Part shown: positions 1 to 37,149 of the stretch, in pieces
Numbering within the stretch: position 1 is the stretch's first letter
Layout of the letters: every line of letters begins with the position of its first letter
Assembly: GCA_019116885.1 (NCBI GenBank)
Contig: DXAU01000010.1
Location: forward strand, 1-37,149
Length of the DNA: 37,149 bases
Reading direction: 5' to 3'
DNA from: Candidatus Mediterraneibacter pullistercoris
GTDB taxonomy: Bacteria > Bacillota > Clostridia > Lachnospirales > Lachnospiraceae
Program-made: the position numbers and the translations under genes
Notes under the pieces: generated by a model
Seen by the model: the letters and a program-made list of their open reading frames with translations, nothing else
Told to the model about the DNA's origin: nothing
Database searches by the model: none

Positions 1-438
1 CCACCACTCTCCGTTGCTGCCTTCCACATTTGTCACTTTTACAATATCCTGGAGAGAGCTGTTCCATCTTCCGTTCACAACATAATAATAGCTTCCGTCT
101 TCCATCCGGGCAAAACCTGTCCCGGTAAACGGTGTGCCGTCGTCCGTCCGGTATAACCTGTTATTGGCTAATCTGTATACCGGTTCTTTTTCCGCCTCTT
201 CTTCCGGCTCCGTTCCGGACTGGTCTGATCCTGCCCCATCCTGCCCGGCAAGTCCTGTATCCTCCTCTGTAGTCCGTTCTTGTACAGCATTGTTATCAGA
301 AACAGTCGTCCCGTCAGACAGAGGCCCTGCCCCCTGTCCCGTAACCGCATTATTTCCCGCTGCCATTACAGGTGCTGCCGTAATCGATAAAGATACGAAA
401 ATAATCCCAAGTAAACTCTTCACTTTTAGATTTCCCAT
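1..438 (-). CDS. Secreted protein, N-terminal part only (runs off the left edge)
   Basis: The frame is open from an ATG at 438 to the window edge (146 codons, no stop). A GGGAG ribosome-binding site lies about 8 nt upstream of the ATG. The N-terminus is a typical signal peptide: basic MGNLKVK, then a hydrophobic stretch, ending near APVMA-AG around residue 26. Residues 27-85 are low-complexity and rich in Gly, Glu and Asp, like a linker. From about residue 86 a repeat-like segment (YRLANNRLYRTDDG, then GSYYYVVNGRW) resembles the aromatic/glycine-rich repeats of clostridial surface proteins. The likely location is the cell surface or secreted. The function cannot be named because the C-terminal part is missing. 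It is divergent from the amylase gene at 628. Confidence 0.75.
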   Translation of the reverse strand, partial: MGNLKVKSLLGIIFVSLSITAAPVMAAGNNAVTGQGAGPLSDGTTVSDNNAVQERTTEEDTGLAGQDGAGSDQSGTEPEEEAEKEPVYRLANNRLYRTDDGTPFTGTGFARMEDGSYYYVVNGRWNSSLQDIVKVTNVEGSNGEWW

Positions 439-481
439 AAATTTATTCTCCCTGTTCCTAAACTGATTCTATCTTAAATGA

Positions 482-510
482 AGTATATCTTTTGCCCCGT
501 CAAATGTCAA
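482..510 (-). promoter_or_regulatory. Sigma-A-type promoter of the leftward secreted-protein gene
   Basis: On the minus strand a consensus TTGACA (505-510) is followed by a 17-bp spacer and TATACT (482-487). This places transcription start about 35-40 nt upstream of the ATG at 438. It is one of the best promoter matches in the window. Confidence 0.7.
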
Positions 511-549
511 TTTACAACGGCTTTTTCGCTTCTATTTCCACCCATTTTA

Positions 550-558
550 TGGTATACT
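550..558 (+). promoter_or_regulatory. Extended -10 promoter of the amylase gene
   Basis: TGG-TATACT fits the extended -10 pattern TGnTATAAT, about 65 nt upstream of the GH13 start codon. No convincing -35 is visible, as expected for extended -10 promoters. Confidence 0.45.
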
Positions 559-627
559 GATATGCAGACGCCGGCTCCCTGCAAGTGCCGGCCACAGTAT
601 ATAAACAATGAACGAAAGGGCTAAATC

Positions 628-1971
628 ATGTGGGCTTACAACGAAACTTTTTATCAGATATATCCCATTGGCTTCTGCGGCGCTCCCGTACACAATGACG
701 GAGTCACTGAGCACCGCATCCTGAAGATCGGCGAATGGGCTGGATATCTTCAGGAACTCGGAATCGGTTCCATTATCTTAAATCCGATCTTCGAGTCGGA
801 TAATCACGGATATGATACAAGAGATTTCCGGAAGATTGACTGTCGTCTCGGTACGAATGAAGATTTTAAAGAAGTCTGCCAGACGCTCCACCAACACAAT
901 GTAAAAATCATGCTCGACGGAGTGTTCAACCATGTCGGACGGGGATTCTGGGCATTTAAGGACGTGCAGGAAAAGAAGTGGGATTCTCAGTACAAGGACT
1001 GGTTCCATATCAATTTTGACGGGAACAGCGGTTACAATGACGGTTTCTGGTACGAGGGCTGGGAAGGACACTATGAGCTGGTCAAGCTGAACCTGCAAAA
1101 TCCTGCCGTCGTGAACTATCTTCTGGACTGCGTAAAGATGTGGATCGAAGAGTTTGGGATAGACGGCCTCAGACTTGATGTGGCTTACTGTCTGGACCAT
1201 GATTTCATGAAGAGACTCCGCAGTTTCTGCGAGGAGATCAAGCCGGGCTTCGCGCTGATCGGCGAGGTACTTTTCGGTGATTACAACCAGATCGTGAATG
1301 ATGAGATGCTCCACAGTTGTACGAATTATGAATGTTATAAGGGAATTTATTCCAGCTTTAACAGTATGAACATGTTCGAGATCGCACATTCGCTCAACCG
1401 CCAGTACGGCCCTGAGCAGTGGTGCATCTACAGAGGTAAGCATCTCATGACATTTACAGACAACCACGATGTGTCGAGACTTGCTACGATCCTCACAAAT
1501 AAAGAGCACATTCCTCTGGCTTATGGGCTTTTGTTCGGGATGCCCGGCATCCCCTGTATCTACTACGGCAGTGAGTGGGGCGAGGAGGGCGCAAAAGCGC
1601 CGGACAATGATTATGCACTTCGTCCATGTTTTGAAGCGCCAAAGCCAAATGAACTGACGGCGTTTATCAGAGAACTCATCGGGATTCGCAGAAACAGCGA
1701 AGCCCTCTGCAGCGGTTCGTACCGTAATGTAGTTATTACAAATCATCAGCTCATCTTCGAGCGGAAAACCGACAGCGAACGTCTCATTGCTGCGATTAAT
1801 GCCTCTGATGCTGCGTACACTGCCGGCAGCCATGAACTGAACGGCACGTTCAGCCGGATCCTGGCATACCCGGAAGGGGCTTCTTCCCGCCCGGAGGCGG
1901 AAGAGCCTGTTGCCCTTAACGGCCAGCTCTCCATGCCGCCTTACAGCGTGCAGTATTTTAAAATGATATAA
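628..1971 (+). CDS. GH13 alpha-amylase family glycoside hydrolase
   Basis: The 447-residue protein has the GH13 barrel motifs in order: DGVFNHV (97-103, region I), LRLDVAY with the nucleophile Asp184 (region II), IGEV with the acid/base Glu213 (region III) and TDNHD with the third catalytic Asp281 (region IV). A short beta-domain follows. There is no signal peptide, so it should act in the cytoplasm on alpha-glucans or maltodextrins (known for the family). The length fits small cytoplasmic maltodextrin-active members better than large secreted amylases. GAAAGG precedes the ATG at a normal distance. It stands alone between a divergent promoter and a convergent terminator. Exact specificity (glucosidase, cyclomaltodextrinase-like or amylase) cannot be read from sequence. 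Confidence 0.9.
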   Translation: MWAYNETFYQIYPIGFCGAPVHNDGVTEHRILKIGEWAGYLQELGIGSIILNPIFESDNHGYDTRDFRKIDCRLGTNEDFKEVCQTLHQHNVKIMLDGVFNHVGRGFWAFKDVQEKKWDSQYKDWFHINFDGNSGYNDGFWYEGWEGHYELVKLNLQNPAVVNYLLDCVKMWIEEFGIDGLRLDVAYCLDHDFMKRLRSFCEEIKPGFALIGEVLFGDYNQIVNDEMLHSCTNYECYKGIYSSFNSMNMFEIAHSLNRQYGPEQWCIYRGKHLMTFTDNHDVSRLATILTNKEHIPLAYGLLFGMPGIPCIYYGSEWGEEGAKAPDNDYALRPCFEAPKPNELTAFIRELIGIRRNSEALCSGSYRNVVITNHQLIFERKTDSERLIAAINASDAAYTAGSHELNGTFSRILAYPEGASSRPEAEEPVALNGQLSMPPYSVQYFKMI

Positions 1972-1979
1972 AACAAAGT

Positions 1980-4634
1980 TTACAGTACCCACCGGGCACG
2001 GCTTCCGTGTCCGGTTTTTGTTATGCTCAGTTTCCACTCTATCTGTTCCTTCAGTTCGTTCACATGGGAGATGATTCCCACAAGACCCTTTTCTCCTGCC
2101 AGTTCTTTTAATATCTGGATCGCCCTCTCACGGGAAACATCGTCCAGGGAACCAAATCCTTCGTCCACAAACATTGTCTCCAGACTCACAGCGCCCGCTG
2201 TATTCTGCACAATATCCGCCAGTCCCAGAGCCATGGACAGCGCCGCCATAAATGATTCTCCGCCTGACAGAGACCGCACGTCTCTGACCGTATCTGTCAC
2301 CAGATCATACACATCCAGATCAAGCCCTGCCTGTCCCTGGCTGCTCAAAGCGCTGATGTCGCGGCACTGCAGCAGAAACTCATTTGACGTCATGCGGGCA
2401 AGCCGGCGGTTTGCCGTCTGGATAATCTGCCGGAAGTATTTTCTCTGGACGTAAGTCTCAAGATCAAGCTTCACACTCCCACTCAGATTCCCGTTGGCAG
2501 TCCGGCTCAGATTGCCAATCGTCTCATATTGCCGACGCAGTCCCGCCTCTGCATCAAAATACTTCCTCAGTTCATCACAGGCACTCTTATTCGTCACATT
2601 TCTTCCATGTATTTCAAGATTCTGCCTGCGTTTTTCTTCCGCCTGTTTCAAAAGTCCGCTCAGCTTCTCTGTGTCAGCTTCAACGTTTTCACGCTCTCTG
2701 CCCGCAGTCTGATTCATCAGTGTCTCGATCTGCGTGCGGTTCTGGAGAATGGCAGTCTCATGATCCGCAGCTTTCTTCTCTTTTTCCTGCCAGCCCTCGA
2801 TCCACTGTTTTGCCTCGCGGTATTCTGCCTGATCTTTAAACTGCTGCCGGCGGATCTCCTGGCGGAACAGTTCCTGCTCTTCTTCAAAACGCTTCGCAAG
2901 AGCTTTCTTCTGCGTCTGCACACTTTCAAGCTGCCCGGAATTTCTGCGGTTCTCCTCCACGCTTTTTAAATACTGCTTCTGCGCCTGCTCAGCCGCCTCT
3001 CTCTGCCGCTTCAGCCGTTCCTTGAGCGTCTTTAGCTCTTCAGCGGCCTCCTGCTCTGTCAGGCGCTGCTCTCCAAATGCAGCCTCCTCCGCTTCCAGAA
3101 TGGCCCGTGCTTTCTGAAATGCTGACTGCATTTCTAAACGCTCTGCCTCTGCCAGATCCCGCAGTTTTTTGGCTTCTTCCACAGTACTCTGGTCCGGGGC
3201 GCTGTCCGGAAGTTCCGCTTTTCCCGGATGCCGCAGTGATCCGCACACCGGACATGGGGTGCCCTCCTTGAGTTCTCTCGCCATGATCCCTGCCTGAGCG
3301 CTGAAGAACTGCCGGTACTTCTCTTCATAGTCCGCAGAAGCTCTTCTGCACTCTTCCATGCACCGCTCCATCCCGGACGTCTTCTCCCTGTACTCTCTTC
3401 TCAGTTTTTTCAGTCTGTCATACCGGGGAAGCATTTCGCTGAGCCTTAAGATGCGCTCCTGCGCCTCCGGCTCCGTTTCCGCCAGCTCACAGTTCAGCCT
3501 GTCCGCCTCTTCGCGCAGTTTTCTTTCTTCTTTCTCATGCTCTTTCTGCCAGGCGAGCAGTTCCTGCTCCTTTCCCTCTGCCTGTTCCAGTTCTTTCTTT
3601 GTCCGGATTGCCTGCACTTCAAGGCTGCGCGCGCGTTCCGCCCGCTCCCCCTGTGCGGCCTGCATCCTGAGCTCATCACAGGCTTCCTGTTCGCTTTCAA
3701 GTTTCCTGCGTGTATCCAGCGCCTTATCAAGCAGGTGAAAGATACGGTTTATCTCCTGCCGCTTCTCAATTGAAGCGCGGAGCTTCTCTGCTTCTTTCCT
3801 GATCCGAGCCTCTTCCCCTGCAAGATAATCCTCCTGCTCTTTTCCGGCCTTTTGTATCTCTTCGAGCATGTCCAGCACTTCCCTGGCAGCGGGCAGGGAG
3901 TGCTCTCTTAGTTCCTGCCAGCGCTCAGAAAGGGGCTCCTCCTCTGTCTGAGCCTCTTCCCCGCCATCTGCCCGGACCTCTACTCTGTCCATCGCTCTTG
4001 CAATGGCCGCTTCATTCTCTTTCAGACTGACAAACAGTGATTTGCCCAGCTCTTTAAGTTCCTCCTGCATCTTCCAGAATATTTGTGTCTGAAAAATACG
4101 TGAAAATATTTTCTTGCGCTCTTTTGACTCTGCATGCAAAAGCTTTACAAAATCCCCCTGGGCGATCATGGCTATCTGGGAAAACTGCCCCGCATCCAGC
4201 CCTATGATCTCTTCGATCTTATGGTCTATCTCCCGTTTTTTCCCCTGATACTCTTTCCCGTCAGGCATGACAAGACTTACTTTTGCAGTCTCTTTTACAA
4301 GGCGGACGCTGCCGTCCGCTTTCCGCCGTTTGCCAGCCCGCATATACTCGGGATTCCTGCGCACAGTGTACGTTTCTCCTCTGTAGGAAAAAATATATTC
4401 CACATACGTGTCCGTATTCTCAGACGCGTACTGGCTGCGCATCATATTGCCGTCGCGCCGTCCTCCGCTGGTTCTGTCATAAAGAGCATATGTGATGGCG
4501 TCAAATATCGTTGTCTTTCCTGCGCCTGTATCTCCGGTTATCAGAAAAAGGCCGCCTTGCATCCGGGTGAAATCTACAACCTCTTCGCCGGAATATGATC
4601 CGAACGCGGACATGGTAAGTCTGACCGGCCTCAT
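1980..4634 (-). CDS. sbcC: SbcC: SMC-like ATPase subunit of the SbcCD (Mre11-Rad50-type) nuclease
   Basis: The 884-residue protein has the Rad50/SbcC layout. Walker A is GDTGAGKTT (34-42). Long charged coiled-coil arms rich in Glu, Lys, Arg and Gln follow. The zinc-hook motif CPVC lies at 461-464, near the middle. The ABC signature SLSGGE (788-793) and Walker B VDEGFGSLD (about 823-831) are at the C-terminus. With SbcD it forms the ATP-dependent nuclease that opens DNA hairpins and trims protein-blocked or broken ends (known for the family). The start codon shares one base with the sbcD stop (TAATG), so translation is probably coupled. The last codons carry the amylase terminator on the other strand. 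The sequence appears intact. Confidence 0.96.
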   Translation of the reverse strand: MRPVRLTMSAFGSYSGEEVVDFTRMQGGLFLITGDTGAGKTTIFDAITYALYDRTSGGRRDGNMMRSQYASENTDTYVEYIFSYRGETYTVRRNPEYMRAGKRRKADGSVRLVKETAKVSLVMPDGKEYQGKKREIDHKIEEIIGLDAGQFSQIAMIAQGDFVKLLHAESKERKKIFSRIFQTQIFWKMQEELKELGKSLFVSLKENEAAIARAMDRVEVRADGGEEAQTEEEPLSERWQELREHSLPAAREVLDMLEEIQKAGKEQEDYLAGEEARIRKEAEKLRASIEKRQEINRIFHLLDKALDTRRKLESEQEACDELRMQAAQGERAERARSLEVQAIRTKKELEQAEGKEQELLAWQKEHEKEERKLREEADRLNCELAETEPEAQERILRLSEMLPRYDRLKKLRREYREKTSGMERCMEECRRASADYEEKYRQFFSAQAGIMARELKEGTPCPVCGSLRHPGKAELPDSAPDQSTVEEAKKLRDLAEAERLEMQSAFQKARAILEAEEAAFGEQRLTEQEAAEELKTLKERLKRQREAAEQAQKQYLKSVEENRRNSGQLESVQTQKKALAKRFEEEQELFRQEIRRQQFKDQAEYREAKQWIEGWQEKEKKAADHETAILQNRTQIETLMNQTAGRERENVEADTEKLSGLLKQAEEKRRQNLEIHGRNVTNKSACDELRKYFDAEAGLRRQYETIGNLSRTANGNLSGSVKLDLETYVQRKYFRQIIQTANRRLARMTSNEFLLQCRDISALSSQGQAGLDLDVYDLVTDTVRDVRSLSGGESFMAALSMALGLADIVQNTAGAVSLETMFVDEGFGSLDDVSRERAIQILKELAGEKGLVGIISHVNELKEQIEWKLSITKTGHGSRARWVL
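1991..2019 (+). terminator. Intrinsic terminator of the amylase gene, lying inside the sbcC coding region
   Basis: An 11-bp stem (ACCGGGCACGG / CCGTGTCCGGT, one G-T wobble) with a CTT loop is followed by five T on the plus strand, 20 bp after the amylase stop. The same bases encode the last residues of the convergent sbcC. Confidence 0.75.
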
Positions 4635-5791
4635 TACACATCCCCCCTCGCTCTGACAAATACCTGTTCTATGATATTCTTCTCTTCTTCTGTCATGTCC
4701 CGCCCCTGCATCTCATGATAAAAGTCACAGAATGTCTGCACAGGATCCTGTATCTTTATGTTTTCTTCAGAAAATTCAAGCCGCTTTCTTGTCCGCTCAT
4801 TGTCTATCCGCACTTCCAGTATGCGGCTGTATACTTTTTCAAGCTGTTCTTTGGGCTTATACGGGTCGATCTCATCCGTCAGGGTAATGCTTACATAGTC
4901 GCCCCTTCCACCGGGTTCCGCATCTGAAATGAGATCCTGAAGACTGCCACGCACCCGGCGCACTTCACGCAGTGGATGAAGAGGCAGCTTTTCTATTTTT
5001 ACCGGAGCCCCTTTCTCTCTGAGTTCCACCACATGAAGCGACTTTTCCTGTTCCGACTCACTCACAGAATACTTCAGGAGCGTTCCGCAGTACCGTATAT
5101 GCTCCTGTCCGACTTTCTGCGCCCCGTGAAGATGTCCGAGCGCTGCATAGTCAAAATCACGAACCACTGAAATATCAACATTGTCAACGCCGCCTACGCT
5201 GAGCATCTCTGAATCACATGTTTCCGGCGCCGCTCCGTCCCCGGTATAAAACTGATGCGATACAAGGACATTTCTTCTGGAAAAGTCGATGTTCTCCCGT
5301 TCCAGCACCATCCTTACCGCCTCTGTGGAATTCTCCGGAAGTTCACCGCCGCACAATGCCCTGACGTACCCTGGTTTCAGAAAAGGCATCAGATAAAAAT
5401 CCACGCTGCCGAAGCTGTCCGTCAGCGTGATCTTCATAAGCTCTTCCCTCTCAGTCTCTGGCGGCTGTCCCGCAATATAGATCCGGTGACTTCCGAGCAG
5501 GCGGCTGGCATAGTCAAGTCTCTGCGCTGAGTCGTGGTTCCCTGAAATGATAAGAACCGGGATCGCCGGACATATACCGGAGAGACGCGTCAGAAAGTCA
5601 TCAAAAATACCGACAGCTTCAGCGGACGGAACTGATCTGTCATAGATGTCTCCTGCAATCACTACCGCATCGGGACGCAGCTTTTCCGCATAGGAAATAA
5701 CCTCCCCGAGGATATGTTCCTGATCCTCGCGGAGGTTATAATGGTGAAGCTGTTTCCCGATATGAATATCTGATAAATGAAAAAATCTCAT
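4634..5791 (-). CDS. sbcD: SbcD: exonuclease/phosphoesterase subunit of SbcCD
   Basis: The 385-residue protein carries the calcineurin-like phosphoesterase motifs of Mre11/SbcD: DIHIG (8-12), GDIYD (47-51), GNHD (84-87), then SHQF and GHLH further on, which supply the two-metal site. It is the nuclease partner of SbcC in hairpin and double-strand-end processing. It precedes sbcC with a one-base stop/start overlap and follows the small membrane protein gene by 24 bp, so the three probably form one operon read from the promoter near 6430-6458. All motifs are present and nothing suggests decay. Confidence 0.96.
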   Translation of the reverse strand: MRFFHLSDIHIGKQLHHYNLREDQEHILGEVISYAEKLRPDAVVIAGDIYDRSVPSAEAVGIFDDFLTRLSGICPAIPVLIISGNHDSAQRLDYASRLLGSHRIYIAGQPPETEREELMKITLTDSFGSVDFYLMPFLKPGYVRALCGGELPENSTEAVRMVLERENIDFSRRNVLVSHQFYTGDGAAPETCDSEMLSVGGVDNVDISVVRDFDYAALGHLHGAQKVGQEHIRYCGTLLKYSVSESEQEKSLHVVELREKGAPVKIEKLPLHPLREVRRVRGSLQDLISDAEPGGRGDYVSITLTDEIDPYKPKEQLEKVYSRILEVRIDNERTRKRLEFSEENIKIQDPVQTFCDFYHEMQGRDMTEEEKNIIEQVFVRARGDV

Positions 5792-5815
5792 TTTCTTATG
5801 CCTTTCTTTTGTCTG

Positions 5816-6334
5816 CTATTGGGACTTGGGATTTTTCCAAATCCAAAGCGCAGCGATAATAGCAATGATATAGAGGATGTTGACCATCACTGTCGGATTG
5901 TCTCTTAAAAGAAAGATCACCGCAATAACAGCAGCAAGCGACAATGCGAGCTGAACCGCTGACAGAATCCTCTTCTGGCTCATATCTTTTGATCTCTGCC
6001 TGTCTTCTTCTTTCTGATACTCCATCTTCAGGTACTCAAGAAGATTCTCATCGCCGATATGCGTCAGTATCCACTGTTCTCGTGAAAATTCTCCGGCATA
6101 CCCGCCCTCTGTCCAGCTTTCCTGTGCTTCTGGTGCATCCGGCTCTTTGCCCCCTGTACTTTCTGTTTCCTCTGCCACCACACCGGGTTCTTTGCTGTCT
6201 GATGTTCTTTCGCTGTCTGGAGTTCCTGCGGCCGCATCTTCCACAGTTTCTTCCGATGTAGTGTCTGCTGTTTCTACGTCTGTGTTCTCATTTACAGTTG
6301 TCTTTTCCATTACCTTATTTTCTTCTGAATCCAT
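5816..6334 (-). CDS. Acidic protein with two C-terminal membrane segments, unknown function
   Basis: The 172-residue reading starts at the ATG at 6334, chosen because GAGGAG lies 6 nt upstream; a further in-frame ATG at 6385 lacks a comparable site. Roughly the first 95 residues are strongly acidic and low-complexity (Glu, Thr, Asp, Ser), so probably disordered. Two hydrophobic helices follow near the C-terminus (ILSAVQLALSLAAVIAVIFLL-type and VMVNILYIIAIIAALWIW), with a short tail. A cytoplasmic acidic tail on a membrane hairpin is the likely topology. It is the first gene of the sbcDC operon, with a 24-bp gap. I recognise no family and assign no function. Confidence 0.75.
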   Translation of the reverse strand: MDSEENKVMEKTTVNENTDVETADTTSEETVEDAAAGTPDSERTSDSKEPGVVAEETESTGGKEPDAPEAQESWTEGGYAGEFSREQWILTHIGDENLLEYLKMEYQKEEDRQRSKDMSQKRILSAVQLALSLAAVIAVIFLLRDNPTVMVNILYIIAIIAALWIWKNPKSQ

Positions 6335-6429
6335 ATTTTTCTCCTCTTCTGTATCTGGCATCCGGCCGTTACCGGCACGATGCACGGTCTGTTCTTTGCC
6401 TGGCAGTGCAAAAAGTTTCTCCTATGCTT

Positions 6430-6458
6430 ATTATACAGAGAGAGGTTTTTCAACGCAA
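6430..6458 (-). promoter_or_regulatory. Promoter of the membrane protein-sbcD-sbcC operon
   Basis: On the minus strand a perfect TATAAT (6430-6435) lies 17 bp after TTGCGT (6453-6458). The expected transcript starts about 90 nt before the ATG at 6334. The -35 is only partly consensus. Confidence 0.6.
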
Positions 6459-6509
6459 GATACTCTTTTATCCTTACTGTATGTTCCTTTTTGTTACCGT
6501 CTGTTCCAC

Positions 6510-7061
6510 TTAGAGTTTCACTGTCTTTGGATCATGTCCCATAGCCGGAATGACTTTATCCACAAGATCTGACGTCTGAAACCGCAGACTGCTCGTATTG
6601 ATGCACGGATGGCACGCGAAATACTCATCCGCCAGAACGTCCTCATCTATCAGGAGCTGCACATTCTTATCTTTGTCATTCATCAGTCCCATCACGCTCA
6701 CCGATCCCGGCGTGATGTCAAGGTATTTTTCCATGTATTCCGGTTTTGCAAAGGACAGCCTGGAAGATCCGATCTGTGCAGACAGATCTTTCGTCTTAAA
6801 CGGCTTATCCCCCGGGATAAGGAGCAGATAAAATTCTGTTTCCTGACGGTTGCACAAGAAGAGATTTTTACAGATAGCCACATTTTTCTCCAGGCCGCTG
6901 CTCAGGATTCTGTCTATCTCTCCGCAGGCTTCCATAGTCATAGCTTCCTCGTGATCGATTCTCTGATAAGAGATTCCAAGCGAGTCCAGCAGATCATACA
7001 CTCTGATCTCTTTGTCCTTCCGCCCCTCGTTATTATCTGGTCTTCCGTCAACTAACTTCAT
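6510..7061 (-). CDS. Prolyl-tRNA deacylase of the ProX/PrdX (YbaK-like) family
   Basis: The 183-residue protein matches the free-standing editing-domain family that hydrolyses mischarged aminoacyl-tRNA(Pro), typically Ala-tRNA(Pro). Visible family features are the N-terminal LxSLGISYQRIDHEEAMTME segment, the KNLFLCNR strand with an invariant-looking Lys, GDKPFKTKDLS, GSVSVMGLMND and the C-terminal HPCINTSSLRF. The length is normal for ProX. The ATG at 7061 has a GGGAGAG site about 9 nt upstream. It is monocistronic or loosely coupled to the ATPase gene 55 bp upstream. It acts in the cytoplasm as a trans-editing factor. The family call is firm; the exact amino acid edited is inferred. Confidence 0.88.
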   Translation of the reverse strand: MKLVDGRPDNNEGRKDKEIRVYDLLDSLGISYQRIDHEEAMTMEACGEIDRILSSGLEKNVAICKNLFLCNRQETEFYLLLIPGDKPFKTKDLSAQIGSSRLSFAKPEYMEKYLDITPGSVSVMGLMNDKDKNVQLLIDEDVLADEYFACHPCINTSSLRFQTSDLVDKVIPAMGHDPKTVKL

Positions 7062-7116
7062 CCTGTATCTCTCCCTTTCTCAGATTCTTGTCCTGTACCG
7101 GTCTTTTCCATAAAAT

Positions 7117-8820
7117 TCACATTTTCAGGCTGCGGCAGCGGTCAAAACAGGCGAAGATCTCCTGACGTCTCGGTTTTGCCATGCAGGAGATCCCCTGGCT
7201 GCCCCCGCACAATGCGGCCAGGCTGCCTTTCTCTATCACCTGCTCCAGACCGTCCACGATCTGGCGGAGATCTTTTCTCCCATCCATCATATGCTGCCGG
7301 GCATACTTCATACAGTATCCAAGCGCCGTCACCTGCTCACTGTCCGTAATCTGTTCTACACAGCGCAGATCGATCGTTTCTTTATTTATCATGACTGCCT
7401 CGCGGCCCATTGTCTTTATCTTGATCCTGCCGTTTTCTTTCAATGACTTATCTGCTCCCGGCCGTCTCGTGAAATCCGGTTTCCCGGCCGGCGTCTCCGG
7501 CCCGCTGATCATCGGGAAGTTCTCTGCCTCTTTTTTCGCATACGCAGTGATGTCTTTCGGCACATAACGATCCATCTGGATGATAGTATCTGCAATATGA
7601 AAATACGCCCCCGAACTGCCTGCAACGATCACAGTGGAGATGCCGTAATCATCGTACAGCTCCTGTATCCTCTCGATAAACGGAGTGATCGGTTCCATAT
7701 CGCGGTGAATCACTCTCTGCATCAGCTCATCCCGGATCATGAAATTCGTGGCGCTCGTATCCTCGTCGATCAGAAGCAGAGACGTCCCCGCTTCGATACT
7801 CTCCACCACATTAGCCGCCTGGGAAGTACTGCCGCTGGCGTCCTCAGTGCAGAATCCTGTTGTGTTTTTCCCGTTCGGAAGATCATTGATAAACATGGAG
7901 ATATCTGTCTTTCGGATACTCCTGCCATCCTCGGCACGTATCTTCACAGCCGTATCATCCGTAATCACATATTCTCTGCCGTCTCCTGCAATGTGATCGT
8001 ATACCCCCAGCTCCAGCGCCTCGAGCAGAGTGGATTTCCCATGATATCCTCCCCCCACGATAAGGGTGACGCCCTTCTTTATTCCCATGCCGGTGATCCG
8101 GCCTCTGTGGGGAAGTTCCAAAGTCACTTCTAATTCCCTGGGAGAGGAAAACTTCACCCCGCCTTTCATCGGGCGCGGTGAGACGCCGGACTCTCTGGGC
8201 AGCACGCTTCCATTTGCCACAAAAGCACAGAGGCCCAGCTTTGGCAGCATCCCGCGGATATAATGCTGGTCTTCCGCAAGATCGATGATGCCGCGCAGTC
8301 TCTCTGCGTCCATATTTTTATAGAAAAGTGAACTTTTAACACATGCCGGCACAAAATCAAAAAGCACTTTTTCCAATTCCCGGGCATTGATCGTACGCCC
8401 GTTCGCCGGGAATCCGATCTCCATGCGGAGCACCACATCTCCACTCTTTGGATCGATATGGCACGCTGTGCGCTCGAGTATTTCCTGGGAACAGCGGCTC
8501 ACTGACATAAGTCCGCTCTTTCCCGAACCTTTCGCCTTGAATGTAAACTGTTCGGCACATCTGGCAAACTGTCTTGTCAGTTCATCCTGCAGAGCGATCC
8601 GCTGATGGTCTTCACAGTAAAGCTCCCCGGGAAATCCTGCTGTGCGCCCGGGCACATGTATGCTCACCTTTGACGGAGAGGCAAAAGGATCTCCCTGAAC
8701 GTGGTCAACAGACAGCACGTACCCCGGAAACTGGTATTCTCCTCTTGTGTCTTTGTATGCGGGATAACCGCGGTGATCAATCTTGTTCAGCAGGCTTTTC
8801 AGATCGGTTGATGACTGCAT
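7117..8820 (-). CDS. Predicted ATPase of the ABC class (COG3044-like), unknown role
   Basis: Starting at the ATG at 8820 (AAGGAG 8 nt upstream; the open frame runs further up but without a site) gives 567 residues. The Walker A-like GGGYHGKST lies at 256-264, a signature-like ASGSTSQAANV at about 328-338, and Walker B LLLIDEDTSATNF at 348-360. There are no membrane segments, so it is not a transporter. The N-terminal 200 residues form a separate domain containing an unusual KAKGSGKSG stretch. Homologues occur widely in bacteria and plants as soluble ATPases without an established function. It has its own strong promoter just upstream. The ABC-ATPase call is firm; the cellular role is unknown. 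Confidence 0.85.
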   Translation of the reverse strand: MQSSTDLKSLLNKIDHRGYPAYKDTRGEYQFPGYVLSVDHVQGDPFASPSKVSIHVPGRTAGFPGELYCEDHQRIALQDELTRQFARCAEQFTFKAKGSGKSGLMSVSRCSQEILERTACHIDPKSGDVVLRMEIGFPANGRTINARELEKVLFDFVPACVKSSLFYKNMDAERLRGIIDLAEDQHYIRGMLPKLGLCAFVANGSVLPRESGVSPRPMKGGVKFSSPRELEVTLELPHRGRITGMGIKKGVTLIVGGGYHGKSTLLEALELGVYDHIAGDGREYVITDDTAVKIRAEDGRSIRKTDISMFINDLPNGKNTTGFCTEDASGSTSQAANVVESIEAGTSLLLIDEDTSATNFMIRDELMQRVIHRDMEPITPFIERIQELYDDYGISTVIVAGSSGAYFHIADTIIQMDRYVPKDITAYAKKEAENFPMISGPETPAGKPDFTRRPGADKSLKENGRIKIKTMGREAVMINKETIDLRCVEQITDSEQVTALGYCMKYARQHMMDGRKDLRQIVDGLEQVIEKGSLAALCGGSQGISCMAKPRRQEIFACFDRCRSLKM

Positions 8821-8915
8821 GATGACGTCTCCTTTTCTGTCAGTTAAATCACATTCTCTGCGTTTCTTCTGGCTCTGACTGATGTGTGCCAAAATAAAAC
8901 GGATAATCTGCGAAA

Positions 8916-8953
8916 AGAATAGCATCCGGCTTGCCATATGTCAAGCCAGATGC
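8916..8953 (-). promoter_or_regulatory. Promoter of the ABC-class ATPase gene overlapped by an inverted repeat
   Basis: On the minus strand TTGACA (8939-8944), a 17-bp spacer and TATTCT (8916-8921) form a strong promoter. A 12-bp inverted repeat (8922-8933 and 8942-8953, one mismatch, 8-bp spacer) sits exactly over the -35 and spacer. It could be an operator. It could also be a hairpin ending the beta-galactosidase transcript, but no T-run follows it. Confidence 0.6.
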
Positions 8954-9003
8954 CATTTTGAGAGAAACCGGCCTCATTCGCCGATCATATTTTTTTCATT
9001 CCT

Positions 9004-12000
9004 TTATATCCCTTTAAAACTGAAAGAGAACTCCATTTTTCCATTTGCATCAAGCAGATATTCCGGGTGTGTCTGCGCACCCCACGAGTCATCTCCGGCA
9101 ATCCCCATCTGGCCTGACGCCACGCGAACCACCGTATGATGGATCTGCGGCAGCTCATAAGGATGCCTTGCATTTTCCAGCTCATGAGGTGTGTAAGGCA
9201 GTGCGGAAAACATCATCGGGCCGCTCTCCTCTGACATTGCAAAGAGAATACCTCTTCCCTTTTTATCCGTCACTGATGCACACCTGACCTCCTGTTTCGC
9301 GCCACACTCCTGAGGAACGATATAACGCGCCAGATTATCCGCAGCCAGGTTCTGATAAATTCCCAGCTTCGCTCCCTTTTTGCGGTCCGCATAAGTCTCC
9401 GCAGGTCCCAGCCCGTACCACTTCACATGGTCATAATCTGCACTGAACCTGAAAATCACTCCAAATTCCGGCATATCTCCAAGTTCTGCTGCGGCCGCAC
9501 AGGTAAGCGTCGTCTTGATCCAGCCGTCTTGCGACACTTCGTATGTAATCTGACATTCGCTCAGAGGACTGGTCGGCAGAATATAGGGAAATGTCACTTT
9601 CACAGATGCCTCTCCAATCTCAGTCTGAGGTTCCATGATATTTCCGAATGTTCTCTCGCGGAAATCTTTATGCCCCACATACAGACTGGCGATCTTCCAC
9701 TGAGCATACCTCTGCGGCATCTGGTTTCCACGGTCATTGTCCACCGGCGCACGCCAGAAGTTCGGTTTTGGTATCTCATGGATCAGTTCTCTGCCCGCAT
9801 AGCGGTAGGACGTCATCCCACCGTCCATCAGGGAAAACAGAACATGAAAGTGATCTCCCCGTACTCCCACAGCGTGCTTGCTCCGGATCACTTCAAACCG
9901 CCTGCTGTTCCGGATCACATTGCCGCTGTATAAACGTGGACACAGGATACCGGCCAGAGCCTGAGGAACTGCGCATCCGTCTTTGCCATGCTCATGCACA
10001 CTATAAACATACTGTCCGAAAGACACTTCATGTCCGGCCGGAGCCCATATCGTCTTCTCTTTCAGATGAAAGGAAACTGTCACCGTGTACTCTCCGGGAT
10101 CGCTTTCTTTCTTAAACGGGAGCTTATAAGTCTCCTCACCAAGAGGCTCCACAGCAGTCTTTAAAGCCGCCGTCCTGATCTGTACGCCGTTTCTTGCTAC
10201 AGTCACACGACAAGCAAATGTGTCCGTATTCACGAAGAGATTTTTATTTGTTACTTTTACGTCTTCTGCCGTGACTGTCGCTGTAATGTTCTGATAATTG
10301 AACTTCACCTCCTGCATCTTGGGCGAAGGTTCTCTGCCGCCGGCATAGACAATACCATTAGCACAGAAATTGTAGTCTGTGGGGCGTTCTCCGAAATCGC
10401 CGCCATACGCCTGAAACTCTTTCCCGTATCTGTCTTTTTTACCAATCGTCTGATCGATATAATCCCAGATGAATCCGCCCTGATAGAGAGGCTCTGTGTC
10501 GGTCAGATCCGTATATTTATGCATTGCTCCACAGGAATTTCCCATCGCATGCAAGTACTCGCAGCATATGAATGGTTTGCTCCGGTCTTTCGCAAGAAAT
10601 TCTATAATTTTTTCAACCGGAGTATACATCTGGCTCTCTATATCACTTGTCTCATTATATCTGCGGTCATGGAAAATGCCTTCATAATGCACCAGACGAT
10701 ATGGATCCTCTCTACGGAAGAACCTAGAGATCTCATAGATATTCCTTCCACCGTAGGACTCATTTCCGCAGGACCAGATCAGAATAGACGGATGGTTTTT
10801 GTCTCTCTGGTACATAGAATTGGCACGATCCAGCACCATGTCCTGCCACTCTGATTTATCTCCAGGCACAATATAGTCATCGTCTCCTGTACTCTCCACC
10901 GTATCCCAGGATCCATGTGTCTCCAGATTCACTTCATCGATAAGATACAGACCGTACTCGTCGCAAAGCCTGTAGAATACAGAAGAGTTCGGATAATGAG
11001 ACGTACGGACTGCATTGATATTATTTTGTTTCATGACCTCCAGGTCCCGGCGCATCTCTGCCTCAGAGACACAGCGCCCTGTGATGGAACTGAACTCATG
11101 ACGGTTCACGCCTTTGACCACAATCCGCTTTCCATTCAGCATCATGATGTTGTCTTTTATCTCAAATCTTCGGAACCCTGCTTTCTCCGGAATCACCTCG
11201 CAGCACCTGCCATTCTCATCATACACTTCTATAAGCAGGTCATACAGGCAGGGGGCTTCCGCACTCCAGAGGTCCGGGCTTGGAATCGTCCATTGGTATG
11301 TGGATTCTTCTTTCAATTCTCTCTCTTCCTGGAAACAAGTTTCTCCTCCGCGTGAAAGAGTGAATCTCGCAGTCCCTGTCCCCCAGCATTTTGTCCTGAT
11401 CTCCAACACTCCCTCTGTCAGATTCTCATCCGGCACTGCCTGCACACACAGATCCCTGATATGAACATTTGGAACCGTGTACAGGTACACATCTCTGTAT
11501 ATCCCTGAAAAACGAAAGAAATCCTGATCCTCGCACCAGCTTCCCGCCGTCCATTTAAATACCTGTACTGCCAGTTTATTCTCCTCTTGCAGATATTCGG
11601 TCAATTCAAACTCCGACGGTGTAAAACTGTCTTCACTGTATCCGATGAACGTTCCATTCAGCCAGACCGCAAGGCCGCTCTCAGCTCCCTGAAAAGAGAT
11701 GAACACTCTCTTTCCCTTCATCCGCTCCGGAACAGAAAAATATTTTACATAACTCGCTACCGGATTAAACCGCTCCGGAATCTGCCCCGGCCGGATATCC
11801 TCGTGCCCCTCCCATGGATACTGGGTATTCACGTACTGAGGCACGTCATAGCCTTCTATCTGGATATGAGCAGGCACACGGATATCATCCCAGTCCTCAC
11901 AGCAGAAGCCTTCCTTTTCAAATCCCGGGAGCGCAGACCGATAGTTCTCAGCATAATGGAACTTCCAAACTCCGTTCAGACTCTCTGTAAAATCCGAGCA

Positions 12001-12120
12001 TCCGTCTCCCATATCGCTTAGGTCTGTATAATAAAGATGATCGGAATGTGCATCCAGACATCTGTCTCTGAAATATTGAGGATTTTTTACATTTTTATAG
12101 TCAAATTTCTTGTCTCTCAT
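9004..12120 (-). CDS. GH2 beta-galactosidase, LacZ type, intracellular
   Basis: The 1038-residue protein has the LacZ architecture: N-terminal jelly-roll domain (about 45-215), immunoglobulin-like domain, TIM barrel (about 325-610), then the second Ig-like domain and the large C-terminal beta-domain. The acid/base is Glu454 in SCGNESYGG, and the nucleophile is Glu521 in CCEYLHAMGNS. EVNLETHG (396-403) is the LacZ-like active-site loop. No signal peptide is seen, so it acts in the cytoplasm, removing terminal beta-galactose. It is the last gene of the permease-permease-binding protein-sulfatase-galactosidase operon, 13 bp after the sulfatase. AGGTGA precedes the ATG. The context suggests that galactose becomes accessible after desulfation or defucosylation; linkage preference is unknown. 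Confidence 0.94.
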   Translation of the reverse strand: MRDKKFDYKNVKNPQYFRDRCLDAHSDHLYYTDLSDMGDGCSDFTESLNGVWKFHYAENYRSALPGFEKEGFCCEDWDDIRVPAHIQIEGYDVPQYVNTQYPWEGHEDIRPGQIPERFNPVASYVKYFSVPERMKGKRVFISFQGAESGLAVWLNGTFIGYSEDSFTPSEFELTEYLQEENKLAVQVFKWTAGSWCEDQDFFRFSGIYRDVYLYTVPNVHIRDLCVQAVPDENLTEGVLEIRTKCWGTGTARFTLSRGGETCFQEERELKEESTYQWTIPSPDLWSAEAPCLYDLLIEVYDENGRCCEVIPEKAGFRRFEIKDNIMMLNGKRIVVKGVNRHEFSSITGRCVSEAEMRRDLEVMKQNNINAVRTSHYPNSSVFYRLCDEYGLYLIDEVNLETHGSWDTVESTGDDDYIVPGDKSEWQDMVLDRANSMYQRDKNHPSILIWSCGNESYGGRNIYEISRFFRREDPYRLVHYEGIFHDRRYNETSDIESQMYTPVEKIIEFLAKDRSKPFICCEYLHAMGNSCGAMHKYTDLTDTEPLYQGGFIWDYIDQTIGKKDRYGKEFQAYGGDFGERPTDYNFCANGIVYAGGREPSPKMQEVKFNYQNITATVTAEDVKVTNKNLFVNTDTFACRVTVARNGVQIRTAALKTAVEPLGEETYKLPFKKESDPGEYTVTVSFHLKEKTIWAPAGHEVSFGQYVYSVHEHGKDGCAVPQALAGILCPRLYSGNVIRNSRRFEVIRSKHAVGVRGDHFHVLFSLMDGGMTSYRYAGRELIHEIPKPNFWRAPVDNDRGNQMPQRYAQWKIASLYVGHKDFRERTFGNIMEPQTEIGEASVKVTFPYILPTSPLSECQITYEVSQDGWIKTTLTCAAAAELGDMPEFGVIFRFSADYDHVKWYGLGPAETYADRKKGAKLGIYQNLAADNLARYIVPQECGAKQEVRCASVTDKKGRGILFAMSEESGPMMFSALPYTPHELENARHPYELPQIHHTVVRVASGQMGIAGDDSWGAQTHPEYLLDANGKMEFSFSFKGI

Positions 12121-12133
12121 TTCATTTCACCTG

Positions 12134-13588
12134 TTATTTCTGATATTTTGCAGTTTCAGCGTAAACGCTCTTCCCGGCAGAGTAGATTCCCGGCCGCCGG
12201 ATCTGTCCCATCCCTGTCACCGCTTCCCTCGTTCCGTCTACCGAGGGATCGGCATAGCGTACATACCATTTCTGCAGTCTGTCGAGCAGCTCGCAGCGGA
12301 TTTGTTCATATTCCGGATCACCAGCCAGATTCCTTTCTTCTCCTGGATCATTCATCAGATCATAAAGTTCGCACGGCCCGTAAGGATAACGGTGGATATA
12401 CTTCCACTCCCTGCTCCGGATCATTCTGCTCGATCCATACTCATCCAAAATGACAACATGCCCGTCCGGCGACTCTCCCCCGGTCAGCACCTGTGCAAAG
12501 CTCTTCCCCGGTAGACCGCCCGGCAGTTCTCCCTCGAGTCCAAGCAGTTCTTTTAATGTCTGGATGATATCGTAGTGACTGCACATACTCTCTGTTACTA
12601 TACCCGCAGGAATAACTCCATGCCACCTCGCGATAAAAGGTACCTTTACAGCCGTATCATACAGGTTGAAAGGAAATGTCCCGTTCCCTTTCCCCCATAT
12701 TCCATGGTGTCCCATGTTCATTCCATTATCCGAAGTAAAGATCACCAAGGTGTCTTCAGCTTTTCCAAGTTCTTCCAGACGGTCCAGGAGACGCCCTACT
12801 CCCGCGTCCATCGCTGTCACTGCGGCATAATATCCCCTCAGGAGCCTCTTTCTTTCTTCCCCGGTCCCACTGGGCGCTGTGGGGATCAGATGCGGATGCA
12901 GCGGTACATCCGGTGTCGCGGTACACTCACAGTCCTGATACATCCTGACAAACTCTGCCGGATGCTGATCCGCATCCCACGGATCATGAGGAGCTGTGTA
13001 ATGAACGCTGATATAAAAAGGTTCTTCCTCAGCGGCATATTTGTCAAGATTTTCCAGCGCATGTTCCGTAATCAGATCTGTGATGTATCTGTTTTCCATC
13101 CTCAGTTCTCCGTTTTCGATCACATCAGGCTGCATATACAGACATCCGCCCCTCCCTATTGTAAACCAGTCGGTGAATCCGTGCTGGGGCTCCATACTGT
13201 CTCCCAGATGCCACTTCCCGGACAGCGCGCAGCGATACCCGTTTGCTGCGAGGAGATCCGTGTATGTGACCATATCCTGAATGTATTGAACCGGTTTATC
13301 CTCACTTGCAAAATACGGATGTTCTTTCTGCTCTCCAAGCGCATCTCTGTCAAGGCTCCCGCTCCGTATCCAGTCATGAACTCCATGCTGGGACGGGATT
13401 CGTCCGGTCAGTATGGAGGCCCTTGCCGGGCTGCAGACCGGCGACGCGCAGAAAAAATTGTCAAATCTCATCCCCGCCTCGGCAAGCCGGTCAAGGTTGG
13501 GTGTATGTATGTCTGTATTTCCGGCGCACCTGAGCGCCCATGCCCCCTGATCGTCTGTAAGGATAAATAAAATATTAGGTTTACTCAT
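12134..13588 (-). CDS. Sulfatase of the formylglycine type (S1 family), Cys-type site, intracellular
   Basis: The 484-residue reading uses the second of two adjacent ATGs (13588), which sits best behind GAGAGG. TDDQ (11-14) supplies metal-binding aspartates. The maturation signature CSPAR (Cys52-Ser-Pro-Ala-Arg56) followed by ASILTGR is diagnostic for sulfatases whose Cys is converted to formylglycine. There is no signal peptide, so desulfation should occur in the cytoplasm, unlike the periplasmic enzymes of Bacteroidetes. It lies between the solute-binding protein gene and the GH2 gene, behind an internal terminator. The candidate maturase is encoded at 21760-22875. The sulfated sugar position (for example 3-, 4- or 6-sulfate on Gal, GalNAc or GlcNAc) cannot be read from sequence. 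Confidence 0.93.
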   Translation of the reverse strand: MSKPNILFILTDDQGAWALRCAGNTDIHTPNLDRLAEAGMRFDNFFCASPVCSPARASILTGRIPSQHGVHDWIRSGSLDRDALGEQKEHPYFASEDKPVQYIQDMVTYTDLLAANGYRCALSGKWHLGDSMEPQHGFTDWFTIGRGGCLYMQPDVIENGELRMENRYITDLITEHALENLDKYAAEEEPFYISVHYTAPHDPWDADQHPAEFVRMYQDCECTATPDVPLHPHLIPTAPSGTGEERKRLLRGYYAAVTAMDAGVGRLLDRLEELGKAEDTLVIFTSDNGMNMGHHGIWGKGNGTFPFNLYDTAVKVPFIARWHGVIPAGIVTESMCSHYDIIQTLKELLGLEGELPGGLPGKSFAQVLTGGESPDGHVVILDEYGSSRMIRSREWKYIHRYPYGPCELYDLMNDPGEERNLAGDPEYEQIRCELLDRLQKWYVRYADPSVDGTREAVTGMGQIRRPGIYSAGKSVYAETAKYQK

Positions 13589-13608
13589 CATTTTCCTCTC
13601 GTTCTGGT

Positions 13609-13642
13609 GAAAAACCGACACGCCATTTCTGGCATGCCGGTT
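13609..13642 (-). terminator. Intrinsic terminator between the solute-binding protein and sulfatase genes
   Basis: On the minus strand a 13-bp stem (two G-T wobbles) closes on a GAAA tetraloop and runs into TTTTT. It starts 24 bp after the binding-protein stop. No promoter is evident between it and the sulfatase, so partial read-through, lowering expression of sulfatase and galactosidase relative to the binding protein, is the likely role. Confidence 0.8.
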
Positions 13643-13665
13643 ATATTTCCAATCTTGTGAATCAC

Positions 13666-15210
13666 TTACTTTGATGCTCTATATTCTTCAAGCTGTGTAG
13701 CTACTTCGTCAATCAGTTCCTGTGCTCCATTCGCCTCCAGCTCATCCAGGAAAATCGGAATGTATTCCTCAGGATCAACAGTTCCTGTCTCAAGCGATGG
13801 TCCATATTCCGCAATAACATTTGTCAGAGCTGCAACCTGAGTTTCAACAGGTGTTATGTCAAAGGAGAACCCGTTATTCTGTGAGATAACCGCTGAATCA
13901 TTGTATTCCTGGAAGAGTTCCTCAATGTTCTCCGGGTAGCTGATGTCCCATTTCTGGTTAAATGGTGTACCAAACTGCCATCCATATGTATAGTCATAAC
14001 CGTTGTCTGTCAGTGTTCCGCCCATTGTTTTGTCAACCTGGTTTTCACCTACTTCCGTATAGTGTGTTCCTTCAATACCATGACGAATAAGTGTACCCAC
14101 ATACTCGTCAGTATTCAACAGATTGATAAACTCAAGCGCTTTCTCCGGATTCTCACTTGCTGAAGAGATCGCAAGAATACCGCCGCTGAGCACGCTGCTT
14201 GTCTCGAAAAGCGGATCCATCAGTGATACAAATCCTACGCCGTGTCCACTTGTTTCTGACATCATCTCTACATTTCCTGGTGCGTTTTTGATGAAGTAGG
14301 AGAACAACTTTCCAGTATTGAAATCGTTATCCCTGTTCGCTGTATCGGTGTCGTAGTTGACCGGATCTCCACCGAGATATCCTGCCTGATTCCACTCATA
14401 TACAGTCTTGCAGTAATTCATATATTCTTCACTTGCGTACTGGTTGAACACGTCTTCTCCCTGCATATCCGCGAAATTATTGTACTCAGGAACCGCAGCT
14501 GCTGCCGGAAGCGTGCTATTTCCTGTCAGAGACTCGTACGGAGCTGCCATCGGCCATGCGTTTACCAAACCGGATACTCCGATCACATCCTGGCCTGCTG
14601 CCTTGGACTTCTCTGAAACTGCTGCCAGCACTTCTGTATAATCATCTATCGTCTTTACCTGGCTCATGTCAATGCCATACTCTTCAGCAAGGTCACTGTT
14701 ATACACAATGCCGCCCTGCCAGCCCATCTCTTTATAGGACGGAACACCATAAATCTTTCCATCCACTTTAACAGTATCCCATACTTCCTGTGGAATGAAA
14801 TCGTAGGTTCCCTTCGCATATTCCGGCAGAAGCTCTGTGATATCCAGGAAAGCATCCTTTCCTACGAACTGGAGATAATCTGTCGTCCAGTTTGCCGTGA
14901 AGCAGATATCGAAATACTCGCCCGCATTGATCAGGTTCGGCATCTTCTCTTTGTAATCCGGATTTGCAATTACATTATAATCGATCTCCACACCAATCTT
15001 TTCACGTGTGTACTTATTGAGTTCTTCGATTACCATATCCGTGTCAGCCGCCACCGGATTGATTGACATATACCACGTCAACGTTGTAACATCGTCTGAG
15101 TCTCCCCCATCGGATGATCCTCCCGATCCCGATCCACATCCAACCGCAAGGCTTGCCGTCATAACTGCCGCAAGACCCAGACCCAGGATTCTTTTTGTTC
15201 TCTGTTTCAT
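13666..15210 (-). CDS. ABC-transporter solute-binding lipoprotein for oligosaccharide uptake (LplA/YtcQ-like)
   Basis: The 514-residue protein begins with a lipoprotein signal peptide: MKQRTKR, a hydrophobic core, and a LAVGC lipobox with the lipidated Cys at 25, then a Gly/Ser/Asp-rich tether. The mature part has the large cluster D-type sugar-binding fold expected for the LplA group, with many aromatic residues (for example ANWTTDYLQF, YNFAD, WQFGTPFNQKWD). It would sit on the outer face of the membrane and deliver oligosaccharides to the two permeases encoded upstream. GAGGAGGAA precedes the ATG. The partner ATPase is absent from the locus, as is usual for these systems, which use a shared MsmK-type ATPase encoded elsewhere. 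The ligand is inferred from the neighbours (sulfated/fucosylated galactosides). Confidence 0.92.
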   Translation of the reverse strand: MKQRTKRILGLGLAAVMTASLAVGCGSGSGGSSDGGDSDDVTTLTWYMSINPVAADTDMVIEELNKYTREKIGVEIDYNVIANPDYKEKMPNLINAGEYFDICFTANWTTDYLQFVGKDAFLDITELLPEYAKGTYDFIPQEVWDTVKVDGKIYGVPSYKEMGWQGGIVYNSDLAEEYGIDMSQVKTIDDYTEVLAAVSEKSKAAGQDVIGVSGLVNAWPMAAPYESLTGNSTLPAAAAVPEYNNFADMQGEDVFNQYASEEYMNYCKTVYEWNQAGYLGGDPVNYDTDTANRDNDFNTGKLFSYFIKNAPGNVEMMSETSGHGVGFVSLMDPLFETSSVLSGGILAISSASENPEKALEFINLLNTDEYVGTLIRHGIEGTHYTEVGENQVDKTMGGTLTDNGYDYTYGWQFGTPFNQKWDISYPENIEELFQEYNDSAVISQNNGFSFDITPVETQVAALTNVIAEYGPSLETGTVDPEEYIPIFLDELEANGAQELIDEVATQLEEYRASK

Positions 15211-15276
15211 AACCGTTCCTCCTCTAAGTTATATTATTTTGTCAAAACGCCTCTGCGTTCTGAAAACATATGAATA

Positions 15277-16215
15277 TCAGCCTTTTACTCCGCCCACTGT
15301 AAGACCTTTGACAAAGTACTTCTGGAAATAAGGATACGCCAGAAGGATTGGCAGGACTACCAGCACGGTCAATGCCATTCGTCCACTGTCTGTCGGCGCG
15401 TTCTGCGCCATTTCGGCATACTCAAGAGCGTTTGCTGAGGATTGTTTCATAAATTCAAGACTGTTCTGCATACTCCACAAAAGTGTCTGCACCGGATATT
15501 TCTCCTGATCTACGATATAGAGCATTCCAAGGAACCAGTCATTCCAGTAAGCGATCATTGTAAACAGTCCGATTGTAGCTACGCCCGGTTTAGACAATGG
15601 AAGTACAATCCTGAAAAATGTCTTAAACTCTCCCGCGCCATCCACTCTTGCAGCTTCTATCAGCTCAACTGGTATACTTTTATAAAAAGTTCGCAGCACG
15701 ACAATATAGAAAGCATTAAATGACATCGGAAAAATCAGCGCCCACACACTGTTGCCAAGACCAAGAAGCTGTGTGTTCACCATATAGGTGGCAACAATTC
15801 CGCCGTTAAACAGCATGGTGAAAAGCATCAGGAGCGTAAACAGTCTGTTATATGCATAATCGCTGCGGCTAAGCACATATGCAAAACTTGCGCTTATCGC
15901 CAGACTGAACAAAGTTCCGACCACCGTAACGAAAATGGTAATTCCATAGGAGCGTATCAGCTGATCTCCCAGTTTAAAGAAAAAATTGTATGCATCCAGG
16001 CTCCACTCCGAAGGGAAGAAGCTGTATCCGTTTTCAAAAATACTCTGTTCACTGCTGAAAGAAACAATAACTACGAGCAGAAGCGGAAGCACACAAAGCA
16101 GCGTCCATACGAAAAACCAGATATTTAGCATTACATCCGCTTTTTTGGATATCCGGTTTATGGTCAGTTCTGCCACACCCTCATCCTTTTTGTTTCTCTT
16201 AAACAAACTTTTCAT
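15277..16215 (-). CDS. Carbohydrate ABC-transporter permease (LplC/YtcP-like)
   Basis: The 312-residue membrane protein has about six transmembrane helices and the ABC-permease coupling segment EAARVDGAGEFKTFFRIVLP around two thirds along, which contacts the ATPase. It ends PYFQKYFVKGLTVGGVKG, a C-terminus characteristic of the LplC/MalG group. It pairs with the LplB-type permease, from which it is separated by 16 bp, to form the membrane channel for the binding protein encoded 66 bp downstream. The ATG at 16215 has GGGAGG 9 nt upstream. The sequence appears intact. Confidence 0.93.
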   Translation of the reverse strand: MKSLFKRNKKDEGVAELTINRISKKADVMLNIWFFVWTLLCVLPLLLVVIVSFSSEQSIFENGYSFFPSEWSLDAYNFFFKLGDQLIRSYGITIFVTVVGTLFSLAISASFAYVLSRSDYAYNRLFTLLMLFTMLFNGGIVATYMVNTQLLGLGNSVWALIFPMSFNAFYIVVLRTFYKSIPVELIEAARVDGAGEFKTFFRIVLPLSKPGVATIGLFTMIAYWNDWFLGMLYIVDQEKYPVQTLLWSMQNSLEFMKQSSANALEYAEMAQNAPTDSGRMALTVLVVLPILLAYPYFQKYFVKGLTVGGVKG

Positions 16216-16231
16216 TGTATCATGCCTCCCG

Positions 16232-17185
16232 TCAGAATAATGCGCTGTCCGGATCCATCTTGCGCACTACAAGATTAGTTCCCACTACAAGTATAAATCC
16301 AACGACCGACTGATACAGACTCGCCGCCGATGCCATTCCTACATTTCCCGTCTCTTTGAGTGCCCGGTATACATATGTATCAATAACCTGTGTCACATCG
16401 TACAGGGGACCTGAATCTCTTGGAAGCTGGAAAAACAGGCCGAAGTCAGCATAGAAGATTCTTCCAATCGCCAGAATCGTCAGAACGATCATCATCGGCT
16501 TCAGGCACGGAAGCGTAATATTCTTGATCTGCTGCCACTTGGTTGCTCCGTCTATAACTGCCGCTTCATAATAATCATTTGGAATACTTGTCAGTGAACT
16601 CAGGTACATAACCGTTGAATATCCGACCGTCTTCCACAACTGGAAAAATGTCAGAATAAACGGCCATTTCCCCGGGTCTGAATACCAGTCTACTCCCGAA
16701 AATCCAAAGTACTGGAGCAAATGGTTAAACAAACCATCATCCACACTGAACATTGAAAATGCCATAAATGAAACCACAACCCATGACAGAAAATACGGCG
16801 CCATAAAAATAGTCTGGTAAACCTTTGCTCTCCGTTTCTTTAAAAGTTCGCTTAGTCCAATTGCCATAGCCACAGCCATAACCAGGTCAAGAGCAATAAA
16901 CATTCCATTATAAAGGAGCGTATTACGGGTAATAACCCACGCGTCAGTTGTTTTAAACAGGAATTCAAAATTCCTAAAACCGATCCACTCGCTTCCGAAT
17001 ATTCCGTCTCTTACGCTGAAGCGTTTGAACGCTAACAGGAGTCCTGACATGGGAAGATAACGGAACAGAATCATAACAATAAGCCCCGGCGCCGCCATTA
17101 TCGTTAATGGAAGGTTCTTTTTAAACACATACCAGAAGCCTTTTTTTCTTTTTGCGGCAGATGGCTTTGCAGTGGTCATATTCAT
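16232..17185 (-). CDS. Carbohydrate ABC-transporter permease (LplB/YteP-like)
   Basis: The start at 17185 is supported by GAGGGGG about 6 nt upstream and gives 317 residues; the longer open frame has no site. The N-terminus is basic (AAKRKKGFWYVFKKN), followed by six predicted helices. The permease coupling motif is visible as YEAAVIDGATKWQQIKNITLP. The RKMDPDSALF C-terminus is typical of LplB proteins. It is the first gene of the five-gene leftward operon and is divergent from the response-regulator gene, an arrangement common for YesMN-controlled sugar loci. It forms the heteromeric channel with the next permease. Confidence 0.93.
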   Translation of the reverse strand: MNMTTAKPSAAKRKKGFWYVFKKNLPLTIMAAPGLIVMILFRYLPMSGLLLAFKRFSVRDGIFGSEWIGFRNFEFLFKTTDAWVITRNTLLYNGMFIALDLVMAVAMAIGLSELLKKRRAKVYQTIFMAPYFLSWVVVSFMAFSMFSVDDGLFNHLLQYFGFSGVDWYSDPGKWPFILTFFQLWKTVGYSTVMYLSSLTSIPNDYYEAAVIDGATKWQQIKNITLPCLKPMMIVLTILAIGRIFYADFGLFFQLPRDSGPLYDVTQVIDTYVYRALKETGNVGMASAASLYQSVVGFILVVGTNLVVRKMDPDSALF

Positions 17186-17228
17186 AACATCCCCCTCTTC
17201 TTTCCGTATTTCATTTCTTTCTGAATAA

Positions 17229-17300
17229 ATTGTAGCATCTGTCAATTATTTCCTACAACGGCACAATTTTTATCTGAAGTGTATTTTTTTATGTGCCGTT
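17229..17300 (-). promoter_or_regulatory. Candidate operator and promoter of the transporter-sulfatase operon
   Basis: On the minus strand a TACAAT -10 (17229-17234) would start transcription about 37 nt before the permease ATG, but no consensus -35 is present. Instead a perfect 9-bp inverted repeat, AACGGCACA (17257-17265) and TGTGCCGTT (17292-17300), has its near arm at about -36 to -44 and its arm centres 35 bp apart. A poor -35 flanked by a binding-site-like repeat is what an activated promoter looks like. The divergently encoded AraC-type regulator is the obvious candidate. Confidence 0.5.
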
Positions 17301-17343
17301 ATGCACTAAAAAAACTTTAAAAACCATTAATTCCAGGAAACAA

Positions 17344-17373
17344 TTCACAAATCCTGCTGCTGTATGCTATAAT
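17344..17373 (+). promoter_or_regulatory. Promoter of the response regulator-kinase-fucosidase operon
   Basis: TTCACA (17344-17349, five of six matches), an 18-bp spacer and a perfect TATAAT (17368-17373) lie about 35 nt upstream of the response-regulator ATG. This suggests basal expression of the sensor system. Confidence 0.7.
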
Positions 17374-17414
17374 AGCCGTTGATCATAAAAGTATTACAGA
17401 AGAGGAGTCTTACA

Positions 17415-18476
17415 ATGAAAGTACTACTTGTCGACGACGACTATCTTGCGCTCGAAGGGCTGTGCCAGATGCTCAGATGGGAAAACTTTGGCGGGGAGCT
17501 GGCAGGCTGCGCAACAGACGGGATCGAAGCTGTTTCTATAATAGAAGGCACCCTGCCGGATGTGGTCATCTCGGATATCAAGATGCCTCGTATGGATGGG
17601 ATAAATCTCGCATCCTGGCTGCACCATAACCATCGGGAGATCCGCATCATCCTCCTCAGCGGGCACAGCGAATTTGAATATGCCCAGAAAGCCCTGCAGT
17701 ATCGTGTCACTGATTATATCCTAAAACCAATCACACGGCAGAAGATTGCAGAGCTGGAAAACCGTCTGGCAAAAATCAACTGTGAGCTTCAGGCAAAGAA
17801 CGAGGTGCGCCGTCTGGCGGCTGATGATGCGCTTCGGGATCAACTTCTTGCCGCACTGCGCAAAGGGGACGCAGGCGAGCTCAGCAAACTGATGCTGTCC
17901 GGTGACATCTCCTCCGCTCTTCTCCAGGACTCTGACGGAACACTGGGAGCAACAATTTTAAATTATGTCTTCGACTATCAAAACGAAATCGGAAAAGATA
18001 AACCGAACCTGACAGAACTTAAGAAGGCGTCTATCGAAAATTATTGGAGCCTCCGCTCTCCCAAAGAACGCATAGATTACCTCTTTACCTGCTGCCAGAA
18101 TCTTATGGCATATTCAGAGAACCAAAAAGGCGAATATGAACAGCCGATTGCCGCTCACTGTATCCAGGTGATCCAGGAACACTTTTCCGATCCTTCCTTT
18201 AATATCTCCCAGCTGGCGGACATGGTAAATCTGTCTCTTCCATATCTGAGCACAGTTTTTAAACAGGTGACAGGTCAGACGATCAGCAGCTATCTCTCAC
18301 AGCAGAGGCTGCTACATTCCCAAAATCTGCTGCAGGACATCTCAATCCCGATCCGGGATGTCTGTACCAGATCCGGATATGAAGATCCCCATTATTTTGC
18401 CAGATTTTTTAAAAAGCAGACTGGTATGACTCCCAGCGAGTATCGTAATCTTTACAGTTCCAGACCCCTGTCATGA
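17415..18476 (+). CDS. Response regulator with AraC-type DNA-binding domain (YesN-like)
   Basis: The start at 17415 follows GAGGAG by 8 nt and gives 353 residues. The N-terminal receiver domain has the acidic pocket LLVDDDY (5-10), phospho-acceptor Asp54 in VISDIKMPRMDG, the conserved Ser82 region LLSGHS and Lys104 in YILKPI. After a linker of about 130 residues, two AraC-type helix-turn-helix motifs occupy roughly 255-350 (FNISQLADMVNLSLPYLSTV; YEDPHYFARFFKKQTGMTPS). It is phosphorylated by the adjacent kinase and should activate the divergent transporter operon. A 24-bp gap separates it from the kinase gene. Confidence 0.95.
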   Translation: MKVLLVDDDYLALEGLCQMLRWENFGGELAGCATDGIEAVSIIEGTLPDVVISDIKMPRMDGINLASWLHHNHREIRIILLSGHSEFEYAQKALQYRVTDYILKPITRQKIAELENRLAKINCELQAKNEVRRLAADDALRDQLLAALRKGDAGELSKLMLSGDISSALLQDSDGTLGATILNYVFDYQNEIGKDKPNLTELKKASIENYWSLRSPKERIDYLFTCCQNLMAYSENQKGEYEQPIAAHCIQVIQEHFSDPSFNISQLADMVNLSLPYLSTVFKQVTGQTISSYLSQQRLLHSQNLLQDISIPIRDVCTRSGYEDPHYFARFFKKQTGMTPSEYRNLYSSRPLS

Positions 18477-18500
18477 CAAGTCTTGGAAGGAGGAAAACTT

Positions 18501-20285
18501 ATGAGTATCACAAAACGAAGTTTTATGTTTATCTGTCTCATTATTTCCACTATCCTGCTGACACTGAATATTGTCACCTATATCCTCTTCAGACATTCTA
18601 TCGAGGCACAGATTTTAACGTCCCACGATGCGCTTGTAGAAGCAAATAACCTTCTGTGCCGTCTTTTCACGCAGGAGATAGACCAGCTCACCTATCTGTA
18701 CACCACAGACCAGGAACTGGGAACCTTGCTTTCAAAAGATGTCGGAGAAGATCCTTTAGAAGATGCTCAGACAAAAATAGAACTCAACAGCCGGATGGCT
18801 TATAATCTGAACTCCCAGAGCACTCTGTCAGACAAAGGTTTTTCCGCCGTACTTTACGTCAATCCCGCCCTCCCGGCGGGCTCTTTATTCCAGCCCGCCA
18901 ACACGGTAGAGGATGTCAGCCGCCTTTTCAGCGCAGAAGCTGTCAGCAGTAAGGACTGGTATACCAATACATTGGAACAGGTTGCACGTCAGTACATTTT
19001 TGTCGATGAAAGAGACGGACGTCTGTGTTTTGCAAAGATACTTCAGAACAGTTACTATTCCGGTCCTCACCAGAATGAAGGCATAGGAGTTCTCCTCTGT
19101 AGCGTACCTGCCGACCGTATCCCGCAGATGTTCTCTTTCCAGCCCCTGACATCCAACAGCGGTTTTGCGCTTTTCAGCCGCGACGGTTCTCTTCTGTATC
19201 AGTCGGATGCCCTTCCGGATCTGTCCTCAGTCTCACCTCAGTTCCTAAAAGAAACTACGCATCAGGAACTATTTCTTAACAACAGTTCCTTTATATACAG
19301 TTCCGCAGAACTTGACTGGGGCCTCCATCTTCTGTTTCTCACACCGTCTGATGATATTTCGGATCAACTCCATACGATCATGGTTCCATACCTGTTCTGC
19401 TCTGTGATTTTCCTGAGTATTGGAGCTCTGCTCTCTCTCCTGCTGTCAAAGAACATATCCCGTCCTATTGTGCAGCTTGCAAAAAAGATCGAAAGTATCG
19501 AGGACACCCGGAACGTCGATTTCTCCATGTTCTTTGTCACGGATCCTCTTGAAATCCGGCGTCTGAACGCAAGTTTCAGCGGTCTGATCTGCCGGGTGAA
19601 CCGCCTTACGCATCAGATCCAGAAAGCAGCCGAGCAGCGCCGGCTCAGCGAACTGCGCGCTCTCCAGGCCCAGATGAATCCTCACTTTGTACTTAACGCC
19701 ATGAACACCGTCAATTATATGGCACTTATCCGGGGACAGGACGATATCGCGGCTACCGTAGATTCAATTGCAAATCTGATGCGTTACAGCATTACAGATC
19801 CTGATCAGCTTGTCAGCATACACACTGAGGTTGAAAATATCCGGGAATATATTTCCATTTACACACTGAGGTTTCGCCAGGAGATCCGGCTTGAGATCAT
19901 ATCTGACTGCCCTGATACAGAGGTTTTCATTCCCAAGTTCACTCTTCAGCCTCTTGTGGAAAACTCAATCCGACATGGCATTACAAGACAGGATGCCGGA
20001 ATCACTGTCTTCCTCCGGATATCCGAAGACCGCGGACAAACGACTGTGGAAGTGACCGATACAGGCAGAGGAGCGGATGCAGATAAGCTGAATGCCTATC
20101 TCCGCTATGAAAACGTCGACTTAAAAGTATCAAACGGATTCGGGATCCGAAATGTGAATGAACGGACCAAACTTCATTTTGGCGGAAACAGCGGACTTTC
20201 TTATTCCATTGATAAACATGGACGGCTTGCAGCAGTTCTCACAATATGTAAGCATGAAAAAAGTACACCTGATCAAAAGATTTAA
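18501..20285 (+). CDS. Sensor histidine kinase, YesM type
   Basis: The start at 18501 follows AAGGAGG by about 7 nt, giving 594 residues. One membrane helix lies at about 8-30 and a second at about 293-316, bounding a large extracellular sensor domain of about 260 residues. HAMP follows (about 317-370). The His_kinase domain carries the phospho-accepting His395 in AQMNPHFVLNAMN. The ATP-binding domain shows the N box PLVENSIRHG (484-493), DTGRG (520-524) and GFGIRN (546-551). It is the signal input for the AraC-type regulator. The extracellular domain probably senses the sugar or the loaded binding protein (inference). Confidence 0.94.
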   Translation: MSITKRSFMFICLIISTILLTLNIVTYILFRHSIEAQILTSHDALVEANNLLCRLFTQEIDQLTYLYTTDQELGTLLSKDVGEDPLEDAQTKIELNSRMAYNLNSQSTLSDKGFSAVLYVNPALPAGSLFQPANTVEDVSRLFSAEAVSSKDWYTNTLEQVARQYIFVDERDGRLCFAKILQNSYYSGPHQNEGIGVLLCSVPADRIPQMFSFQPLTSNSGFALFSRDGSLLYQSDALPDLSSVSPQFLKETTHQELFLNNSSFIYSSAELDWGLHLLFLTPSDDISDQLHTIMVPYLFCSVIFLSIGALLSLLLSKNISRPIVQLAKKIESIEDTRNVDFSMFFVTDPLEIRRLNASFSGLICRVNRLTHQIQKAAEQRRLSELRALQAQMNPHFVLNAMNTVNYMALIRGQDDIAATVDSIANLMRYSITDPDQLVSIHTEVENIREYISIYTLRFRQEIRLEIISDCPDTEVFIPKFTLQPLVENSIRHGITRQDAGITVFLRISEDRGQTTVEVTDTGRGADADKLNAYLRYENVDLKVSNGFGIRNVNERTKLHFGGNSGLSYSIDKHGRLAAVLTICKHEKSTPDQKI

Positions 20286-20365
20286 CTCTTTTCAACTTTC
20301 ACGCTGCGCGATATATTAGAATCAACTACCGGCTTTTGCCGAAAACATAAAAAGGAGCACAACTC

Positions 20366-21724
20366 ATGGCGAAAACACTTGTTGTAAACGGTATCCATAA
20401 TTATACTGCACCAGAGGAATATGTTCCCCCCCGGTCGGAGGCCGTCAAAAACCACCTGGAATGGTTTATGGATCAGAAACTGGGCCTGATGATGCACTGG
20501 GCTCCCGGCTCTCAGCTTGGAACCTACGAAAGCTGGCCCTTAAGCGACGGAGACGGCGCGTGGAGCCAGGAAGATATGACTTGGGCGGACATTGAGACTT
20601 GCAAACAGCAGTACTGGGATGCAAACCGCACTTTTAATCCTGTGAAATTTAATCCTGCAGAATGGGCTGCGCTTGCTGCAGAATGCGGCTTCAGATATCT
20701 GCTTTTTACAACGAAACATCACGACGGTTTCTGCATGTATGACACAGATACAACCCACTATAAAATAACGGATGAATCCTGTCCGTTCCACACACACAAA
20801 GATGCCGACATCACAGGGGCTCTCTTCCGGGAATTCCGGAAACAGGGTCTTGGTATTTCTGTATATTTTTCCAAACCCGACTGGCACAGCGAATATTACT
20901 GGGCCCCACAGTTCGGAACAGCGCCTGACCGGAATGTAAATTATGATATCAACGAATATCCACAGTTGTGGGAGAGTTATGTCCAGTTCGTCCATCAGCA
21001 GATGCGGGAGCTCTGCACCAGTTACGGGAAAGTTGATGTACTCTGGTTAGACGGCGGCTGGGTGCGTCCTGACAATCTCGGTCAGGATATCCGCCTTTCA
21101 GAGATTGTCGAGGAAATCAGGTCTTCAGCACAGCCACACCTGATTGTTTCAGACCGTACCTGCGGCGGCGAATACGAAAATTTTATTACTCCTGAGAAAA
21201 CTGTGCCGGACCGCGCTCTTTCAGTCCCATGGGAGACATGTACGACTGTCGGAAATAGATTCTCTTTCCATTATACGGACACTTTCAAGAGCGGTCATCA
21301 GCTCGTCCTCCTCCTCCTGGATGTCGTAAGCAAGGGCGGCAATCTGGCGCTCAACGTAGCCCCTCAGCCGGACGGTGAACTTCCCGCTCCTGCCGTGCGA
21401 TCCCTCCGCAATCTTGGAGCATGGATGAAAGTCTTTGGCGATGGTATTTATGGGACCCGCATCTGTGCCCCGCACGCTTCGGACAGGATTTTCTACACAG
21501 GAAAAGAAAACGACGTATATGTGTTCTTCACCTATGATGAGACACCATCTCTTCCGAACCAGCTTGCTCTTCGCGTAGAAAGAACGGTCAAAAAGGCTGT
21601 CAGCATGCGGACCGGCATATCGGTCCGTTTCCGGCAGGAAGGAAACGACGTCACCCTATATCTGGAAAACATCCCTATGGGCGGAGCGTTCTACGCTGAG
21701 GGATTCCGTCTTATTACAGACTAA
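20366..21724 (+). CDS. GH29 alpha-L-fucosidase, intracellular
   Basis: The 452-residue protein shows GH29 features: LGLMMHW with His44 near the N-terminus, FTTKHHDGF (114-122), and VDVLWLDGGW with the predicted nucleophile Asp229. The C-terminal 100 residues form the beta-sandwich domain. The barrel end SKGGNLALNVAPQPDGELP matches the family. There is no signal peptide, so it should remove fucose from imported oligosaccharides. AAGGAG lies 8 nt upstream of the ATG. It is 80 bp after the kinase gene and probably co-transcribed. GH29 members differ in linkage preference (alpha-1,2/3/4/6), which cannot be assigned here. The acid/base residue is not conserved enough in the family to call. Confidence 0.92.
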   Translation: MAKTLVVNGIHNYTAPEEYVPPRSEAVKNHLEWFMDQKLGLMMHWAPGSQLGTYESWPLSDGDGAWSQEDMTWADIETCKQQYWDANRTFNPVKFNPAEWAALAAECGFRYLLFTTKHHDGFCMYDTDTTHYKITDESCPFHTHKDADITGALFREFRKQGLGISVYFSKPDWHSEYYWAPQFGTAPDRNVNYDINEYPQLWESYVQFVHQQMRELCTSYGKVDVLWLDGGWVRPDNLGQDIRLSEIVEEIRSSAQPHLIVSDRTCGGEYENFITPEKTVPDRALSVPWETCTTVGNRFSFHYTDTFKSGHQLVLLLLDVVSKGGNLALNVAPQPDGELPAPAVRSLRNLGAWMKVFGDGIYGTRICAPHASDRIFYTGKENDVYVFFTYDETPSLPNQLALRVERTVKKAVSMRTGISVRFRQEGNDVTLYLENIPMGGAFYAEGFRLITD

Positions 21725-21748
21725 TTCCAAAAAGACGGCAAATACAAA

Positions 21749-21781
21749 AGCGGACTATCTTACGTTTTCAGATAGTCCGCT
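21749..21781. terminator. Bidirectional terminator between the fucosidase and the sulfatase maturase
   Basis: A perfect 12-bp inverted repeat (AGCGGACTATCT / AGATAGTCCGCT) with a 9-nt loop ends the two convergent genes. TTTT follows on the minus strand and ATTTCTTTC on the plus strand. The maturase stop codon lies within the hairpin. Confidence 0.85.
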
Positions 21782-22875
21782 ATTTCTTTCATTCTGGCTG
21801 CACATTTGCTGAAAAACATCTGGTATCCCTCGCAGAAATAATTTCTGTAAAGTCCCGTCTCCCCATCCGGCAGCCGGTGCCTGCGGCAGCCGTTCCGGCA
21901 GAGTATGAACCATGGGCATCTCATGCATGCCTGCCCATTCTTCCGGGATGTTCTCACAAAATCCGCCGCCGTGTTGCTGCGCAGGAACTCTTCAATCCCA
22001 CTGTCATTATAATTTCCCAGACAGTACTCATCCATAGCGTAAAAATCACAGGGATACGCGCTTCCATCCGCCTCCGCCACACACTGCACACTGCATACTC
22101 CGCGCTGCTCGCAGGACTCGGGGATCACACCCATGAGTATTCCAATATAGTTCTCAAACTGGCGGATATAGGGAGCTTTCCCTTTTCTCCAATCCTTTTC
22201 CCACAGACGGAACAATTCTGTCAGGAACTTTCCGTAGTCTCCGGGCATCAGAGAATATTCTCTGCGTCCGGGTTCTTCACCGACCGGGTCCAGACAGGCG
22301 ATATACTGCTGATAGTTCCATCCGTTCCGCTTATACTCCTGGTATATCTCTCCGGCTCTTCCTGCTGCCTCTCCTGTCACAACAGTGAGGATATTGTACT
22401 CCACTCCGTATCTGTCCAGCATACTGACCGAATCCTTTATTTTCTCGTAGGTCGGTCCGCCGCCGGCGTCGTGCCGGTATCTGTCGTGAAGAGCCTTTGT
22501 TCCATCCACCGATACTCCGATCAGAAAATCATGCTCTTTAAAAAAACTGCACCATTCTTCATCAAGGGAGAGTCCGTTTGTCTGAAGCGTATTTATGACA
22601 CGTATGTTTCTTCTGTTGAAATGCTGTTCATATTCGACTGCTTTCCGGAAAAAATCAATGCCTCTGAGCGTCGGCTCTCCGCCCTGAAAGGCAAAACAGA
22701 TCTCTCCGCCGGCCTGGCGCATCGCTTTCTTTATCAGATTTTTAAGCGTATCTTCAGACATCATTCCCCGGAAAGCCTGCTCTCTCTTTTCCGTTTCATC
22801 ACAGTAGAAGCAGTAGCCGCACCTCATATTGCACAGGCCGGAAGCCGGCTTGACCAGTATCGTATGCAGTGTCAT
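21760..22875 (-). CDS. Anaerobic sulfatase-maturing enzyme (radical SAM formylglycine synthase)
   Basis: The start at 22875 (GGGAGGGAG upstream) gives 371 residues, the usual length. The radical-SAM cluster ligands are Cys15, Cys19 and Cys22 (CNMRCGYC). The SPASM region carries Cys255, Cys261, Cys276-Asp277 (YPCDFY), Cys317, Cys320, Cys326, Cys330 and Cys348. As I recall them, these positions coincide with the two auxiliary clusters and catalytic Asp of the characterised Clostridium perfringens enzyme. It converts the active-site Cys (or Ser) of sulfatases to formylglycine without oxygen. The substrate candidate is the Cys-type sulfatase at 12134-13588. It lies 20 bp after glnN on the same strand, so it may be transcribed from there rather than with the sulfatase. 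Confidence 0.95.
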   Translation of the reverse strand: MTLHTILVKPASGLCNMRCGYCFYCDETEKREQAFRGMMSEDTLKNLIKKAMRQAGGEICFAFQGGEPTLRGIDFFRKAVEYEQHFNRRNIRVINTLQTNGLSLDEEWCSFFKEHDFLIGVSVDGTKALHDRYRHDAGGGPTYEKIKDSVSMLDRYGVEYNILTVVTGEAAGRAGEIYQEYKRNGWNYQQYIACLDPVGEEPGRREYSLMPGDYGKFLTELFRLWEKDWRKGKAPYIRQFENYIGILMGVIPESCEQRGVCSVQCVAEADGSAYPCDFYAMDEYCLGNYNDSGIEEFLRSNTAADFVRTSRKNGQACMRCPWFILCRNGCRRHRLPDGETGLYRNYFCEGYQMFFSKCAARMKEIADYLKT

Positions 22876-22895
22876 CAGTTTCTCCCTCCCGGCTT

Positions 22896-25010
22896 CTATA
22901 CCTCGAAGATCAGATCTCCATAAGACGGCATCGGCCATACTTCTTTGTCAATGATCATCTCCAGTTTGTCGACCGGTGCGCGGAGGGCTTCCATAGCCGG
23001 GAAAACGTCTGAGTGATAGAAGTTCGCCTGTACAGCCCCTTCTTCTTTCTGAGCCGCCTCGTCCGTCACTTTAATCAGAGCATCAAGAGCAGCCTTCGTC
23101 TCACCCATAAGCGCAGTGACTTCATCGAGAGACGCTCTCTGTACAGACGCGTCCACTCCGGCTGCTTCGACTGCATTTACAGTATCTGCAAGCGTCTTTG
23201 TATATCGAATGAACGTAGGTATGAACTGCTTGCTGGCCATGTCGATCATCGTGCGCGCTTCAATATTGATCGCTTTTGCATAGGTCTCATACTGAATCTC
23301 TGCACGGGACTCAAGTTCAGCTTTTGTGAACACGCCAAACCGCTCGAACAACTCTACCGCCGTGTCAGTAACCATTGCAGGAATGGCTTCCACCATGGAG
23401 CGGATATTCGGGAGGCCTCTTCTCTCCGCTTCTTTTACCCACTCCTCAGAGTACCCGTCTCCATTGAAGACAATTCTCTGGTTCTCTGTTGCATATTTCT
23501 TGATGAGGTCATGTACCGCCAGCTCAAAATCATCGGCTTTCTCCAGAACTTCACATGCATCTGCAAAAGCCTCTGCAACGATCGTATTGAGTACGATATT
23601 CGGGGAAGCAACGGAATCCCGTGATCCTACCATACGGAACTCAAATTTATTTCCTGTAAACGCAAACGGCGACGTTCTGTTCCTGTCCGTCGCATCCTTG
23701 GACAGTTCCGGAAGCGTGCGCACTCCTGTCTCCAGTTTCCCGCCCTTTATACTGTGAGTTGCTTCTCCTGTACTGATGAGCTGTTCAAGCACATCTTCAA
23801 GCTGCTCTCCAAGGAAGACGGAAATAATAGCCGGCGGCGCTTCATTGGCTCCAAGCCTGTGGTCATTTCCAGGATCAGCCGCGGATTCTCTTAAAAGATC
23901 GGCATGAAGATTCACTGCTCTCAGGATACAGGTCAGGACAAGCAGGAACTGTGTATTCTCATGAGGAGTCTTTCCCGGATCAAGCATGTTGATCCCATCA
24001 TCTGTAATGATCGACCAGTTGTTGTGCTTTCCGGAACCATTCACACCCGCGAACGGTTTTTCATGGAGCAGACACTTCATGCCGTGGCGGCATGCCACTC
24101 TCTTCAGTGTCTGCATCACAATCTGGTTGTGGTCTACGGCGATATTCGCCTCGGCGTAGATCGGAGCCAGTTCATGCTGCGCAGGGGCCACTTCATTGTG
24201 CTGTGTCTTTGCCGTAACCCCGACTTTCCACAGTTCCTCGTTAACGTCTTTCATAAATGCCGCGATTCTCTGACGGATCGTACCAAAATAGTGATCGTCA
24301 AGTTCCTGGCCTTTCGGCGGCATTGCCCCAAACAGTGTGCGTCCTGCATAAATCAGGTCTTTTCTCTGCTTGAATTTCTCAGCATCTACAAGGAAATACT
24401 CCTGCTCCGGCCCAACGGACGGAGTTACTTTCCCGGAAGTCGTATTGCCAAACAGTCTGAGCAGGCGGAGGGCCTGCCTGTTGATTGCTTCCATAGACCT
24501 TAAAAGCGGGGTCTTCTGGTCAAGCGCTTCGCCTGTGTAAGAACAAAATGCTGTCGGTATGCACAGCGTAGCGCCCGCTGCATCCTGTCTCACAAATGCG
24601 GGAGATGTACAGTCCCATGCCGTGTATCCTCTCGCCTCAAATGTAGCTCTCAGACCTCCCGACGGAAACGATGAAGCATCTGGTTCGCCCTTTATCAGTT
24701 CTTTTCCAGAGAAGCTCATCAGAACCTTTCCGCTCGGCTGAGGCGCAGAGATGAAAGAGTCATGCTTCTCCGCAGTCACGCCTGTCAGAGGCAGAAACCA
24801 GTGCGTATAGTGCGTTGCGCCTTTCTCGATGGCCCATTCTTTCATTTCATGCGCAATGACATCCGCGGTCTCAAGATCCAGTTCTTTTCCTTCTTCGATC
24901 GTCTTCTTCAAGTTTTTGTATACCTTTTTCGGCAGACGCTCCTGCATCACAGTGTCATTGAAAACATTTTCTCCAAAGATTTCGGATACGTTGATCTTTT
25001 CTGTGCTCAT
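22896..25010 (-). CDS. glnN: Glutamine synthetase type III (GlnN)
   Basis: The start at 25010 is supported by GGAAGGG; the open frame extends further but unsupported. The 704 residues match the large GSIII class and not the roughly 450-residue GSI. Family hallmarks include [14 protein letters not shown], the [19 protein letters not shown] stretch, [20 protein letters not shown] and [20 protein letters not shown]. It makes glutamine from glutamate, ammonia and ATP in the cytoplasm and is the ammonium-assimilating enzyme in many gut anaerobes. It has its own promoter and a structured leader of roughly 200 nt. The sulfatase-maturase gene follows after 20 bp. Confidence 0.97.
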
Positions 25011-25100
25011 AGTTGATCCCTTCCTTTTTGTTTTGTTTTCCATTCCGGGGGAAACGGCCGGAGTGTATTGCCCGCTATTACCCACCCACTGATCCAAAGA

Positions 25101-25196
25101 CTTTCCGGAAAGCGGCCGCCAAGATCCCAGGCAAGCCCGGACTTTGGCTCGTCGCTATCACAAAAAGGGCACTCCAAGCTACCTTGGAACGCCCTT
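25101..25196 (-). promoter_or_regulatory. Structured 5' leader of glnN with a terminator-like hairpin
   Basis: Three hairpins are visible in the roughly 200-nt leader on the minus strand. The first (25165-25196) is a continuous 14-bp stem with two G-T wobbles and a GTAG loop, followed by TTTTTG counting the stem end. The second (25118-25148) has a GCCAA/TTGGC base. The third is CTTTCCGGAAAG (25101-25112), fully self-complementary. The first hairpin starts only about 13 nt after the predicted transcription start. Attenuation of glnN by nitrogen status is possible. Alternatively the hairpin could end transcription coming from the aldolase gene. Confidence 0.5.
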
Positions 25197-25215
25197 GTTC
25201 ATGTCTACGTGTGAC

Positions 25216-25244
25216 AGTATAACTCAATCACTCCAAAAAGGCAA
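25216..25244 (-). promoter_or_regulatory. Promoter of glnN
   Basis: On the minus strand TTGCCT (25239-25244), a 17-bp spacer and TATACT (25216-25221) precede the leader. Transcription would start near 25209. Confidence 0.6.
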
Positions 25245-25277
25245 GTGAAATTTAAAAAATTTATTCAAAGTTTGAAT

Positions 25278-26141
25278 TTATGCCTGACCTACAGATCCGA
25301 ACAGCTCCATCTTCTCTTTCACTTTCGCCATGATCGCTTCTGTACCCGGTTTCAGGAGTTTACGCGGATCAAAGCCTTTACCCTGTTTGTCTTTTCCAGC
25401 CTCAATATACTCGCGTGTAGATTCTGCAAATACAATCTGGCACTCTGTATTAACGTTGATCTTGGCAACACCGAGATCGATCGCTTTCTTGATCATGTCG
25501 TCCGGGATGCCTGTACCGCCATGAAGTACGAGCGGCATATCGCCTGTCTTCTGCTGGATTGCATCCAGAGTCTCAAAGCTCAGCCCTTCCCAGTTATCTG
25601 GATATACTCCGTGGATGTTTCCGATACCTGCTGCCAGGAAGTCAATGCCAAGATCTGCAATCATCTTACATTCATCAGGATCTGCGCACTCACCCTTGCC
25701 TACAACGCCGTCTTCCTCGCCTCCGATCGCTCCGACCTCTGCCTCAAGTGACATGCCGTGATCGTGCGCGATCTTAACAAGCTCTTTTGTCTTAGCTACG
25801 TTCTCGTCGATCGGATAGTGTGATCCGTCGAACATAATAGAGGAGAATCCTGCCTCTACACATTTCAGACATCCGTCATAGCTGCCGTGATCCAGGTGAA
25901 GGGCAACCGGAACAGTGATGTTCAGCTCTTCGAGCATACCGTTTACCATACCTACGACTGTCTTGTAGCCTGCCATGTATTTTCCGGCGCCTTCAGACAC
26001 ACCAAGGATAACCGGTGAATTGCACTCCTGTGCTGTCAGAAGGATCGCTTTTGTCCACTCAAGATTGTTGATGTTGAACTGCCCCACTGCATAATGACCT
26101 GCTTTTGCTTTCTGAAGCATTTCTGTTGCTGATACTAACAT
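25278..26141 (-). CDS. fba: Class II fructose-1,6-bisphosphate aldolase
   Basis: Start at 26141 (GGAGGAG 7 nt upstream) gives 287 residues, typical for the short class II aldolases. Zinc and catalytic residues are visible: LHLDHGSYDGCL with His82, Asp84 and His85, SIMFDGSHY, EVGAIGGEEDG, LVLHGGTGIPDDM and KINVNTE. It cleaves fructose-1,6-bisphosphate to two triose phosphates in glycolysis. A related tagatose-bisphosphate activity exists in this superfamily and cannot be fully excluded, but the residues fit Fba. It is monocistronic with its own promoter. A weak AT-rich hairpin (ATTCAAA/TTTGAAT) with a T-run directly follows the stop codon. Confidence 0.93.
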   Translation of the reverse strand: MLVSATEMLQKAKAGHYAVGQFNINNLEWTKAILLTAQECNSPVILGVSEGAGKYMAGYKTVVGMVNGMLEELNITVPVALHLDHGSYDGCLKCVEAGFSSIMFDGSHYPIDENVAKTKELVKIAHDHGMSLEAEVGAIGGEEDGVVGKGECADPDECKMIADLGIDFLAAGIGNIHGVYPDNWEGLSFETLDAIQQKTGDMPLVLHGGTGIPDDMIKKAIDLGVAKINVNTECQIVFAESTREYIEAGKDKQGKGFDPRKLLKPGTEAIMAKVKEKMELFGSVGQA

Positions 26142-26224
26142 ATTTCTTCTCCTCCAATTCTGCTTCCCCGCCATGCAGAGCGCACGGCTGCCGGGATTTG
26201 TCTGATTTTCTAAATCCTTTTTTT

Positions 26225-26253
26225 ATTATAGCTTATCAAATGGAAAAAGACAA
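26225..26253 (-). promoter_or_regulatory. Promoter of the fba gene
   Basis: On the minus strand TTGTCT (26248-26253), a 17-bp spacer and a perfect TATAAT (26225-26230) lie about 85 nt upstream of the aldolase ATG. Confidence 0.65.
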
Positions 26254-26319
26254 TCTAATTATTGCCTCAATTTATCCGGCCTCTTCCGGCCGTTCTCCTT
26301 TACAGTCTGCTGATAGAAA

Positions 26320-27258
26320 CTACTCAAACAAACGAAGCTGAGCATCTTTTAATGACTTTACTTTCCTGTCCGTAATCTTATCTCCGGGAGCGATATTCCC
26401 ACATAATAACGGCGAAGCCTGGTCATATGATTTTATATTCTCTTTCACTCTCTCAGCATTAAAATTTGCATAACAATATCTGCAGCCGTTAAGACAGGTA
26501 TTGTACGCCCCCACTTCAACACTTTCCAGACATCCGCACTCTGCCCTCTGATTTTTGTCTTTTTCACCAAACAGCCTGCAGCCTGATATCTTCTCGATTA
26601 GTTTCTTATCGATACAGCTTCCGTGCGGAATCCCCACTTTCTGAAGATCGATGTGCTCTGCGCACGATTCCATCTTTAAATTGTATTTTGAAGCGATCTG
26701 TGCCATTTCAGCCGCCAGATGAACCATTTCTTCAGTTGTCATTTGCCTGATATCAAGACCTTTTGTGTTTCGCTGTGTTTTGGCATATAAGTCAACAAAG
26801 CTAATCACGACTTTTTCTGTATAGCCGGCCAGTCTGACTGCTATTTCCTCAAAAGCCTTTAAATGGTAATCTGCTGTATATCTCTTGCTTATCAGGATCG
26901 GATCATATCTCCACATTACTTTTTCTTTTCCTATTTTTTCAGACAGTCGTATAAATGTCGGAATAAGCTCTGTTCTTTTATCAGGAAGCGCAGGCTCTAT
27001 TTCTTTTCCATATCCCGTCAGGGTAAACTGAAAATAATATTTATAATCCTGTAAGCTCTCCAGTTTTTCTATCATATTTGCCGGATTTTTCGTCCAGAAT
27101 ACAATGCAGTCCACTACATCCGGCGACAGATCAATTCTGCTTATCTGATGTGAATTCAGTGGATTTCTCACATACAGAAACCCTTCCCTGATTCTGTGAA
27201 TAAACCAATCCGAATAATAATTCGGCACATCTGTTCTTCTGCTCACACTTAATATCAT
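26320..27258 (-). CDS. DUF1848 family protein with a C-terminal radical-SAM-like cysteine motif
   Basis: The 312-residue protein begins MILSVSRRTDVPNYYSDWF, characteristic of DUF1848. The N-terminal two thirds look like an alpha/beta barrel (VFWTKNP, FQFTLTGYG, VMWRYDPI, VISFVDLY). The C-terminal part is cysteine-rich: Cys227, Cys241, Cys243, then Cys255-x3-Cys259-x2-Cys262 (CLNGCRYC). This is exactly the CX3CX2C spacing of radical SAM enzymes but at the wrong end of the protein. AGGAAGG precedes the ATG. It is divergent from hcp. No reaction is established for the family as far as I know; an iron-sulfur protein is the safest description. Confidence 0.82.
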   Translation of the reverse strand: MILSVSRRTDVPNYYSDWFIHRIREGFLYVRNPLNSHQISRIDLSPDVVDCIVFWTKNPANMIEKLESLQDYKYYFQFTLTGYGKEIEPALPDKRTELIPTFIRLSEKIGKEKVMWRYDPILISKRYTADYHLKAFEEIAVRLAGYTEKVVISFVDLYAKTQRNTKGLDIRQMTTEEMVHLAAEMAQIASKYNLKMESCAEHIDLQKVGIPHGSCIDKKLIEKISGCRLFGEKDKNQRAECGCLESVEVGAYNTCLNGCRYCYANFNAERVKENIKSYDQASPLLCGNIAPGDKITDRKVKSLKDAQLRLFE

Positions 27259-27299
27259 AATGAATCCTTCCTGTCAAAAAACTACAAGATTCTCCATTT

Positions 27300-27342
27300 T
27301 GTTGTAATAACAACATATTTTTGTTTTGAATTATAGTATATT
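27300..27342 (+). promoter_or_regulatory. Candidate CRP/FNR-family operator and -10 element of hcp
   Basis: A palindrome TGTTGT-N4-ACAACA (27300-27315) lies upstream of hcp with no recognisable -35. A TATATT (27337-27342) fits a -10. With a start at about 27349 the palindrome is centred at -41.5, the standard class II activator position for CRP/FNR proteins. HcpR- or FNR-like nitrosative-stress control is plausible. On the other strand it lies downstream of a possible TATAAT (27330-27335) for the DUF1848 gene. Confidence 0.5.
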
Positions 27343-27383
27343 GAGTTCCGAAAGAAATCAACTATTTATCAATGGAGGATATC

Positions 27384-29015
27384 ATGAAAGAAAAAATGTT
27401 TTGCTATCAATGTCAGGAAACGGCCGGATGCAAGGGATGTACGATATCCGGTGTATGTGGAAAGAAGCCGGATGTAGCTGCCATGCAGGATCTGTTAGTC
27501 TATGTCACAAAAGGAATCGCGGCAGTCGCTGACGTATTGCGGAAAGAAGGGAAAGAAGTCCCTGCCAAAATTAATCATTTAATCACTCAAAATCTGTTTA
27601 CAACTATCACTAACGCGAATTTTGACAAAGAAATCATCGAAGAAAGAATTCGTACCACGCTGCAGGCCAAAGATGAACTGTCAGAACAGGTGAGTAATCC
27701 CTCTGCTGTGCCGGAAGCAGCAAAATGGGATGGCAGCGGCAGCTGGGAGGAAAAAGCCGGAACAGTCGGAGTACTTTCCACAGAAAATGAAGATATCCGC
27801 TCTCTGCGGGAGTTAATCACATATGGACTGAAAGGGCTGGCTGCCTATTCCAAACATGCCAGCGTTCTGCTTCAGGATGACAGCGAAACAGACGCATTTC
27901 TTCAGAGGGCTCTGGCTGCCGTCCTGGATGACAGCCTCAGCATGGAAGATCTGACAGCGTTAGCGCTGGAAACCGGAAAATACGGCGTCGCCAGCATGGC
28001 TCTGCTGGATAAGGCCAACACCAGCGCTTATGGAGATCCTGAGATCACAAAAGTAAAGATCGGTACAGGCAGAAATCCCGGCATCCTCATATCCGGACAT
28101 GATCTGAAAGATCTGGAGATGCTGCTGGAGCAGACTCAGGGTACCGGAGTGGATGTTTACACCCATTCAGAAATGCTTCCCGCCCATTACTATCCCGCGT
28201 TTAAGAAATACCCGAACCTTGCAGGAAACTACGGAAATGCGTGGTGGAAGCAAAAGGATGAATTCGACTCTTTCAACGGCCCTATCCTCATGACAACCAA
28301 CTGTATCGTACCGCCCAAAGACAGTTATAAGGACAGGCTGTACACCACGGGAGCGGCAGGATATCCGGGCTGTACTCATATTCCTGGAGAAATTGGAGAA
28401 CAGAAAGATTTCTCAGTGATAATCGAGCACGCGAAAAAATGTGCCGCGCCGGACGAAATTGAAACCGGAGAGATCACAGGCGGATTTGCACACGCACAGG
28501 TATTTGCTCTGGCAGATAAGATCACAGACGCCGTAAGAAACGGCGACATCAAAAAGTTCGTAGTAATGGCAGGATGTGACGGCCGCGCCTCAAGCCGCAA
28601 TTACTACACAGAGTTTGCGAAAGCTCTTCCGGATGACACGGTAATCCTTACTGCCGGCTGCGCAAAATACAAATATAATAAACTGCCTCTGGGTGATATC
28701 AACGGAATCCCCCGCGTTCTGGACGCAGGCCAGTGTAATGACTCCTATTCTCTGGTCATGATCGCGCTCAAACTGAAAGAAATCTTCGGGCTAAATGACG
28801 TCAATGATCTTCCGGTCGTTTACAATATTGCCTGGTATGAACAGAAAGCCGTCATCGTCCTGCTGGCTCTTCTGTATCTTGGAGTTAAAAATATACATCT
28901 TGGGCCAACGCTTCCGGCTTTTCTGAGTCCCAATGTAACGAAAATCCTTGTTGAAAACTTCGGCATTGCAGGAATTCGCACAGTGGAGGAAGATCTGAAG
29001 CTGCTTCTGGGATAA
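27384..29015 (+). CDS. hcp: Hybrid-cluster protein (hydroxylamine reductase)
   Basis: The start at 27384 follows GGAGGA by about 6 nt and gives 543 residues, the normal Hcp length. The N-terminal [13 protein letters not shown] followed by [12 protein letters not shown] is the cluster-binding motif of class I/II Hcp. Further conserved stretches are [61 protein letters not shown] and WYEQKAV, which supply ligands of the hybrid Fe-S-O cluster. It reduces NO-derived species or hydroxylamine in the cytoplasm and protects anaerobes from nitrosative stress (known for the family). No reductase gene (hcr) lies beside it. Confidence 0.97.
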
Positions 29016-29025
29016 TCATGGAAAG

Positions 29026-29052
29026 GGCAGACTCTCCGGTGGGGAGTCTGCC
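29026..29052. terminator. Hairpin between hcp and the convergent flavin-binding gene
   Basis: GGCAGACTCTCC and its near-perfect complement (12 bp, one wobble, GGTG loop) lie 10 bp after the hcp stop. The T-run is poor on the plus strand (CTAAATC) and slightly better on the minus strand (CTTTCC). It probably serves both convergent genes. Confidence 0.6.
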
Positions 29053-29092
29053 GCTAAATCATGGGAAAACAACGGGGTTTGATATCATGAAA

Positions 29093-29593
29093 TCATATAT
29101 GTATGGATCTGGCTCTGACAAGTTCGATGGCTTCTTTACCTGATATATGTTCCGGTGTCATTTCCAGCATACACAGCGGTTTCCATTCCCTATCGATTGC
29201 TTTCTGGCGGTTTTCTTTGGTGTCATCCGGCGCATATTTAAGAGCCAGCTTGTCGATAGCTGTCCTCTTTTCTTCTTCATCCTCCATAATCTGAATCGTG
29301 CCAAAAACAATAACGCTTCTGAAATAGCTCGTATATTCTTCCGGCATAATATGGTCTTTATCAATGACGCAGAAAGATGCTTTCGGGTTTCTGAGGATTG
29401 CGTCTATTTTATGGCCTTTTCGGGCGCAGTGAAAATAAATCTTGTGCCCATCATAGACATAACTGACAGGGACAGCATACGGATAGTCATTATCTCCGGC
29501 AAGAGCAAGGACTCCGGATGTCCCCCGGTTTAAAACAGCAGTACAGTCCTCTTTAGACAGCGCCTGCTTTTTTCTTCGCAGCTCACGAAACAT
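29093..29593 (-). CDS. Pyridoxamine 5'-phosphate oxidase-like flavin-binding protein (NimA-related)
   Basis: The 166-residue protein has the split-barrel flavin fold of the NimA/PNPOx-like group: N-terminal MFRELRRKKQALSKEDC, GVLALAGDNDYPYAVPVSYVYDGHKIYFH and HCARKGHKIDAILRNPKASFCVIDKD, which together form the FMN pocket. AGGAGG precedes the ATG. Members include 5-nitroimidazole reductases (Nim), but most are uncharacterised FMN or heme binders, so resistance should not be assumed. It is monocistronic, convergent with hcp, and is the last gene of core-like base composition before the AT-rich accessory segment. Confidence 0.85.
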   Translation of the reverse strand: MFRELRRKKQALSKEDCTAVLNRGTSGVLALAGDNDYPYAVPVSYVYDGHKIYFHCARKGHKIDAILRNPKASFCVIDKDHIMPEEYTSYFRSVIVFGTIQIMEDEEEKRTAIDKLALKYAPDDTKENRQKAIDREWKPLCMLEMTPEHISGKEAIELVRARSIHI

Positions 29594-29647
29594 GATATTT
29601 CCTCCTACTCTAAAACAGTTCTGTGACTGTAGTATACACTATTTTGC

Positions 29648-29788
29648 TCAATAGGATTTTTCCGCCTGCTCTTTCAAGAAAGAGACAAATCCATCAATTT
29701 TTCCTGTTTTATCAAAGATTGCGGGAGCCATGTAATATGCCGGCTTATCCTCATCATATATGATTGTCATCGGATGTCCACGCGTCAT
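29648..29788 (-). pseudogene. 46-residue orphan reading frame, possible C-terminal gene relic
   Basis: In an otherwise gene-free stretch (29594-29882) the minus strand encodes MTRGHPMTIIYDEDKPAYYM followed by a well-mixed, hydrophilic C-terminus ending EQAEKSY. The composition looks protein-like. No ribosome-binding site precedes the ATG. The frame continues open upstream for about 24 more codons (from near 29860) without another ATG, as a truncated gene would. It could also be a genuine small protein. No family recognised. Confidence 0.3.
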
Positions 29789-29882
29789 AAGAAAAGTTTC
29801 ATATATCCTGATAAACAGAATCCAAAAATATAATATATTTATTCCGTCCCATCAGACTCAGGCAATATTACAGACAATAATT

Positions 29883-30998
29883 TTACAATCGGTCCCCATA
29901 TGGCAGTGATTTCATATAATTCTCTATTAATTCCCAATCAGGGACATAACCATCCGCTTTCTTTTTTGCAGGAAGTTCTAACACTGTATTTTTTATTTTA
30001 TCCATTACATAAGCCCTGCCATAATTGTATCTATATCGTTCCTTATTCAATAATGTCACAACAAATAATCCAGTATATATATTAAGCCATTCGGCCCGGA
30101 TCACAACCATATGGTCACCTGTAATGAATGGCTCGTCCTGATAAAAACAAGTCGCCGTTGTATCACCTATTGTTATTGCATTTCCGGCTTCAATACACTC
30201 CTTTTTTATCGTTTTAACCGAAGCCAATAATTCACATCCGTTTTTATCAGATGTTCTTGTTATATACCTGATTCCACAATTATCGTTTGCACATGTCAAA
30301 CCATCCTTATTTATTGCAGTACCCTTATATATTTTATCTATCAAAGTTCCAAAAACAAATCGTCTCCAAGCACAATCGCCAATTGTCATCTCATTGGAAA
30401 TACCACTTTGGGTTGTCAGCGGTTTGTAATGAAGCGATTTAATATAATTTTCCATGAACTTCCAATCCGGAACATATCCTTTTTCTGAGTACATTTTTTG
30501 TCTATCAATAAGAATTGTTCCATCAGAATTATATGAGACAGGTAATTTAATCACTGATTTACCAAATTTTTTCACATCATGCGGTTTCCTTCCATAAGAC
30601 CACCTATATTTATCTTTTGTGATAATGGTACACAAAAACATCGCAATTTCAGGATTCATATCATAATATTTCAGATAGAACGCTGTAATGTCATGGCTGC
30701 ATGTAAACTGTTCTTTTTGATAAAAGGCATTACACACAGAGCCGTTTACTGTAACTGCAATACAGTTCCCATCATACATTTTTTTATCTAGTGTATTATC
30801 TTCATTACCAACCTTATCCCAACTTTTAATATCTTCGATACAATAAAATTCTGTCACGCCATTATTAGATTCAGTCGATGCCAGAAATGGAATTCTGCCT
30901 TCCTTTGAATGTTCTGGTTTTTTATTATAAAATCCCCCCTTCAACCAAAAAACATCTTCAAGTTTAAATTCTTTCCATGTACTCACATCAAGATTCAT
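29883..30998 (-). CDS. Specificity (S/B) subunit of a BcgI-like restriction-modification system
   Basis: The 371-residue protein is built of two related halves, each ending in the same motif: GYVPDWKFMENYIKSL (174-189) and GYVPDWELIENYMKSL (350-365). Each half also has a YGR motif (SYGRKPHD, NYGRAYVM). This is the two-target-recognition-domain plan of type I HsdS and BcgI B subunits, so the recognised site should be bipartite. It overlaps the methylase stop by 11 bp, so the genes are translationally coupled. The length is near the 341 residues of BcgI B as I recall it. Its DNA target cannot be predicted. Base composition is clearly AT-richer than in the core genes. Confidence 0.85.
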   Translation of the reverse strand: MNLDVSTWKEFKLEDVFWLKGGFYNKKPEHSKEGRIPFLASTESNNGVTEFYCIEDIKSWDKVGNEDNTLDKKMYDGNCIAVTVNGSVCNAFYQKEQFTCSHDITAFYLKYYDMNPEIAMFLCTIITKDKYRWSYGRKPHDVKKFGKSVIKLPVSYNSDGTILIDRQKMYSEKGYVPDWKFMENYIKSLHYKPLTTQSGISNEMTIGDCAWRRFVFGTLIDKIYKGTAINKDGLTCANDNCGIRYITRTSDKNGCELLASVKTIKKECIEAGNAITIGDTTATCFYQDEPFITGDHMVVIRAEWLNIYTGLFVVTLLNKERYRYNYGRAYVMDKIKNTVLELPAKKKADGYVPDWELIENYMKSLPYGDRL

Positions 30999-32178
30999 AA
31001 ATCTTGCCCTCCTTCACAAGATACGCAAGATAATTATTCACCGTTTGCTGAAAATCCGACTTTGACAAAGTTGAATAATCAGTCTTCATATATGCTTCAC
31101 ACAGCCATTCATCCCTTCCGGATACTTCTTCTATTGCTGAAAGTCCATCAACAACTATCTTTTTCCGATACAATCTCACCCAATTATCTTCAATAATTTT
31201 CCACTTACTATGACCGCTTTCATCAAACTGCTCTACACGGCCTAAGTTCTTTTTCTTTTTAAACCCGTCTTCTTTATAATATCCAAAAAATGTTTCACTA
31301 ATTGTTCCATCAGTATCCACATGCGGCTTTCCTAATGTGAATACCATACAGCAGGCAGAAACCGAAGCCCCGGGATAGAAAATTTCAGCAGGAAGCGTAA
31401 AAACAGCATTCAATGTATTATCATTAAGAATAGAAATTTTTTCATTTTCTACGATTTTACTGGTTCCAATCGCAGCGGCTACTGGGAGCAGGACAGCCAT
31501 TTCCACTGTTTTCCGAGATAGTCCAGCCTTTTCTCTTTCTTCATTCATATCTTTGATAACGTCAGAAAGATAATGCACAAATACAAAACCTTTTGTCGGG
31601 TCTTCCTTTCCATCTTTCGTCTTCCCCCATTTAGATTTATAGCGTTCAGGAATCCCGATTGGCTTTGCATTATACGGCGGATTCATTAAAATAATATCCG
31701 GGTTTGCTTTCTCAATAAACTCCTTGCAGTCAAAACAACTTCCAAACTTGATATTGCTATTACCATCGCCATGAATCAACATATTCGTTATAGAAAGACC
31801 ATAAGCTTTTTCTTCTACTTCAATACCGTAAATATGTTCTTTTTTCACAATGTCCATCAATTCTGCTGCTTCATCTTCTCTCTTGCCATTCCTGCAATCT
31901 GCAAGTTCTTTTACCATTGCCTGTACAAGAAAAGAACCGCTTCCGCAAGTTGCATCCAAAACACGTTTTGTCCGGTCTACGCCTGTAACACGACACATAA
32001 ATTCAGTAATATGGTCAGGTGTAAAAGCCTGATTTTTATCAGCTTTTCCCGTATATTTATTAAACGCAATAAAGAACATATTCAAAATATCTTGTCCTTC
32101 GGAACTATCTGTATCAATATATCTGTAAATATCCAAAATTACTGTTTCAAAAATCTGGATCCAGTCATTTGTTTTCAA
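30988..32178 (-). CDS. Methyltransferase part of a BcgI-like A subunit (split from its nuclease part by a frameshift)
   Basis: The apparent 396-residue ORF begins at a TTG (32178). SAM motif I is DATCGSGSF (75-83) and the catalytic motif NPPY is at 166-169, marking a gamma-class N6-adenine methyltransferase. Upstream of the TTG the same frame stays open and encodes ELLQKNVLGNQKVRAL, obviously protein-like, back to a stop at 32236-32238. It is therefore likely the rear part of one gene with the nuclease ORF at 32184-32912. Joined at the A5 tract, the product would be about 641 residues, close to BcgI A (637 as I recall). It may still be made by reinitiation or slippage; as read, it lacks the nuclease. 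Confidence 0.85.
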   Translation of the reverse strand: MKTNDWIQIFETVILDIYRYIDTDSSEGQDILNMFFIAFNKYTGKADKNQAFTPDHITEFMCRVTGVDRTKRVLDATCGSGSFLVQAMVKELADCRNGKREDEAAELMDIVKKEHIYGIEVEEKAYGLSITNMLIHGDGNSNIKFGSCFDCKEFIEKANPDIILMNPPYNAKPIGIPERYKSKWGKTKDGKEDPTKGFVFVHYLSDVIKDMNEEREKAGLSRKTVEMAVLLPVAAAIGTSKIVENEKISILNDNTLNAVFTLPAEIFYPGASVSACCMVFTLGKPHVDTDGTISETFFGYYKEDGFKKKKNLGRVEQFDESGHSKWKIIEDNWVRLYRKKIVVDGLSAIEEVSGRDEWLCEAYMKTDYSTLSKSDFQQTVNNYLAYLVKEGKIYES

Positions 32179-32183
32179 TGCTC

Positions 32184-32912
32184 TTACTTTCTGGTTGCCA
32201 AGAACATTCTTCTGTAATAATTCAATCTTTTTGCCTTATTATCAGAACCATCTAATAAGTCAGAAAGCACACCTTCAATAGCTCCACGGATCCCTTTTGG
32301 CCGCATTAAGCTCCACATTTCTTTTAAAGAATCCACAAATTCCTTTGTGATTGATACAGCGCCTTTCTTCCCCACAAGGTCTTTAATATACAGTAAACTC
32401 GTTCCCACAAACTGACTGCGCAGCTTTTCATCAATATCCTTTTTATGTAAAAGTTCATTCAGAGCATATGTATTTTTAAGAACCGTTTCCCGATCATTTG
32501 ATTTATTGATCCTAAACAGTCTTACATAATGGGACATCCTATCTAACATAGTCTCGTCTTTCAAAACATGCTCATCATCCACAAAAGAGTTCCACACTTT
32601 GATTTTATCGTCATTTGTGTTTGCAAGAATACAAATAACTTTCCTGCCCGGATGAATCGCCCGCTCTTCCTCCAGATATTCACGAAGCTGCTTTTCATCA
32701 TTACGAACAAAATTCTGCTTTGTTTCGATCAGAACAACAACATCATCTAATTCAAACCGGAGATCCACTTTAAAATGTGAAACAGGATGTCCCACTTTTG
32801 CCTCCAACTGAGCTTTTCCTCCAGCTGCTTGCACATAACTATATTCTCCAGATTCAATATTGCTCGTCAGAAACTCTTTTCCAACTGTATCTACCATATC
32901 ATGTCTAAGCAT
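32184..32912 (-). CDS. Nuclease-domain part of a BcgI-like A subunit (frameshifted before the methylase)
   Basis: The 242-residue ORF starts at 32912 behind AAAGGAT. It contains a PD-(D/E)XK-type site: Asp50 in FKVDLRF and Glu63-x-Lys65 in LIETKQNF, as in type I R and BcgI-like N-terminal domains. The frame is abandoned at an A5 tract (plus-strand TTTTT, 32228-32232). The last residues (LNYYRRMFLATRK) do not look like a natural domain end, while the -1 frame reads KKIELLQKNVLG straight into the methylase. One extra A would restore a single 641-residue protein. It cleaves DNA only together with methylase and specificity parts in characterised relatives, so activity here is uncertain. Confidence 0.8.
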   Translation of the reverse strand: MLRHDMVDTVGKEFLTSNIESGEYSYVQAAGGKAQLEAKVGHPVSHFKVDLRFELDDVVVLIETKQNFVRNDEKQLREYLEEERAIHPGRKVICILANTNDDKIKVWNSFVDDEHVLKDETMLDRMSHYVRLFRINKSNDRETVLKNTYALNELLHKKDIDEKLRSQFVGTSLLYIKDLVGKKGAVSITKEFVDSLKEMWSLMRPKGIRGAIEGVLSDLLDGSDNKAKRLNYYRRMFLATRK

Positions 32913-32962
32913 AATATTTTATCCTTTCTCTCCATTTCATCATCTCCATCCTCTGTGAATAC

Positions 32963-32997
32963 TTAGTATCTATTTATAGATATATAATAGATACTAA
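32963..32997. repeat. 35-bp palindrome in front of the restriction-modification operon
   Basis: TTAGTATCTATT (32963-32974) and AATAGATACTAA (32986-32997) are perfect 12-bp arms around an 11-bp AT-rich centre. It begins 50 bp upstream of the nuclease ATG and 12 bp after the stop of the ORF at 33009. No T-run follows on the minus strand, so an operator is more likely than a terminator. No controller gene is visible nearby. Confidence 0.75.
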
Positions 32998-33008
32998 ATG
33001 TCTATTTT

Positions 33009-33353
33009 TCAACCAATTTCTTTCATCGCCTGCTTGAGCCTGTCCATCCCGTCTTTTCGTAACCGCATACCGATTCCCTCCATTCTTAATGATAATTCCC
33101 GATCTGTGAATTGCTTTAGCTGTTCCGGCGTTAAGCTCTGCTGGCGCCACTGTCCGGCTTTATCGTAATACCCGGCAGCCTGTTCTTCAACGGGCTTGTT
33201 TTTCTGCTCAATATCATATCCTTTTTCACACCGCCGCTTACGGATTTTCCGCTGCATAGCAGCTAACTGTTTTTTTGGGGTGTTGTACCCCGCAGTGATT
33301 TTTGCAGTCAGTTCTCCGGTCAATATGGCGGATATAAGCGCGAATACCGCCAT
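33009..33353 (-). CDS. Short protein of unknown function, probably a 5'-truncated relic of a mobile-element gene
   Basis: The 114-residue reading begins with a hydrophobic stretch (MAVFALISAILTGEL) followed by a basic, charged region (QLAAMQRKIRKRRCEKG) and a helical C-terminus (LTPEQLKQFTDRELSLRMEG). No good ribosome-binding site precedes the ATG at 33353. The frame is open upstream for about 20 more codons (reading ENPPFRQIYKYKNKTVRG) to a stop, again without a start, suggesting loss of the 5' part. GC is higher than in the flanking restriction genes. I do not recognise the family; a fragment from an integrative element is the best guess. Confidence 0.45.
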   Translation of the reverse strand: MAVFALISAILTGELTAKITAGYNTPKKQLAAMQRKIRKRRCEKGYDIEQKNKPVEEQAAGYYDKAGQWRQQSLTPEQLKQFTDRELSLRMEGIGMRLRKDGMDRLKQAMKEIG

Positions 33354-33523
33354 GCCCCGTACTGTCTTGTTTTTGTACTTGTATATCTGCCGGAACGGTG
33401 GATTTTCACGCTTGTGTCAGATGAGAAATAGCCGGTTTGAAACACCTCTTTTTGTCCTAACTATACTGTATTTATCATAATGGATTGTTAAATATTTGTC
33501 TATGATAGGTATAATTATTTCTA

Positions 33524-33552
33524 TTGCTTATTCTATATGAAACGACTATAAT
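33524..33552 (+). promoter_or_regulatory. Promoter of the lipoprotein gene
   Basis: A perfect TATAAT (33547-33552) lies 17 bp after TTGCTT (33524-33529). Transcription would start about 22 nt before the ATG. The -35 matches only in its first three bases. The rest of 33354-33580 holds no gene I can support. Confidence 0.5.
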
Positions 33553-33580
33553 CAACAATAGGAAAGGGAGAATGATACTT

Positions 33581-34336
33581 ATGAAGAAGAAAGTAAAAAG
33601 AATAGCCAGTATACTTTTCACTCTATGCCTGTCAGCCTGCCTGCTGACCGCATGCGGTGGAAATGACAAAGCAGCAGAAAGCAGTTCCGAAACAAAGACA
33701 GAAGCAGAAATAACCGCTTCTGCAAAAGACAAGAAAGACGATTCCAAAAAGGAAGAATCCGAAAAAACTGACAAAACGAAAGACGAGACAGCAGAAACAA
33801 GCAAAACAGCCGAAACTAAAAAAGAAACGAGCAGCAGCAATTCCGGCAGTTCTGCTTCTAAGACAACTTCTTCTGCAAACAAAAGCCAGAACAGCAGCTC
33901 TAACAGCAGTGCTTCTCAGTCCAGTCAGCCGTCAGCCAGTAAACCGTCCACAAGTTCCGGAAACTCCGGTTCTGCAAGCAAGCCTTCTACTCCGGCTCAG
34001 GAAAGCAAGACGAGACAGCCTGTCCAGGAAAACAAGCCTGCCGAGACTCAGCCGTCTGAGCCTGTCCACACCCACACATGGGTATGGGCAACACACACTG
34101 AGACGATTCCTGAACAGTCCCACGTTGTGGAAGTAAAAAAGTACGTCTGTAACAACTGCGGTCAGCAGTTCGACAACGCACATGATGTTGGTACCCACAT
34201 CATGGCTGACTTCTGGGACAACTGCGAGAACTACACCTACAAGACGGTAAGTTCCGAGACTGTCATTGATGTTCCCGCCCAGACGGTCACCGTCAACGAC
34301 TACCAGTATTGCTCCATTTGCGGAGAACGCAAATAA
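33581..34336 (+). CDS. Lipoprotein with a long Ser/Thr/Lys-rich tether and a Cys-paired C-terminal domain
   Basis: The start at 33581 follows GGGAG and gives 251 residues. A lipoprotein signal ends in LLTAC with Cys25. Residues 30-160 are low-complexity (Ser, Lys, Thr, Glu, later Pro), a wall-spanning tether. The C-terminal 90 residues are rich in His, Trp and Tyr and carry HTHTWVW (163-169), CNNC (190-193) and CSIC (244-247), a zinc-ribbon-like arrangement. The protein is anchored outside the membrane. It has its own promoter and a very strong terminator. Similar tethered lipoproteins are common in Lachnospiraceae mobile regions, but no function is known to me. Confidence 0.8.
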   Translation: MKKKVKRIASILFTLCLSACLLTACGGNDKAAESSSETKTEAEITASAKDKKDDSKKEESEKTDKTKDETAETSKTAETKKETSSSNSGSSASKTTSSANKSQNSSSNSSASQSSQPSASKPSTSSGNSGSASKPSTPAQESKTRQPVQENKPAETQPSEPVHTHTWVWATHTETIPEQSHVVEVKKYVCNNCGQQFDNAHDVGTHIMADFWDNCENYTYKTVSSETVIDVPAQTVTVNDYQYCSICGERK

Positions 34337-34344
34337 GATAGAAA

Positions 34345-34439
34345 ATCCCCTGCCCGTGTGGTGAACCGACCTCCAAAAGTTAGTTTTTGGTCTAACTTTT
34401 TTTGGGGCGGTTCACCACACGGGCAGGGGATAATTTTTT
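34345..34439 (+). terminator. Very long hairpin terminator after the lipoprotein gene
   Basis: Perfect 24-bp arms (34345-34368 and 34408-34431) enclose a 39-nt loop that itself pairs (CCAAAAGTTAG with CTAAC and a T-rich run ending in GG). TTTTTT follows at 34434-34439. It lies 9 bp after the stop codon. The arms are about twice the length of ordinary terminators, so a mobile-element origin is possible. Confidence 0.75.
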
Positions 34440-34680
34440 CGGAGAGAATGATGGCTTACTGATCTGTTGCCGGATTTTCAGACAGTCTATCAGATTTTCC
34501 AAAAAGGGGTTACGGCAAACTCCCCTTTATTGGGCAATCTATCGGAATCCCTTTGTTTTAAGCCTTTTCTGGCAACTATATTAATTTGCTTTTGACAGTA
34601 GAACTACCGTCTCGACTGTATTACGTTTTTCCCACAAAGGAAGATATAATCTGTCAACAGCATTTTATCGATATAATTAA
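34440..34680. other. Gene-free stretch between the long terminator and the HNH-type gene
   Basis: No ORF here has a start, a ribosome-binding site and convincing composition. One frame on the plus strand is open for about 40 codons (around 34462-34600) without a start. A 7-bp inverted repeat AAAGGGG/CCCCTTT (34503-34528, 12-nt loop) is the only other structure seen. It may be degraded mobile-element DNA. Confidence 0.4.
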
Positions 34681-35415
34681 CTATTCTAAAACTACTCTGC
34701 AGTACAAAAATTCAAAAATAACAATTTTTACAACTATGTTGCTATTGTTATCATAAGATACTTGATAGCGATATTGTCCATTTTGTACATCAATCCATCC
34801 TGCAAAAGTATATGCAGCTCCAGTACTTAAGTTTTGAATTAAATACATACCTCTCGAACCAACTTCTGGATATAAAGAATATACAGGGATATCATCAAAT
34901 TCTTCTATATCATTTTGGGACATATTAAAAACAAACTCATACCAAACCTCTATCTCTGTATTATCGAAGTTGATATAATCTAATTCAAATCCTGCATGAC
35001 CTCGTGCCAGTTTACGAAGTATACGCAATATTCGTTTCTCGTCAGGCTTAAAATATACTTTCCCATTTTCCATCCAAATTTGTTCTTGTAAAGTTTTATT
35101 AAGTTTTTCATCTTTTAAAAGTCGTAATTTTGTCTGCTCTTGCTGAGTATAATCTAGGTAGACCTGACTTTTTAATAAATCCAAAAAGCAGGCAACATAT
35201 TTTTCATCTTCTGAATAACCATTGTTGCACGCAAAGCAGGCTGGAATAGTAGGCAAATTTTCAGGATAAGGTTCTATCAAAAAAGTCTTTGACGGAGTAT
35301 GTTCCCTTGTTGTAGCAGATTTTCCACAGTATATGCATCCATTAGATTTTGACTTTTCCCATGATGTATAATACCCTAATCCCCCATCTCCTCCGGGGCG
35401 TTTTCTCTGTTCCAA
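34681..35415 (-). CDS. HNH-type zinc-binding protein, possible endonuclease
   Basis: The start chosen is a TTG at 35415, because GAAGGGA lies about 5-7 nt upstream; another TTG at 35433 lacks such a site. This gives 244 residues. The N-terminal part has CIYC (27-30), Glu38-His39 in TREHTPSK, and CFAC followed by NNGYSEDE (60-70). This Cys-pair/EH-P/Cys-pair-N pattern matches HNH-like nucleases with a structural zinc. The remaining about 170 residues have no recognised motif and contain a charged helical region and an aromatic beta-rich end. It stands alone in AT-rich DNA between an element-like terminator and the KilA-N gene. A defence or mobile-element role is inference. Confidence 0.7.
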   Translation of the reverse strand: MEQRKRPGGDGGLGYYTSWEKSKSNGCIYCGKSATTREHTPSKTFLIEPYPENLPTIPACFACNNGYSEDEKYVACFLDLLKSQVYLDYTQQEQTKLRLLKDEKLNKTLQEQIWMENGKVYFKPDEKRILRILRKLARGHAGFELDYINFDNTEIEVWYEFVFNMSQNDIEEFDDIPVYSLYPEVGSRGMYLIQNLSTGAAYTFAGWIDVQNGQYRYQVSYDNNSNIVVKIVIFEFLYCRVVLE

Positions 35416-35541
35416 TTCTATCCCTTCTTTCAAAAATTGATTTACAAATTCTTTATATTACAAAATTCCTTTTCAAAGATGCTGTAATTAAATATATATT
35501 TTAACAATCAATTTTTCTTATTTATTCTAATAAGTTTTCAC

Positions 35542-36381
35542 TTATACCTCTAATTTCGGCAAATTATTTAAACTTACCGTCTCCAGCGTCTGCAACTGCT
35601 GTACCGCCAACTGTCGAAGCAATTCCATCCGCTCTTTTTGGCTCTTTCCTTGTTTAATTAGTACAGCATTATAACTTTCCAAATTTGCAAGTACCAGTAA
35701 TTGATTCAGAGTTGCTACATCTCGCATATTTCCTTTCGATGTTGGATTTTCATCTTTCCACTGTTTTGCGGTTTTTCCAAATAAAACAACATTCAACATA
35801 TCTGCTTCATTAGCATAGGTATATGCCACCTGTGCCGGTGTTAATTCTGGCGGAATTAGATTTTCTTTAATCGCATCCGTATGTATCCTATAATTTAACT
35901 TAGAAATTTCCCTATTTAAATTCCAATTAAGAGATAACCTACTATTCTCATCTGTCTTTAATCTCCTGTAATCCTTCATAATATATAACTGGAACTCAGG
36001 CGAAATCCAAGTTGCGAAAGACATAGCAATATCACTATGAGCATATGTTCCACCATAACGTCCCGCTTTTGAAACAATGCCAATGGCATTCGTAGCTTCT
36101 ATCCACTTCTTTGGTGACATTGTAAAAGCATTCGCTCCAGCCTGCTTTTTAAACCCCTCGAATTCGAGGGGTTTAAAATCTGAATTATGTAGCCTTTCCC
36201 ATAAACCCAGAAATTCTATTACATCTCGGTTTCTCATCCAATTTTGAATAACTGCTGTTGGATCATCACTCTTATACCGGGCAATATCTGTCAATGAAAT
36301 AAATTCATTTTCAAAATCCTGCGTATAAATTCCAATGTCTATTCCATTCGCATGAATTGTATCTTTAATTATCTTCCCCAT
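35542..36381 (-). CDS. KilA-N domain protein
   Basis: The start at 36381 (GGGAGG 5 nt upstream) gives 279 residues. The N-terminal about 145 residues match KilA-N domains: FISLTDIARYKSDDPTAVIQNWMRNRD, then FTMSPKKWIEATNAIGIVSKAGRYGG and THSDIAMSFATWISPEFQLY-like text. The C-terminal half is helical, with LTPAQVAYTYANEADMLNVV and FGKTAKQWKDENP, a frequent companion of KilA-N in bacterial and phage proteins. KilA-N binds DNA and is found in phages, mobile elements and chromosomal islands. A 32-bp perfect palindrome lies within codons about 68-79. It lies 53 bp after the small ORF at 36435. The biological role is unknown. Confidence 0.85.
   Translation of the reverse strand: MGKIIKDTIHANGIDIGIYTQDFENEFISLTDIARYKSDDPTAVIQNWMRNRDVIEFLGLWERLHNSDFKPLEFEGFKKQAGANAFTMSPKKWIEATNAIGIVSKAGRYGGTYAHSDIAMSFATWISPEFQLYIMKDYRRLKTDENSRLSLNWNLNREISKLNYRIHTDAIKENLIPPELTPAQVAYTYANEADMLNVVLFGKTAKQWKDENPTSKGNMRDVATLNQLLVLANLESYNAVLIKQGKSQKERMELLRQLAVQQLQTLETVSLNNLPKLEV
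36147..36178. repeat. 32-bp perfect palindrome inside the KilA-N coding sequence
   Basis: TTTTAAACCCCTCGAA is followed directly by its exact reverse complement, centred on an EcoRI-type GAATTC between 36162 and 36163. It encodes DFKPLEFEGFKK in the KilA-N frame without disturbing it. Confidence 0.9.
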
Positions 36382-36434
36382 TGTACCTCCCATAAACAAA
36401 CCATAACATTCTGAAACACTGTATCCTTTTCCCT

Positions 36435-36728
36435 TTAAGAAAAATCTGCTGAGTAACTATCTTCATCTTCCCACATTTCCCGATATGCTTCAATATAATC
36501 CCTAATACAACTGGGATATACATCCAAATACTTTCTACATACCCTTTTGTACAATCCCAGGATTTTTTCATCACACGCAAAATCCAGTAAATAATCTAAC
36601 AAATGTGACAATTCATCTTCCGACACAGTTCTGCTGCACACATCTTCAACCAATGGCAAATAAACTTCATAGGCTTTCTGATGTAATTGGACTATCTGCT
36701 CCGCAATCTGGTAAATATTTTCATCCAT
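36435..36728 (-). CDS. Small acidic helical protein, unknown function
   Basis: The 97-residue protein is acidic and apparently all-helical (MDENIYQIAEQIVQLHQKAY, LSHLLDYLLDFACDEKIL, YIEAYREMWEDEDSYSADFS). No domain recognised. Its ATG at 36728 lies directly against the stop of the upstream ORF (stop at 36729-36731), indicating co-transcription and probably coupled translation. The KilA-N gene follows after 53 bp. The composition and aromatic patterns look genuine. It could be a small partner of the preceding protein, but this is only from position. Confidence 0.65.
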   Translation of the reverse strand: MDENIYQIAEQIVQLHQKAYEVYLPLVEDVCSRTVSEDELSHLLDYLLDFACDEKILGLYKRVCRKYLDVYPSCIRDYIEAYREMWEDEDSYSADFS

Positions 36729-37106
36729 TTAGATTACCTCAAAATGCTTAAGCGCCTCCATTATCGCTTCTGCCTTTTCTTTCGGCGGATGTTTCCTCGG
36801 CTGCTTCAATTCCTCTGTCGCATTAGGCGCATCATACATTGTTAAACCCAATGCCTTTTTCACTTCTGCAATATAAGCGGTATGTACCTTAAATCCATAC
36901 TTTTTCTCTACATAATCCTGTATCATCTTATATGTGATTTTCGGTTTTGGCTGATATTTCTTCGCCCGTTCTGCAATCGCATCCAGCGATATCTTATCGT
37001 CGCCTTCTCCAAAATCTACCTTTACATTGATAACACTGTCTGGTGATTTGTGGGACAAAAGTACAACCGTCTCAACTTGTTCTTCATTGTCCAAACTGAT
37101 GCTCAT
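36729..37106 (-). CDS. Protein resembling the extra C-terminal tail of clostridial RlmD-type RNA methyltransferases; may continue past the right edge
   Basis: From the ATG at 37106 (GAGGAAG just upstream) the reading gives 125 residues. VETVVLLSHK near the N-terminus is like the end of the RlmD/RumA catalytic domain. The rest (KITYKMIQDYVEKKYGFKVH, TAYIAEVKKALGL, LKQPRKHPPKEKAEAIMEAL) resembles a helical tail attached to some of these enzymes, by recollection. No SAM or catalytic motif is present, so it cannot be a methyltransferase by itself. The frame is open upstream to the window edge (reading FKLPIIEEDMSISL), so it may be the C-terminus of a longer protein. It abuts the next ORF with no gap. 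Confidence 0.55.
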   Translation of the reverse strand: MSISLDNEEQVETVVLLSHKSPDSVINVKVDFGEGDDKISLDAIAERAKKYQPKPKITYKMIQDYVEKKYGFKVHTAYIAEVKKALGLTMYDAPNATEELKQPRKHPPKEKAEAIMEALKHFEVI

Positions 37107-37149
37107 ATCTTCCTCAATGATAGGCAGCTTAAATTTGATGGATTTCAGC

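Follow-up and report, generated by a model that had tools for sequence, protein, structure and literature searches.

Which of the sulfatase, glycosidase, transport and regulatory genes clustered in the genome of Candidatus Mediterraneibacter pullistercoris belong together, and which glycan would they serve? The genes lie within a stretch of 37,149 nucleotides that was analysed as a whole (the window). The source genome belongs to Mediterraneibacter and is 92% complete, so that absences from it are soft, and its close relatives include chicken isolates. Every gene named in an earlier note on this DNA was found on the strand given there by Pfam and NCBIfam matches, and the layout it described was borne out, with the importer, sulfatase and GH2 genes diverging from those for the regulator, kinase and GH29 enzyme, and a convergent maturase gene.

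The reverse strand codes for a LacZ/Bga2A-type GH2 beta-galactosidase of 1038 aa (9004-12120; Pfam and NCBIfam NF052611, 1425 bits, cut-off 999), a Cys-type S1 sulfatase of 484 aa (12134-13588; PF00884, 2.4e-51), a solute-binding lipoprotein with SBP_bac_1 and DUF3502 domain matches (13666-15210) and two ABC permeases (both PF00528), one of the LplC/MalG type (15277-16215) and one of the LplB/UgpA type (16232-17185). On the forward strand are encoded a YesN-type response regulator with receiver and AraC HTH domains (17415-18476; Response_reg 2.8e-24, HTH_18 3.8e-21), a YesM-type sensor histidine kinase with His_kinase, HATPase and weak dCache matches (18483-20285; PF06580, 2.9e-21) and a GH29 alpha-L-fucosidase of 452 aa (20366-21724; PF01120, 6.2e-80). 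The gene for an anaerobic sulfatase-maturing radical-SAM enzyme follows on the reverse strand (21760-22875; TIGR03942, 387.4 bits against a cut-off of 349.45). Four gene starts look better placed elsewhere than where they were called mechanically. The sulfatase start at 13621 appears too far upstream and the ATG at 13588 is preferred, LplB appears to start at 17185, at an ATG behind a GGGGG stretch, rather than at 17245, the regulator at 17415 rather than 17379, and the maturase at 22875, as chosen in the earlier note. Neither Rfam nor tRNA scanning of the window gave a match.

What evolves as a unit is less than the full 14 kb, namely a core of seven genes in which those for GH29, the histidine kinase and the response regulator face those for LplB, LplC, the binding lipoprotein and the S1 sulfatase. 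Syntenic loci, for which the earlier note had proposed a search, were sought among the best 80 of 292 relatives, from which 45 named loci with a sulfatase at least 60% identical were drawn (L092, at 59.7%, rounds to 60); the number of candidates scored in the protein searches was capped. All seven core genes occur together in 28 of these, while ten loci are partial and seven hold none of the partners (core-gene and neighbour counts by tblastn), and order and strands are conserved in 26 of the 28 complete loci. Synteny was computed for 38 of the 45; the loci counted as having none (L073-L075 and L077-L080) encode sulfatases 60-63% identical to that of the window, with no orthologous partners. 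The hosts are Lachnospiraceae, Oscillospirales and one Treponema. Three Gemmiger loci (L053, L058 and L059) have no GH29 gene within the 10 kb flank and keep the rest of the module.

The compact nine-gene locus envisaged earlier thus holds for its seven-gene core, whereas the GH2 and maturase genes vary and are accessory. The maturase was set aside as part of the unit, as its orthologue adjoins the module only in eight Mediterraneibacter-group loci (L038-L041 and L043-L046) among the named loci from the best 80 of 292 relatives; a 44% maturase relative follows the sulfatase in L051. The maturase of the window carries a CxxxCxxC motif at C15, C19 and C22 (numbering of the 371-aa form), scores 406 bits against NF010321, under the cut-off of 441, and is the single TIGR03942 match above cut-off in a profile search of the genome, a second match falling far below. 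GH2 was likewise dropped as a defining member, since orthologues (at least 69% identity) are found in 15 of the 16 sulfatase carriers of the genus but also in 21 of the 42 non-carriers. The GH2 of the window is the lacZ of the genus, general within it, and its place beside the sulfatase may be due to chance. This lacZ also occurs in L048 and L049; nine Oscillospirales loci have another GH2, and L070 has a further one. Different GH2 genes, at least two and probably three, have joined the module in separate lineages.

Within the genus, orthologues of the sulfatase and GH29 are both present in the same 16 of 58 genomes, while one of the 42 genomes without a sulfatase orthologue has a GH29 fragment and another a 53% GH29; this measure of co-occurrence makes no correction for shared ancestry, and the identity thresholds behind it were chosen after the matches were seen. 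Protein distances of the sulfatase correlate with those of its six core partners (r 0.92-0.96), and the tree took in all 80 loci and the window. A conserved element upstream of lplB (17253-17291, reverse strand) agrees with the consensus at 34 of 39 bases, the next-best site in the window reaching 24 of 39. All 31 intergenic regions tested contain it, each with a score above any obtained from 200 shuffles of that region. These regions are those of the window and 30 of the 38 loci, leaving out L042, L050, L052, L056, L065 and L066, where one gene is missing, and L071 and L072, where gaps exceed 600 bases. The element probably comprises a regulator site plus a -35 region. As it is common to the loci and the gene distances run in parallel, the pattern fits transfer of the module as a block.

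The sulfatase combines a Sulfatase domain with the C-x-P-x-R maturation motif of formylglycine-dependent S1 enzymes, here CSPAR at C52, which is invariant across 30 sequences. Its solved relatives include 5g2v (S1_11, ~176-180 bits), 9fo1 (S1_16, 166 bits) and 7lha (128 bits). Assignment to an S1 subfamily by the best PDB match was abandoned, as scores are close and identity is low; among the 50 fold matches listed, identity is at most 34% and many subfamilies are tied in fold score. The core may be built on an S1 sulfatase group without a close solved relative. The GH29 enzyme is the sole PF01120 match in the genome. Its putative nucleophile, D229 in the motif VLWLDGGW, aligns with the Asp of 6gn6 that we take to be the GH29 nucleophile. 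Among solved structures it scores best with 6gn6 (183 bits), followed by 7ljj (89 bits) and the alpha-1,3/4 enzyme 3ues (61 bits), and may be a GH29-A member, being nearer 6gn6 than 3ues. No signal peptide was seen in the N-terminal hydropathy of the sulfatase or GH29, nor was one seen in GH2. From the aligned starts, hydropathy is 0.60-1.10 for the sulfatases and 0.13-1.05 for the GH29s (1.75 for that of L040 if its longest possible start is used), against 1.30-2.58 for the lipobox-bearing binding proteins. Since neither the sulfatase nor the fucosidase shows a signal peptide, the oligosaccharide probably enters the cell whole and is broken down there.

A lipobox-like N-terminus is present on the binding lipoprotein and its listed orthologues. 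Two permeases and a binding lipoprotein, with a candidate shared ATPase encoded elsewhere, constitute an importer of the LplB/LplC type; the genome has one MsmX/MalK-type ATPase (a single OB_MalK match, contig C66, outside the window). The LplC-type permease falls under the cut-offs of the NCBIfam models GlcU, UgpE and MalG, and the dCache_1 match of the kinase reaches 20.7 bits against a cut-off of 45. The nearest solved relative of the lipoprotein is NgtS (5swa, 124 bits; 5suo, 119 bits), a similarity too distant to serve as proof of an N-glycan ligand.

In 11 Oscillospirales loci the sulfatase gene is followed by genes for fucose aldolase, kinase and isomerase (FucA-FucK-FucI), which a twelfth locus has close by. 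As these genes accompany 12 loci, the sugar released is very probably fucose. One fucose isomerase is encoded in the source genome. On balance, and with moderate confidence, the core is read as a self-sufficient set of genes for importing and digesting small beta-galactoside oligosaccharides that carry sulfate and fucose, likely fragments of mucin-type O-glycans. The YesM/YesN pair would sense the sugar outside the cell, as the presumed inducer, and turn on the divergent promoter. The lipoprotein would bind the intact oligosaccharide and LplB-LplC import it, presumably powered by the MsmX/MalK-type ATPase. In the cytoplasm the sulfatase, matured by the radical-SAM enzyme encoded close by, would then take off the sulfate, GH29 the fucose and GH2 the galactose, presumably in this order, and the fucose would pass to the isomerase and a kinase encoded elsewhere. 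The source would be fragments freed by other organisms, presumably from mucin, since the genome, 92% complete, yielded no match for GH95 or a BNR_2-type sialidase and encodes one apparently intracellular GH29. The sulfo-fucosylated galactoside suggested in the earlier note is well supported as to its sulfated and fucosylated class, by the core enzymes and the fucose genes, and moderately as to the galactoside, by the repeated recruitment of GH2 genes. Mucin O-glycan is a plausible substrate, given the gut setting, the sulfation of chicken mucin noted in part of a review (PMC8521165) and the second sulfatase of the genome, which sits near a lacto/galacto-N-biose phosphorylase gene.

The same importer and enzymes could instead serve another host glycan, such as sulfated N-glycan antennae, keratan sulfate fragments or sulfated milk/egg-type oligosaccharides. 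This is rather unlikely. In its favour, the GH2 is of the Bga2A/LacZ type and NgtS binds Man5GlcNAc, according to excerpts of PMC5215778, but so distant a relative gives little information on the ligand, and neither an endo-glycosidase nor a mannosidase of a known family was found in the Pfam-scanned neighbour proteins, a small part of all neighbours. It is improbable that the sulfatase and fucosidase share no more than their regulation and act on separate molecules, the sulfatase clearing an unrelated sulfate ester. Members of the sulfatase group with 50-60% identity do adjoin other genes, without a GH29 orthologue, yet sulfatase and GH29 co-occur, diverge in parallel and are both apparently cytoplasmic behind one importer.

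Porphyran systems are composed of the same three families, GH2, S1 and GH29, and two porphyran enzymes, 7lha and 7ljj, turn up as sequence matches; on this reading the GH29 would be an exo-alpha-L-galactosidase and the S1 enzyme an L-galactose-6-sulfatase. Such a red-algal role is very improbable, as genes of fucose breakdown (isomerase, kinase and aldolase) go with the module, 7ljj and 7lha score well below 6gn6 and 5g2v respectively, and the named relatives at 60% identity or more mostly look, by their titles, like gut bacteria. A plant or algal fucosylated glycan, either xyloglucan or fucoidan, processed with a carbohydrate sulfatase is hardly credible: no xylosidase or lyase was found in the 30 window proteins scanned, and we know of no role for a sulfatase on xyloglucan. 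In its favour, xyloglucan is a source from which some GH29-A enzymes free fucose, as stated in PMC11189522.

Gram-positive polysaccharide utilisation loci (PULs) of Lachnospiraceae bring together a regulator, an ABC importer and intracellular glycosidases, whereas the import-and-digest module proposed here has a sulfatase in its core and is a block common to two phyla. Its closest known design is that of the Bifidobacterium breve ats clusters. The ats1/ats2 glycosulfatase clusters (Egan et al. 2016), as described in excerpts of PMC9239261, likewise join a Gram-positive sulfatase, an anaerobic maturase, a transport system and a regulator for sulfated host sugars. All four kinds of part are present in the window, but here a fucosidase is in the core, regulation is by a YesM/YesN two-component system, an LplB/LplC pair with a DUF3502 lipoprotein does the import, and the maturase is loosely attached. 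The mucin PULs of Bacteroides thetaiotaomicron (S1_4, S1_11, S1_15, S1_16 and S1_20) also combine sulfatases, glycosidases and a dedicated sensor for the sulfated glycans of mucin, but excerpts of PMC10154612 describe SusCD uptake and several exported sulfatases per organism, their locations mostly predicted, in contrast to the single sulfatase here, which appears to be cytoplasmic and to depend on an ABC importer. No SusC/SusD domain was found in the 30 window proteins scanned, and the locus is not a PUL in the Bacteroidetes sense. The N-glycan importer NgtS-P1-P2 of Streptococcus pneumoniae resembles the module in importing oligosaccharides and in supplying the nearest solved binding protein, but differs in its Man5GlcNAc ligand and low sequence similarity, and no sulfatase is described with it in the excerpts of PMC5215778.

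Seven relatives encode a large protein beside the module, four of which show an unclassified glycosidase-like barrel domain. This domain occupies ~510 residues in mid-protein, may resemble clan GH-A in fold and gave no Pfam match. Fold searches singled out no family, and Foldseek by itself put other barrel enzymes, GH30 xylanases and alpha-galactosidases, first, with low TM-scores of ~0.3-0.4. The protein is a candidate releasing enzyme. A broader scenario, offered tentatively as a possibility, is that a horizontally spread sulfo-fucosyl glycan module, built on this S1 group, crossed from Bacillota to Spirochaetota with its promoter, and that in several lineages a secreted partner with the barrel-fold glycosidase would release sulfated, fucosylated oligosaccharides from mucin to be imported whole.

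Sulfate caps are thought to protect the mucin of the gut, and most work on their removal concerns Bacteroidetes, with exported sulfatases. R. torques, a related organism, is a well-studied mucin degrader. It is reported to be without sulfatases in excerpts of PMC11323728, and mucin-desulfating sulfatase is reported absent from chicken-caecum Firmicutes in excerpts of PMC6069880, in agreement with the earlier remark that sulfatase loci are less known in Lachnospiraceae. A literature search on Mediterraneibacter sulfatases in chicken found none. Of the isolates listed in PMC6069880, three have the complete module and another three lack only its GH29 gene. The module thereby qualifies the published absence in chicken-caecum Firmicutes and contrasts with R. 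torques. If the proposed function is true, Gram-positive import followed by internal desulfation and defucosylation would leave little free sugar for neighbours, and the activity would escape secreted-sulfatase tests. The analysis also yields a handful of enzymes worth assaying on Lewis-type sugars that carry sulfate, and it points to what may be a new glycosidase family. The occurrence of much the same gene set in distant gut bacteria suggests a portable way of using gut mucus sugars.

The window covers the entire contig C68 (37,149 bases), one of 74 in a 2.45 Mb genome that is 92.4% complete, and the genus is taken to be Mediterraneibacter (Lachnospiraceae). Every gene named in the earlier note was confirmed by Pfam, and an NCBIfam scan of the window proteins also assigned the maturase family and typed the GH2 as Bga2A; neither the binding protein nor the GH29 fell into an NCBIfam family. 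The observation in that note was sound, and its interpretation as a locus for sulfated, fucosylated galactosides was mostly right as to class. Upstream of the maturase, a type III glutamine synthetase gene with the same orientation ends 20 bases before the maturase start (21760-25097). Elsewhere in the window, a low-GC stretch (29883-32178 and 35542-36399) contains genes for type I restriction methylase and specificity proteins along with a KilA-N gene, with no restriction subunit recognised among its scanned frames.

A sulfatase-based scan of genome contigs yielded 80 loci, the best 80 of 292 relatives, and comparison of their genes with those of the window delimited a core of seven genes in two adjoining groups, GH29, histidine kinase and response regulator forming one and LplB, LplC, binding protein and sulfatase the other. 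Among the 45 named loci within these best 80 of 292 relatives with a sulfatase identity of at least 60%, 28 contain all seven core genes, with order and strands as in the window in 26; in the remaining two (L054 and L055) the GH29 is relocated behind the sulfatase. The core is partial in ten of the 45 and orthologous partners are absent in seven (L073-L075 and L077-L080), of which L079 has only LplB/LplC relatives at 31-32% identity, and contig ends account for some, not all, of the loci in these two classes. No GH29 was found within the 10 kb flank of the Gemmiger loci L053, L058 and L059. Sulfatase loci at 50-60% identity have other neighbours, in Hungatella, Paenibacillus, Lederbergia, Treponema lecithinolyticum and others; among these neighbours are a GH123 for L087 and a weak GH42-type match for L083.

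The sulfatase tree has 81 rows (the window and the 80 loci, best of the 292 relatives) and places the window in a 33-row clade with a support of 100/100, comprising Lachnospiraceae, Oscillospiraceae, one Acutalibacteraceae row and one Treponema (L068). Mediterraneibacter is split between the 13-row clade of the window and L070/L076, a pattern that does not by itself prove transfer. For the sulfatase and its six partners, pairwise distances are correlated at r 0.92-0.96 across the window and 28 loci. All 31 divergent promoter regions tested, that of the Treponema locus included, contain a 39-base element (17253-17291 in the window), which scores above the best of 200 shuffles in each, a descriptive result rather than a strict test, as the consensus derives from some of the same sequences and the shuffles preserve base composition only. 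The element lies at a nearly fixed 60-64 bases from lplB in Mediterraneibacter and in the Treponema locus, with L070 and L076 differing.

Within the genus, a sulfatase orthologue (at least 64% identity) is encoded in 16 of 58 genomes, the window's genome included, and a GH29 orthologue (at least 62% identity) in exactly the same 16. A further genome, G006, has a GH29 fragment (91% identity) at a contig edge, and G052 a match at 53% identity. Fisher's test of the association gives approximately 1e-14 without these two genomes and 2e-12 with both, values which ignore shared ancestry and rest on thresholds chosen after the matches were seen. Sulfatases of the same group at 51-54% identity occur in some non-carrier genomes. 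The maturase is found in 15/16 carriers versus 16/42 non-carriers, and the GH2 (at least 69% identity) in 15/16 versus 21/42. The latter shares a contig with the module in half of the carriers (8/16), adjoining the sulfatase in G000 and G035 and the GH29 in G026, and lying beyond the maturase in G019, G024, G025, G030 and G043.

Genes for L-fuculose-phosphate aldolase, an FGGY kinase and L-fucose isomerase accompany the module in 12 of 38 loci examined in detail, all of which we take to be Oscillospirales. They directly follow the sulfatase in 11 and lie beyond the GH29 on the other strand in L054; Pfam verified the families in L063, and in the other loci they were identified by tblastn. In the window's genome, fucose isomerase and FGGY kinase genes occur on contig C48 with LacI-type regulator and ABC transporter genes. 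By itself, the window's GH2 would be weak evidence for a beta-galactoside. The best argument that one forms part of the substrate is that the module has acquired LacZ-type GH2 enzymes of differing origin: the genus lacZ in the window, L048 and L049; a second enzyme, approximately 30% identical to the genus lacZ, in nine Oscillospirales loci; and a third in L070, 42% identical to the Oscillospirales-locus GH2.

Two more sulfatases with Cys-type motifs are encoded in the window's genome, and the single maturase, located in the window, would serve all three. One (CGPAR; L118, C16:42000-58000) adjoins a YesM/YesN pair as well as a binding protein, and two frames nearby are of permease size; this is a putative second importer-plus-sulfatase locus. 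The neighbourhood of the other (CIAAR; L119, C27:44000-58965) includes a binding protein, a ROK protein and a GH112 lacto/galacto-N-biose phosphorylase, and also an intervening ribonucleotide reductase gene; this locus may serve a sulfated disaccharide of core-1 or type-1 kind. The matched piece of a fourth hit, on C9, showed no Cys-type motif. GH123 genes beside sulfatase relatives in Robinsoniella (L067:17051-18754) and Hungatella (L087:12987-14645) hint that the wider sulfatase group acts on GalNAc-containing substrates. In Anaeromassilibacillus An200 (L055, ~12900-17600), the module has as neighbours a further LplB/LplC pair and two additional relatives of the sulfatase, 27-30% identical. 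A large surface protein adjoins it in seven relatives (L076:11503-16158, L066:771-5357, L067:11539-16944, L070:11490-14559, L053:22-3138, L058 and L059). Its unclassified, barrel-fold middle domain of approximately 510 residues, in view in four of the seven, has no Pfam match, with NCBIfam and PDB sequence matches falling only outside it, and is possibly a new glycosidase family.

Thirteen of the 32 named loci of the window's clade carry sample codes or epithets presumably pointing to chicken or poultry, and 12 have no readable host statement. A chicken source is documented for seven, six through excerpts of PMC6069880 and one by title. In chicken caecal O-glycans, 34% are sulfated and 11% sulfo-sialylated, according to excerpts of a review (PMC8521165), and parts of PMC11323728 describe R. 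torques as devoid of sulfatases according to SulfAtlas HMMs and report an accumulation of sulfated glycans. The excerpts of PMC6069880 report mucin-desulfating sulfatase as absent in Firmicutes among chicken-caecum isolates. Of those isolates, An76 (L044), An120 (L097) and An200 (L055) contain the whole module, and An87 (L053), An50 (L058) and An194 (L059) the module minus GH29. This qualifies rather than contradicts that statement, since the sulfatase term used there is an annotation label. Among the open-licence papers listed by the literature searches, most of them judged from the listing, none was recognised as describing this module, the nearest described design being the ats clusters of B. 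breve (PMC9239261). The present analysis adds the definition of the seven-gene block, its cross-phylum spread together with the promoter, its link to fucose catabolism and the intracellular layout.

The latter concerns where the reactions take place. The best 11-residue hydropathy close to the N-terminus, taken from the aligned start and not a SignalP result, is 0.60-1.10 in the sulfatase orthologues, 0.13-1.05 in the GH29 orthologues and 1.30-2.58 in the binding proteins, which additionally contain a lipobox; the longest possible starts raise single values, as in the GH29 of L040 (1.75). The window's genome encodes one MsmX/MalK-type ATPase and one GH29, and neither GH95 nor BNR_2 sialidase was found in its 92.4% complete sequence. 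Together with the low N-terminal hydropathy of the sulfatase and GH29, these features suggest that the oligosaccharide is probably imported whole. Its release would depend on other organisms, or on enzymes outside those searched.
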